A DNA stretch of 64,000 bases from Paramacrobiotus metropolitanus (lineage: Eukaryota > Tardigrada > Eutardigrada > Parachela > Macrobiotidae). Made by a program: the position numbers and the translations under genes. Positions 1-64,000 of the stretch are shown piece after piece. Within the stretch, counting starts at the first letter, position 1. Every line of letters begins with the position of its first letter. A model generated the notes under the pieces. The model did not search any database and was not told the DNA's origin. It saw nothing but the letters and a program-made list of their open reading frames with translations. The DNA is taken from contig NW_026570380.1 in NCBI RefSeq assembly GCF_019649055.1, forward strand, positions 62,001-126,000, read 5' to 3'.

Positions 1-1
1 G

Positions 2-310
2 CTCCTACGGAAGGACAAGAACATTAAGCTCGATTGGACGGAAGCCCACACGGCTGAGTTTAACGACATCAAGAAAGCGCTAACAGAAGCGCCCGTACTG
101 GCGAAGTTCGACCCAACAAAAGAGACCTTCATAGAATGTGACGCAAGCGGAGCCGGACTTGGCGCGGTGCTCTCACAAGACAGTCACCCGATCGCCTACG
201 CCAGCAGAGTCCTACATGGACCGGAACTCAACTATGGAGTTACCGAATGGGAATGTTTGGCCGTGGTATGGGCGGTGCAGAAGTTTGAGCCGAGACAAAT
301 CGGCCGGTAA
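2..310 (+). pseudogene. pol: Ty3/Gypsy pol fragment: RT end and RNase H start
   Basis: This open frame enters from the left edge and stops at TAA 308-310 after 102 codons. It reads as the end of the reverse transcriptase connection region followed by the start of a Gypsy RNase H: ECDASGAGLGAVLSQ with the first catalytic Asp at 140-142, then HPIAYASR and the ECLAVVWAVQKF block. In the family RNase H continues for another 60 or so residues and is followed by integrase. Here it ends right after KFE and runs into the pol C-terminal tail, so the second half of RNase H and all of integrase are missing. RNase H degrades the RNA strand of the RNA-DNA hybrid during reverse transcription; this copy cannot. 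Domain recognition is secure; the deletion is inferred from family order. Confidence 0.85.
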
Positions 311-1068
311 CTCGGTCATCAGGCCCGGTAGCCGACCTCACAAAGGGGAAGGTAACCGGTACGCCGAAGAAAAAACCAGAAGAAACCGTTGAAAAATCGC
401 CGGATCCGACCAACGCGACGGATAAAACCGAGCCGACGGTGAAGAAGAAACAAGGTCGACCACGGAAGAAGCCGCCGACCGACTTCGAAACCCCAGCACT
501 GCAAGAATTGCAGAAGCAAGACGTCATAGCTAGCGAACCAGCACCGACTACGGAAAAAACCGAACACACGGTTCAGCCGACCACGGGGAAACCGAAAGAG
601 TCGGATAGTAGGTCGGAAACATCAGTTCAACCAGCTATCCAACCTACGGACGAAACGAAAAAGGCAGAAAAACCAGCCAGGAAAAAGAGGACGGTTAAAC
701 CAACCGACCAATCGGCGTCGACCACGGAAGTCAAGACGACCGACCAAGAGGTCGAACCGACCAAGCCAAAACGGAAATATACGAAGAGGACGGTTAAAAC
801 GACCGACCCGGTGGCACCAACCACAGAGGTTACGGTAGCCGACCAGGCAGTCGAACCGACTCAGCCTAAACGGAAGTATGGAACGGCCAAGAAGCCGAAG
901 CTGACAGCACAACAAATGCTGGAGGAAACTGAAGTCACTGAAGACGAAGCTCATAAGGAAATCCTGGAGAGAATCTCAGAAGGACGAGCTGACTCGGAGA
1001 AACCGACCAAACTAGCCAAACCAAAGACACCTAAAACATCAGCCACAACAGAACTGACTCAGTCATAG
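289..1068 (+). pseudogene. Basic C-terminal tail of pol (post-integrase), AT-hook-like
   Basis: The frame is open from just after TGA 286-288 to TAG 1066-1068, with no early ATG (position 439 is GTG). The product is disordered and rich in Lys, Pro and Thr. It contains an AT-hook-like GRPRKKPP near 451-474 and degenerate repeats ending in PKRKYTKR and PKRKYGTA. Its place directly after pol and before the first splice acceptor, with a short similar tail before ORF2 in unit 2, makes it most likely the C-terminal tail of the Pol polyprotein beyond integrase, where DNA- or chromatin-binding tails are common. It overlaps the RNase H remnant by 22 bases in another frame, which is the mark of the deletion junction. 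An independent basic accessory protein is the alternative. Confidence 0.55.
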
Positions 1069-1242
1069 GGCCATAGGCGTAACTTAACATAGGTTATAGG
1101 TAGCTTAACAGTAGCTAGGCATAGATGGACCTTTGGTGTCGAAATTGGAACCTCTTCAGTTGACCGGAACATCTTCAGTTGAATGTACGGGAGTTAGTAG
1201 AATTCTAACGCGCCGTATTTCCTTTCCTTAACAGCGACAACA
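1069..1242 (+). promoter_or_regulatory. Spacer with 3' splice acceptor before ORF2 (unit 1)
   Basis: A 174-base spacer follows the pol stop. It ends in a pyrimidine-rich run and TTCCTTAACAG, with AG at 1233-1234, eight bases before the ORF2 ATG at 1243. This is a good 3' splice site, which suggests ORF2 is made from a spliced subgenomic RNA as env is in retroviruses. The CATAGG-type repeats near 1066-1110 resemble those upstream of the next acceptor. Confidence 0.5.
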
Positions 1243-3381
1243 ATGTCAAGCCGACAGCGTAACGACCAACCTTCCAGCGGATCTAACAGCGGACGCAGCG
1301 GATCTAACAATAGATCGCACCCGTATCCGACACATCATCGCTCGACTTCGCGATCGGATAACTCGCGGTCGGCCACACAGACGCCGGCTCAGCAGGTAGA
1401 AAACCCTAGCGCTAATGTCACAGCTAATGTATTAGCAGGTCTTACGGTCGGGTCCGGACGCGGCCCACAATTTCGACCAATACCCCCGCAGATCCTGCCA
1501 CCAAACACAGCGGTCGACGACACCGGCTGCTTATGGAACCTTACTACGACGACGAGTCAGATGACTCCGGTAACGGCAACTGACCCACATGGTCAATCGT
1601 ACCGCTGGCCGGTTCCGACGACATTGGTCGGACCGACCTATCCAGCGCCGACAATGGCGACTGGAATACCGAACATACTCGGACCAGTTTACCCGGTACC
1701 CACAATGGTACCAGGGTTGGTGAACGTAACGGGACCACCTTACACGACGCCGACCATGGCGCCGGTCAGAACGACCTTCGTGGGACCCCTGTTACCATAC
1801 GCACCATTACCGTCACCACCCGAAATGATGTCACCGACCAGACTGGCATCAATCAGTATAATCGGCCCGGACGGTACTATATCGCCACCAAGGCCGATAT
1901 TAGTGTCAACAGTACCGGGACCGTTCTCACCGCCGGTCTCGCCAACTCGACTCGGATACCCGAGACAACCGACTCTCTGGGGAAATCCGACCATGGCGCC
2001 ATACTCGACGAACCCGTCAAATCAGTATGGAAGTTTGGCAGGAGGGCAGCCCACACAGGGTTTTGCACCGACGACGACCACACAGGTCGTATCGTCAATG
2101 CCTCCACCGCCGATACCGCCCCGGGTAACATTGCCGGTAAGCGGTCAGCAGAGAACTGAAACGCCGCGAGAATTGCGACGCCAAGTGGAAATCGCCCAGT
2201 CTCAAATCAAAAACTTGGAGGATTCATTAGGGGCGACAACAGCCTCAAACCCTGACCACTCCGAATACCGATTTGCATTGTTACGGCAGGTTGGAGAACT
2301 CCAAGCCTTCATCAATGGCAACTACGACCTGATCCGGAACAAGGAAGGGATAGCTCAACTGACGGCTAATCCCCAAGGAACTGCGTCGACACCGACCACA
2401 CAGGTCGGTACGTCGACAACCGTCCAATCGGACTTAACTCCGACGACCTCCGCTGTCCAACAGACGATCAGCCGAGCGCCGTCATTAGCGATCGGAAAAC
2501 TGAGGGTTCAACGGGAGGACGCCCTAAAACAAGTGGCGGAATACGATCAACAGATGAACGACCTCCCAAGAACGGTCGATAACTACGACCACGAAATGAG
2601 ACGACTCAGCCGACAAGAGGCTTACCACCGATCCAAGGTGGCCAACTTGGAGGAACAAATTCGAACTGAAGAATATGCCCTCAGGACTCGACAGGCACTA
2701 CCGGGAACATCGGTGACGACCACACAGGCCGTCATCGACGAGGAAACGAGACTCGCCCGGCTGGAAGACCTTAGAGGGAAGCGCACCGATGCGATAGACA
2801 CTATCGCCCAGTTACAACAGCGACTTACCAAGCTCCTACCAACGGATCAGCACTTCTCTCAACGGATGAGAGAATTAACGAACCAAATCCAGGAATGGAA
2901 TGAATACGTCCAGGAAAGGGAGGACGAGATTCATGAAGCGGAAACATCGGCAGCTCAACCAACAGCTGCTCCGCAGGAAACGCCGACGACGACCACACAG
3001 GTGGGAATGTCGACTTCCCTTCCCACGGGAATACCCCAGCCGACCTCGGCAGGCCAACAGACGACTGTCCGGGCACCGTCGGTGGAGATAGGAACTCCGA
3101 CTACAATTAGACGAGTCTCGGCGACAGGTGGCTCACTACAGCAAAGCCGCATCCGACCTCCCACCTTCGACCCACGACTATGCCTACAAACGTTGGGAGT
3201 CGGAAGAACAGGTCCGAAGATCGAATGCGAGAATAACAGAGCTGGAACGCCAAATCCGAACCCTGGAAGCGGCACAGGCTCAACCGGGAATATCGGTGAC
3301 GACCACACAGGCCGTCATCGACGAAGAAAAGCGACTTGCTTGGTTAGAAAATGCCAAGGCCATACGCGACGAGACGTATGA
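1243..3381 (+). pseudogene. ORF2 segment 1: Pro/Thr-rich repeats then coiled coil (unit 1)
   Basis: The start is ATG 1243 (MSSRQRNDQ), eight bases after a splice acceptor. Unit 2 ORF2 also begins ATG-Ser. The first 280 residues are Ser/Pro-rich with a degenerate repeat built on GP-Y-x-x-PTMAP. From about residue 300 there are heptad-rich modules (REL-RQVEIAQSQIKNLEDSL and similar) separated by linkers of the type PTTTTQV. Each module carries VIDEE-RLARLE-like blocks, so the protein grew by tandem duplication. The frame is lost near 3125: the next module continues in frame 2, and the last 85 residues of this frame are out of register. I do not recognise a database family. It is probably a structural or scaffold protein of the retroelement. 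Confidence 0.55.
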
Positions 3382-3562
3382 CAATATACGTAAACAGCAG
3401 CAAACACTGACTCGTCTCGCGCCAGGGCATCCGGACTACCAACATACGGTAGAAATAGTACGTCGACTGACCGACTACGCCATGTCCAAAGACAACGAAG
3501 TCCGAGCGGCAGAATTAGAAGCAACCCAACCGGCGGCTGCCCCGACGTCGAAATGGACGTGA
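3128..3562 (+). pseudogene. ORF2 segment 2: coiled-coil module, shifted frame (unit 1)
   Basis: This frame-2 stretch continues segment 1. It repeats the same module seen near 2590-2990: ITELERQIRTLEAAQAQ, then GISVTTTQAVIDEEKRLAWLE, then a heptad-rich block ending PAAAPTS. The repeat match shows that the shift near 3125 is a mutation in one long reading frame and not the end of a gene. The displayed N-terminus is not a real start. The stop at 3560-3562 is followed by an open frame 1 region, so a second indel lies near 3555. Confidence 0.5.
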
Positions 3563-4092
3563 ACCAACAGGTTCCACAGGAAGCCTTGGGTGGCCCACCT
3601 CTTACAACACAAGAGATGGCACACTTCCTTCGAGTAGCTAACATAATGGCTACTCGGATCCAAGCGCGGTTAGACGACACACCACGTGGAACGGTCGAAT
3701 CTCGCACACTCGAGAGCGACCAACTGGAACTTAACGTCATTATTGGACGCCTACCGAAGTCCCCCCAGGAAATACCGACGGAACAACTACCGTTACGGAC
3801 CTTACGGAGGGAACTTGACAAACTTCGACAGCTGATGGGCAAACATCCCCAGTTCGTCCAGAACTTGGACGCAGCCGAACGACGGTCGACTAACGTGAAA
3901 CCGTCTTCAATGATAGAAGTGCAGGCCGTCGTCGTCGAGGGAAACCTCGCTCTAGACCGACGGACAGGAGCGCATGTCAACAGAAACACGGCGCCAGCAA
4001 AAGCTGGACGGATCAACAGCATCAAGCGAAGCATCCGCATTGTCGGCATACTAGCGGCAAGAGGTGAACCGACCGCTGACGATGTGGCCTAA
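3553..4092 (+). pseudogene. ORF2 segment 3: helical module ending at one stop (unit 1)
   Basis: Frame 1 resumes here with a charged helical stretch (TTQEMAHFLRVANIMATRIQARLDD in part) and ends at TAA 4090-4092. The same frame is open again straight after that stop for 6.8 kb, so the TAA is a single nonsense change inside ORF2. No catalytic motif is visible. The composition (Arg, Leu, Gln, Thr) matches the flanking segments. Confidence 0.5.
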
Positions 4093-7000
4093 CGGATCAT
4101 CAACCATGTCGAAACAATTCGACAGTTGATCCAGAGTGACCCACCTGGTAACGAACAACAAGCTCCGTCTTACCACGTGATGGCACTCCGAGCCAGGGAA
4201 GACCCCCAGGCCGCAGAAGTCTGGAAAACAATTCTGGACGGAAAACGGACCCTTATGGGAATTTACGAGGACGTCACCGAGACGACGGTGTTCGAAGCCT
4301 TGCCGAAGAACAACACCATGGTAGCCAACATACATATCGCAGAAGGTTTCATAAGAGCGGGCATGCCTACAACATTGATGGCAAGAAGCCAACTGGAAAC
4401 CACCATGGTCTACATGAAACGGGTCATTCAAGCGGAGACACGTCCGACTCCGGAAATGGAAGAACAGACTTCCAGTACACCGACGACGACCACACAGGCC
4501 GTCACGATGGACACGTCGACTAACATGGCAGTCGACCCGGAACGACTCCGAGGACTTGAATCCCTTAAGCGAAGAAAAAGCGGAATAATTAACCAGTCCA
4601 ATAAAATAAGGGAACGGATGAGAATTCTCCCAACAAGCGGAGCAAACCGTCCCCAGGAATTCCAAGTTTTGCTGAATCAGTACAAACAACTGTACGACCA
4701 GCACAACGAACTGGACATACAGATCCGAAAGGAGGAACAAGTACTCCAGATGCTAACCGCTCCACCGCAGCCGACGACCACACAGGTCGTAACGGAGGCG
4801 GCCGAAGAAGGCCTTAGGACATACATTAATGCCAAGGTCGCACTGCGGGAGGCAGAACGGATCTTGAAACAAATTCAAGAACGATCAGCAAAGGGCCTCG
4901 AACCGAACGCCCGGGAGAAACTCTCCCAACTTTCAACCCACATCAAATTAGTTCAGGACCTGATCCAACACGGACCGCGGACGACGGAAAACCACAGGCG
5001 CCTGATACAACCCGGCGTCGACCTGCTGGTTAACTCCAATAGAGAGCAACGAAGCCTCTTGGCGGCGGAACCGACGACGTGTTCAACCAGGTACTCGCCG
5101 ATATCCTCACCGGCGCCTGCTGTGTCCCCAACAACACAGATGAAGAAGGACCGCCGGCACAAGATTGAAACTACGATCTCCGACGGACGAGATCTACTGG
5201 ACGACCTCCAGCGGAAATATATCGATATAACTCCGGTCGATATAGTAAGCGTCAGAGAGGCTCGGCAGAAGATGGATCATCTGGCGGCCTACCTACGGCA
5301 AGCTGGCGATCTTGTCAACAAGGACAAGCCGACCGAAGCCGACGAACGGCAACTCCGGTCGACCATCGAGAGGATCACGGAAATCCTCGACGCCGAACCG
5401 AAGTACAGGCGGATTCCGACCCCACCACCTCGAAGACCAACACCGAATACAACGGCGGTGATGACCCTGGTACACTCGACACCGATGTCGAACCTACTCG
5501 GTAACCTCGAAGTAGTTTACCAGGCCGGTCAAGACTTGGCGGAAATCTTCAATCATCGACTTAAGGAAAACCTACCTCAACAGGAGGCATGTCGACTAGC
5601 ACGCATCGACCGAGCTCTACGGAACGACCTGGACTGGGCCGACACACTTGGCTCATGGGGAATTCCAAGCGTCGGTCCGAACCAAGACCGACTAGCCGAA
5701 GCCCTACAGTCGATAGTCGACCACATCCGACAGTACTTGGCGGCGCCAACAGAAGCACCGACCAAGCCGGTCACTCCAGAAGACGAGGAACTGACCACAA
5801 CCAATTCGCCCGGACCGGACGTTGAACTTCCACTAGTCGAAACCGCGGTCGATCAACAAGAAGTCGACCTCGAGGAAGTGGAAGATCAATACCGACAAGC
5901 GGTAGAAGTCATGGAAACACTCGCCAAACAACTTCGCGAGCTGGATCCCAAAAAGGCCTTTGAGAGCCAGATGAAAACAGCGCTGGAACAACAGCACAGC
6001 ATCTGCTCTCGACGAGTTGAAGACTTGTGGAAGATACTGGAGGCGAACCCACAAAGGGTTCGGCCCAAACCCACTCAACCACCCGAACTGACTCTGCAAC
6101 AACGCATAGCAAAGGTGGAAAACGACATTAGGCGGGCGGAACAGATCACCTCCGATCTGATGGACCAAATCGACCGGATGGATGACACCGACCCGACCAT
6201 CGCAAACATTAGGCAGGCAATGGAAGATCAACTTAGGATCTCCCGAATGCACCTGCGCGATTTAGATACAGAACTGGTTATACTACGGCAACAAATGCCC
6301 CGAATCCCGACGGTAATGCAGCCGATGGCCAAATGGAACCAGCCGACACCAACAGTTGTGCCGACTCAGCCCAAACCGGCCTCGCCGAAACTAATGGACA
6401 TCAGCGACCGACCTATGTCTCCAGCTACCGAGGCACGGATCATGGCAGCAATTCCGGACACAGGAAGTTTGCCGGTCAACGCACCGTCGTCAACGATCAA
6501 ACTGATGAACCAGGTCGAGCAACTCATCACAGAGATGAGAGCTCGCCGAAACTTCTGCGAATCCGGCAGCCAACTGGCTCACGACCTGGATCGCAACATC
6601 CTGGCTTGGGGAAGCAATGCCAAACACCTGCGTCAAATTTACCACGCAGACGCCCCCAAAACGGCCAGCATCAGACGACATATAAATTCAATTACATCTT
6701 GGTTGGAAACACAGGTCAGAAATTATGAGGATGATAAGGAAAGGACGGCGACGACTAGCCAGGCACCACAAAGGGCCACGGTTACTAGTCGAACGTCACG
6801 AATAAGACAGGTCCAGTCGACACGAAACCCGACTGCTGACTTTGTCCGACCTCCACTTCCTTCGGCACAACAAGAAGCCGACCTCGACCCAGCCACGTTG
6901 GAACGGATAAACGGAATCCTGAAGTCGGCCGACGAAGTCATCGCCGAACTCCGACGAATCATGGATGTAACCGACCAACAGAGTCCACGTTACTTGCAGA

Positions 7001-10000
7001 TCGACATCAACCTAGGCCACTTGGAAAACAATGCCAAGGAGGTCCGGTTCATACTTCGACCGACGACAGTACAGTCAGCAAAGAACCGGGAAAGGTTGCA
7101 GATCTTGACGGCCAAGATCGAGTCGTTTGTGGAAGACTTCCACTGGCGAAAAATAGCCGAAGAACAACGACGTAAGGCGAAACATCCGCCTTCGGCGAAG
7201 AAAGCAAAGGTGCAACAGTCACCAAGGAAGTCGACCAACTTGGTGGAAACGATTCCACCAGTCGATCAGGACGACCCTATGGACAATGCACCGGCACCAG
7301 CGCTCGAACACGAAGTCGACGCGATGGATACATCAGAACCGGATAACGGCCAACCAAAGCCACTGGCCCGACCGACGACCTTACCGGGACTTTCACATAG
7401 GGAGCCGAAGACGGGCGAAAATATCGAAGAGCGCGGTCCACGACGACGACTCTTCTCACCTGCACCGGTCAGAACGAAGGAACAACTCCTCGAAGTGATG
7501 AAATCGGCTCCTACATTACCCCCAGCCGAAGAAAAGGAAAGCCGATCACAAAGGTCGACCCCTTCGGATATCGAACTGTTCACTCCCAGCACCCACAAGA
7601 GGCTGATGAGAAAGGCTAAATCCCTGGACCTGCAACGGATACTTTATGAAGCCCAACTGAAGGGAGGTATCTGGAAGCAGAACATGTCCGAAGATGAGCA
7701 GACGGAACTGGCTCAGCGGATTTACGCCATCACCCAGGAAAGGGATACGGCCTTACGACGGCTGATGATACTGAGGTGTGGAAAGCAGGAGTTACGACAG
7801 CTCCCGCTTGACGCGGCAATTATAAAGCCGGTCCAACAGCTCCGCCGACCTCGCATCAACCCGGCCGCAATCACACTCGAAGTACCACCTCAACCCGGAC
7901 AGGACGTCACCGATAAAATCCCGATGACAATGTCGGACAGCAGTGACGAATCCGACCAGGGATACCGGAAAGGTTCACGGATTGAAGATGATCCGACTTA
8001 CGACGACGACCTAACATGGCAGGACGCGTTGCTACAAGATGCACGCACAGTCTCAGGTCGGTCGTCAGTATCCAGAACGGAAACGTCGACGCCACGAAGG
8101 AGCCGATCACCGGTGAAACAAATTTCGCCGAACCGGGCAGCATCCCAACCAGTACGGATGCCAAGTCAACCCGCGACGGAACAACCACGCAGGTTCACGC
8201 CCAAGAATACTCCGACTAAACCGAAGGAAACGCCGGAAGAGATGGACACGATGTCTCAGTCGAAGGCTAAAACCGGAACGGAAGCCGAAACGGTACAACA
8301 AGAGGCCGAACCGACCTCTGTCCGCTCCGGCCCGGATCTAACCATAGATGAATCTCGGACAAATGAGCCGGCAACAGAACCGGTCAGGTCCAGTAAGAAG
8401 AAGGAAAAACCTCCACAGGATTTCTCACGCGAGCTCCATAACGACATGGCCTTGCGACACGTCCAAGACCTGACTCGGTCGGAACAGGACGTTAGCGTCG
8501 ACATCGCATTCCCAGAAGATAGGGACTTATGGAACGCGTTGAGAACTCGCCGAACTAACCTAACCGGAAATACTGACGCTGTCCGTCGGGAATACGACCG
8601 ACTACCAGAAAGGATGGCCGAAGTGATGAAACGAATGGGAGAACGCTACCGGGAAGAAAAGAATCAGCCGAAGGCACTACAAGATGTCACACCGGCTGAA
8701 CCCACCGCTCCGACTCCCAAGCCGACCTCCAAGACGACATCACAACTTGTTGTCAGGATGAAAGTCCCCCAGCCGACCCGGCAACCTTCCGTACAGATCG
8801 ACGATGACCCAATGCCTAACTCGCAGGTCATCCACTCGGCCAACTCGGCTAGGCTGTCACGGAGGGAAAAGAAGAAGGCCAACAAGGAAGCCAAGAAGGA
8901 AGCGGCCAAACAGCCCGCTAAACCGGAAACCGAAAAGAAACCAACGAAGTCGGACACCAAGGAGTCGGCCAAACAGAAGTCGGATCCTTCGGTGAAGACG
9001 CCGAAACCTAACCCGGCTAAACGACATAAGTCATCTGACGACCTGGATGTCTCTGACGCCGGCCCACAAAGGACCGAGCGGAAGGACAAACCCAGTGAAA
9101 AGTACGACAGCGAAGCCGCTGAACGACGATTCCAGGACTTGATGAAGCTGGCCGGCACAAAGCCGACCAAAGCTACGGCCGAGCGACCACAGACGTCGTC
9201 TAAGCCGAAGGAGTCGTCAGAACCTCAGCCTTCGACATCGAAGCAACAGTCCGATGAAGAATCCGACCAGATCTCGGACATCGAGGGAAAGGATTCAATC
9301 TCCGACCATGGAGACGGCGACCCATACGAGGGATTCAAGGGGAACCTGAAGGAAATCTTCAGACATGCACCGGACACTGACGAATCACAGTGGCCGGCCC
9401 CCGATGACGTTCGCGAACGACTCCCCGACCAACAAGAAGAGGCAGATACGGAGATAGTACTCCGTACTGCTCGGGTACACGTCGAAGTGGTACGCAGCAT
9501 CAAAAACGCCAAAGACAATGGCACGGACATATACCAGTCCTTGGTGCGCGACCTCCTCACTAACGTCCAAGCCGACGGCGCCACATGGCTAACACATCAA
9601 CTTATGATGGCAATTGTGGCGTGGACTCTGGATTTTGGATTAGCGGTAGCCGTCCACCGACAATGGGGACGGATGGCTGAACTGCTTCCACCAGACGTCA
9701 TTAAGGCACTTAAAAGCACCTCCGGAAAGAATTCCGACGACATACCGACGAGAATTGCGAGGTGCATCGGATATATCAGGAATCCTCGTGGATCGAATTC
9801 GGTCCAAATCGCCCGTGTATACAACGTGATGTACATGAACGGCGAGGGGAACATCGACAATATCATCAACGACGTGATCACCGAAGAGATTGCATCGATG
9901 GTCGAAGGAAATACCCTTCAAACGACCAACGCGGAACGCGACCTACCCGTTCGGTACACCGTACCAGGATTCATACCGGAACAACAACGGCGTGAGTTCA

Positions 10001-10905
10001 AACTGCGGATGTCTTACGTCAACAGGGACAAGCCACCGGCGGGTACGGAAATGATTGTCGAAGAGTATAGTGAGACGGACGAACAACCGTCCGGTGCTGC
10101 AGCCGACATGCTGCACATAGCTAGATCAGCCGGACAGTCATCCCAGAAGCGGATCCAGGCTCGCCCCCGACCTCGGGCACCTTTCGAGCCGAAAACGTAC
10201 ATCAACACGGCACCGGCCCCAACAGGACGGGCCAGCACGGCAAAACAGACGCGAAGTGCGAAAGGACGGTATAAACCGAAGGACACACAGTCACTTCCGC
10301 CGACCTCGCCGATGGAAAACTCGCCGGCCCCAGAAGAGAAGACTCAACGAAAGAGTCAGCCGAAGACAACAAAGTCTAAGAAGAAGCCGGCTAAGAAAGA
10401 CGAGTCGACCACGTCCGAGTCGGAAGACGACGACGAAGACGATGAAGACTTCCAAACACCTGGAAGCGGATCGGGAAAAGACGACGACGACGAAAACGGT
10501 AAACCACCACCGCCACCGCCTTCGGCGCCCCAACAGCAGGGCGAACCGGAAATATCCGACAAACAGGATAAGCCACCGGCCGACGGTAACAATGCCGACG
10601 AGCCGATGCAGGGAGATAGTGGCGACGTCTACGTCCCCCGTTACTACGGTCAACGGATACCAGTAACTCCCGACTCTGAACCAGATCAACTCCTAACGGA
10701 ATGGGACGAAGATACCAGGGAAGACTTACCAAACGACATTCCCCCATTGGCAAACGTACGCGTAAAATATACCGGTATGATGCGCGCCCAACAGCCGAAA
10801 CCGTCCGTCTCGGAATACGACCCCGGGATGGATGTACACGTTTGCGGCTCTGAAGGCTCTCGCGACCCGTGGACCGAAGTTCGCTACGCCGAGGATCGCC
10901 TTTAA
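4093..10905 (+). pseudogene. ORF2 segment 4: giant repeat and low-complexity protein (unit 1)
   Basis: About 2,270 codons are open without a stop, which is remarkable for a decayed element. The first part repeats coiled-coil modules with TPTTTTQAV and PTTTQVV linkers. The middle is acidic, Pro/Thr-rich and disordered, with Lys-rich runs (KKKANKEAKKEAAKQ). At about 7595-7905 lies a block with QERDTALRRLMILR and INPAAITLE-PPQPGQDV. It is clearly matched in unit 2 at about 21515-21820 (QERNILIRRLMAMR, INPRAWTVE), so it is a conserved domain. Residues coded at about 9330-10050 look globular (helical, with MMAIVAWTLDFGLAVAVHRQW). The end is out of frame: the true continuation near 10832 is in frame 2. 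No known family is recognised; a structural or nucleic-acid-binding role is a guess. Confidence 0.55.
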
Positions 10906-11494
10906 ACTCCTCCAACACTGGAAGGTGAACGAAGGCGAGTGGCGACAATTGAGCTACAACAACGTCAAACGGTATTGCGAACTCGGATACCAGCGCGGAA
11001 AAATCATCCGGACACATACCAGCAACAAGCGGATGTATTACGAATTTCCACCGGACAAACTGGATCCGGCCCCCGATACATACGAGGGATGGGTACACGC
11101 CATCGAAGCGTGTATGGAAATGACTTGGCATCCGGATGGAATAACGCGCGGTGAACTGATGCACCAACTATTGGCGCGATTCGAATTCGCTCGACTGGCG
11201 AAGAAACCTCAGTTGAACGACCCGAAATACAAGCCGAAGAAAGATCCCAGAAACAAGGGATACGACCTGGCCGACGAACTGGAGTGGGTCCTGGAGAAGG
11301 GATTCTTCCAGAAACGTTTCGCCTCAAGCACGGATAACATCCAAGGCGGCCAGCGGTTCGTGGCTTGTAACCCGTCGACACACCGACATGGACATTTGCC
11401 GAAGGAACGACCGGCCACGGAGCAACAGGGTGAGTCGACCGACTCTCTCCAAGTGGACCGGCCGGAACCAACCGACCCTCCTACTCGGGAATGA
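10832..11494 (+). pseudogene. ORF2 C-terminal domain, possible tandem winged helix (unit 1)
   Basis: Frame 2 carries the continuation of the giant ORF after an indel near 10850. The compact sequence has a helix-helix-strand order: FKLLQHWKVNEGEW, NVKRYCELGYQRGKIIRT, then a wing-like KRMYYEF. A second similar block follows (GITRGELMHQLLARF, DLADELEWVLEKGFF, GQRFVACNP). This is the pattern of winged-helix DNA-binding folds, but the assignment is from secondary-structure reading only. The last 50 residues are low-complexity and run up to the spacer before ORF3. A clear equivalent in unit 2 was not found. Confidence 0.45.
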
Positions 11495-11724
11495 GGAAAC
11501 GCAGAACGCGTTGGAGGAGTTGCAGAATCGACTACCTCCACAAAACGCCACAAAGGTGTTGTCGACCAACAGAAGTCGACCTACCTCAGCGGCACCACAA
11601 AGGCGCCTCTACCAGCTCGAGAACCGACCTGGCCCGACCGTAGTAATTATAGGGTGTAAAATCATAGGACCAATAACATAGAATGCATCCGACAAAGTGG
11701 ATTGCTTAACTTTTGTTTTAACAG
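11495..11724 (+). promoter_or_regulatory. Spacer with GTAAAATCATAGG box and ORF3 splice acceptor (unit 1)
   Basis: After the ORF2 stop comes a spacer with two ACAAA-loop hairpins (11544-11560 and 11591-11607), the box GTAAAATCATAGG at 11656-11668, and a strong acceptor CTTTTGTTTTAACAG ending at 11724. The ORF3 frame begins at 11725, and a stop codon (TAA 11719-11721) closes that frame just upstream, so ORF3 must be joined to an upstream exon by splicing. Unit 2 has the same box 74 bases before its own acceptor. Confidence 0.55.
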
Positions 11725-12486
11725 CCCCGAACAGAAGCCTACACCAGAGAATGCCAACGGTGCAGTGAGAACGCAACGCCGCAGGGTAACAGACTCCCGT
11801 GCGCGCAGTGCATCATCTCGTTTACGAACGAACGGACTCCGGACACCGGAAGACAGATATACGCCCAGGCTCAAGCCCTTTATTTGAACGTCGTCGCTGG
11901 AAACCTCAGCGCGTATAGATACTTGGCTGGCCGAGAGAACCTCGTCAACCAGCTACGGGCGTACGAACAGGATAACTTGGCAGTCATCCAACGGCAACGG
12001 ACCGAGGACGAAGGTTGGAAAGGCACTCGACCTCCGGTGCTAACTGCCCGACTCTTCGAATGGCGCCAGCAACAAGACCTGGTACGCCAAAAAGAAGAGA
12101 AGGAAAAACTGGAAAAGGTCAATGAGAAGATCGCTAAAATGAAAGTTTACCCACCACCGACCCGCCATGAACCGGAAATGACGGTTCGATTACCGGCACC
12201 CACACAGGGTCGCTCGGAACCAGAACAGTTGGTCAAGGAAATACGCGAAGTTTTTGTCGGAGATCCACACCGACCACTTCAGAGCGTTGAGATAAAGATG
12301 ATGATGAATATGCCGGATGGAACCCAACAGCTGGTTACCCTGACCCCGGCCACATCCGACCAGTTGACGGCTATCCCACAAAGGGCTACGCCGGTCATTA
12401 CCCAAGCTCAACCGATAGGGTCCCAACAGATTCCACAACCTGGACCGGCAGCGCAACCAATGGCGCCGCCGCCGTCGACGACCTAA
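11725..12486 (+). pseudogene. ORF3 N-terminal half: Cys module and helical block (unit 1)
   Basis: The frame opens exactly at the splice acceptor and has no ATG near its start, so translation must begin in an upstream exon. Early residues form CQRC, 12 residues, CAQC (Cys codons at 11752, 11761, 11800 and 11809), a zinc-ribbon-like module. A helical block ALYLNVVAGNLSAYRYLAG and a charged coil (RQKEEKEKLEKVNEKIAKM) follow, then a Pro/Gln-rich linker. The same order of CX2C...CX2(C/H) and a Y-L-x-V-x-x-GN block occurs in unit 2 (22676 onward) and element 3 (43743 onward). It is not an Env protein: no signal peptide or membrane helix is visible. The function is unknown. The frame ends at TAA 12484-12486. 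Confidence 0.6.
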
Positions 12487-13899
12487 CAGCGGCGTCGACC
12501 GGCTAGAAACTTGGCAGGACACGATCTCCGACATCGAATTGGCCATGACGCTCGACACAGAATCGAGGAACAACGGGCTATTATTCGTGGAGCTGGAAAA
12601 GAATCGACCAGACCTCCACCCGGCAAACGAACCGGAGCTGAAGAAGTCAGCATTGGACTGGTCGTCGACTCAACCAGTAAGTCGAAACGGAACGTTATCA
12701 CACCAGAACCGCAGCCGGACGCCGACATGGTGGAACCGGTAGCACAATCCGAAGCACAACCCAACGAAATGGATGTGGATGTAGCCGACCAAATGGCAAA
12801 TCTCCCACAAGTGGAGGTGCCGGCTCGAGAAGACCCTCGTTACGACCTTGCCCGCCAACAGGGAATTGAGATCGTCATGCCACATCCGACCGAACGGACG
12901 AACTACATCATGAACACCATGGAGTATGAGGAACGACATCGCCCACAAGTATGGCGTATGGTCGAAAGCTTACGACAGTTCCTCGTCCGGTCCGGCTACC
13001 AGACGTTGATGGAACGACATCAATGGTTGCCGACCTTCAACATGACCAGCCATACCAACCCGAATATGGAACATCCATATGACCGAGCGAACGCCTTGCC
13101 ATCGATGACTGACCCCGCCTTGCTGAACACACCGCTGTACAGTCCGGACGGACCACGGTTAAGCCAACTAGGCCCACGCGAATGCCAGCACGATGAGCTG
13201 GAAAGCGTAGCCCAGTTCGTCATCACCGACGCACACCCGGCTTTTGTCATCACGGCGGCTCGAGCGGCTCTGGACTTGCTGCAATATCTCCCACAAGAGG
13301 AGATCGCACTGGAACAGAACAGTACGGCAGCGGTACTACGATACCTCTTTGCAGCACGACTCGGCAACTACCACTGCCACTTCACATTGTACGGACTTTA
13401 CCGGAATCAGAGGATCCCACCAGCACTGGAAACAATTGTAGCCCAACTCGGCTCGCCGATGAGAAGCATCACCCTAGCCGTCTGGTTACGGGATCTCCTC
13501 TTCGCCCACGAACGGCACGCCGGACGATACGCAATCCGGACCCAAGAACAGATCGATACGTACGACGACGCACCTCGATTTGTGAGCTGGTATCGTGAAA
13601 AGAAACACTTACCGGCCGGATTCACCTCACATCACTACGAAGAAGGGATGTCGGACGACTTGGCACCGGGCGCACGACCCTTAGCACGGAAGCTGCGAAA
13701 ACAGGGAGCCAAGGCAAAGAAGTCCCAAGCCGAACACCCTGGACAGGAGACGGAGGACGACAATGCGTCCCAACGAAGTAGTTCCGTCAGCTGCAAACCA
13801 GGGGAGTCTACATTACGACCTCATCACCGACCAAAACCGGACGATGACGAAGATGACTACTTCGGCGGTGATGCGCCGGTCGATGTGAACTTGGGATAG
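12487..13899 (+). pseudogene. ORF3 C-terminal half: conserved helical domain (unit 1)
   Basis: From 12487 to about 12700 the likely coding frame is frame 2 (VDRLETWQDTISDIELAM); from about 12700 to the TAG at 13897-13899 it is frame 1, so small indels have struck here. The main domain (about 12840-13640) has PHPTERTNYIMNTMEYEE, ITAARAALDLLQYL and VLRYLFAARLGNYHCHFTLY. It matches unit 2 (PRPHREVTDYIMKAIPY, VTAARAAMQIP, IRIFAATLGYLRSHW) and, more weakly, element 3 (VRLYFGALLGHHGCHKKL). The GN-type block resembles the block in the N-terminal half, so ORF3 may hold two copies of one fold. The tail is acidic and low-complexity. No known family is recognised. Confidence 0.55.
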
Positions 13900-16555
13900 G
13901 GGCAGGTTTCCACAAAGGAAACCTAGTCCTCGACCACAATACCCAAGAGGACAAGGAGCCAAAAACCGGCATGGTCGAGAACCGACCTGGCTGAGAATCA
14001 GCCTAGCTGAGAAACAGCACCGTCGAGAAACGACATGGAATTCGGAATGGACACCTTTCTTACGTTTTTCCTACAGATACACCATGGACGTAACAGACGT
14101 CGACCACGATCATGCCATTTAAGCCGACCACAAAGGCCGGCCGGATTCTTTGGTCTGACCCGGAAACGAGTGGTTAGACCTGGGTATCTTGGTCCTTTCA
14201 CCGTACCGGTACGTCCCCCGAAGAATCCCCTGGACAGAACTGAGCAACCGACCTCAGTTCCCCAGCATGGCATGCGCAGACCGCGGAACCATGTAGGCTA
14301 ACATAGCACATCGGAACCACATCTGCTACGGTTGGAGCCAACAGACGCCCCGACCAGCTAACAAAGCTAATCGTGGAAACCACGCCCAACACGATATTAC
14401 ATGGTGAGTCAGAAGATTACTCCGGCCAACCGACTCTGGAGTGAAGACTGAGAGGATAACGCTAGCATGGTGCTAAATACGGAACTGCGTATTTACCATC
14501 ATGCTTGCCTGGCACCCATGGCCGACTCGAGAACCGAGTAGCCGACCAGTAAACCTCGCCACCGAACAGTCGGACATTCGACTCGGATAAGCCGACCACA
14601 AAGGTCGGACTCCGAACGAACGGATTTCCAACGCCATAACGACAACAGATCGCGGTAACCACGACTGGCTACCTTACCCGACCACACAGGCCGGCGAAGC
14701 CATAAATTCGGCTCAATATGGGAAGCATAGAATCACCAGCCAGGATCTGCTACCTTAGCCGACCACAAAGGTCGTACATGCTATAGGTAGATGGTAGAAC
14801 CGCAGACCGCGGTAACAACCATGATCGCTACCGTCTAGAAAGTCGTACCGGATTCTCCGTTGAACCCAGAGTTACAGACTCTGTACCTGGAGTCCAACCG
14901 ACGTCTCCCCCGGAGGAAATCGGAACTAACCGACTCACCGGTGAACACGACTACGCGCGCCTCGAACGTGCTGCGTTTCCCTGAAGAGGAACAGCGACGG
15001 TGATTTGGCTACCGGCGTACCAACGACTCCGCCGCGACCTGCTTCCCCATGACTCAAATGGAACATCCTAGGCAGACCGTACTAGCGGTTACGACCTGCA
15101 CTCCTTGAACCAGTCCGTTGACGGAGGACAACTGCCCGCAACAGTACCGGCCAGCTGTTCTGCGTCATCGGCAAGGAATGAAACTCCCGTGGACAAGAGT
15201 CACCTACCCCAACAGAAGTGGCTAGGCGTCTCTGGTTCGCGACGAAAAATGACGAAGTGGATCTCATCCGACCTCAGGACCCTCGCATGTGCATGAAGAC
15301 GGATCCTCGCCGGCAACTAGACCCGGCCATATTTAAACCAAAGAGCTTGTTTCGTGAGCTGGGACCACAAAGGCCCCTTTTCACCACAAGCGTGCATGAT
15401 TGCCTGATGGAGCGAGAACTGCTCGGCCAACAGACGCCACAGCAACACAGCCACAGGAGAAACGGAGTGGGGCTGCCGAATGTCCTTTTGCCAGTCCGAA
15501 CTGACCAAAGGATATTCAGACACCGGAAACCCAGTCAACTGTAGCTGGATCGACGGCACACTCGGAATTGAACCGACCGAACGGAGGTCGGAAATGTACC
15601 GCAACAAGTCGGAAGAAACAACAACCAGTCGGAAACCAACCTCCTAACGAAAGAATACGTCTTTTGGACGGACGGAAACACGTTTCAACCGACCAAGTAG
15701 GAGTCGATAGCCGACCTCCGACCTCCAACATGGATAACCGACCAAGGTCGGATATGGATGATGACCGACAACAGGTCGGCTAAACTGATGACTAAATGAA
15801 AGACGAGGTCGGATAGAAGAACGCGAACATCGTCAGTTACCTCGGTTGACCATCGAGGAACGAAATTTCCGACCACCCACCTTATACCATTGCAACCGAC
15901 CAATAGCTGGATAACATTATGACCGATCACAGGTCGGATCGGCACAACGGAATGCCGACCAAGAAGTTAACGGATGGAAATGCTACTCCTAGCTACAAAG
16001 GCTTAAGGCAGTAGACAACCGATTCTATTTCCACCGTAGGAACACGAAATTTCCGACCGGACCTTCGAGCCAGTTCGACTCGGATGAACCCTAATCAGGC
16101 TCGTGGTAGCAGATTGAACGGTTTTAACCGATCACATTTTGAACGGAATTGCTGTACTCAGCAACCACAAAGGTTGCATGACACGAGTATCGGTTTTTCC
16201 CGACCTGACTTCGGAATTCGGAACTTAGCCGGATTTCCATGCCGCCGGTCGACTTACCGGTAGGCCGACCTTGGTCAACCAACCTCGGTCTAACTCCTCC
16301 ACATAGAGAGGATGCCTCGGCATTCGCAACTGCGACAGTGCCTCTCCATTCGCAACAGACGGATGCGAGTCGGAAGTAAGTGTTTCACCGTGTTTACCCG
16401 ACTTATGTGAATTTTACCGGCCACGACGGATAACCCGAGAACTGACGCCTCGGATCCAGTCTACCGGACAACATTGGACAGGAGACCCCGTGGACTCAAC
16501 GCCCCGTGGAAGTCATCCTAGTCGGAATAAAGCCCCCGGATAGATTTTGCATTTT
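13900..16555 (+). other. Long non-coding 3' tail of unit 1
   Basis: There is no supportable gene in this stretch: frames are short and stop-rich. Its composition is still that of the element, packed with CCGACC and GGTCGG words, often as near-palindromes (CCGACCAAGGTCGG at 15749, the hairpins at 13904, 14592, 14760 and 16161). Because codon use cannot explain this bias outside genes, it points to a DNA- or RNA-level property of the element. It may be a long 3' untranslated region between ORF3 and the last exon. Confidence 0.5.
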
Positions 16556-16999
16556 TCTAGAATTCTTTCCTAACAAACGGAATTGTATTTTTCTAGTTAG
16601 ATCTCTTTAACAGATCTGTTTTGTTTTAACTTTTGCTCACATGAATCGTGTGATTAAATTTTATTGCATATTTTTCTTTCGCGTTGTATAAGACTTCATA
16701 ACATTTCTCCTTTTTACATTGTTCTCCGATGCCAACCGAAGCAAGAAGCCAGCCAACAGACGCATTTTACCGGTCCAACGAAACGCCCGAGCGACCTCCG
16801 GATTTTCGGCCGTGAGCTGCTTGCCTCTCACGGGTCTGGAAGGAAAAGATGGGACGGTCAACCGGACACCGGACTCCCACGGCTAGAGGACGCGCACCGG
16901 CGACCCCACACTGGGTCCAACCGGAGAGCTGAGCGATACACTGGTGCGGTACCGAGTCGGAGCATCCTTCGCAGGAACTCGGATTCCCGCCCAGAGGCA
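16556..16999 (+). other. Last exon region before the 3' LTR (unit 1)
   Basis: An AT- and pyrimidine-rich stretch (16556-16730) is followed by a GC-rich segment with an open frame. That frame reads CQPKQEASQQ and ends SDSRPEAYQA just before the LTR. The matching segment of unit 2 (25978-26210) begins HRPKKPHQT after a clean splice acceptor and ends SNSRPVACQ. The paired position and similar ends suggest a conserved terminal exon, coding or not. In unit 1 the acceptor AG is not clear, so it may be decayed. Confidence 0.4.
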
Positions 17000-17574
17000 T
17001 ATCAGGCGTACGAGCCTGTGCGTGGTGCTACGCCCACAAGTGGCGTACTAGCACTCACTTACATGCCATTCGCCTCTCTCTTGTACGTACGTGTGCTGCT
17101 GCACTGCACTCATCCACTGAAGTGGATATACCGCGTGCGCACACACTGCTCTGAGCATACTTGCTCTCTCGTTCCTCTCTCGCCGTATGACTCAGCGCTT
17201 ATACGCTCGCGTTGGATAGAGTCCAGTCTGCGCACAGCATCACACAGCTGAGAGGGCCGCATCACGCACACTGTGGCCGCCAGCGTCATTCACGTTGGGA
17301 CCGCTCAAGAACGCTTCTAGCAACAGTTTCTAGATTCTGCCATACTGGCATTGTTCTTTCTTCCTGCTATTACGCAGTATTGTCAGCCCTTTATTGTGTC
17401 AATAAAGACCTCTGTGAGCTCCTCGCGCTTGCCTGTTACATAAGCGAGGGGAAAAGAGATGCCGTTTGCCTTGTACCCTGCATTTTACTGGGTAATCCTG
17501 CCATAGTAGCACGCAATTAGCAAGGTAATAAAGAAATGTTTGCTGCAAATTTCAAATTTTACGATGACCTGACA
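17000..17574 (+). repeat. Probable 3' LTR of unit 1
   Basis: The bounds are placed at TATCAGG (17000) and CCTGACA (ending 17574), a 7-bp inverted pair with one mismatch. The left end follows CCCGCCCAGAGGCA, nearly the same sequence that precedes the LTRs of unit 2 and element 3. A polyadenylation signal AATAAA lies at 17401-17406. There is no second copy in the window to confirm the ends, because the 5' part of unit 1 is off the left edge. The left end begins TA, not the usual TG, which may be a mutation. Confidence 0.5.
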
Positions 17575-18125
17575 ACGGCTGGTGCTCCTTTGATCCTTTG
17601 AAGTGAGCTTCCTCTGGAACCATTTTTACTTAATTATATGACGTCATTTCCGGCTCACTTATATGGCATAATATCTTTACTTTCTTATAAGACGACATTT
17701 ACTTCCTTGTACGACGTCATTTCTTACTTCCGTAACGGACAGACAGACATCACCTTTTTGATTTTGTCTGAATTAGAGGACCTTCGCTGCGCCCGGTCGA
17801 TTAAAAAGACTTAGAAGTAGTCTCCCACGATCGTTACCTTGATCTGCTACCTTAAATAACTAACCTAAATTACTTAACTTTGACTGACATAGGCAGCTTA
17901 GAAGTAGCTAGCCTAAAGCTGGAACTAACCATAGCGTAATTGGTCTCGCAACAGTGTCCCACAGAACGATGGAATGACGACGACGCACCGACTGCTCCGA
18001 CGACTCCGACCGAAGTATTCGATCAGACCCTTACTCAAGACCGGAATCCCGGTCTGGCGCATCTTCCACTCGGTCGTCTAACCGGCCAATGAGTGTACAG
18101 GTACTGAAAATACGAGCTGGCTAAC
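17575..18125 (+). other. Junction region and pol-tail remnant before ORF2 (unit 2)
   Basis: The first 200 bases are AT-rich and include the palindrome TGACGTCA at 17639-17646 and a partial copy near 17723; I see no gene there. From about 17964 to 18091 a short frame reads NDDDAPTAPTTPTEVFDQ and stops at TGA 18090-18092. By position it is the end of the pol tail of unit 2, equivalent to 289-1068 in unit 1. The left breakpoint of unit 2 therefore lies between 17575 and about 17960. Confidence 0.4.
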
Positions 18126-18827
18126 ATGTCAGTTGGACCCGGACCACGGGCCGACACACCGCTACCCCGGTCTCAGCCTCTGCCACCTCGAGCCATCCCG
18201 CCGCAATACTTGCCGCTAGGGACATACTCTGACGAAGCCGGGCTCTTTGTTAACGCACCAGCAGCCAGCGGTCCGCCAAGCTCTTCGTCGGGCCAAACGG
18301 TCCGGCGTCACCCACATGGCCGAACAGGCCCACGACCAATTCTGTATGGTGGTCAATCGGCCAAACAGCCCATCATTACTACAGTAGCAGTCGGACCAAT
18401 GGTCCAGACTCCGCCGGTCCATACTGGACCAAGGCCACGCTACCCTCCGCCGCCATACTACAATCGATATTATGGATATCCACATCATCCTGCGCCTGGA
18501 CCTTCGAACCAGCCGCAGTCGGACTTGAGCCAGGGGCGATACCCACCACCGTGGGCATATCCGCCACCACCTTATGGATATCCAAGGCCATACGGCGGTT
18601 ATGGGGGAAATGACGAACCGCCATATGACCCCCCAGCGGCTCAGACACCGCCTGACTTGTCAGTACCAGCCCAACAACCGGGACTTGAGGCATTCCGAAC
18701 GGCACAGCCTCCGCCACTCCAGCCAACAACATCGGGCAATCGCGACATGCGCGATTTCCCATTACGGGTATTTGTGGATAGGGTATATACTGTATGCCAT
18801 CGGCCAGAAGAAGTCCCACCAGAATAA
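18126..18827 (+). pseudogene. ORF2 start: Pro/Tyr-rich segment (unit 2)
   Basis: ATG 18126 opens MSVGPGPRADTP, the counterpart of the ATG-Ser start of unit 1 ORF2. The 233 residues are rich in Pro, Gly and Tyr with YPPPPYYNRYYGYPHHP-type runs, typical of disordered or phase-separating segments. The frame ends at TAA 18825-18827 but is open again at once in the same frame, so the stop is a point mutation within ORF2. The role is unknown. Confidence 0.5.
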
Positions 18828-19784
18828 ACGGCCTCATTTGGCCTTAACGAACCGGACCAGACTGCAGGGGCAGCACCAAACCTGGGGTTGGTCGGGCGTG
18901 ACCAGACTGTCCCACCGACAGAACCTGTGTCATCGCCAGCACTACAGCCAGGCGAGATTATCGAACCAGTATCTACGCCGTCATTGCAGTCCGAGTCCCC
19001 GGACGAACCATTGGCCGATCGCGGAATTCCACTCTTTGCCCTCCAAGAGAATTTAGCGGAGGTAGAGAACTCCATAAAAGAACTGGAGCAAATAATCCGC
19101 GAGCTGAATATTCAGGACCCTTGCCACCGTGACTTGGTCAAGCGGATTATCACAGACCAGAAAGAGTTCCGGCGCTTAGCGCGTGAACTCAGCGAAGAAA
19201 TCGCAATCCGGCGGGCCCAGCACGAGATACTTCCGTTGCATGACCAAACCGGTCAGGCCCTGCTGGAAGGAGCCCGTGAAATGAGATGGCAGCTGGAACA
19301 GCACAGGATGGCGCTCATAATCCGGATAAAAGAATCCGTAGCACTATCGCGCCCGCCTCCAGCGCCATCAGCGCCACTTCAGCCGCTGAACCCATTAGTC
19401 GTAGTAACCGCTACGATAGGGGGAATTTCAGCCGCACCAGTTGCCCTGCCCGCGCCAACCGACGCGGCAAAAGCCACTGGTTTGCAACAGCGTGAACCAG
19501 CGTCATCCCCGTATGACTTACGGACAATTCCAGAGCCACTGCCCCTGGACAGCAAACTTCGCGCTGCCGGTGACTTGAGCGAAGTAATCCGCACAGTTCT
19601 CCGTGGCACGGACATCGCAACTATTCGCAGAAGAGTTGCTCTGGAAGCGGAACTTCAACGCATCTTAAAATACCTGAAGCGACTCCGACGGGCCATGCTG
19701 CGCTATATGGATAAGGCAATGGACACCGGCAACGCCGGACCACAAATGCGCAATTTCCTCAACCGAGGAATCAACGCGGCCTGA
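18828..19784 (+). pseudogene. ORF2 coiled-coil segment (unit 2)
   Basis: This continues the same frame as the segment before it. A short acidic/Pro linker leads to a clear coiled coil (LQENLAEVENSIKELEQIIR at about 19040-19100), an Ala/Pro linker, then a basic helical block (RRRVALEAELQRILKYLKRL) ending at TGA 19782-19784. It corresponds to the coiled-coil modules of unit 1 ORF2, but there are far fewer copies here, which accounts for much of the length difference between the two ORF2s. Confidence 0.5.
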
Positions 19785-19804
19785 TCGAACAAGCACCCCA
19801 ACGC

Positions 19805-20659
19805 GTGCTGCCCAAACCCCGACAGGGGCAAGCAACACGCGGAGTCCGAACCGGACTCTTGGATCCAACACACTCCTCAGACCGTCGACCGCCGGAAGAA
19901 CTGAGAGACCGTCATAGGAGCATTTTGCAAGTCTCGAACGAAAGACTTACAGCGGGACCAGCATTCAGTCGGCCAACCACTCCGTCCCAATCGGACATGG
20001 AGACCGACAGCGACATCGAATGGCTGGACCTGCCTGCTCCAATTCCTGTACCAGGACTAACGGCTCCGCCAGATCATATGGTTGCACCAGAACGACAGGT
20101 CCATCCTAGACCTACGTCACTGGCACCGCCACCAGGAATCGCGGAGCGCCTGGAACAGATCATGCGAGCCGCAGCGGCTCAACCCATCACTTCAAAAATG
20201 GGTGCCGTAGCCAGCATCATCCAGATGGCGCAACCCACCGAACCAGGCCGCCGGACTCTTCGCCAACAGTGGGAAGACGAACAAGAAGCCCGGCGCCGAA
20301 AGTTAGGCGGAGTGGATAGCGGCACAATCCAAATGACAGTCCAAGTGGCGTTACACGTCAGCAACCTGATTAGAGACGCCGAGGACGTCGATCGTCGCAT
20401 GTCCAACCAAATAAGGGATCTAAGCCCATTTGACCCAGAAGCGGTCTGGCCGACCCAACAGCAGCAAAGCTTATCCCATCGGGTAGCCCTGCTCAGAGAA
20501 CTTACATCGAACAGCACGATGCCTACAGGCAATTCGTTGCTTGTAGTGGAACACACTATACGATGGCTCCGCACATTCGTCGAGGATTACTGGAAGGTCC
20601 AACGACCTGGCCCGTCAACGACGGAAGGCCCCAGTAGCTTCGATCCAGTTTACGAATGA
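19805..20659 (+). pseudogene. ORF2 helical segment, frame 2 (unit 2)
   Basis: After a frame change the protein continues in frame 2: an acidic stretch (SDMETDSDIEWLDLPAP), then helical blocks (GIAERLEQIMRAAAAQP, RRTLRQQWEDEQEARRRKLGG, HVSNLIRDAEDVDRRM). The repeat linkers TTTTQ of unit 1 are absent. It stops at TGA 20657-20659 and reopens in frame. Its initial residue is not a real start; it is an internal part of ORF2. Confidence 0.45.
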
Positions 20660-21496
20660 CGACCAGACCCAGTGGCGGTGCCAACGGCGCTGACCACTAC
20701 ACATGCACCAGTTGCCTCAACATCGGCGGACCCAACTTTGGTCCAAGCCCCAACAGTGGCCCCAGCACCAATCGTGCCTAGGCCAACGTCAAGTCAACCC
20801 GTGGACACTGCCGTACCCGCTACCGCGGACGACAGTATGGAAATCCCACCACAAGAAGCTGAAACGGACGTGAGCATGCTCGACAAAACTTTCGAGCTCT
20901 CGCCAGACGAGCCGGCCCAAGAGTCAGCATCAGTCCAAACGGCTGGTGCAACGACAAGTCCAATGGTCGTCGATGAGCCAACGTTATCATCAGACATTAC
21001 GCCCACGCCAAACCGAATCGAAGGCGACACTTCAGGCGGCACTTTAGTCGTCCGGCCAACGGCCAGAAAATCGTCCGGAGTAAAGCCCGCCACACCGGAG
21101 ACAATGGCGACGTCAGCTACAACTGGTGGCCCGCAGTCGCCAGATTTAAAACGAAGAAACGGACCCCTCCAGAAGCCGGAAGCCGCCTTCACAACGGTCA
21201 CTCCCAGCATGGACAGGACAACCAATGGACTTAGAGCTTCCCGGTCCTACCAGGCCGGACCGTCCATACTTAAACCTATGGCTGCCCAACCGGCTTTGAC
21301 ACTTCGTGGTCTACCGACCAAGAAGAAGTCACCACCGAAGAACTTCCCCGGGAAAGCCCATGTGCTCTCACCACTGGAAGAGCGGCCAATCCCATCAGGG
21401 ACAACGGAACCTTTTGCGGGACGAGCCCCAGAAGAGGCATCGTTTTCGGTTGACCCCAACGGGCCCAACCAGCCAGTATCAGATGGACCCGCATAA
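20660..21496 (+). pseudogene. ORF2 acidic Pro/Thr-rich segment (unit 2)
   Basis: Same frame as the preceding segment beyond one stop. The product is disordered, rich in Pro, Ala, Thr and Ser, with acidic patches (DDSMEIPPQEAETDVSML) and a short basic stretch (PTKKKSPPKNFPGK). It parallels the long disordered middle of unit 1 ORF2. The frame is lost close to 21480, where the conserved domain continues in frame 0. Confidence 0.45.
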
Positions 21497-21941
21497 TGAA
21501 CTGGTTGGCGAGATCATGGAAGTTGATCTACGCTTAAACCTCACTGAAGAGGACATGCGCCAGCGGATACGCGCCGGCGATCCGACCTTGACCGAACATG
21601 AGATTGACCGCACCAAACGAGGTTGTCAGTTATTGGTCCAGGAACGGAATATCCTCATCAGACGACTCATGGCTATGAGAAGCAAAAGCCAGGCCCTTCG
21701 CCAGCGCAAACTGCGCGGCGAAATCATCGAACATGCGATGTACATTCGAGGGCCACATATTAACCCAAGAGCTTGGACAGTGGAAACGCGCCCAAGACTA
21801 GGCCAGCCAGTGGAAGACCAACTCCCACCGGAGGAGGTCGAATGCGATGAGGAAATTCCTCAGTTCGCGGCAGCCTACTATGGCGTCCTGTCCAGCGAAG
21901 ACGAGGAGGATTTGGATAAAGACGTCCAAAGGGTCTTGTAG
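21306..21941 (+). pseudogene. ORF2 conserved domain (QER-RRLM block, unit 2)
   Basis: The meaningful part begins near 21480 (NELVGEIMEVDLRLNLTEED). QERNILIRRLMAMR, an LRQ-containing stretch and INPRAWTVE-RPRLGQPV align by eye with unit 1 at about 7595-7905 in the same order and spacing. This is the best evidence that the ORF2s of the two units share descent. The first 58 codons of the open frame overlap the previous segment and are out of register. The stop at 21939-21941 is followed by more in-frame sequence. Confidence 0.55.
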
Positions 21942-22571
21942 GAGACCGCACGGGCCAAATCTCTTCTACCGAGGAGATCGCCCCGCAAAAGTCGGTTTCC
22001 AGAAAAACGGGCTTCTCCTGGACGCGCCACATCACAACCGGCGCGTATGCCGAGTATGCCGGCCCCAGGACCAGCACCTCCCCGGTTCACACCGATCCGG
22101 CCAGGCAAATCACCAGACAAGTAGAAGATGGATACGTCATCTTCCCAACAGCCGGTCATGACCATAGCGGTGGAACGGATCCCGGCACCAACGGTGGCCG
22201 TGGATTCTACACTTGACGAAGTGCAAATCACCGTAACCGCACCAGCATCCTTGGTCCCGGAAACAGCCAAGAAGGCCATCAAACGTCCGACCGAACAGGT
22301 GGAAGCAGATTCGGCCTTAATGCCTATGAGTACTTTGAGTCCAACGAAGCAGAGGCACCTTGTGGCCCACGCCGAGCATAATGACCGACGGCAATATCCT
22401 TACCTCCTCAGAAAGATACAAGAGGCTAAGGACCAGAATAAGCCGGAAGATTACGAAATGTTCACCGAAATGCTTCGCCGGCTATGGATTCCACCAAGAA
22501 AAAGCAGAAGCGGAAGTCTTATCACCAGTGACCCAGCATACAAGTTGCAGAGGGGGGGGGGCGGGTTGTAA
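21942..22571 (+). pseudogene. ORF2 C-terminal segment (unit 2)
   Basis: The frame of the conserved domain continues with a stop near 22116, then reads SSSQQPVMTIAVERIPAPT and a helical end (QYPYLLRKIQEAKDQNKPEDYEMFTEML in part) to TAA 22569-22571. A run of ten G at 22552-22561 lies at the very end and may have shifted the frame. The helical end sits where unit 1 has its possible winged-helix domain, but I cannot align the two. An internal ATG at 22128 exists but is unlikely to be a true start. Confidence 0.45.
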
Positions 22572-22675
22572 AATTCATAGGGACGTAAAATCATAGGGCG
22601 TAATTATCACAGGGACCAGTCTCCGAAGTGGACTTCACCAGTTTTCTGCATGTTTCATTTCTGTTACCACAGAGA
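22572..22675 (+). promoter_or_regulatory. GTAAAATCATAGG box and ORF3 splice acceptor (unit 2)
   Basis: The box GTAAAATCATAGG occurs at 22585-22597, identical to the one in unit 1, with a degenerate extra copy just before it. A pyrimidine-rich tract and CTGTTACCACAG follow, with the acceptor AG at 22671-22672. The ORF3 ATG is at 22676, four bases after the acceptor. The matching layout in two elements supports a spliced ORF3 message. Confidence 0.55.
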
Positions 22676-23330
22676 ATGGGACTTACCCCGCAGCTGAAGT
22701 ATGGATCAGAATGCGCGGACTGCAAACGGAACAGTTTGGACTTGTCCGGCCGGAGGGAAAACTCTCGACGGGAGTATTTTCCCTGCGCGTACCACTTGCG
22801 ACCCGGTTTCCGCGATGAAAGCGAAAGAGCCTATTGCTTCTACCTAGAAGTGTTGAGAGGCAACTTCTTTGCGTACTGCCACATGCCCAGCCGAGAGGGA
22901 CGCCACTTTCTCCCCCTACTGAGGGATCATGAACAGGTAGAGATCCACGATCTCTATATGCAGCGTAGCGGCGAAAGACTCCCCGGCTGGAGCGGCATGG
23001 GCGCACAGCCGCCAATTCTCAGCCAATTGGCTTTAGAAAAGAAGGCAGAACGAGATCATCAGGGCGCTGCCAAACGGCCGTCACGAAAACTCATGACCAG
23101 TCCCGCCAGCGCCGGCCATCGCCAGGCTCTCACCCCGACGGGCATGGGGCGTCAACTTTGGCTACATACGACCAGTTTATGGCCGCCATCAACAAACAGA
23201 TGGTGGACCAGGTGGCCAAACAGCTGATTGAAGGAGGACTGTTGGATCCCTTAAAAGGCCAATATGACCGGCACCTACTCAACAGTAGGCGCCCGCGCAA
23301 CCGGCACCGCTACTGCGGCTGCCAGATGAC
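22676..23330 (+). pseudogene. ORF3 N-terminal half: Cys module and helical block (unit 2)
   Basis: The start ATG 22676 is chosen because it follows the splice acceptor directly. Residues 13-40 form CADC, 20 residues, then CAYH: the same zinc-ribbon-like pattern as unit 1 and element 3. CFYLEVLRGNFFAYCHM is the conserved helical block. The frame-2 reading runs to TAA 23225-23227 but the coding signal passes to frame 1 near 23150 (YDQFMAAINKQMVDQVAKQL), so one indel has occurred there. No membrane segment or signal peptide is present. Confidence 0.55.
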
Positions 23331-24848
23331 TTGCGCTATTACATCGAGAACCGACACCAGGACCAGACCGGCCACCAGACTCGTGGCCGTCCTCAGGAGC
23401 GCCCGCCACAGACTTGGACCTCGCCTGGAAAGCGGAATGAGGAGCATGGCCTGGTTGCCTCCCGCACCAATAAGAGGCCCGAGCGAACCGTTAGCTCAGT
23501 GGCCCAGAACATCAGCATCCATGTCCCAATGGACACGGATCCCGCACCACCGTCATCGGACCCACCGGCCCGATCTGACGCTGGCACCAGTACGACAGAC
23601 TTCGACCCATATAAGTATGGGGCCGACCAAGGCGTCAACATCTGCCCACGTCCCCATCGGGAGGTGACGGATTACATTATGAAGGCCATCCCGTACCCAC
23701 GGACTAAATGGGCCCAGATTGACGCCATCATCATGGACCTGCAAAACTTTGTCAGGTCGTCCGAACTCGAACGGGAGTTCCAGCGAAAGGACTGGCCCCA
23801 CACCTTCAGCATGGCTGAGCACATTGCAAATCGTGAGTGATACTCGATAGTCCGTGACAATGCACTATCGTGCAGCACGGATGTGAACCTGTTGAGCGAA
23901 CCCATTACACGTCCGGACTGGAATGATTTGTGCGAACTGCACATTCGCGATGACCAGTTGGATCTCGCCAAGTATCTTGCTCAGTGCGTCCTACCGGATG
24001 CGAAAGCCAGTTATCTGGTCACAGCAGCACGGGCCGCAATGCAAATCCCACGCAGACCGGAAAACTACGAAGAGGCCCCAGCAGGGACCTATACGTACAC
24101 ATGGAACGGAACGGTCATTCGCATCTTCGCGGCCACACTTGGCTATCTGCGAAGCCACTGGGAACTTGAGGTTGCCTGCCGGCAAGGGAAGATCATCCCT
24201 CAACTCCTCACCCATGTGGCCCTGCGCGGAAACCTGATCCACGAGATCGAAGCAGGAGTTAAGATCCAGAGTGCACTGAACACTTTCAGGAGTCACACTA
24301 AGGATTACCTTTACCGCCAGCCGGATAACCATGACCTCGCAGCCGAGTCGTTCGTTAACCGAACGGCCGCGCAAAAACTTCCAACGAAATTTCGATCTCA
24401 GGGCTCGGCAGCATCGTCTTCGCAGAACCAGTCTCAGGCCGGCCAATCCGGTCAAGAAGTCCAGCCAGCCACCATCATGGGTACAATCCAGCGGTTGTTA
24501 CCCTCGCCCAACAAACGTGGCTTACGGCCATGTAAAGTCTACCTTACCGGACCTTATTCCATGGATCTTAACCGGATTCCCCGGATTGGCTCTGGCTTAG
24601 CGGCTTGGACCATGAATTTGGCCTGGCCATCCCAGACCATCCGACGGAGTCCACCGGACCGAACTCGGCGCGACGCTAAATTCCCCGGCACGGAAGAGAT
24701 TCAGCGCCCAGAAGGTGGCGACGGCCCGCATGGAAGTTACGATAAGCTGTGGATAAGCCATGGCCCGCATAGAAGTTGCGACAAGCCGTGGACCAGTCAT
24801 GGCCCGCATAGAAGTTGCGGCAAGCCGTGGCCAAGTCCTGGCCCATAG
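23331..24848 (+). pseudogene. ORF3 C-terminal half: conserved helical domain (unit 2)
   Basis: Frame 0 begins with a basic linker and then the conserved domain: PRPHREVTDYIMKAIPY, DLQNFVRSSELEREF, an in-frame TGA at 23838-23840, YLVTAARAAMQIP, IRIFAATLGYLRSHWELEV. All blocks align in order with unit 1 ORF3. After about 24500 the sequence degenerates into a repeat-coded tail (SHGPHRSCDKPW) made by the 39-bp tandem repeat, so the functional end was probably earlier. It is broken by one nonsense change but otherwise well kept. Confidence 0.55.
24723..24839 (+). repeat. 39-bp tandem repeat, three copies
   Basis: Three head-to-tail copies of 39 bp begin at 24723, 24762 and 24801 (each starting GGCCCGCAT), with a partial fourth. 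The unit length is a multiple of three and keeps the ORF3 frame open through the repeat. It lies at the end of ORF3 of unit 2. Confidence 0.75.
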
Positions 24849-25977
24849 AAGTTGGACCATGCCCGCTGTGTGTCGAACGGACCATATGCGGCTCACGAAT
24901 CTAGTTGCTTCACCAGGCAACTGGGACCAGTGGGTTATGGCAGCCACATAGAAGTTGTGGTACGCCCACCTTTGCATGCACCGCCCAGAGGCAAAAACAA
25001 AGATTTCATCACCAACCGCCCAGAGGTGCCAGAACTCACCGCCAGAGGCCAAATGAAGATCCTCCTAGTCAGCAGACCGGACACTCCTTGGCAAACGCCT
25101 ACCGGCACCCACAACTTAATTATTGGAGTTTGGCCAGGCCAGCCTGATGTTTTCGTCAGAAGCCAATAATTTTTGTTAAGGCCACGGTCTCAGGGAAACC
25201 TGCAGATCCGACGTGGTGGTTGTTAACTCATGGCCCACGGCCAGTGAGAAGAAGCAGATTCAACAAATCTCCCACTTTGGCCCGCCAATTACCTTGGCGC
25301 ACCATTCTGGCCCGCCATCCACCTTGGAACGTCGAAAAAACGACTAAGTCCACAACGGAGCGCCAAAGCAACACTCCCACTCCCGCAACTGCCAGAGGCA
25401 AGGCCACGTCATCCTGCAGCTCTGTAATCCGCCTAAGGCATGTCAGAGACCGAGATGGACCGCCCCAACGGGTTTGGTCCATCACACCACTTTGGTCATG
25501 GGACTTAGAAAATTTCCCATTATGGCCCTCTTGGACTTAGAAGATTTTGGCCCGAGATGCGTGACCCAACCGGGGCGCACTAGAACTTAGAAATTTTTGG
25601 CCCGAGGCGCATGGCCTAACCAGCTTGCATCCCCACATCCGAATTACTTCACTTGACACTGTGGACATCTCTGGGAACCGTCGTCCCAGATCCACAAGAC
25701 CAGGCCAATCCTACCGGATTAAGCGGACCGTTGACTAGGACCCGTGTGTGCAGAATCTGCCCTGTGGACAAGCCTAGTCGGAATGAGTATTTGTGCCTAG
25801 TTTTCTAACCACACCTGGTTTTTCTAGACTTATTAACCAAAGAAATTGATGTTTTTATTTAGCCTTCTAACCAAAGAAATTTGGCTTTGGGATCTCTAAC
25901 CATGTTCTTGCTTTACTTTAAATCTCACTTGAATTGTGATGTTTACTTTAATGAGCCTTATAAACTTTATTTTTTAG
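24849..25977 (+). other. Non-coding 3' tail and splice acceptor (unit 2)
   Basis: No gene is supportable here. The tail repeats words such as CTTAGAA-TTTTGGCCCGAG (near 25506, 25545 and 25590) and GGCCCGCCA. It ends in a T-rich stretch and TTTATTTTTTAG, a strong splice acceptor with AG at 25976-25977. It is the counterpart of 13900-16730 in unit 1 but shorter, and lacks the ACAAA-loop hairpins. Confidence 0.5.
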
Positions 25978-26210
25978 TTCATCGACCGAAGAAGCCTCAT
26001 CAAACCACACTGGAACCTCCCGCACACAAAGTGCCCTCCAGATTTCGGCCGTTCGGTGCATGCACCGCGGGTCTGGAGAGAGCGGCCCTACCGGGCAACA
26101 GACAAAGTGTCATCCGGCCCTACCGGGTATCGGATCCTGGCACCCTACCGGGTTGGCCAGAGGCAGAGTCGGAAGGTGCTCGCAGGAGCTCAAACTCCCG
26201 CCCAGTGGCA
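25978..26210 (+). other. Probable last exon before the 3' LTR (unit 2)
   Basis: Directly after the acceptor an open frame reads HRPKKPHQTTLEPP and ends SNSRPVACQ at the LTR. It has the pattern of the unit 1 segment at 16700-16999. It contains three TACCGGG words. The final 14 bases, CCCGCCCAGTGGCA, stand where a polypurine tract should be. Whether the exon is translated is unknown. Confidence 0.4.
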
Positions 26211-26593
26211 TGTCAGGGACCGCTCACTCGAGGCGGTAGACACCTCTTGTGGCTTGCTCTGTCGCCCGCACGCATATGGCCACGCCATTCGTGCCGCTCA
26301 TATACGCTGATCACGTCAGCGTATACTTTTCTACGCTGATCAATCAGCGTTCGCTATGCACTTTTGGAGGTGTGGCCCAGCCTTCGAGCGATGGCCCATG
26401 CTTTGCGGTATCAGCTGTTACGCAGCTGCAGCACGCCGCGGCATTATCAAGATTTCACTGAGCCCGCTAGCAGCCACTTTTCCACAGCTTTTCCGCATTG
26501 GTTTTTCTGTTGGTTTTTGTTGGCTTTATTGTTGCACAATAAAGGAGGTATTTGCTCCCATTTTGGCTCCCTGCTTCTGTGTCATATCTGACA
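26211..26593 (+). repeat. 3' LTR of unit 2 (TGTCAG...CTGACA)
   Basis: The ends are a perfect 6-bp inverted pair, TGTCAG at 26211 and CTGACA ending 26593. AATAAA lies at 26538-26543, giving a conventional U3-R-U5 order. The inverted LTR at 30803-31178 is the same family: most of the length aligns, with a 12-base insertion here near 26238 and scattered substitutions. The next four bases are GTGT, which matches the outer flank of the inverted LTR. Confidence 0.85.
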
Positions 26594-27882
26594 GTGTATT
26601 TAAACGAAACGTTTGATTTAATGTTGTATGAATCCGCTACAGTAATTCATGGAAGGCCATTTCCTTTCAAAGGTGACTTATTTGCCAATGTCTTTCTCCA
26701 CTTCGCACCTTTTGGTTGGGAGCTTTCAGTGGAAACCATATTCAGAACATGCTTGAACGGCAGCAGCCGACTGTGTCTAGAAGGTTCTTTTAGCTGCGTC
26801 GCAGCTTCGTCAAGTGGTCAACTTATTTCCCATGAGAGTTTCATAATTGACGTATGCGACCACAATTACCATCGTGCCTTGAAATACAACAAGAATATTT
26901 AACAGTGTGCAACAATAAATATGGCACGCATTCTTGGCAGGAGGTAAAACGTTGCATTGGCACCTGCCAGAGGCACTGCCAACGGCAAGGCGCGCGATAA
27001 AGCCTGGAGACTCTGGCAAGTGGCAAACGATAAAATCTGGCAAATGCCACAGAAAATGTGCCACAGTTATTTTGCGTTATCCAAGTGTTTTGCCAACTTT
27101 ATAATTTTCAAGTGTTAACAGCATTATTGGCCATCCACGAAGTGCATAAGTGATCGCCGACATGAAAAATTTATAAAGGTCACACAGTGTTTTGGCGTTT
27201 GCGCAAAGCACCGAAAAAAAACGAATGCAATACCGCGTCAAAAATACGATCGCGGTACGTCCGCAGCGAGGAAGCACACAACCGGAATACGGCTTGCGGG
27301 TGAGCGTAGTGTTTTAAGCGGTTCACTACGGTACAGTATTTTATACACTCACCGGGCTAGTACTGTACAGGCTAACAGCAGGGAAGGCGATGCAGCAGAC
27401 ACACCACTTTTGATCTGCTCTTACTCGACTTTCGTAACATTCGTTTTACCTTCGGTAAAAATGGAAAATAAGCAGATAAGGTCTGTTGTCCATGAAATAA
27501 ATAAGGCAAGGGAGCCAGAACATGGTGTAAAATTGGGGTCCATAAATAAACACTTTCGTTTTCGCGCACCCCGTCCTCGGTACCTTCGTTTCCTTTGTTT
27601 TTTTTATCATTCTATAGTCAACTGATTTGTATACGAGTACACTGACGCGAAATCCGTTCATGCGCGCAACATCCTGCTGGAGAGAGTGGTGATCGAAATA
27701 AAAAAAGATTTCAAAAGTATAAATGCGTAGAGTGATGCCAAAGTCTCCTTATAGATCGGTCTTCTTGAGCTATTGCATGCAAACAAATTCTCTTATAAAG
27801 ACCGTTTTACACCGAGTACGTCAGGTTTCCACCATCTGTTTCAAATTTTGGAATGCTTTTTTTTTAATTTTTGATATTCATT
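26594..27882. other. Intervening DNA without a recognised gene
   Basis: This 1.3-kb stretch lies between the 3' LTR of unit 2 and the truncated inverted Gag. It has no convincing coding frame. A patch near 26940-27065 is rich in CTGGCA and TGCCA words. If units 2 and the inverted piece are one insertion split by inversion, this is inverted flanking DNA. Confidence 0.4.
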
Positions 27883-28971
27883 TTAAAGTCTGAAACCACG
27901 CTCGGCGTTAAAATGACCTCGACGTTGTGTTTCCGAGTCCGAAAAGGTGTGATAAGAGGGTGGTTCTGCGGACATCTCGGAATGTAAGTTCTCGAGATGT
28001 GATTTTTCCGCAACTAAGCGGGCATTCTCCGTGCTTAGCCTTTCCAGGTCCTCGTTAAGTTCAGTGATGCGTTGGGTGGCCGTCTGGTAATCTTTAACCA
28101 GACCGGCATTGTTGGCCTCCAAGTTGATGATCCGATCATGTTGGCCCTGGATAACCAGTTTGGCTTGGGTGAAGGCCTGCCCCAATTGGGCAAATTTCGG
28201 TTGTCTGATAGCGCTGTTTTGTGCCAGTTGGGCCCGAGCCGTTGACTCGGTCCTGAGCTGGTCATGGAGGGCAGCGTTCTGCTGCTGGAGTTGCACGATT
28301 TGTGCTTCCATCTGTCGGACCGTTTGGTCCAACTGTCGTCCAGGTTGAGTTGCTTGCAGCAGAGTCTGGTAGTTCTGGTGCAGCATATTCTATCCATTCC
28401 ACAGGTGGTAGATCTCGTCCTGCAGGTTGGCGAGATCGTCGTTTAGGCGACCGTTGTCTGTCTGGAGACGGTCCGTCTCCTTGTCAGTTTGGTCAATGGT
28501 AGCCCTGGCTTGGGTCATGTCATTCTTGGCCTGGGCCAACTCGGTCCTCGTTGAGGCGAGTATGAATTCAAGTCTTGCCACCGCTACTTCTAAGCGGTGT
28601 ATGTCCTAGTTGAGCTGGTCTCGCTCAGCATCAGGACACGGGGCCAACTTGAGTTTAGCAAACTCAAGTTGGGTCTGAGCCTGTAAGGTCAGAGCACGTT
28701 TTGCCTCTGCATCCGATTTGAATGCGAGGGTCCGAAACTTGTCGATTTCCTCTTTCATCAACTTTTCAGCTGAGAGGGCGACTTCATTAGCAGCAACAAG
28801 CTGTTTGGTCAGGTCCCGCACTCTGGTCCTGAGAACTTCGATGTTTTCGATGTCCTCGGGCGGGGTTGCCTGGATTAGCTTGTCTGGGCTAAATGCGGCG
28901 CGACTAATGTCCAAGTATGACTGGTTCAGGTCAATCCTCATTGTGGTCCTGTTTAAATGTCCCAGGTCCAA
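27883..28971 (-). pseudogene. gag: Gag N-terminal coiled coil, broken (inverted unit)
   Basis: Read on the minus strand, three open stretches (28971-28606, 28581-28390, 28386-27883) are in one frame, separated only by single stops. Together they make one long coiled coil: heptad blocks such as IEVLRTRVRDLTKQLVAANE, NDDLANLQDEI and EAQIVQLQQQNAALHDQL, ending in a Pro/Ser-rich PPSYHTFSDSETQ. Element 3 has a coiled coil in the same place before its capsid domain, so this is the N-terminal part of Gag. It stops before any capsid or zinc-knuckle region: the unit is truncated at about 27880. Confidence 0.6.
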
Positions 28972-29084
28972 TGGTGGGAGGTCCGGGCCCTGTTTGGTCC
29001 GACCTGGCGCGCCGATGACGTCATTGGTTGGTTATGGCGTTGCGTTGTTCGAACAATCAACTTCTAACATGATTGGCGACTGAC

Positions 29085-29498
29085 TCACGGGCGGTTGGCG
29101 CTGGTCATGTGCCTTTGGACCAGGCTTTTAGCCTTGGTCATGCGCCTTACTTTGGTCACTGTTGGTGCCTCAGGTTGGATCTGGTCCGAGCCCGCTAATG
29201 TTAGACTTGATGTCAGATCCTGGGCCACATGGTTGGGCCGAGCCAAGTTATCGGCACCGGGTCCACTATGTCGTGTCTTATCCTCACCTGTGGTCACCGT
29301 TGGTGCCTCAAGTTGGACTTGGCCCGGACCAGGTATGGGCGGATGGTGTGCCAAGTCCCGAGGGACACTGTTGGCCTGGGCCGAGTTATCAGCACCAGGT
29401 TGGCTGTCCTTAGGCGAGTTGGCCTCGGACAGTGCCTCGCGCGCTTCGAGGAATGTATCGTCCATGGTGGCGTCGAAGCTTTCCCCGCTTATGTCCAA
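29085..29498 (-). pseudogene. Gag N-terminal acidic repeat segment (inverted unit)
   Basis: The frame is open upstream of position 29498, where the codon is TTG and not ATG, so this is an internal part. The protein is acidic (GESFDATMDDTFLEAREALSE) and holds two tandem copies of a repeat of about 37 residues, each running from GADN to QLEAPTVT or QPEAPTVT. It ends at TGA in the 29085 codon. It lies between the leader and the coiled-coil part of Gag on the same strand; the function is unknown. Confidence 0.45.
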
Positions 29499-29722
29499 GT
29501 CGGGTGGCAGGATTTGTTTGTCCCGCCTTTCTTTGGTCTCGACCGAACTCGTTGAGACGGTCGAGTATGGCTGGTCCGGGTCGGAGTCAGCGTGTCCGGC
29601 GGTGCGGAATGTGTATCGCCCCGCCGCACCTCACTTTGAGTAGTTTTTACCCAAAGGCTTGGTGTATTCATTGGTTTGGCGCCCGTCCATAGGACTGAAC
29701 AGTCTCCGTTGGAGCTGGTCAT
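29489..29722 (-). pseudogene. Probable Gag start (inverted unit)
   Basis: This is the first ATG frame after the leader on the minus strand (MTSSNGDCSVLWTGAKP). After about 45 residues the coding signal seems to pass to the frame of the next segment (YSTVSTSSVETKERRDK is open there), so an indel near 29590 is likely. The product is small and Ser/Thr/Pro-rich. I choose it as the start because no earlier ATG gives a longer frame. Confidence 0.35.
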
Positions 29723-30792
29723 GGCTGGTGTAAGGCATCACCTTGGCCAAGGCGCTATGAGTCTGGCCCATGGTATTGGGACTTAAAAAAAATCTTTGGT
29801 TTTTGGGTCAAGACCGGAACGTTGGCTCTGGATCGGTGCTGGTCAGGTGCGCTAGAGCTTACGTGTAGCGTTAGCTGCCTATGGCCCTATGTTCCGTTAC
29901 TGACCAGTGTGACGTCACGTACTTAGTGGTCTTGCAGTTAGCTCTACGTCACGAGTAGCGTGCCGTGAGCAAAATTTAAAAAACAACGTGACTCATTACG
30001 ATCCTTACAACATGGGAAAATTTCCCAAATGCTCTGATTGGTCAGATTTTATACGGAAGAAGACCACACTGACGTCACGCGACTTTTCGCGAAAATTCCG
30101 GCTGGACAAAATGGCAGTGTTTTCACGCCAAAAAATTCGCAAAAATTTGGTAAGTAATTTTATTAAAGTAAAGGTGGTCGGTTCTAAACCTACTTTCTAC
30201 GCTCTTTCCGAAAAAGCAACGTCTACGTAGATCGGATGAAAGGTTCAAAAGTTATTAATTTTTAAAGCTTTGGTTCTACGAAAAACCCTGAAATTTTCGA
30301 AAGTTGTACGAAAACCTACGACGCCCCAGCAGGTCTTACCGGTCGTTTTCGTCCAGACAGTGCTGCTCCGTTGTCCGCTTCACCCTCTTCAACCGTGTGG
30401 GCCGCAGCGCTCCTGATAATGCGTCAGTTGGGATCAGCGTCTTACCAAACGCAGTTTTTGCGCTGGGTGCCAAGTCGTGGGGCGCCTACTTATAGGCGAA
30501 CGCCCATATTATTGCAACCCGATAGGGCCCTTCATCTGGACAACTGGATCGTACCCAACGCAGTTTTTGCGCGTGGAGCCGCTGCGTCGGGGCGCCTACT
30601 TATAGGCGAACGCCCGTATGAGGAAATCCGTCGCGTGGCAGGGTTCCAGTGAAGCATGTATTATACAGGAAGATGAGTGGCGACCAATTCAAGGTCGCAA
30701 GGCACAGAACTACTTATAGTAGCTGTGTGGTTCCTTCGACCGAAATATGCCTCCACTGGGGTTCAGAGGTTCGTGAAAGGAAAACCGAACGC
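29723..30792 (-). other. 5' leader of the inverted unit
   Basis: About 1.07 kb lies between the primer site and the first Gag ATG on the minus strand, with no gene. It holds TGACGTCA palindromes at 29910-29917 and 30070-30077 (a third is at 29016-29023, within the unit) and a direct repeat at 30450-30617. A long structured leader is usual for packaging and translation control in LTR elements. Confidence 0.5.
30450..30617 (-). repeat. Direct repeat in leader, 109-bp period
   Basis: Two copies of about 59 bp start at 30450 and 30559 (each beginning CGCAGTTTTTGCGC). Each contains GGCGCCTACTTATAGGCG, a short inverted repeat able to form a hairpin. The copies differ mainly in the middle. They lie 180-350 bases after the primer site in transcript direction. 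Confidence 0.7.
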
Positions 30793-30802
30793 ATCTGCTA
30801 CC
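30793..30802 (-). other. Primer binding site, initiator tRNA-Met
   Basis: On the minus strand the ten bases directly after the LTR are TGGTAGCAGA, complementary to the 3' end of animal initiator tRNA-Met. There is no gap between LTR and primer site. Element 3 uses the same primer. Confidence 0.85.
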
Positions 30803-31178
30803 ATGTCAGATATGACACAGAAGCAGGGAGCGAAAATGGGAGCAAATATCTCCTTTATTGTGTAGCAGTAAAGCCAACAAAAACCAACAGAAAACCAATG
30901 CGGAAAAGCTGTGGAAAAAAGTTGCTGCTAGCGAGCTCGGTGAAAATCAACGTAATGCCGCGGAATGCTGCAGCTGAATCACAGCTGGTACCGCAAAGCA
31001 TGGGATCGCTCGTAAGCGCTGGGCCACACCGCCAAAAGTGCATAGCGAACGCTGATTGGTCAGCGTAGACAAAGTATACGCTGACGTGATCAGCGCATAT
31101 GAGCGGCACGAATGGCATGACCATATGCGTGCGGGCGACAGAGCAAGCCACACCGCCTCGAGTGAGCGGTCTCTGACA
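30803..31178 (-). repeat. 5' LTR of the inverted unit (same family as 26211-26593)
   Basis: A 376-bp LTR in minus orientation with ends TGTCAG and CTGACA. The polyadenylation signal appears as TTTATT at 30854-30859 on the plus strand. Apart from a 12-base gap and roughly 7 percent substitutions by eye it matches the 3' LTR of unit 2. On its outer side the plus strand reads ACAC (31179-31182), that is GTGT in element direction. Confidence 0.85.
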
Positions 31179-32504
31179 ACACATCGTGTCGCTTGCCGTT
31201 ATGGTCGAAAACAACCAGCGGCCATGGCTTATCCATTTCCTGCTGAACGTTGACAATTGCGGAAAAAACGTGCGTGCTGTAACGATCGACATGTGGTTTC
31301 AAAACTGTACCTGCAGCAAAACAAAACAATAACTCAGTTATTATTTTGCGTTTACATCAACTCTTGACGTTTTTAAAGGGTTTGAAAGGTTATCTTAATA
31401 GTCCTAAATTACTGACTACCCAGTAGGTAGACATGCGTTTAATACGGAAATACGTAATAAGAACCGAGTGCATACCCCGAGAATACTTCCGGATCCCGAA
31501 TGTTGCGCTATGCAATACATTTTTCACTCCCGACCATTCTTCTACCCGTCTCTTAATCTTCCTTTCCAGATCGCGTTGTAACATTTGTTCGTTCTTGATG
31601 TTAAAAAACTTTAGAAAGTTGTCCGCATCTGAAAAATGCTGAAACGTTACAATTTTGCTGAAACATAACAATTTTGTTAAAAGCAATACGAGCACAAATC
31701 CGAATCACAATTTAATTCTGGTCTGAGTACGTCGCATCGCTAATGGCTCAAAATAATAATTTTCAAACTTTTTCTTTGAAAATTACCGAACATAAACTTT
31801 GACAAGTGTCGCTTATTCGGATTGCCATCGGTTGTGACTTGTGAGTGACAGTCCGTCTGCCTGGAATCCCGTTTTGGGATTTCAATAGGAAAAAAATCAC
31901 TTGCTCCCACAAGAGCCCAAAGGGTCGAAAGGTCTGAAACTTCTCTGCAAAGTGTCGCAACGAGCAATAAGAGAATTAACAAATTTTTTCTGGTGAAATT
32001 CAGAGTCATGACGAGTAAAAATGTTTTGAAGTAATGCAGCTAAGATAAGTGCTAAAAAGACGTGGTGATTCGACAGCTCGGCATGTTGCATAGACTTCCA
32101 AGTTCTGCTGCGTAGCTGCTAACCGACAGCACAGTCTCAAGTCTCAAGTCAAGTCTATGTGCAGCTTCAATATTTTCCACAATAAATATCAAAACAAAAT
32201 GTAAGTAGTGTTTTAACAACAACCGTTCGTTGAAATTCTCCGCTCCATCCATGGACACGAGAACGGCGTTGCCTTTTTTTATCTTGAGCGAATATCAATA
32301 GTGAAGGAAATCGTTTAAGCAAGGTTCGCTAGTTTGTTGTTGCAGACGCTATCCGATTTCTTTAACTACAGAGTGCGGCGACTGCAGATTTTCCCCCGGG
32401 TCCGTGTTTTTCGAAACTGAACGCAGCAAAGATGTACGTACCCTGAAGATGCGTTTATAATCAGGCGTTAACGTCTTTCGCGTGCGTAAACGGCAGATAT
32501 ATCT
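31179..32504. other. Flanking DNA between two LTR elements
   Basis: AT-rich sequence with only short frames; nothing recognisable. The first 330 bases include a G/C-mixed patch; the rest looks like ordinary intergenic DNA. The last bases, GTAG at 32505-32508, are the left target duplication of element 3. Confidence 0.4.
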
Positions 32505-32508
32505 GTAG

Positions 32509-32884
32509 TGTTAGGGATGACGCTAGTACGTCACCATCTCCCGTGCATATGCAGTACTTATTAGCATTAACACGTACGTCTTATCATTACCTGTTGCACC
32601 GTATTAACCGTGTTCAGCACTTGGCTCGATAGCCAAGACAGGTACAACGCAGTACACAGAAGATCAGTATTACGCTGTTGCGATAACACTGAGCTTGGAA
32701 GTTCTGATCCGCTGGGTGTTTGTCAGAGAACTTTAGTTGAGAAGTTATGATCGCACAACTCTAGAATTTCTTATGATTACGGTTTTGACTAATAAAAGCG
32801 TATCGGAAGGTGGACGGTGTTTCTCTCGTAGATGTTCATAGGAAATCGTTCTTCTTCCTAGCCTGCCCCGTGGCATGGCTACCA
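32509..32884 (+). repeat. 5' LTR of element 3
   Basis: It starts TGTTAG and ends CTACCA directly before the primer site. AATAAA lies at 32791-32796. It aligns without gaps over 376 bp with the 3' LTR, about ten mismatches by eye, roughly 97 percent identity. One mismatch is in the terminal repeat itself (CTACCA against CTATCA). Confidence 0.95.
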
Positions 32885-32896
32885 TGGTAGCAGAGT
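32885..32896 (+). other. Primer binding site, initiator tRNA-Met
   Basis: TGGTAGCAGAGT follows the LTR without a gap and matches the complement of the animal initiator tRNA-Met 3' end. It confirms the orientation and the LTR boundary. Confidence 0.9.
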
Positions 32897-33844
32897 CATA
32901 AGATCCGCCAAATCTGAGCATAATTTCATATTTCCAAGCAATATCTCATCTTCTTGGGAACTTGGCGTGGTGGACGTCAATTCTTTGAAGCGGTATTGTC
33001 GTGATTTTGTCGTGAAGCATTGCCCTTTACCGGGATTTACTGACAGCAATATCTGGAGCCTAGTTGCAGGGTTTCGGGTACTTGTGGATTACGGAGCGGT
33101 GAGCCACTGTGCGCGAAACCCGTGCAGTTTGGTTTGTGGAGAGAAGTGTTGCGGTGAGACACGGTTCTCGAAACTCCGTGCAGCAAGGATTGTGGTAGAT
33201 CGAAGCAGTGAGTTGCCAGCAAAGCTGGTTAACTGATTTTGAAAAACTTTCGCTCTTGCAACTGCAGTTTTCCTTTTTCTTTTTGGTTTTCTTTTTGAAA
33301 ATTAACTGGAAGTAAGGGACAACACCATTGTATGCAGAATTGATATCGCAGTATTCAAAGTCACAGCATTTTATCTTACTACATTCACAGCAGTTAGCTA
33401 GTAAACGAACGTAATTCAGCATTAAATACAGTATTTACGGACTGTATTTCAGCATTAGATACATCAGTTTCTAAGCATTATTCGGACCTTTTGAAGTCAG
33501 AATTCTTGAATTTCCGCATTCAACGATCAACGTCTGACCCAGACGTTGAACGGTAGTGCAGCATTTTTCTCGAGCGTTAACCTGTTGCTGTGTGAACAGC
33601 CAGGCACAGCATTTCCGGATAGCAGCCTATTCAGACTGGCGCTTCCTACTGTGTCAGCTGAAGATTTTAAATCGTAATAAGCGCGTGCCTAGCACGCCCT
33701 GCATTGGAAATTGTAACAAGTTACGTAACGCGTGCAGCATGTAGCTGCACGCGCCCTGCATTACTGATTGATTTGTCGGTGGATAATTTTTAAATAAAGC
33801 AAAATATCGTAACAAAAGCAATATTGTGGTAACCTTTAGGCAGC
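32897..33844 (+). other. 5' leader of element 3
   Basis: No gene is supportable between the primer site and the Gag ATG at 33845. The stretch has pairs of related words (GCAGCATGTAGCTGC near 33732, repeated CGCGTGC) and is likely the long untranslated leader. Confidence 0.45.
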
Positions 33845-34489
33845 ATGGAAGAGAAGCGGCCTCCTGGGAGAGACTTGCTTAATGCTGTCGGCAGTCGCAT
33901 TTTTAAACCGGCCCATCTGGTCAATAAACCTTGTGCACAAAAGCAGCAAGAAGCAGTGGATAAGAAAACGAAGAAAAATAAAGCAGTTTCAGGTAAAACA
34001 AGAGCAGTAGAGCATAATGTGAATACTCGTGCGCGTGCTCGCGCTCACAATTCGCAGTCAGCTTTCGCATTATTGGCCGATGCTGCTATTCAAAATTCAG
34101 GAGCTGCAGCAATTGGGCGAAGCAGTAAGCTGCAAAGGTCTCCAGCATATCCATCGGCACTCAGCGCACTTAATGGTAATGCCAAAAAATTACCGGAAAG
34201 GTCAGCATCTTCAAACTCGCATGTGTCTTATCAGTCTATTGCTAGCAATATTACTCATGATTCGGAATTGTTATCAATTCCTGATCCTGATCAAGAAATC
34301 GCCTTTGATAATAGAAAGGATGCGCAGAGTCAAAACGCGGACTTATATCGAACATCTGCGACTTACACCGAAGTAAGAAATAGGCGTACCAAGTCCCAAT
34401 TGGCTGGGCTTCGATGTAATTCGCTTTTTGCTCGATGTCTGCCGGTCGGCGTCGACGAAAACCGTTACCAACATGGGCGTACCTTGTAA
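33845..34489 (+). pseudogene. gag: Gag N-terminal region (element 3)
   Basis: ATG 33845 is the first good start after the leader (MEEKRPPGRDLL). The product is basic and then mixed low-complexity (KKTKKNKAVSGKTRAVEHN, RARARAHNSQ), as in the N-terminal part of long Gag proteins. Useful sequence probably ends near 34375, where ACCGAAGTAAGAA occurs: this could be a splice donor (GTAAGA at 34371) or the edge of an insertion. The Gag coiled coil resumes about 1.4 kb further on. Confidence 0.45.
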
Positions 34490-35760
34490 CGGGTCTAAGC
34501 GACTCCCAGCTACTTACAAACTTCGCGTTTCTGCGATATTGATTAGTGGGTTAGCATTTTGAGTTAGATCAAGGCTGCCCACCGCCAATGGTAAAATTCT
34601 AAACCACGTGGTCATTTCCCCATACTTTGACTAAGCGTCAAGAATCATGGCAGTAGAACAACGGGCTTTTTTTAAGTTGATTTTTCAAATTTATTAGCCT
34701 AAACTACTACTGTGGAAAATTGCAAAGTTTCTATTCTGTACTGGGTTCATGCACCAAGGAAGCCTGCTTTTCTGGGATTCCAGTTGTAGTCGGACAAATA
34801 AACCGTGTGGCTCCTGCTTTCTTAAGTGAGTTGGGTCTATCCAACTGCCGTGACTTGATGCCAAATCACCCGGGACAGCACTTATAGTTCTGCCAAGTGC
34901 ATATTGCAGATAGACAGAGAAAGAGCCAGTGGCGTGCAAATATGCATCTGGGCTTTCTTTAAAAATCTGTAATGTTCTTGTTATTTGCTGCTACCATTGC
35001 ATCGCAGGGAACCCTGCTTGCTGGCTACCGAGCTGGTGGATATGCTGACTGCGCTCTGAGCTTGTTCTTCGGTAGCGCTGCTACCCATAATGCTGGACAG
35101 CACGCGTATGGTATGTAATAATTTTCATTTTAAATAACTTACTGACATAAACGATAAACTGGGTTAGTTTTAATTTGTTTGTTTACCGTGGAAGTGTACG
35201 TTGCAGCAGAACAGTAACGTAAATTTGTTGTGGCATTTTAGTTTGTAATACAGCGGGTTCCTGCATTGATCTGGCTACCCAGAACTGTGTGAACGTGCTA
35301 GCACCTTTATTGTTTATTATTTTAATATTTTTGTGGTATTCAAAGTTTTAATATCACCCTGCATTCCACGCTAATACTCGCTTGCTGGCTACCCAGTTGC
35401 ATCAATTTTCGCAGTTTCGTGTTGCAGGTGCAAATAAATTTCATATTTTATTTTGTTTCCATACATTTTTTTGTTTTGTGTTGTTGTGTTTTATTTTTTG
35501 TTTATCAGCTTATGCATTGATATTGCTTTGCAGTATGAATCATTAATAATAATTCTCGACTTTAATCATCGTATCTAAAGTACAGTACAGTACTCTAATT
35601 CCGCTTTAATTATAATGTGCATTCTGTATGTAAGTGCGGTGGCCATGTAGTGCGCACACGGTATGGTTTTACGTACAGACTTACACGGAAGCCGTGCAAA
35701 AGGGCGCGGTTTTGCTTACCTTGTATGTAGGTGCATGGTGAAATTCGATGTAAGTAAGTG
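34490..35760 (+). other. Interruption within Gag (element 3)
   Basis: A stretch of about 1.3 kb without coding signal separates the Gag N-terminus from the coiled coil. It contains three copies of CTGGCTACC (near 35024, 35270 and 35388) and T-rich tracts followed by CAG or TAG, so it could be an intron, an inserted repeat, or both. I see no clean terminal repeats or target duplication. Confidence 0.35.
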
Positions 35761-36374
35761 CGCGATGCACCTATGCGCATTTGGTACAATGAGCATGAAC
35801 CACCGTATATCGATAAAAGTCAACAAGCATTATCGAAGCAATTACCTGTTGAAAATGGCGATAATAATGAGCATACTGAACCTCTTAGCAATTAGTCGGA
35901 TATTCCGCTTAATTTATCGGTCAATAGATCTCCTTCTGAAGAGAGTCTGTCCAGTAATCCAGCATTTTATTCACCGATGCATAGTTCTCCTAAAGCGCAA
36001 TTAACGGAAAATACGCAGCAGCATTACGATGAAATTCAAGCACTACTGCAAAAGACACAGCAAGAGTTGGTAGATACGAGTAATCGCAATAAGGAATTAA
36101 CTGAGCATAATGAAAAAGTAAAAGCAAAATTACTGAAAGCGCATGATGAAATATTCCACGGTAGAGAGCAGATTAAGCGTGCTAATGATTACGCTGCAGC
36201 ATGGTCAGAAGAGAAAAAGCAATATTAACAAGTTATTAAAGCACACGAAGTAACTGCAGCAAGGTATGAAGCAGAAATTGATCGACAGTTTCAAGTGTTA
36301 AATTCTTGGAAGCATCAAATTATTAAGCTCCGTGCAGAAGCAGAAGAGCATATAAAAGCATACCGCAAGCAGTA
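35761..36374 (+). pseudogene. gag: Gag coiled-coil region (element 3)
   Basis: One frame runs from about 35764 with stops at about 35893, 36226 and 36373. It reads an acidic linker (EESLSSNPAFYSPMHSS) and a heptad coiled coil (HYDEIQALLQKTQQELVD, NRNKELTEHNEKVKAKLL, YEAEIDRQFQVLNSWKHQ). It precedes the capsid domain as the minus-strand coiled coil does in the inverted unit. A long N-terminal coiled coil is unusual for Ty3/Gypsy Gag. After 36374 the coding passes to frame 0. Confidence 0.5.
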
Positions 36375-36386
36375 GCCATTACTAAA

Positions 36387-37160
36387 ATGGCCGATCAATT
36401 GAATAAGTATAAGGACAACTTTAAGCATGAACAGGCTGAGCGTTTAAAGACCTCCGAAGAATTAGCAGCCGCAGTAAATTCCTCGCAGATGTATAAAGCA
36501 CATGGAAAGCAATATGAGAAGCTGTACGAAGCTTTGCATGAGGAGCATGCTGTAGCACAGGAACGTATCGCAGAATTATTAAAGCATAAATGCGTCATTA
36601 ATAAGCATCATAATATTACTCCAGCAGTAGTTAACATCAGTGAGGATGATACTGAAGCTGCACCGGTTGTACGAAGAGCAGCCGAATCTCAGCAAGATAA
36701 TTTTACGGAACAATTAATTACCGCTTTACAGACAGTAAAGCCCGCAGTACCCTTTAAAGGCAAATTCAGTGGCAACAAGGACGATGTGGAATCGTTCCTC
36801 GTTCAGTTGGATAAGACCGCGTTAACGTATGGTTGGGATGACGCAACTAAAATTATTGAAATCAGCAATGCACTAGAGAAAGACGCGAAGCAGTGGTACG
36901 GTTCTGCATCTGTCGCGGTGGATGCACCGATCAGCTTCGAGGGATGGATTAATGCATTCGTGGAGCGCTTTGGCGATTCCGATAAAGCAATTAACGCATT
37001 AAATAAATTAGCTTCGAGAACATTTGATCAAAATAAAGAAAGCATTGATACGTATTATCAAGCAATGTGTACTTTGCGTGATGGAGCGGGTTTTGCCGGT
37101 CCGCCGGAGCATTTTGTAAATTACCTCATCCAAGGGTTACGCACGTTTAAAGCATTATAG
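36387..37160 (+). pseudogene. gag: Gag capsid domain, Retrotrans_gag type (element 3)
   Basis: ATG 36387 opens the end of the coiled coil, followed from about 36730 by a capsid-like domain: PFKGKFSGNKDDVESFLVQL, EISNALEKDAKQWYGSA, FEGWINAFVERFGDSDKAIN and IDTYYQAMCTLRDGAGF. The F-x-G-x-x-D-V-x-x-F-L and W-F-x-x-F blocks are those of the Retrotrans_gag family, which forms the shell of the virus-like particle. The frame ends at TAG 37158-37160 and reopens in the same frame, so this is one nonsense change within Gag. Confidence 0.75.
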
Positions 37161-37922
37161 AATGACATTATCCTGCGCAAACCACGTACGCCCGGTGAAT
37201 TTCTAAGCGAGGCCAGGTACCTGGAGTCAATGATGCCCAGTAGATACAATACAGATGAGTACTCGGTAAATGTACTGCAGCAGTCGACTTCAAGCAATGT
37301 CGTACTGCCTAAGCCGTTTAACCGGGTGCATGAATTTAATAAACCGCAGTTCAGAAGCAATAATCCTGTAAATTCGGCAGTAAGCAGTAAGCCGTCGTAT
37401 GCGCATGCAGCTGCGCAGCCGGCAGTCGTAGGCAATAATCAAAAGGCAGCACAGCAGAAGTTGCGGGCCGGTCCGCAGCAGGGTCCTCGCAATGTGCGTA
37501 CTACACCGCACCCTGGTATACCGTACTGTACGCATTGTGTAGTGGATGGCCACATAACAGAGAACTGTTGGTGGAAAGACCTTCCACAGCATCAGAACCC
37601 TAATTACAAGAAGTACCATTGGCCTAGCGGTGAACAACGTACACGCAGGCAGTTTGAGGTATTTCACGCTAGGAGATCAGAAAGGTCTGGATCGGTGTCG
37701 CCGGCCAGCTCACGCAACACATCGCCGGTAGTGAGGCGAGGTGGTAGCGCAATTGGTCGAGGTAACCCACGGGCGCCGGTGTTCCGGATGCCCGAGGGAC
37801 CACCGCCTGTATCCCAGCAAAACGCATTTGCAGCATTTATGCCGGATAAAGAACCGGACAGTCCGGATAGCAGTGACAGCAGTAGTGTTAGTAGTGAATG
37901 CAGTGAGTCTTTAAACAAGTAA
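37161..37922 (+). pseudogene. gag: Gag nucleocapsid with CCHC zinc knuckle (element 3)
   Basis: Same frame as the capsid domain. The key feature is CTHCVVDGHITENC at 37527-37568, an exact CX2CX4HX4C zinc knuckle that binds the genomic RNA. A basic Arg/Ser-rich stretch (RRSERSGSVSPASSR) and an acidic Ser-rich end (DSPDSSDSSSVSSECSES) follow, to TAA 37920-37922. With one upstream stop excepted, the Gag C-terminal half is intact. Confidence 0.8.
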
Positions 37923-37981
37923 GGGCGGCAGGTCCTGGCACAGCCCAACCCAAACCACGTAAACCGCCAGATAAACAGCAT

Positions 37982-38323
37982 GTGAATGTACAGGGATATA
38001 CTGTGTGTATCCCACAGCATTGTACTTTGGTACACGCTTCCGTGCAGCAAGTTGGCACGGTAGTTTCTGAACCAAAGCATGAACAGAAGTTGTTTTATAA
38101 CGTAAAAATTAGCAGTATGCAAATAAAAGCATTAATCGATACAGGGGCGGAAACGTCCCTGATATCACAAGCATTCTGTGCTGAAAGCAAATTACGTATT
38201 TTACCGATAAATAAAGCACTACATATTTGTGGAGTCGGTGGATGTCGTTACTTCACCGTGACTCATTATTGTCAGCAGTATGTAACAATAGGACAGCAAC
38301 GAATCTTGCACAGCATGATGTAA
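37982..38323 (+). pseudogene. pro: Aspartic protease (element 3)
   Basis: Retroviral-type protease that matures the Gag-Pol polyprotein. The active-site triad is ALIDTGAETSLIS with Asp-Thr-Gly at 38138-38146, followed by the ILPINKALHICGVGG stretch that forms the flap and core strands. The family length is about 100 residues, which fits. The frame is 1 where Gag ends in 0, so expression would need frameshifting or this is a mutation. It stops at TAA 38321-38323, after which the frame changes. Confidence 0.75.
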
Positions 38324-38387
38324 AACCGACATTTGATAAAATAGTACTAATTCTGGACAGGATTTCCTTAAACAAGCAGCGTACAAA

Positions 38388-38999
38388 GTGGAGGAAAACA
38401 AGTTAGTCAGTATTAAGTTCCTACAGCCGGTTGCTGGCGACCGGACAAAGCAGCTGATCACTGCCTCTGTAGGAAGCGTATCAGCTTTCCCCGAACCAGT
38501 GGCACTGGTCCAGGAAAAAGCTGCGGTATTGCGCGCGCCTAAGACCTTTTCTAAATCTGTAGTATTGGCCAGTACTACGGTTGACGTAAACAGTAACATT
38601 CTAAAGGAATTCGAAAGAACTTGTCAACATTACCAGAAATTATTAACGCTAAAAGAGCAACATGGTAACACAGTAGTCGTGAGGAAAGTAAAAGTACGAG
38701 CATTTATATCAGTAATAAATAAGTATTCTGCGCATTTACTTGAGCAACATGAAGCAAAATCTTCCCCTGTACCAGTGGCACCGCCACAAGTACAGTGCAA
38801 GGAAGTAACTAGCAATAAAACTGCTGTACCAGAAAACGTGCAACAAAATACCGCAGTGAATACAGCATCTAGCAATACTGTAAATAGACGCAATAGTAAC
38901 GTTATACGTGAGCCTGATGATAGAATGTTGCAGCATTTACTAGCATATCGTCAGTGCGAAAACTGGAAGCGTGAAATGCATGTCATATTGCGTGATTAA
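38388..38999 (+). pseudogene. Protease-RT linker, part 1 (element 3)
   Basis: The 38388 start codon is GTG in a run-on frame, so this is an internal Pol part. It carries ISFLQPVAGDR-like text typical of the region after Gypsy protease (VSIKFLQPVAGDRTKQL) and then a long disordered stretch (PVPVAPPQVQCKEVTSNKT). The final residues (ECENWKREMHVILRD-like) may be helical. Linkers of this length, about 1.9 kb before RT, are longer than usual for Ty3/Gypsy. Confidence 0.4.
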
Positions 39000-39011
39000 A
39001 GCCACAGTATT

Positions 39012-39916
39012 ATGAAGCTGCATAAGTTAAAGCAGAAATATGAAAATCGTGGTTATTCGCAATATGAAGTTGAAAAGTTTAATCGTTTCAGCAGAGAGCA
39101 TGATGAACCGATGTTTACCGATCTGTATTACCATACAGTAGAACGGCGCCGAGAACTAAAATCATCGTTAAAACATTACATATTGCAATGCCCGAAAAAC
39201 TGAAAATTCCGTTAAAGCAGTTTTGGCGACAACCAGGTTTAGTTGTTCGGAAGCAATTATTTAAAGCATTTGATGCTGAGCCGAATTTTTTAGCACCACC
39301 GCAAGTAAGATCATTACGCCCTAAAATGAATATTAAAAAGCAAGTCAGTTTTAAAAGAGCTACGCAGGTTAAAGCTTAAAACCGCAATAGTCCAGCGTCT
39401 GCCATTAAATCCCGAAAAATTAATTTAAAACCAATACGTAAAAAGGGCGTACTGCCGCTGTATAAGCCGTTAATATTGCAGCCGTATGAATGGCCGATTA
39501 CGAAAAAAAATCGTGCTAAGAAAGAGGTTGATGAAACTATTTTTTACAAAACCCATCCGTGCGATTCGAATGACGAGCAGTGTACGAGTACAGATAATAA
39601 CGAAGCAAGAAATCACAATAATGTCAGCAGCAGTCAACCACCGGAGAAATGTACGAGCACTAATGTAAATATTACGGTAGCAGTGGATAACAATAGCACA
39701 GATACTGAAGCATTTACTAATAATATTACAGCAATAGAAGAACCTGAAATTAAAGAGAAATTTTGCATTAGAGCAATAAACGCATACGCATCAGATTCGT
39801 TCATTTTACCCGCTAACCAAGTAACTTGGACGCTAAGCCGAAATACGGCCAAGAACTTAAAACTGAAATGTTTATGTTCTCAGCTAATCGCGCATTATAT
39901 TCTAAAGCAAGACTAG
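39012..39916 (+). pseudogene. Protease-RT linker, part 2 (element 3)
   Basis: Three short frames (39012-39203, 39188-39379, 39476-39916) make up a basic linker (NIKKQVSFKRATQVKA, EWPITKKNRAKKEVDE) and an Asn/Thr-rich segment. The end, NAYASDSFILPANQVTWTL, resembles the strand-rich segment that stands before RT in many Gypsy Pol proteins. At least two indels have broken the frame. No enzyme motif is present. Confidence 0.4.
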
Positions 39917-40374
39917 TACCAATAGACGGAATAGTTAAGCCGGAAAATAGAGCATTTGATATCCAGATTGCTAAATACTGTCATGGGTAGTGCTACCTAT
40001 ATCCTATAATCTACAATATGGGGAAACATGGGGTGTCCCTAAATAATAGCTTTTATTCATAAAAAGGGATAAATGGGAGAAAAGTACATAAAATGGATAA
40101 ATCAAGATCAGAGACAATGATATTCCAGTAGAAAATCCATTAACAGGGGCACTTCCATAGCTAATCACCATCATGGGCGGTTACAGTATACACCGTGACA
40201 ATACAGTAATCAAAAGCGCATTATTAAAAAAGCACATTAATCGGCATTAACGAAACGTACGAAGAGGTCAGTGGTCCGTTGGTTTTGGCAACTAGCATTA
40301 AAGAACGTACACCGTAAGAAGTACAAGAAATTAATATCGCAATATCGCAAGCAAATCGCAAAGCAATATCGCAA
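39917..40374 (+). other. Degraded stretch before RT (element 3)
   Basis: Several frames are interrupted here. The part 39985-40180 has a different texture (ATGGGG and GGGATAAATGG words, no AGCAT words) and may be a small insertion. Nothing recognisable is coded. Confidence 0.35.
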
Positions 40375-40809
40375 ATGAATTTTTATGAGGGTTTAACACC
40401 TGAAGAGCGCAAAGAATGGGAAGAATTATTTCTGCAATATGGAAATGTTTTTCCCACAAAAAGCCGCATGTTTAATACCGTAGATACGTCGGTAAAGCAT
40501 TATATTGATACGGGCGACGCCCGTCCGATAAAAAGCCAGCCTCATCGTACGAGTTTGCGACGTCGTCAACTTACACGGCAGCATGTTGATGAAATGTTTG
40601 CAATGGGAATTATCCGACCAAGCAGTAGTGACTGGAGTTTTCCAGTCGTACTTGCAAGCAAGCGTAATGCAGACGGTAGCATTGGCACACGTTTTTGTGT
40701 GAATTACATCAAATTAAATAACGTGACTAATAAGAGTAACTACCCTCTGCCTAATCCAGATGAGGTTCTAAGCAATGTCGCAGGTTATAGCATTTACTTT
40801 TACGTTTGA
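40375..40809 (+). pseudogene. pol: Reverse transcriptase, N-terminal half (element 3)
   Basis: The frame shows the RT fingers: FLQYGNVFPTKSRMF, HYIDTGDARPIKSQPHR, RRRQLTRQHVDEMFAMGIIR, SSDWSFPVVLASKRNADGS, RFCVNYIKLNNVT and NYPLPNPDEVLSNVAG. These are the conserved Ty3/Gypsy blocks leading to the first catalytic Asp. The frame breaks right at that Asp region (YSIYFYV instead of a F-S-x-L-D block), the rest following in another frame from 40810. RT copies the RNA genome to DNA in the particle; this copy is dead. Confidence 0.85.
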
Positions 40810-41317
40810 TTGTCAGTCGGGATTTTAACAAATCCCGATGGCAGAAGACAGCATTGAAAAAACAGCATTCGTGACACAAGACGGCGTGTGAAAATTCACC
40901 AGCATGCCGTTCGGTATCTGCAATGGATCTGCCACATTCCAGGCTGCCATTGACAAGGCATTGATTAAAATAAGGCATTTAAACATTTTTGCATATTTAG
41001 ACGATATAATCGTCCCAGCGAAAACATTGGCTGAAGCTAAACTAAAAATACAAGCATTATTTAAGTGTCTAGAAGAAGCAGGATTTACTGTGAAACCGAG
41101 TGAGTGTCATATCGCAAAGCCCGAGTTGCATTGCTTAGGGCATATCGTCTCTCAGCATGGAATAACTACAGATCCCGATAAAATAAAAGCACTAGAGCAA
41201 TTCAAGCAACCTACTACTGAGAAAAAATTAAGGTCTTTTCTTGGATTGGCAAACTGTTATAGAGGTTTATTTAGCAATACGCGCATAAAACTAAGCATTA
41301 ATACTCATTACTGGTAA
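40810..41317 (+). pseudogene. pol: Reverse transcriptase, catalytic half (element 3)
   Basis: Frame 2 carries a degraded LDCQSGF block with stops near 40827 and 40889, then from ATG 40904 a clean run: MPFGICNGSATFQ, FAYLDDIIVPAKT (the YLDD catalytic motif at 40994-41005), ECHIAKPELHCLGHIVS and LRSFLGLANCYRGLF of the thumb and connection. It ends at TAA near 41315. Motifs and order are diagnostic of Ty3/Gypsy RT. The break between the two halves is at the first catalytic block. Confidence 0.85.
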
Positions 41318-42200
41318 AAGATGCCGATGTCAAGAGAGACTGGAACGCAAAGCACGCGTTGGAATTTGTTGAAATTAAAAATGCGTTGAGCAATGCGCCT
41401 TCTACTTGCTAAATTCGATTATACAAAGCCGATAACAATAGAATGCGACGGCAGTTATACTGGCATTGGAGCAATATTGCATCAGGACGATCATCCGATC
41501 GCCTATGCAAGCCGATTATTGCATGCAGCTAACTAGGCAATACCCCGGAGCTAGAATGCTTAGCTGTCATCTACGCAGTACGTAAGTTTAAATTGTATAT
41601 TGATCATGCGCCGTTTACGGTGGAAACTGATCACCAAGCATTAGCAAATCTTTTTAGTCTGCATCTCACAAGCAAGGTTCAAACGGTCGTTTGGCGCGTC
41701 GGGCATTAGAGCTAGGTAGTTTAGATATTAACATTAAATATCGCCCAGGTAAAATGTGCGATATTAAACGCAGACGCATTAAGCAGAAATCCTGTTGACC
41801 CAGCCATCCCCGAAGATGACTGGGATGACCATTTTAGCATTTATGATATTCGCATGGTAAGCATTACTCAGCCGGAAGAGATGGCTGATGCAGAGCATGA
41901 AGACGGAAATGTCGAAAATAATTTTAAGTTTTTAAGAACCGAGCAATTGCGTGATCCGCAAATTGTAAAAGAAATTAATTCGTTGTAGGAAAAACAGGAA
42001 TCTAGAGCAATAGTTGCAAAACCGCAGCATTGTGGAATGGTGTTCCGTATCGCATTGCAGTCGCAAATGATAAGTACGTGCGAAAGTTCGTCGTATTGAG
42101 GCATATGGTAAATGATTACATCCGCATTAATCATGACGTGCCGGCGTCTGGCCATCTAGGCAGACAAAGGACGTAAAATCAGATAAGCGCACGCTTTAAC
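41318..42200 (+). pseudogene. pol: RNase H and integrase N-terminal zinc region, decayed (element 3)
   Basis: Pieces in several frames give RNase H: DYTKPITIECDGSYTGIGAIL and HPIAYASRLLH (about 41410-41530), ECLAVIYAVRKFKLYI and FTVETDHQALANLF (41557-41660), then IKYRPGK-like text and NADALSRNPVDP. From about 42090 INHDVPASGHLGRQ is the His-His half of the HHCC integrase zinc finger, followed by TAA 42174-42176; the Cys pair is in the next frame. Frames change at least four times. Comparison with the unit 1 fragment (2-310) shows the two families are related but distinct. Confidence 0.75.
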
Positions 42201-43226
42201 TTGGACAATATGGTCAGTGACATCGATATATATGTAAGCAGTTGTCTAAACTGCCAGTTGCGGAAATCGCAGTGTAAGCCACAACCAGGTAAACTTTTGC
42301 ATGTTCCTGTTGGTGAACCGTTTTACCGCATGCAACTCGATATTAAAGGTTCGTTAAAGCAGTCAAAAAGCAAAAATAAATGCATTATCGTAGCAATAGA
42401 TGAACTGACTAAATTTGTGATAGCGAAAGCAGTACCCTATGAAAAAGCAATAACAGTAGCGCAGTTTCTCATTTACGACGTTATTTTACCGTATGGTGCA
42501 CCGCAAGTCCTTAATTCTAACAGAGGATCGCATTTTATGAATCAGATTATAAAAGCAGTAGCTAAATTAATAAAAATAAAGCACAATTTCGGTACCGCAT
42601 ACCACAGCAGTGGTCGAGGTCTCGTTGAGAGACAGATGCAGTGGATAGCGGATAGTTTATCCATGTATGCCCAAAAAGGCACCCAGGATCGCTGGAATGA
42701 GTTTCTTCCTTTTGTTGTTGCATCATATAACAGGACAGTGCATAAGACTACTAAGCATTCGCCATTTTACATGCTTTATGGAAGGGAGCAAACGTTGCCC
42801 ATTACTAAGACTAATCTTAATGAGAATTACGCCTCTGTAGAAGAATATTTAGATCGTTTAAAGTGGAAATTAAATCGGGCGCATGAAATTGCCCGTATTT
42901 ATATTCAGCAAGTTTACGAAGCATCAGCAGAGGTGTACAACAGTAAGAAAGTCGATGGCGATTTACGCGTCGGCGATTATGTACTGTTACGCGAAGCAGA
43001 GCAATCGAAAGATAAAAATAAATCATTACGTAGCCGCTATGACGGCCCGTATGTGATTGAGGATATTCCTCGTCCAAATACAGCAATAATTAAATTATTA
43101 TCTGATCTTTGCAATATCCAGGAAGTAGCATATCAGCGCAAGAAACCATATCACGGTAAAGAATCTGGCGAAAAGATTATTTTCAAGCCGTCGGAAATGC
43201 TTAATTACAGCAATAAAGACAGATAA
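42201..43226 (+). pseudogene. pol: Integrase core and C-terminal domain (element 3)
   Basis: From ATG 42201 a 341-codon frame has CLNC (second half of the zinc finger), the catalytic core with MQLDIKG (first Asp), the second site at LNSNRGSHF, and the Glu in GLVERQMQWI, then a C-terminal GPY/F-type module (RYDGPYVIEDI). Integrase inserts the DNA copy into the host genome. In the family the second site is S-D-R-G; here the codon 42519-42521 is AAC, so the catalytic Asp is Asn and the enzyme should be inactive. This frame is otherwise intact. The true N-terminus lies upstream beyond a stop. Confidence 0.9.
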
Positions 43227-43742
43227 AAGCAGTGATAGCAATAATAATGAACCTAATACATCTACTGAAAGCAAGTTTTTGAAAGTTAAAATTGAGCGCA
43301 ATAAGCAGTCAGTACCTACTACTGTACTGAAAAAAGCACAGTACTTGTATTTGTACCGTAATCAAATAAGCAGATAATGGCTATCAAATAAGCAGATAAT
43401 ACAGAGCAGTTGTTAAAATAAACTGACTATCATGGTACAGAGCATTACTGAATTAACTTGATAATTAACGCATTAGATTGTAACAGTACTTGTACTTACG
43501 AGTACATAGTACTGTGGAGCATTAATTTTAGTTTAACTTCAAAATATGAGTAGATAAAGTCTCCGCATGTAAACCGTAGCACTTTTCGTAGTTACGAGTA
43601 CTTCTAATGTCCCGTACTTTTATTGAAATATGCAGTAAATTTAACTTAAATTAAATTGCAATTAATTGCAGTTGTACAAAGATGAAAGTACAACATGTTG
43701 AACTCAGCAATTTCAAGCAATAACGCATTTGTTTTTGTAGTT
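43227..43742 (+). promoter_or_regulatory. Post-integrase spacer with ORF3 splice acceptor (element 3)
   Basis: About 500 bases without a gene, with repeated GTACTTGTAC and CAAATAAGCAGATAAT words (43363-43400). It ends in CATTTGTTTTTGTAG, a strong acceptor with AG at 43739-43740, two bases before the ORF3 ATG at 43743. There is no ORF2 here: the element goes straight from pol to ORF3. Confidence 0.55.
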
Positions 43743-44442
43743 ATGGCAGACCAGCAATGTCCAAACTGTGCGCGTACAGGACGTTTGTGTGTGACTTGCA
43801 TCATGAAACAGGCGCCGAACGTACAGCAGCGCGTGTTCATGTTGCACTTGGAAGCACTGCTGGGAAATTACCAGGCATTCCAGTGTCTCCTGTTGCGCGC
43901 CCACTGGGAGCATGTCATCGTCAACCGCGATTACTACGAGCAGATTCAACTCGCAGTTGACCACTTCCGCATTACAAAGGAGGGCTGAAGTAAGGCGCAG
44001 CATGTGCCCGCCTGGGACGAGATGAAGGCGCAAGAGCACCAGCATCAGGAGCTCATGGCGCAAGCCCGACAGCAGTTGAACGCCGAACAGCGCCCTCCAG
44101 TCCAACATGATCAGTCAGCCGTAGCAATCCCAGCCGCAGTAGCTCAATAGCAGTGGAATACCGTTGGCCGTCAGCCGTTTGGTGCACGCCACTTCCCTGA
44201 TCGCTCAGCGGTAACTATCATTAATAAACCTCGTAATGACCGCACTTTATTAATTAAACCAAAGCATGCTATTAAAAATAATAAGCAATGCCTCAGAATC
44301 AGCATCAGCGCCGCGTCGACGTACCGGCAGCACAGCCGCGCCAGTAAAGCACTCGCATGCCTAATTTACCGCCTGCAGATTGACCGCGCAGATCGGATTC
44401 TGTTGACGTTGGGTTTTGATAAGCATGACCTGCGTTAATTGA
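43743..44442 (+). pseudogene. ORF3 N-terminal half: Cys module and helical block (element 3)
   Basis: ATG 43743 follows the acceptor directly. Residues 6-19 are CPNCARTGRLCVTC, the same CX2C...CX2C module as in units 1 and 2 but with a shorter spacer. VFMLHLEALLGNYQAFQCLL is the matching helical block. TGA 43986-43988 ends the first part; the frame is then open, with one more stop near 44150, through a Gln/Ala-rich and basic linker to TAA near 44440. Conservation of this small protein across three diverged elements suggests a real role. Confidence 0.6.
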
Positions 44443-44639
44443 TGAAAAGCATGCTGACCCGTACATTGAGCTCTCTGGACCGCTTTCTGGCGTATTCCGG
44501 TTTGTTGGTGGAGATGCAGTCTGAAAAGTATAACTACCATGATGATCGTCCGAAGAAGGGATAACTCGATATCCGGTATGGTTATGTTCGCAGGAGTGGC
44601 ATGTCTTCAGCATTAAATCCTGAGAACTTTGAACACAGA

Positions 44640-45436
44640 CAATTGATATCGAAGCATTGAGCCAACTGGTGTATCATCCGCGTAAAAGCGTGATCCCGTA
44701 CTTGTTCAATTTTGTCAGTCCAGATGCGAACGGTGCAAACCTGTTGTATGCCGGTGGTGTAGCAATATTTACGGATGAGATGTTGGTCATGATGAAGGAA
44801 GAGCAAGATTTCCGTAACATGGACCGCCGTAAGCAGCAGATAATGGTGAATTATGTGCGTTTGTACTTTGGCGCATTGTTGGGACATCATGGATGTCATA
44901 AGAAATTGACCGACGCTCCGCATGAAGACAGCGCTTTCTTCCACGAAGCTGTAGTCAATTTGGGACCGACATAAAACGTGCAAGAGAAGATTAATCGCAT
45001 TCGCCTCGCATTGGAAACCGGCGCGGATAGAGTTGCGGGAAAGCAGGTTGAGCAGTTGGTAGCGAATCCGCATGATGCCGTTGAGGACGTACTCACTCGG
45101 CTGCAAAAGCTGAAGGACAAGTACGAGCCGCAAGGTGGCCATCCGCAGCAAGTCGCACATCACCAGCCACAACACCAGCCTGTGTTCAACTTGAACCCGC
45201 AGGGAAACGCTGCACTGTTGCAAGGTATCGTCCCGGCAGGTGAGAAGGCCGCAATGGACGGAGTCGAAGACTCAAGTAAATCAGATGAACAAAGCAGTAG
45301 TAACAGCAATATTATTAACAATTCGCATAAAAGCAGTACTTTAGGTGCAGTTGTTTCTGAACAGATGGTGGATAGCGTGGCGCATTTGGATTTCCATGGA
45401 GCAGAAACCATGGAGCATTCGGGAAAACACAAGTAG
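44640..45436 (+). pseudogene. ORF3 C-terminal half: helical domain (element 3)
   Basis: Frame 2 reads EALSQLVYHPRKSVIPYLF, GVAIFTDEMLVMMKEE, VNYVRLYFGALLGHHGCHKKL, one stop at TAA 44972-44974, then a coil (VQEKINRIRLALETGADRV, VEDVLTRLQKLKDKYEP) and a Ser/Asn-rich acidic end to TAG 45434-45436. The LYFGALLGHHGCHKKL block corresponds to LFAARLGNYHCHFTLY in unit 1 and FAATLGYLRSHWELEV in unit 2. An indel near 44450-44640 separates it from the N-terminal half. No known family is recognised. Confidence 0.5.
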
Positions 45437-46066
45437 TTTGAATTAGCATGTACCGAAATTCTCAGCAATATTATGTTGTTAATTAGCAATATTTTCTGTA
45501 AGCAATATTTCTTCTGAATTCCGCAATAGACTTCATTTGTCAGGATTTCTTCGATGGACAATAGACTGGCAGCCTTATAGGCGCAGTCTGGATGTGGATT
45601 ACGGACTGACACGCAGCCTCATAGGAGGTGTCGGAATGAATGGACATTTAACGGTGGAACTGGATTTTTTATAATTTGATTACATTCCTGTTTAACCAAA
45701 GTTTAACAGATCTCTATGGATATTTCTTTAGTTTATTGAGCTTAACTCACAATTTCATTTATTTATTTTTATTAAACAGCGGATCAGTGACTGGTTAGTT
45801 GTGTGAGCGACAGTGTAACAGTGGATTTTGAAGCAGTAAAATTCTTCAGTCGCAGTGTCGAAAATTTCCGCATTAACGTTGTATAGCATTAACCATGCAA
45901 AGCAATACAAATTTTAACGCAATACGGACTAGCTCCGCGGCAGACCCGGTATAGCTAGTGTAAACTGCAGCACATGCACTGGAAACAGGCATGGCAAGGC
46001 GCCTGGCTAATCACCGGTTTGGCCGTCGCAATAGCCTCGGAGGACCTCGGATCGCCACCAGTGGCA
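45437..46066 (+). other. 3' tail, splice acceptor and last exon (element 3)
   Basis: No gene is supportable. A T-rich tract and TTTATTAAACAG form a strong acceptor with AG at 45778-45779, in the same relative place as in unit 2. The last bases before the LTR are CGCCACCAGTGGCA, almost the sequence found before the other two LTRs; no polypurine tract is visible. Confidence 0.5.
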
Positions 46067-46442
46067 TGTTAGGGATGACGCTAGTACGTCACCATCTCCC
46101 GTGCATATGGAGTACTTATTAGCATTAACACGTACGTCTTATCATTACCTGTTGCACCGTATTAACCGTGTTCAGCACTTGGCTCGATAGCCAAGACAGG
46201 TACAACGCAGTACACAGAAGATCAGTATTACACTGTTGCGATAACACTGAGCTAGGTAGTTCTGATCCGCTGGGTGTTTGTCAGAGAACTTTAGTTGAGA
46301 AGTTATGATCGCACAACTCTGGAATTACTTATGATTACGGTTTTGACTAATAAAAGCGTATCGGAAGGTGGACGGTGTTTCTCTCGTAGATTTTCATAGA
46401 AAATCGTTCATCTTCCTAGCCTGCCCCGTGGCATGGCTATCA
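46067..46442 (+). repeat. 3' LTR of element 3
   Basis: It starts TGTTAG and ends CTATCA, 376 bp, with AATAAA at 46349-46354. It is followed by GTAG, the right target duplication. It aligns without gaps with 32509-32884. Confidence 0.95.
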
Positions 46443-48077
46443 GTAGCAAAAGTCGACGTAGACTCACTGTGCGATGAAACAATGGTTGTCAACATAGGCA
46501 ACCAAGCCACGCAGGTTACATATTATCATGTTTCCAGACGAATGGGGTACATCCATCCGGACGGCGATTGAGTTACGTTGTTTCTGTAAATATCTATAGT
46601 TGTTACTGTTTATTGGAAATTCGGCAGTCGTAAAACCGATTTTTTAAATATATAAGTAGCGAGCTGAAGGGTGATTTATGGGGTGGAGGTGGGCGTTTTA
46701 GGACGCTTCTATCTACCCGTCTAAGAAATTAACCAACGGAAAACTGTTATTGTTAACCAACTGTTATTTTTGAAAACGTTTTTCAAGCATTTGAATGATT
46801 GAAAAGCTATCCTTTACGGGTTAGCAGAAGAGTCTTGCGCGTTTAGTGTATCCGACCAGTTTTGGACCGCCACCACGGACTGGGATTGGCAAAATTTACG
46901 GCAAAAGTTTTTATCGGCCCCTAAACGCTTGATCGGTTTAATGACCAAAACGCCCGCCGGACATCTTGGTCAGCCGGAAGTTTAGGTCGGTTACAGCATT
47001 TAATGCGCGCTTGTGACTTACAGGCGCGCAAAACTACAACACGTGTTTACTTTCGCGCGTCTTCCCTGGATCTTTGCAACGGCTCAGACGTATGACTGAA
47101 TATGACAAGCCTGCATTTGCTGTCTGTTGATCTTTTTTGTTCATTTAGGCCCCAGATTGGAAGACTGGTCACGCTCTTTCGCACTCGATTCGGTTAATTT
47201 TTTGGTTGATTTACAGCCCTTGTAGGGCAGTCTTGCAATGGTTAAATAAATATTTATTTGTTGACACCTGACCGATGATACTTAATCTTTGCAAAAACTG
47301 CACAACCTTCCTCAGATGCCTATTACGATATGTCACCGCACTTGATTGGCATCTCTGGTGCTGACGTGGTGCGCTTTACGTACCGTGAAAAGTAGCGCGA
47401 AACCCCTGCTGGATCCGTGCTCTCTGAAAGTGTTCGATTTCTTCCAATCCGCTTATGTAATAACATAGAAATTTCAGAAAAAAAAATCTAAAAATGGAAA
47501 TAAAAACTTTTTAAGTAAAAATTTTTGCGGAAAAGATAAATTAACGATTTAAGTAAGCTTTTTGCGTTTAAAACAGAAGTCTACGGCAAACCACTCCATA
47601 GACGACTATGTTAAACGCGAAAAGCTTCAATCGTCAACATCTTCTTTCCGCGGAAACGTTTTCCTTGTAAATTTTCAGCAAACCGTTTCATTCTTAGATT
47701 TTTTTTTGCATTTTTTGAGTTATAATTGGAGTAGATTAGATGAAATTGAACACTTTCGAAAACCGCCGAACCTGCACGGGTTGCGCGCTACACAAGACGG
47801 GCCGAGAGCCAACCTGGAGATGTCAAAGCAAGTGCATTGACATAGTACTAACAGGCATCTCTTCCTCCCTTGGCTGCCCTGGGCTATGCTTAACTGAAAT
47901 AATAAAATGCAAACCGTTCCAACATTCGAACTGATTTTCCGTCTGCCTACGTATTGTTTCTCATCTGTACGGCCTACCTGTTTATACAAGCCCGGTCCGA
48001 AACCTTTCGACCGCTTTAGCGCAAAGCATACGAATCGCAGACAATAACGCATAATATGCATACGGATCGTAATATAG
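46443..48077. other. Flanking DNA, possible disrupted exon at its left end
   Basis: Directly after the LTR the frame VAKVDVDSLCDETMVVNIG runs on to a TGA near 46570 and has a coding look; see findings. The remainder is AT-rich without a recognisable gene, with small frames only. Confidence 0.3.
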
Positions 48078-48262
48078 ATACGAGGACATTTGGGTGCTGT
48101 GAACATACCCTGCACGATTAGGCTGCGATGAACAGCCGAAGAAATTTATAGCCGTTTGCATTCAGACTGTGATATCAGTAGCGTTGCGAGCTACGGCTAA
48201 CCAGCTGTTCATCGCAGCCTAATCGTGCAGGGTATGTTCACAGCATCCAAATGTCCTCGTAT
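48078..48262. mobile_element. Palindromic MITE with 59-bp arms
   Basis: Arms 48078-48136 and 48204-48262 are reverse complements over 59 bp with one difference, which would be a G.U pair in RNA. The 67-base loop has a smaller inverted pair (TAGCCGT and ACGGCTA). Taking the outermost ATA and TAT as flanks, the arms begin CGAGG between TA dinucleotides, consistent with a Tc1/mariner-derived MITE and a TA duplication. No coding capacity. Confidence 0.75.
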
Positions 48263-48279
48263 ACGACACTAAAACGAGT

Positions 48280-48370
48280 AAACAAACCAGTAACCAGTAA
48301 ACCAAACCAGTAACCAAAAAAAACTAGTAACCAAAACAAACCAGTAACCAGGAACCAGTAAACCAATAAA
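48280..48370. repeat. AACCAGTA-type short tandem repeat
   Basis: An irregular array of AACCAGTAAACCA and AACCAAAA words, about 90 bases. It lies between two MITEs and has no coding content. Confidence 0.6.
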
Positions 48371-48425
48371 CGCGTACAGTAAAACCTCTCGTTACATACA
48401 CTTCTTTATTAAATACACTTCTCTA

Positions 48426-49673
48426 TAGGGTTGTCATCCCACCAAGTTTTTGGCGGTGGGATGGGATGGGAATGTGAACAGGAAGTGATGTGATTGGTGG
48501 GATAGATTACTAATTTACTAATTAATTTCCTACATATTTTTCCCAGCAAAATTTTTATTCTACCTGGTTCCAGCAAAGAAGTCTCTTGAAAAAAATGTTA
48601 GATAGTTATTAAACTGACGCGACTATTAAGCTACAACAACAGACCAAACCCAAAAATTGCGCGCAACGCGATCTGATGGTTTTCGCAATCATTTTCGGCG
48701 ACGGGCTCGTCTAGCAGTTCCTCGAAATCGCTTGCAAAATCCATGAATATGGTGACGTCGTCTGTTTGACTCCCAGATACTTCGCCAACCTCCAGATCTT
48801 CTTCGGCAACGACGACAGGGTCCGGGAGCAAAGATACTGTAGTGACCTTTCGCTCAATATGTGTTTTCGCAGCCAGATCCATTCGCCGCTCGCGTATTAT
48901 GTTGAGCTTTACTTTAGCAAGGTCGTTAGTCTTTCGAATGTCGAGCCGGTTTCTCGGCTTCGTGAGAATGGTACCCATGGAGCTCCAAATTCGCTCTAGT
49001 CCAGCAGCGTGAGGGCAAGCATCATAGAGGAGCAGTGCTAGGTTGCTGAGCTCTTTATAGACCGTGCCGCTAATCACCCAGAATGGACGGATGTCTTGTC
49101 CGGCGGCGATTTCTTCATCAAACGGTGTCGATTTCGACAAATAAGCTGCAATAGAAGCCGACAAAATTCCCCCACTGTTTGGGAACAGCTGCTTATAAAG
49201 CTCGTTGCTCCATTGCCTGATAATTTGGTAGTTGACCACCGAAGGGTTACAGTGCAGGGCTTCAATCTTAAATGCCGGGTGCAGAACAGTGGACAATATC
49301 CGCAGCTTTGCGTCGAAAAACGTGACCAGCGAGACTCCATTCTTTCCAACAAGTACGATCTCGATTCCGGGCAAGTGAGGCTCGCAAACTCATGTACAAA
49401 CTCGCATTTTCTGATTCTGTAGCTTGACTGCTCTACCACAAAATTTGTTAGAAATGTTGTTAGAAATGTATGCACTGCCGATGCGCAGTGCGCTCAGGAT
49501 CGGTACCCGGATTTTGACCTTTCATTTTTAACAATACAAATTCTTCCCATCACATCACCGTCCCATCACTCATCACATTTTTTCATCACGCACGCAGTTA
49601 TTCGGCATGATGGGACTGTGAGCAGGAAAACGGCGTGATTGTGAAATTGTGTGACGACATGATGACAACCCTA
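48426..49673 (-). mobile_element. Deleted hAT element nested in the pogo-like MITE
   Basis: Terminal repeats TAGGGTTGTCATC at 48426-48438 and its exact complement at 49661-49673, with a perfect 8-bp duplication CTTCTCTA at 48418-48425 and 49674-49681. Those are the marks of a hAT insertion. At 1,248 bp it keeps only the C-terminal part of the transposase on the minus strand, so it is an internally deleted copy. Confidence 0.9.
48631..49475 (-). pseudogene. hAT transposase C-terminal fragment
   Basis: The minus-strand frame 49374-48631 reads FFDAKLRILSTVLHPAFKIEAL and then the hAT dimerisation region: DIRPFWVISGTVYKELSNLA, ERIWSSMGTILTKPRNRLD and the acidic tail. A short stretch just upstream (to 49475) continues in another frame (EFVHEFASL), so one indel is present. 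The catalytic Asp region and the zinc finger are missing. In hAT proteins this part holds the dimer contacts; alone it might at most act as a repressor. It belongs to a different hAT lineage from the intact one at 57344. Confidence 0.75.
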
Positions 49674-50551
49674 CTTCTCTATAGCATATGTAAGGAACCT
49701 GTAAGGAACCGATGACAACCTGTAAGGAACCGAATTGGCTCGCATGTATAACATAGGGGGGATTCTCTTTTTAACATTCGCCTCTTTATAAGCCTTACAT
49801 ACACTTTCCGCGGAACCGAATGCAATTTAACTAGTGTAGACAACCTCTGAACAACATTCAGCTCCGGTTAAATACAGTTGCATACAGGTAGCCGGATGCA
49901 ATCTGATGTTTTCTTAACATCCTGAACTAATATGGAGCAACATTAACGTTGTTCGTGTAAATGGTAATTACTGTGCAGAAGTATATCTCCACAGAATATT
50001 TTTATTTCACCAGTCTTTCAAGTACTAGCCATACTTTACGATGAATTCAAAAGAAGATTGCATTTTTTATGGTACTGGTGTGGTGTGTATGACAAATTTG
50101 TGATGCACTACCGATTCTTGCTACTAATTAATGTTGCATTTATGATACATGTACTGCAACGCCCTCCCCCCACCCCAAATTATAGCAGCACCCCTGGGGG
50201 GAATTTCCCTTTATAAAAAACACCCCGGTATGACATACGAAACCGATGGAACCGTGCCTGTATTTTAAAGAGAGGTTTTACTGTATTGGCAAACACATTT
50301 AATCAAGTAATCACCATATTAGATCACAAGTGCTAAGAATAACTCATAGGTCCTAAACATACCATAATTTTAAAATGCACAGATGTCACATATACAATAC
50401 ACCTGCAAGGCTGCAACTCATTACGTTGGATACCTAAATTTATTTATATATATAATATAAATAAATATATATTTTATATTAAATTGCTGACCCCGTATCT
50501 TGAAAATCCCGCTTATGGCAGTCGAAAGGTTTATTACCGGGCATGTACTAC

Positions 50552-51069
50552 TTATGATGCCGTGATTATCAATGTACAGAGCCTCATCTTTATGCTGTGT
50601 GAAATACCGAGTATTCGAGAACTGCTTTCGCGATTAAATATTATAAAGGTCACACTAAAGTACATTACCGGAATCAGAGTGGGAGCACATTTACCGTCTG
50701 AGCTGTTTGTTCGATCTTGCCAGAGATAATCATTGGGTGGCTCGGGCTGCACCCACTTCGCTGCATTAGCAAGCTCATAAAATCTGCGTAAACGGTGTCT
50801 TAGGCTGATAGTCAGGGCGGTAACAGCAAAGCCATGATCCGTACAGTAAAGCGCGGAGCAAGTATGCACGCACAGAATTCGACAGCGGTGATTTCACCAA
50901 CAACACGGGAGAATGTAGTGTTTTGTTCTGAATAATGCTCAATCGCGATATTCAGCTTCATTAGAGCTGCCGTTGCTAACACTGCATGCAGTAACAATCC
51001 CATGTTTGAAGATGCACTCTTCAAGCTCAGCAGGTTTTTGAAAATCGAGAAGTAGGGGATGCATAACAT
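50552..51069 (-). pseudogene. Possible host protein remnant with hydrophobic helices
   Basis: Two overlapping minus-strand frames (51069-50812 and 50869-50552) look like one broken reading. The first has a hydrophobic segment (MGLLLHAVLATAALMKLNIA) and AVEFCACILAPRF. The second reads LTISLRHRLRRFYELANAAK then WVQPEPPNDYLWQD. The mix of membrane-like helices and basic loops recalls a multi-pass receptor, but no motif proves it. It may equally be chance coding. Confidence 0.2.
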
Positions 51070-51717
51070 TCAGTCGCAGAAACGTTTGACTGTACAGCAC
51101 TTCGTGTCGGAGAATTTTTGTGGCCTAAGGAAATAATAAATATTCAACAAAATTTAGCAACACTCAATCCTAGCTGACCTCACTGAAGCCAGTATTTTCG
51201 ACTGCCCTACGGCTAAAACCGAAACAAGGCCGAAAGCACGATATCATCGGATAGAAAACATACCTAAGTAGTGTCACGGGTACGACTGGTTGAAGGACAG
51301 TTTGTATGGACAGTCATACTGATTTGTGAGATGCGGTTTGCAACGGAAGGAAGTGGCCAGAAAGCATCAGCCAACTAGTAAAGTGTTGTGTACTTTGAAC
51401 TTTCATAAAACAATTCATAAAATGTTGACTCATGGTTTTTCTTTGAGTGAGTGCTTTTGGGTTGAAGGCGTGTTCCCTTATCTTTCATATTTTGAATTAG
51501 AAATGAGTGTTAAGCGCTTGTGAGAAAAGAACTTCTTGTAAATGAATCGGTACAATCAGCTAGTGCTTTGGAATGTCTCGATTTGGATGGTGTTTTTGGG
51601 AATGTCTTCCTAGCTCTGATGTTTTTACAGTATTTAAATAATTAATTTTTATTTTATATAAATTGGTTAATTTTATATAAAGGTTATCGTGAGCAGAACG
51701 ATTGGATTAGCGTATGT

Positions 51718-51906
51718 AGCCGGCAGAAAGCCGGACGGGTGGATAGTGCATCTTCAGTGAAATCGCATTCACCAATCTGCCGACCTTCGGCAGATGGGTG
51801 GACGAGCCGTCCACTTTTCTGCCGAATCATATCCACCTTTCTGCCGGTGCACATTTACCTTTTTCTAAAGGTCATCCGCCTTTCTGCCGAACCAAAGGAT
51901 CGGCGT
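51718..51906. repeat. Cluster of CTGCCG inverted repeats
   Basis: TTTCTGCCG and its complement recur about six times. A 9-bp perfect hairpin ATCTGCCGA-CCT-TCGGCAGAT is near 51777, GTGGAC-GAGCC-GTCCAC near 51802, and CCGGCAGAAAG near 51720 pairs with CTTTCTGCCGG near 51846. Probably the remains of a foldback or MITE-type repeat. Confidence 0.45.
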
Positions 51907-53043
51907 CTATTGATGTGACAATGAGGGCCCAGGGGCGAATTTAAGGAGGGGGCACAGGGGCACCTGCCCCCTCCGGAATTTTTGGAAAAGTGGGTACTTC
52001 AAAAAACTACAAGGGGGAGTATTGCTAGACAAATTTTACCGGCTTTGGAAAAAGCTGCGGAATCTGCTATTTTTAATTGAATTTCTAGTGGTTTGATCAG
52101 TCATACCGTTTGTTAGCTTCGCGCTCCTCGCGAAAATGCCTCTTTGTTGCACTTCACCAATTCAGATTGCGACTTAAAATCACTGCGCGGAATTTAGGTG
52201 TACAATTCTCTGTCTTCCACGAGGCGCGCATTATCAGGGAACCCAGCTTGTTCTTCTATTACCAAACCATTTTTTTTACCATTTCCTATCAAATGTCTTG
52301 CAATCCCTGGTATAAAAACGTGCATCGGCTTCGCGCGAAAATTAACTGTTTTCCTGAACTGTAGATGATATTGCATTGTTGTTGTGCCATTTAACATCCT
52401 TTGCAGGAAATTTTTGCGGCAGGTTCAGCGAACAGTGACAGGTTCCTAGGTGCGGTATACGAGGGATATCGGTCGTAGCGTATAAGAAAGTGTAGCTTCT
52501 GTTGTTGGTCTTCGAAATCCGTGTGCAAACAAAAGGCGGGCGGTCGTAGAGTGCGGAATGCCTAGCAAAGAACGGTTGACAGGCCGGCGACAGATATGAT
52601 ATATACTCAACATTAACTACAGCAACGTGACCTTTAGAAATACAAGCGGTAACCATATTCTTTAGGGTAGGAATAAAACCTGGTGTTGTCCAAAAAAGCC
52701 CCTGTGTATGACTGCAGACTTATTAGAAGCTTTGTGAGAAGTATGTTACATTTTACAAGAAACCGAAAAGCGTAGAAGGATAAGCAGTAGACTGTTTTTG
52801 TCGTATTTAGTTACCCTATCAATAGTTTCTGTGTTATCAGACATACATATGCGTTCTGGCTGAGTGAGTCACGAAAAAACTGATGCGTTATAGACTTTTG
52901 CATATCGGTTCACAAAAGTCACGTTCGATGAGGACATGCTAGCGTACACACAGTACTTTTTTATCTTGATCAGTACAACTATCTGTGCATCAACGACAAA
53001 TTTATCGTCAGTACACGAAAATTGTCATCGATAAGGAGAAATA

Positions 53044-53977
53044 CAGAGAGTGAGCCACCCACATTGGCACACTTTTGGTAGGAAATTATTTGTGACTTTT
53101 GGACTCAAGTCCTGTTAAATCCGCTGATGCAGTTTTTTCCCTTAGCTCTCTGTGAACGGAAAACAACTAATTTTCCATTAAGATTTTGCGCACACGTGGC
53201 ATAAAGTGACCACAAGTGTCCGCGACCGGCGAAAAAAACGCAGACAAAACGTTTCACTTTGTATTTTTGTTTTTAAATGATTATTAAATGAAGCAAGCAT
53301 GTTTTTGGTCAGATTCAGTTTTTAATTTTAGAAGATTTTAAGGGCTATATAAAAAGTATAACGTTGTGTGAAAACCTTTTTCAGGATCCCGAGGGAAAAA
53401 AACAAAATTTTAAAAAAATTCGGGATTTACACTTTCAATGAAGCGGCTGGCTTTTGCAGTGGGAAACTCGTGGCAAAAAAACTGCCGATGCCGATTTCGC
53501 TTTGATATAAACAAATAATTATTTAGACAGGCTTGTAGAAGATATTCTATGAAATTCCGGACGAATGGACAATTTGTTAGAGAATGGCAGATGTTTTCTG
53601 GACTTCCGGTCAGTTTTGGGAGCCGACGTCCAGAAAAACTCAACCATGGCTTTGATCAAAACCGAATTATACTTGTCCTAAAGAGCATTGATTCTTTATC
53701 ATTTTATTGCATTTCGTATGTACTGATCGGTAAAGGGGGATTTTTAGGAATTTGTTTTGCGAAAGGCATTCCAGTTTTGAAACGCACTGTTTTACTACCC
53801 CGCTCCAGGTTTTCTTCCTGTATTTTGAAAGGCATCCTTTGCTAAGCTCGGATAAATTTAACAAGTACAAAATACCCCAGGCTATCGTGTAATGTTTTTG
53901 AAAAAGTTGTTGTAGACGAAAGGAAGTTTTAAAAAATTAGTTTGTGCAGTGTGCCAATGTGGGTTGCTCACCCTCTG
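53044..53977. mobile_element. Tc1/mariner-like element, 934 bp, non-autonomous or decayed
   Basis: Inverted ends of about 32 bp with two mismatches: CAGAGAGTGAGCCACCCACA at the left and the complement of CAGAGGGTGAGCAACCCACA at the right, each next to TA (53042-53043 and 53978-53979). The interior has only short frames without a recognisable DDE transposase. Confidence 0.7.
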
Positions 53978-53979
53978 TA

Positions 53980-55112
53980 TGTCGAAAATAGCAGTTCAAG
54001 TTGAATTCACGCGAATACATCGCGTAATGCGAATACGTTCACGCGTAATGCGCGCGCGTTAACAGTGAGCATAAAATTAAGTAATGATAAACGTTTACAT
54101 TCAAATTTCTTTCTTCGCCCAGTTGGTTGTTGTGCTGGTACATGTTAACTGTGAAAATTCTTTTTATAATTATATATGTCTTATTAAGTTTTGTTACATG
54201 GCTAAACGTGGCGTGGTCAAAACGCTTTCGCCACTGATTTTTTTGCGACACAAAAATATCAGGGAAACTGTTCAATCTTTTTTTTAAAATTCCAAGCATC
54301 TGTGAAGGTACATCTTGTTTAATTATTTGGATGAAATAAATAACCTACAAAAAATCGACTTTGTCAGAAAGCAGCAAATGCGATTGCTTGTCCAACACGA
54401 CTGGCAAATTGTGGTCAGTAAGCGCACCGCGTGTGCCAAGCTAACAAGACCGTAATTATAATTAATTGGGTAGAAGGATATGAATACATACGTATATACC
54501 TATACGTATATACGTATATACATACGTATAGGAATGCATACGTATGCCTACTTTAAATAATTATAACGCCGCCATAAATCGTCATAGTGTACATGCATGT
54601 ACGCGTACTTACTACGCGCCTTGATAATGTGCACATTGTACAGTCTGCATCATGTATCTGTAGCACATTCCGTCACGGTTGAAGTCAGAATAACGAAAAA
54701 AACTTGTGTTATCAGTGTTTCACATGGAGTAAATTCGCATGGAGTATCAACATGCAGGATTCTTTCACTCTGTACTGAGTCTGCAGTCTGCATTCTGCAC
54801 TCTGTAGCAGCAAAATTGCACCGCACTGGACTATTAAATTTATTGTTGATGCGACCGGTGTTATACCTATATTTCGCCAATTTCAGAATATACCTATCCG
54901 GCATCTAATTCTACAGTAGCTGATTCAAAGCAACGTATATCAGCAGTCTGTGCCGCTGGAAATGCATGAAAAGGTGTTTGCTGTGTTTCTGCAAAGTGTC
55001 AACAGTATTTTAGTTTAGAAAATGCAGTACTTGTCGTTCTATATTGATGGTGTGACCAATTATTATCTTATACCAAGTGCGCACTTCTTTGCTGACTTGT
55101 GAGAAGAGCAGC
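53980..55112. other. Non-coding DNA with a TACGTA-type microsatellite
   Basis: No gene recognised. Around 54000-54065 there are CGCGAATAC and CGCGTAATGCG words, and at 54484-54550 a self-complementary array of CGTATA and ATACGTA words. The rest is AT-rich and plain. Confidence 0.45.
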
Positions 55113-55114
55113 TA

Positions 55115-56022
55115 CAAAGGACGCTCCAAAAAAAAGTTTCCCTATTTTGTATCTCCCGCCTTGAACGCTTTTAGTTCTTATGAACCATATTTTTAGAAAC
55201 GTCCTTCATTAAAGAACCGAAATAAAATATAACTCTACCCAACTACAATCAAATAGAGAAGAAATGCCGAGAAAGCCGTTCAAGGTTTTCGGCACTTTGC
55301 CACGGGTTTTACCCTGATAGTTTTTATTATATTTCTCAGCCTTCCTGTTCACTTTTCGGAAAGCACAAAATATCATCAGATTAGGAATTCTTTTCTGTCC
55401 TAATTCCAAGTATGAAACAAAATAACTTCTTCGCAGTGCTTTTCCAGAAAAGTAAATACTGTCGATGACTAGGTGGAAAAACCACCCTGCTGCTCAAGGT
55501 GCCAGACGGTAAAAAATCGAAAATTTCTTGTAAAAAATTATTGTTGTCGGTACAACTTGAAGTTATTTGTGTCCATGACCCGCATGACTGCGCATGAAAT
55601 TCCCTTTTTATTGATGCCAAGACCTTTTGGATTCATATCAGTAAGAAGGCTGAAAAGAGGGATTCCGACGTTGTGTAAAAAAAAAATGTTTGCTCCACTC
55701 CGTAATTTGTTCGAACCATTCTGTTATTGCAGTAATATTAAGAACCAGTATTTGTAGCTGCTACTTTAAATTTGTTGTCGAAATTGCAACAGGACGGAAG
55801 TGGTAATAAAAAGAAAGAGCTTCGAAAAAACTCGTGGAAATGAATGTATAAGTAGTATTGCTAACCTGTTTTTCGTTTTCCCATTTCTTCTTTGAATCTT
55901 TTGATTCTTATTTCTCTAATTAGTTTACATACTTGTTTATACAACAAAAAATATATCACGTGTCTATTACTTCAAATAGCAGGGAGGTAAAATAGGGAAA
56001 CTTTCTTTTGGAGCGTGCTTTG
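55115..56022. mobile_element. Tc1/mariner-like element, 908 bp, non-autonomous or decayed
   Basis: Inverted ends of about 43 bp: CAAAGGACGCTCC, an A-run, then AGTTTCCCTATTTT at the left, matched with few differences by the complement of the right end. TA flanks both sides (55113-55114 and 56023-56024). No transposase motif is visible in any frame. Length and structure resemble the element at 53044 but the ends differ in sequence. Confidence 0.75.
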
Positions 56023-56024
56023 TA

Positions 56025-57086
56025 GTATGAATTGTTAGAGTTTTGCAGATCGGCTAATGGCATTAAATAGGATTAAATGGATCCCATTGGCAACTATAAT
56101 CAACACGTTAATTTTTATCGACTGAACACTGTTGCACAAAACAAGCAAGACAATCGCACTTGGTTGTGAACTGAATGGTCATTAACTTTATCTTTACTGA
56201 TTTTTGCACTTTAAGATTGAGGATCACAAGCAGACCATATTACCTGAGACAACATACGTATTTCCCGATTAATGAATGTAATGGGTGTTACCGTCGAATA
56301 ATTACGGCGCAGCTATTAATGTCTATTTTCCAATAGGTCATCAGTCACATAAAATTAATGCTATTAGGTGCTAACTGCTACATACTAGTGCTGCATTCTG
56401 AACAACTTGAGAAACATACGCAATTTACGGCATTCGTCTAATTAAACAAAAAAATTAATAATAATTTTATGGTCACTATTTTCCCGGGTAAAAAGTACAT
56501 ATTTGTACTAGCACAAAAAACGTCTGGAAAGAATGAAAATGGCGGATAACGGGCAAATTTGTGTCTTACAGGATAAAAACGTAACGATTTAAGGGGTATT
56601 GTGAAACACACGTATCACGTGTCACCAAACGTACGAAAAAAAGTGCTAAAAAAACTATCATTGACACAAAACTTTTAATAGGGTTAAAGGGTTAAACTGA
56701 GTTATGTGCATGTTTAGGGTTTAGGGTCTATTGCTTAATTTCTACAGGCACAAGGAATCGCTCCTAATCAAGACCTACAGACAATTCAAGTAAAAACACC
56801 AACAATAACGCTGAAAACAATAATAACCGGTACGCAAAAGTATAACTGAAACATTGTGCAATAAAAGCTACGATAAAATTTGTAATAAGTTACGAACAAA
56901 ATTCCTCTGAAAAATTATCCCTGATCCACTGAACGTCTTCCCGCTGAACTTCATGCGTATATGAAAATGTTGCTACGAACCAGTAGGAATAAAATTAATG
57001 TCACCATTTTGGCCCTATAACGTCTTTTTCTGTGCAGGCGTTCAAAACTTATTCAACCGTCCTCTAATCCTGACTACGGTTATATC
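56025..57086. other. Non-coding AT-rich DNA
   Basis: Short frames only. A small patch near 56686-56732 has repeated GGGTTTAGGG and GGGTTAAAGGGTT words, too short to be a telomere array. Nothing else recognised. Confidence 0.5.
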
Positions 57087-57094
57087 TATCAGTG

Positions 57095-57234
57095 CAGTGG
57101 CGTAACGAGCCTAATAATTTGGGGGCCATGGCCCACCCCAAACGAAAAGTTAAAGCATAGAGTCTATGGGAACGGCCTACCCCAAAGCCCGTACTTGTGG
57201 CCCACCCCAAACCTTTGAGCTCGTTACGCCGCTG
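57095..57234. mobile_element. hAT MITE, 140 bp
   Basis: Terminal inverted repeats of 16 bp with one mismatch (CAGTGGCGTAACGAGC at the left) and a perfect 8-bp target duplication TATCAGTG at 57087-57094 and 57235-57242. The interior has two copies of GGCCCACCCCAAAC. No coding capacity. Confidence 0.9.
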
Positions 57235-57343
57235 TATCAGTGTATTATATATTTTCTTGTAGCGCACATCCGCAAACAAAACAAGGAACATGCGACGGTT
57301 TGTAACCGAAAGGAAGGGTATCGAAACTGTAAACAGTGTACAG

Positions 57344-60300
57344 TAGAGCCCTGCAACGGATTGGTAAATCCGAACCGCTCCGCATCCACTCCGATTTTCG
57401 GAGCGGTTTGGACGGGTTTTCGTTACCAAACTTCGGATTAGGAGTGGTTTCGGAGATTAGGCCGTTCTAAATGGATCGGTTTCGGATGCAGTTGTGAATC
57501 CGAATTATCCGTAATTATTATTTAAATTTTTAAAAATTTGTTTTGTCTGTGATTATTGCGTGCTCCCCATGCGTGGCGTTACGTAGTAAACAATAAGCAG
57601 TAAGAGCGGAAGTACAGTACTTATTCTCCGTAAAGCGCTACCACCCTCACCCGAAGATTACCGACGCGCGCGCACGCCATGGTTGGCGTCGCATTTGCGC
57701 TAATTTATTCAAGCCAAGTGTCAAAAACTGCTAGAACAAATACCAAGTATTTAGCTGTTTTTATCAATTTCTGCAACAGAAGCTGTTTATTTTTGTAATT
57801 TGCGATGTCAGAAGATGCGATCGAGATTTCCAGCGACGAGGATGTTTCAGCACCTAAGACTAGTTCAGGCAAAAAACGTTTGCATTCCTTTTCGGAGAAA
57901 GTGTATAGACGCGAAGATGTAGTATCTGGTTTGGACGGTGGCACCTTGTCGAAGGTGCAGGCCACCGGGGCCAGCAGACGTTCGCAGGTGTGGGAACATT
58001 TTATGGAAATCCATGAAGTTGGATCTGGCGATATTTTACCATACGTGTATTGTGTCTCGTGCAAAGAGGTTTTCAAGCACATCTCGCGAAACGGCACTTC
58101 CCATTTATCCAGCCACATCAAGGACTCCTGCAGGCCAGTTGCTGTGAAGAGCCAACCAAAAATCACTTCCTTCGTTCAAAGTGGAAAACCGCCAGTTGTT
58201 TCTGTTACTGCGAAGACAATGGTCACGGAAAGCTGCGTTCGTTTTGTTGCAGAGGTAAGAAATGCAAGCGCAAATGGTTCAAAATTTTATTTTAATTTAT
58301 TTTGGGCTCTGTACAAACCTAAATTGTTTGTAAATTTATTCACAGTTAAAATTTTATATTTTATTGATTTCTGCATACATACTTAACGCCAATTTTATCA
58401 TGGCCAACTGATGATACAATTACTGACAAGTTTTCATGTATTTTTTGCAGGATATGCGGTCGTTTGAGTCTGTGAAAGGGAACGGGTTTATTCGACTTAT
58501 TCAAACAGCCATTGACATCGGCGACCAGTACGGAAAGGTTTCTGCAGCCGAACTTTTGCCACATCCAACGACAGTGAGCCGAAATGTAGAGAGCACTGCA
58601 AAAAAGTTGAGAGCAGCCTTATTCCCAAAAATAGCTGAAATTCTGCGCACTGATGGTGGAGCCGTGTCTTTCGATTTTTGGACGGATCCCTGCAACAGCG
58701 TTCATTATATGGAAATGACAGTTCACTATATCTCCGACTGGAACTTAATGGAATATGTTGTATTCGTTTCGTGCTATGATCCGTCGGTCCGAAAGACTGC
58801 CATAAATGTGAGAAAGTTTTTATCGGAGAAGCTTGCATTACTAGGCCTTAAAGAAAGCGACTGCAGTGAAGTGACGTTTGTCATCGACGCTGGGGCGAAC
58901 ATGGTCGCTGCACTTAAACTGGCAAACTACCCTACCCTTTCAAAGGTACTATGTGCTGGACACTTGCTTAATCGGGTATCCAAGAACGCTGTGAAAAATA
59001 TGCCGGAAGAACACCAGATGGTCAACGAAGTTCTGCAGACGTCCAAAGCTCTTGTTCGACACATCAAAGCCACTACACTGCAACACATGCTGCCCCGAAA
59101 AGTGAAACAGGAGGTTGTTACACGTTGGAACACTGTGATTGACATGCTGGACTCCTTGCTTTCTGTGTACGACGAGATTCAGGTAAGAAAATGTTTTCTT
59201 AACAACAAGACAACCCAACTTGCGCGACGATTTATAGTTGTAATCTGCTACACCTAAGTAAACCATCTACGAGCGCTTTTTAGTAATGAATACGAGTATT
59301 GTAAGTACTTAATCTTAACACCGATGTCGTGGTTCATGAATACAAATACGTAACAGAACTTTATCCTTGACGATTGCGTATCGTACAGTCGTTTTTTTAA
59401 TCACAGTATACTGACAATGTCGTATCTCCGCCAGGATGCGCTGTGATTGCCTAACGATTGTACAATTTGCAGGTTTTGTTGGCCGAGCGAAAGGAGGATC
59501 AAATGCTGCCAGAACCGCGTGAATTTCTAGAGCAGTTAGTTGAGCTTTTAAGACCGGTCAAACAAGCGACTGCAGAACTGTCAGCGAGCAAATTTCCCAC
59601 TATGCATTTGGTGCTCCCTTGGCGAAAAAAGCTGGAATGCTTTTATATGGCAACTGCTAATGATGACGAAGCGCCAGCGATTTCGGCCTTGCGAAAGATG
59701 ATGTTGCGTTACCTACGAGAAAAATTTGTGATCGTGGACATTCATCAGATTGCGGCTTTTCTGAATCCTCGAATGCGCACGTTGAAAATGTTAACCGAAG
59801 CGGAAAAAAGGGCCGTACATGCACGCGTAAAAGCGTTGCTGCCGGTGGAGGGTTCTGGTTTAAGCAGCTTCCATTCTAAAAAACCGACTACAAGTAGAGC
59901 AAGCACGTTTGCTGACTTCGAAGATGATTTAATACCTGATCAAGAAGACGACGAAATTGGATTATACTTAAAGACATCCGTGCCACCAAGTTCAGCTGAC
60001 GACGATGAAAGATGGATACTTGAGTTTTGGAAGAACAAAGAGACCGAACTGCCCAGAATGTCGAAACTGGCCAAGCAGATTCTTGCTGTACCGGCGACAA
60101 GTACTGCATGCGAACGAACGTTTAGTTTAGCTGGGTTCGTTATAGATGATCGTCGTAATAGTCTTAAGCCAGAAAAAGTTGATGATTTACTTTTCTTGAA
60201 GAGTTACTACGCTAATGCGTCGGCTGGTGTTACAGAAGACTTTCCCGAGTTTAGTAAATAAATTTAATAAAGTTTTTCGGAGCGGAGCGGAGTGGATTCG

Positions 60301-60434
60301 GATGGTAGAAAATATTTACGGATCGGAGTGGTCGGAGTAAGATTTTTAAAATTCGGAGTCGGATTGGATTTGGTAAAAAATTTATAAGTTCGAATAGGAG
60401 TGGACTAAGTTTTCTACTCCGTTGCAGGGCACTA
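57344..60434 (+). mobile_element. Complete hAT transposon, 3,091 bp
   Basis: The ends TAGAGCCCTGCAACGGA (57344-57360) and the complement of 60418-60434 match over 17 bp with one mismatch and fit the hAT TAGNG end rule. A perfect 8-bp duplication GTGTACAG flanks it (57336-57343 and 60435-60442). Subterminal zones (57365-57480 and 60275-60420) are packed with CGGAGTGG and CGGATTCGG-type words on either strand, as expected for transposase binding sites. The single gene inside has an open reading frame across three exons, so the copy may be recent and capable of movement. Confidence 0.95.
57805..60261 (+). CDS. hAT-family transposase (three exons), apparently intact
   Basis: Exons are 57805-58254, 58451-59182 and 59473-60261; introns are GT-AG (GTAAGA donors, TTGCAG acceptors) and all junctions fall between codons. 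The product is 656 residues. A BED-type zinc finger has C83, C86, H100 and H104 after the W-E-H-F stretch. The catalytic domain begins DMRSFESVKGNGF, with FDFWTD (Asp about 225), FVIDAGANM (Asp about 296) and ACERTFSLAG (Glu about 608). The C-terminus is the hAT dimerisation domain (ELPRMSKLAKQILAVPATST, DDRRNSLKPEKVDDLLFLK). The start ATG 57805 gives an acidic N-terminus and is the first in the frame. It excises and reinserts DNA with 8-bp duplications, and it lies centrally between the terminal repeats. The length is typical of the family. No break is visible. Confidence 0.9.
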
Positions 60435-60479
60435 GTGTACAGCAAAATGTTTGAGGGTGGAAGTTTTGGCAGTCATTTT

Positions 60480-60590
60480 CCCATTCCCATTCCCACAATG
60501 AAATACCATTCCCATAAATAAAGTGCAATCCCATTACCAATCCCATTCCCATTACCAATTTCAATACCAATTCCCAATTTTCAATCCCAG
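60480..60590. repeat. CCATTCC/CCATTACC short tandem repeat
   Basis: Irregular repeat of CCCATTCC and CCCATTACCAAT words, about 110 bases, just outside the hAT target duplication. Confidence 0.65.
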
Positions 60591-60983
60591 GTTTTATTCC
60601 TACCCTGTTCTTTATGTACATTGGAAGGTTATAGACAAATCAAATTGCAAAACATACATAACTGCAAAATACTACCGCAGAATTCGCAATCTGGAGTGTA
60701 ACTGACTAAAATTATTATAGAATGGAACGATAGTATTCCTGCAAAATCTTCCAACAGTTTAAAGACACGCATTTAAAAACAAAATTTTGTTCAGATTCAA
60801 AGATATCACAAAAACAGAACTTTCCATTGTTTAGTGTCGTAGTGCATCAGACTGCACGTCACACGTGCAAATGTATGAGACTTCGATGATTACATTCCTT
60901 TGAACAGCGTACATCAACATGCGCGCTGGGCAGCGATGTTAACGTCGTGAACTCGTATACCGGCTTGGTTGATTTGGATTAAC

Positions 60984-61037
60984 AGTCAAACAATATATAT
61001 TTTTACTATCAGTGATAAAAATATATATTGTTTGACT
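60984..61037. repeat. Perfect 22-bp AT-rich palindrome
   Basis: AGTCAAACAATATATATTTT with TA added reads in reverse complement after a 10-base spacer. The arms are 60984-61005 and 61016-61037. It could be a cruciform site or the core of a small foldback repeat. Confidence 0.75.
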
Positions 61038-63735
61038 ATATATATTGTCTATCACCATACATAGCCAGACCAGGACGGATTCAGTCGCGCAGGTTGTTTC
61101 AAACTTTTTTAAAATTTTCGTTTCTCAGATAACTAAGCTTCTGTCTTAAATCTGATTTATTTAATCTATTTTCCTCCGAGCATGCAGCCATGCACATATT
61201 ATGCATGCCTTATATTTTCAACTCTTAAAATAATGGGGAAAAGACCACTGTACTACGTTTAAGAAAACAGTCATACTCAAATTATTATTGCATACGTTAA
61301 GGATTTATGGATTTGTATCCATAAACCCCTATGTAAACATGCATGATTTCGATCGTTAACCTTTGGGCCCGGCGGGAATGTTAACGTTAACATTAACGCC
61401 CGGCAAACGTGTTAATGCGTTTACCGTTAACATGTTAACTGTTTGCCGGCTACATTTGTAAGCCCGTAGTCACCGGCGTAGTGATTGATGATTGTGCTAT
61501 CGGCTGCATGTTAGCTAACTAATCAGCGCTGAGTAATCACATGTGTGCGCGTGTAAAGACCAAATGGACCACGAGAATTAGGTTCAGGCAGAACCCTAAT
61601 GAGGTGTGATATGGTCTGCCTCTTTCGAGCGATTTCAGAGGGTTGCAGCAATTTCTATAACATGGACGTCTACGGAAAATGTGCGATGTCCAAGCACATT
61701 TGGCCTGTGTACGCTTAGTATTGCGTTGTAGACCAAAAAGGCAGAGAAAAAGTTATGCAGCTTTGAATTCTCTATCAAACTAATACCACAAAAAAATTTT
61801 AGATATGAAAGATGCAGAGAAAAATGGCCGGGTCAGTGACTCACACATGACCAATCTGCATACTGTCTCTGAATCTGAAAAGCACAACGTGGCTGTTGTG
61901 GTCTCCGATCTGTAGTGAAACGCTTATATATGCACCACCATTCAGCAGGACTCATTTCCGAGCGGATATTTTCGGACGCAAAGACTGAATGATGAAGCAC
62001 GTTCGGTGCATGTAAAATGTGGCTGAATACCAGTTTGACGTTTGTGTGTCAAAATTTTTGTTGATGCTATGTATATCATGAAAATTATCAACTGTTCATA
62101 AGTGTATTTTAGCATATAACGTGTTAGTTAATGGATATATACTGTAAGTATTATGATAGTTCTTATAGCGCATGGCATACATTCAGGATATTAAATACGA
62201 TATATTTCGAAGTAATGTTGTATACAGTGTACACTAAAGTATACTTTAAGTACTACTGTAACTTAACTAGTAAATTACTGGTAGATAAAAAAGCAAAAAA
62301 TGTACAGTTTTTATGCATATAGCGTCAAAGATGAACCAGAAGATTGCGCATGTTTGGATAACATACAAGCGATTTAACACGTATAAAATGTGCCCTTCAA
62401 AAACCGCAAAATAATTTCCGTATTTGATAACTCGATAACTACGGCGCAGCGTTAACACTCGAATTTAAAATTGCGGTAATTTATTTGGTAACTTACTGGT
62501 TTCCGCATAAATCACAGCCTAGCGTTATTGCAATTAAATTATGCACAAAATAGGCAAATTAAAATCAAGCGGATTCCAGCAGACTCTTTGCCTGTTCAAA
62601 TTTGACCCTGTAAAGAACGATAAAAATTCAGAAAGATTCCTTTTCTGTTTTTTTTTACAGTATTCTATCACAGGTTCACAGTTTGGATACACGATGCAAA
62701 TCAAAAAGACAATAACATGTTGTTCCGAAAATTTAAAGTTTTGCTATGGACAACAGCCGCAACACTGTACTTATATGAAACTGCAAGCCATGGTTTTACC
62801 TAGCCCGTGGCTACTGCATATGCGGCTACCCTCTGAAACGCCGTGGCGCTGCTGTCGCTTTTCAAGTGACCACACTAGCCACGCCTTTCGCCTGGACTTA
62901 ATTGCCCTGGGCTGCGAGTAGGAAGCTCTAACACTACGTTTATCCGTGCGCATTAACAACTAAGGGTGCGTACTGCGTACATCACCATGCAAACAGGCAA
63001 GGAAGCTGCCGGTCACCTAAGACGTTGGCTGCTGTACTGTCCTGGTACCTGTTCCAAGACGATGTTGCCTGTTCACCTTTTGCCAGCAACCGTTTATAGC
63101 GGTCAGAAAAGCAGGTTGACCACTTCGAAACGCATCCGGTCTTATGCTTTTAGCTAGTCTTGCCCTCCTGAAGTTTTTTGGGGAGCGGGAAGTAAGTGCC
63201 TGTGCAACGCCGCTGACGCTTCTGAGATAAAGTTTGCGACTATAAGATTTTGTTATCGCAAAGGACGCCCTAAGTACGGCTTTACCTGGTGATGTTAGCG
63301 TGGGTGAGCGGCCAAATGAAATTCTGTTTGAAGGATTTCCGAAAAATGGCGGTCAGACGAAATCGAACCGCCGACTACCGCGTGTGATCCATTCAGTACA
63401 GCCACTGTACCAGCGCCGCATTATTGGCTGAAATTAAGGTGTTTGTGTATGAGCTTTTGCCTAGCAGGTAGGCGGCGGCCTTGGGCGGCTGTCACTTTTG
63501 TTTTTGTTATGATGTACACATTCGGATATTTTTGGGATTAAATTCATTACAAGTGGTCACCGAGAACAACAGTTTCCGTACGAAGAACTTGCATCAGCAG
63601 AAGAACGTAAGGCAGTAAGTTTTGCCGTGTTGCAATAAGCCATGTTACCATGAGATGAAGTGGTCTGGATGGAATAACGATTTTTGAAGCCTGCGCAGAA
63701 TGCCACTCAGTCGGTTTGGAGATACGGCCAGTAGA

Positions 63736-63999
63736 TTATCCGGTAGGAAACGGAGGATTAGTCTTAGGTGTAGTGGCTCCGGCACTTGTTTTTGGAGTCG
63801 GGGCTTTTGTGGTTGCAGGGGCTTTAGTGGTGGGAGGCGCTGTAGTAGTTGGGCCTGTTGTCGTTGTGGGCCCCGTGGTTGTTGTTGTAGATGTTGTCGT
63901 CGATGTGGATGTTGTCGTCGATGTGGCTGTTGTTGTTGTTGGAGTGGTAGTAGTGGTTGTAGCAGTAGTTGTAGTTGAGGTTGTTGGAGGCGTAGCCGG
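63736..63999 (-). CDS. Thr/Pro-rich mucin-like protein, C-terminal part
   Basis: On the minus strand an 87-codon frame enters from the right edge and stops at TAA (63738-63736). Nearly half the residues are Thr, in runs separated by Ser, Pro and Ala (TTSTTTTATTTTTPTTTTAT), ending in a KAP/KTNPPFPTG stretch. Such domains are heavily O-glycosylated in secreted or cuticular mucins. The rest of the gene lies outside the window, and the reading may be one exon. The plus-strand reading of the same region is a Cys-rich artefact. Real protein or simple repeat cannot be settled here. Confidence 0.45.
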   Translation of the reverse strand, partial: PATPPTTSTTTTATTTTTTPTTTTATSTTTSTSTTTSTTTTTGPTTTTGPTTTAPPTTKAPATTKAPTPKTSAGATTPKTNPPFPTG

Positions 64000-64000
64000 A

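Follow-up and report, generated by a model that had tools for sequence, protein, structure and literature searches.

A conserved Cys-motif protein of Ty3/Gypsy elements in Paramacrobiotus metropolitanus is apparently reached by splicing and is tentatively proposed to export unspliced element RNA

Complex retroviruses are characterized by splicing that is regulated and by a protein devoted to export; HIV-1 Rev itself is made from spliced RNA. The env genes of gypsy-type elements and errantiviruses likewise occupy a post-pol position and are expressed from a spliced message. Among Gypsy elements, a spliced post-pol regulator of export has been described for Cer1 of C. elegans (PMC10309623). This protein, termed CERV, is needed for the export of unspliced gRNA from its Ty3/Gypsy element; it is encoded by an ORF after pol and made from a spliced mRNA whose first exons lie in the gag frame, and its C4-type Cys region is essential (PMC10309623). 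Extra ORFs are also already known from giant Gypsy elements, Burro and Ogre being examples (PMC6431247). What appears to be new at the present locus is an ORF, here called ORF3, that would be reached by splicing from the first exon of another ORF, ORF2, together with genomic copies from which the intron is missing.

The window, that is, the whole 64-kb stretch of P. metropolitanus DNA that was analyzed, corresponds to positions 62001-126000 of contig C160 (NW_026570380.1) in a genome of 170 Mb. Three ORF3 stretches had been predicted in it, in units 1 and 2 and in element 3, with Cys motifs whose spacers measure 12, 20 and 6 residues, respectively. Both the positions of the stretches and, from the translations, the spacers were borne out. 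However, the three stretches had also been taken to code for protein as they stand, and all three copies are in fact disrupted, unit 1 by an in-frame stop and unit 2 and element 3 by changes of frame. The corresponding features, in window coordinates, are as follows.

11725..13899, + strand: unit 1 ORF3 exon, without a Met ahead of the Cys motif; interrupted here by an in-frame TAA (12484-12486)
11752..11811, + strand: unit 1 CX2C-X12-CX2C, likely zinc-binding to judge from the translation; its first three Cys are invariant in alignments
12826..13650, + strand: C-terminal conserved region of unit 1 ORF3, helical by low-confidence prediction
22676..24848, + strand: unit 2 ORF3, with stops and a frameshift; pieces 22604-23224, 23289-23837 and 23841-24845
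22712..22795, + strand: unit 2 CX2C-X20-CX2H, from the translation
43743..45436, + strand: element 3 ORF3, broken; pieces 43686-43985, 44633-44971 and 44975-45433
43758..43799, + strand: element 3 CX2C-X6-CX2C, from the translation

In two alignments, the first three Cys are invariant in 6/6 and 5/5 rows, and the fourth position is either Cys or His. The GN core and the pattern FxAxLGxxxxH are also invariant in the six-row alignment of open ORF3 copies. The protein further possesses a variable linker and predicted helical regions and, in the unit-1 family, an acidic tail.

The relationship of the three ORF3s had previously been judged by eye, and their DNA had been described as so diverged that similarity is seen in protein only. 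In agreement with the latter, self-BLASTN of the window at E 1e-10 returned no match of one ORF3 to another. At the protein level, BLASTP between open relatives of the three types gave E values of 9e-35, 3e-7 and 1e-7, and profile comparison, in which the type-2 side was a single sequence and the type-3 side two rows, was significant for all three pairs (E 2e-34, 2.2e-6 and 1.3e-6), while the reversed controls were not (0.15-0.55). The N-terminal Cys/GN block taken alone gives a weaker match between unit 1 and element 3 (BLASTP 0.008; profile E 0.09). By these comparisons, the ORF3s of units 1 and 2 and element 3 are homologous and constitute three subfamilies. Neither of the outcomes named beforehand as speaking against such a family, an absence of profile matches or a clear hit to an Env, Gag or host protein, was encountered, and the proposal of one protein family common to diverged Gypsy-type elements, and without the hallmarks of Env, is supported.

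All three types are found elsewhere in the genome. The C-terminal half of unit-1 ORF3 has at least 129 scored matches (492 candidates) and the N-terminal half has 152; unit-2 ORF3 gave 159 match rows, with several rows per place, and element-3 ORF3 gave six matches. An open frame of at least 700 aa, with a match free of stops, is present in 58 of the 129 listed unit-1-type matches to the C-terminal half. For the unit-2 type, a frame of at least 600 aa occurs in 22 of the first 66 of the 159 rows, and three of the six element-3-type matches have open frames of 578-582 aa. Among 25 unit-1-type copies (300 pairs), dN/dS lies between 0.11 and 0.20 in every dS class. This set comprised open-frame copies only, including the spliced copy L017 described below, and left out duplicates (L022, L045), shorter frames (L023, L025, L034) and members of other subfamilies (L057, L059, L060). 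Picking open frames biases the result somewhat toward constraint, but in our judgement this alone cannot yield ratios so low. The selection claimed in the original prediction is therefore upheld, and the ORF3 of the unit-1 family is, on the strength of these ratios, under strong selection against amino-acid change.

When compared with 5.8 billion proteins, unit-1 ORF3 returned one match, LOC129596996 of P. metropolitanus (70% identical), and the protein search with element-3-type ORF3 matched isoform X1 of LOC129598553 from the same species; NCBI lists the two ORF3 proteins simply as uncharacterized host proteins. Apart from these two models, no relative was accepted from Pfam, the PDB or the protein databases, and none was found in viral contigs; the searches returned no relative from beyond P. 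metropolitanus. No description of these elements was found in the open-licence literature.

The three ORF3s had been placed after pol in three LTR elements. For element 3 this description holds on both counts: it is a 13.9-kb Gypsy element bounded by an LTR pair, its ORF3 directly follows integrase, and no ORF2 is seen between the two. In units 1 and 2, by contrast, ORF2 lies just upstream of ORF3, and the LTRs are established in part for unit 1 and not at all for unit 2, whose pol gave no match within the window with the pol proteins used. Units 1 and 2 are thus not simple gag-pol-ORF3 elements, since they have ORF2 in addition.

32509..32892, + strand: 5' LTR of element 3, TG..CA; 372 of 384 aligned positions are identical to the 3' LTR
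36327..43223, + strand: element 3 gag, protease, RT, RNase H and integrase, in pieces; Retrotrans_gag is just below cut-off
46067..46448, + strand: 3' LTR of element 3, paired with 32509..32892
1243..10905, + strand: unit 1 ORF2, huge and low-complexity/helical, with in-frame stops between 3379 and 4092
9400..10080, + strand: conserved C-terminal domain of unit 1 ORF2, common to unit 2 and other copies
16050..17440, + strand: likely 3' LTR of unit 1, with limits from similarity only
21459..22487, + strand: C-terminal domain of unit 2 ORF2, 27-28% identical to the unit-1 family (E 2e-16 to 2e-20)

ORF2 has no Pfam family above cut-off. Its C-terminal domain, which is present also at three further loci (L044, L047 and L049), matches neither ORF3 nor Gag in profile comparison. 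Two protein families, ORF2 and ORF3, are pointed to by these elements. At the start of the window only pol remnants of unit 1 are left, followed by ORF2, ORF3 and the likely 3' LTR. A partial 98% match to this LTR lies upstream at C160:50748-51187, and the distance from one LTR remnant to the other, about 28.7 kb (C160:50748-79440), is probably the extent of unit 1. About 1.8 kb of pol is probably deleted from it, and its size is near that of the giant Burro elements.

The Burro elements of planarians are similarly Gypsy-type, with a length of about 30 kb and extra coding capacity. They differ in that their extra domains are part of one polyprotein, accompanied by accessory ORFs (BIR, BCL2, ankyrin, Env-like); the comparison is one of descriptions, and nothing resembling ORF3 is described in the accessible portion of the source (PMC6431247). 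The Ogre elements of plants, which are again likened by description only and belong to other hosts, are large Gypsy elements with extra ORFs of unassigned function (PMC6431247).

In all three units, a 3' splice-site-like sequence adjoins ORF3, and the ORF3 starts given by the original prediction fall on such a sequence or at most 3 nt from it. In unit 1, TTTTGTTTTAACAG directly precedes ORF3 at 11725. The features relevant to splicing are listed below.

1235..1395, + strand: unit 1 initiator exon, after the 3' splice-site-like TTTCCTTTCCTTAACAG; equals exon 1 of the gene model P0001 and of spliced genomic copies
1396..11724, + strand: putative intron of the unit 1 ORF3 message, 10,329 nt, GT..AG; contains nearly all of ORF2
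22653..22672, + strand: unit 2 3' splice-site-like sequence TTTCATTTCTGTTACCACAG, with an ATG at 22676, 3 nt after the site
43726..43740, + strand: element 3 3' splice-site-like sequence CATTTGTTTTTGTAG, with an ATG at 43743, 2 nt after the site

The initiator exon of unit 1 has its ATG at 1243 and 51 codons (1243-1395, phase 0), and ends in the donor CAG/GTAGAA (the slash marks the exon boundary); it opens ORF2 and, through splicing, would open ORF3 as well. The NCBI model P0001, which is itself a prediction, has the same arrangement, with the exon MSGRHRH...PLPQ from the start of ORF2 spliced onto ORF3. Its junction runs from CCGCAG/GT to TTTTGACAG/ACTCGT, the acceptor being that of its own locus (L015); the donor sequence was read in another copy (L042). 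Among the open unspliced unit-1-type copies, a Met before the first Cys is absent in 27/27, and the acceptor AG is retained in 26/27, as read by eye from the rows; the exception, L008, has lost the AG although its ORF3 is open. Since the Cys motif of the unit-1 family has no Met ahead of it, the first CX2C would be kept only if translation starts upstream of ORF3, and the exon common to ORF2 and ORF3 provides that upstream start.

The genome also contains copies in which the intron is gone. The exact spliced junction is present in six places, and allowing 1-3 mismatches added none; in the backward-sequence control of this search, a single match appeared when up to 3 mismatches were allowed. 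In L017, the exon is joined to ORF3 at the exact junction, with the pre-exon sequence upstream and the intron missing. The same holds for all four spliced copies with upstream DNA that were examined (L017 and L061-L063), each of which has kept the pre-exon sequence and lacks the intron. Since these copies possess the junction without the intron, they indicate that spliced RNA was made and reverse-transcribed. Among the matches listed, at least two of the six spliced copies (C46, C99) have LTR-like sequence a few kb downstream, and they therefore look like copies of the element and not like pseudogenes made by a LINE. Three of the spliced copies were compared along 88 nt of ORF3, and each proved slightly closer, by 1-2 nt, to an unspliced copy than to its spliced counterparts, which, in so short a stretch, hints at more than one spliced-copy event. 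As judged from genomic sequence, then, ORF3 is reached by splicing in the unit-1 family. For unit 2 and element 3 we infer splicing from the 3' splice-site-like sequence and the ATG just behind it.

Of the described systems, CERV provides the basis for a proposed function. The original prediction knew of no Ty3/Gypsy accessory protein of this type; CERV, being post-pol, spliced, Cys-rich and not Env-like, shows that one has been described (PMC10309623). Like CERV, ORF3 lies between pol and the 3' LTR, right after integrase in element 3 and after pol and ORF2 in the unit-1 family. Both have a spliced mRNA whose first coding exon or exons come from an upstream ORF (here in the unit-1 family, from genomic copies and the gene model). 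Both also have a C4-type Cys region, are not Env-like, have no relatives found outside the host group, and are large, with 517 aa for CERV and 780 and 490 aa for the NCBI models of ORF3 (PMC10309623). However, there are also several differences. The exons of CERV are shared with gag and those of ORF3 with ORF2; the Cys loop of CERV lies in its M domain, whereas the Cys motif of ORF3 is at the start of the exon; and CERV has a GTPase-like G domain, the two proteins being likened by description (PMC10309623). Export of unspliced RNA, as carried out by HIV-1 Rev, is also the job proposed for ORF3 (PMC10309623). Compared with Rev, ORF3 is much larger; in the sequences scanned no conserved pair of basic patch and NES was found, and it has a Cys motif instead.

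A CERV-like role is proposed on the grounds that ORF3 agrees with CERV in position and mode of expression and has a Cys motif under constraint; membership of a CERV family is not claimed for it. We suggest, at somewhat less than even confidence, that ORF3 is the main exon of a spliced Ty3/Gypsy message and that its Cys-motif product is a nuclear exporter of unspliced RNA. Default splicing would give the ORF3 protein first, and the intron-retaining genomic RNA must then escape host retention of unspliced RNA; because the element RNA would possess a functional intron, its unspliced form needs an export route. The ORF3 protein would provide this route from the nucleus for the RNA that retains the intron, in the manner of CERV in Cer1, with the binding of zinc or RNA by the Cys motif, the nuclear location and the export activity all being putative. 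A more specific proposal, which we hold more tentatively still, is that these giant elements, by way of splicing organized as in retroviruses, encode in ORF3 a new and unrelated family of CERV/Rev-like exporters; the 10-kb ORF2 would serve as the intron of ORF3, splicing would choose between the two, and occasional reverse transcription of spliced genomes would give rise to copies without ORF2. If the export role is true, a second animal phylum would have a different protein in that place, suggesting that LTR elements evolve control of this kind repeatedly. The idea lends itself to testing with RNA data, since the genome preserves fossils of the spliced RNA and numerous open copies, and since the three subfamilies have diverged.

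Several observations weigh against the CERV-like role. The AlphaFold models of ORF3 are all-helical but of low confidence (pLDDT 44 and 42), and among the seven sequences scanned, short NLS-like basic patches vary and a leucine-rich NES pattern occurs in only one. Furthermore, the exon is shared with ORF2 and not, as in CERV, with gag, one open copy of 27 (L008) lacks the acceptor AG, and spliced post-pol expression would fit Env-like or virion proteins equally well.

With respect to Env, ORF3 lies where a gypsy-type env does, between pol and the 3' LTR, and its spliced expression is likewise that of such a gene; ORF3 might thus be a degenerate or divergent envelope protein. Yet the highest 19-residue Kyte-Doolittle mean among 33 ORF3 sequences was 1.37, and the usual threshold for a membrane helix is about 1.6; by hydropathy, therefore, no membrane-helix segment is present, as the original prediction had stated. 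There is no Env Pfam hit, the start of P0001 is polar, and, unlike the Env of Gypsy elements and errantiviruses, ORF3 has a Cys motif at its start. An envelope origin is accordingly considered very improbable.

ORF3 might instead be a component of the particle with a structural or assembly role, such as a second Gag-like protein or one that packages the genomic RNA by binding it through the Cys motif. The Cys motif, predicted helices and variable linker, and the acidic tail of the unit-1 family, are in keeping with such a protein, as is expression from a spliced message of its own, a mode found also in late retroviral structural genes. However, ORF3 has no Pfam Gag hit, and the elements encode a Gag of their own, to which ORF3 has no profile match (hhalign probability at most 0.17%). 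This last comparison is of limited power, since two Gags that are expected to match reach only 7% (E 0.005) in the positive control. Alternatively, ORF3 might counter host silencing, for example by the germline small-RNA or chromatin machinery. This would explain its conservation, as an accessory protein strongly constrained in many copies is plausible for large multicopy elements, but the sequence indicates no silencing target and no domain match. The virion or packaging role and the anti-silencing role are each rather unlikely in our estimation, and both are nevertheless serious rivals to the export role.

A captured fragment of a host gene, derived in part from the Mediator kinase CDK8 and now acting as an adaptor, was considered as well. 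The profile of the C-terminal region matches residues 237-354 of human CDK8 collinearly (E 2.2e-4 in the PDB, where the CDK8 matches all come from a single protein in 11 constructs), the joint ORF3 profile gave E 2.1e-4 at a probability of 46% in hhalign, and the best of 2000 shuffles reached E 0.2. Conversely, none of three single ORF3 sequences hits CDK8, omission of one row shifts the E value to between 0.0004 and 0.04, the separate subfamily profiles give E 0.009-0.39, and the full-length profile gives E 0.25. Moreover, there is no kinase Pfam hit, the resemblance being confined to a partial C-lobe profile, and the CDK8 of the tardigrade itself, represented by an exon piece of 54 residues, reaches only E 0.43. 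With the single sequences, the omission of one row and the piece of the animal's own CDK8 all failing to support it, this lead was not relied on, and descent from CDK8 is regarded as improbable.

Further splicing may take place inside ORF3 of the element-3 type. Relative to L057:250-1956, the isoform X1 model (P0002) lacks 29 internal ORF3 residues and has a different end, and this comparison suggests an additional intron there. Several RT matches in the genome lie in open frames of more than 3,200 aa (for example on C13, C52 and C78), beyond the length expected of a Gypsy pol. Finally, the interval that separates unit 2 from element 3 contains an inverted repeat of about 380 nt (window 26211-26593 / 31178-30804), the arms of which are 89% identical and 4.2 kb apart, and which is likely another mobile element.
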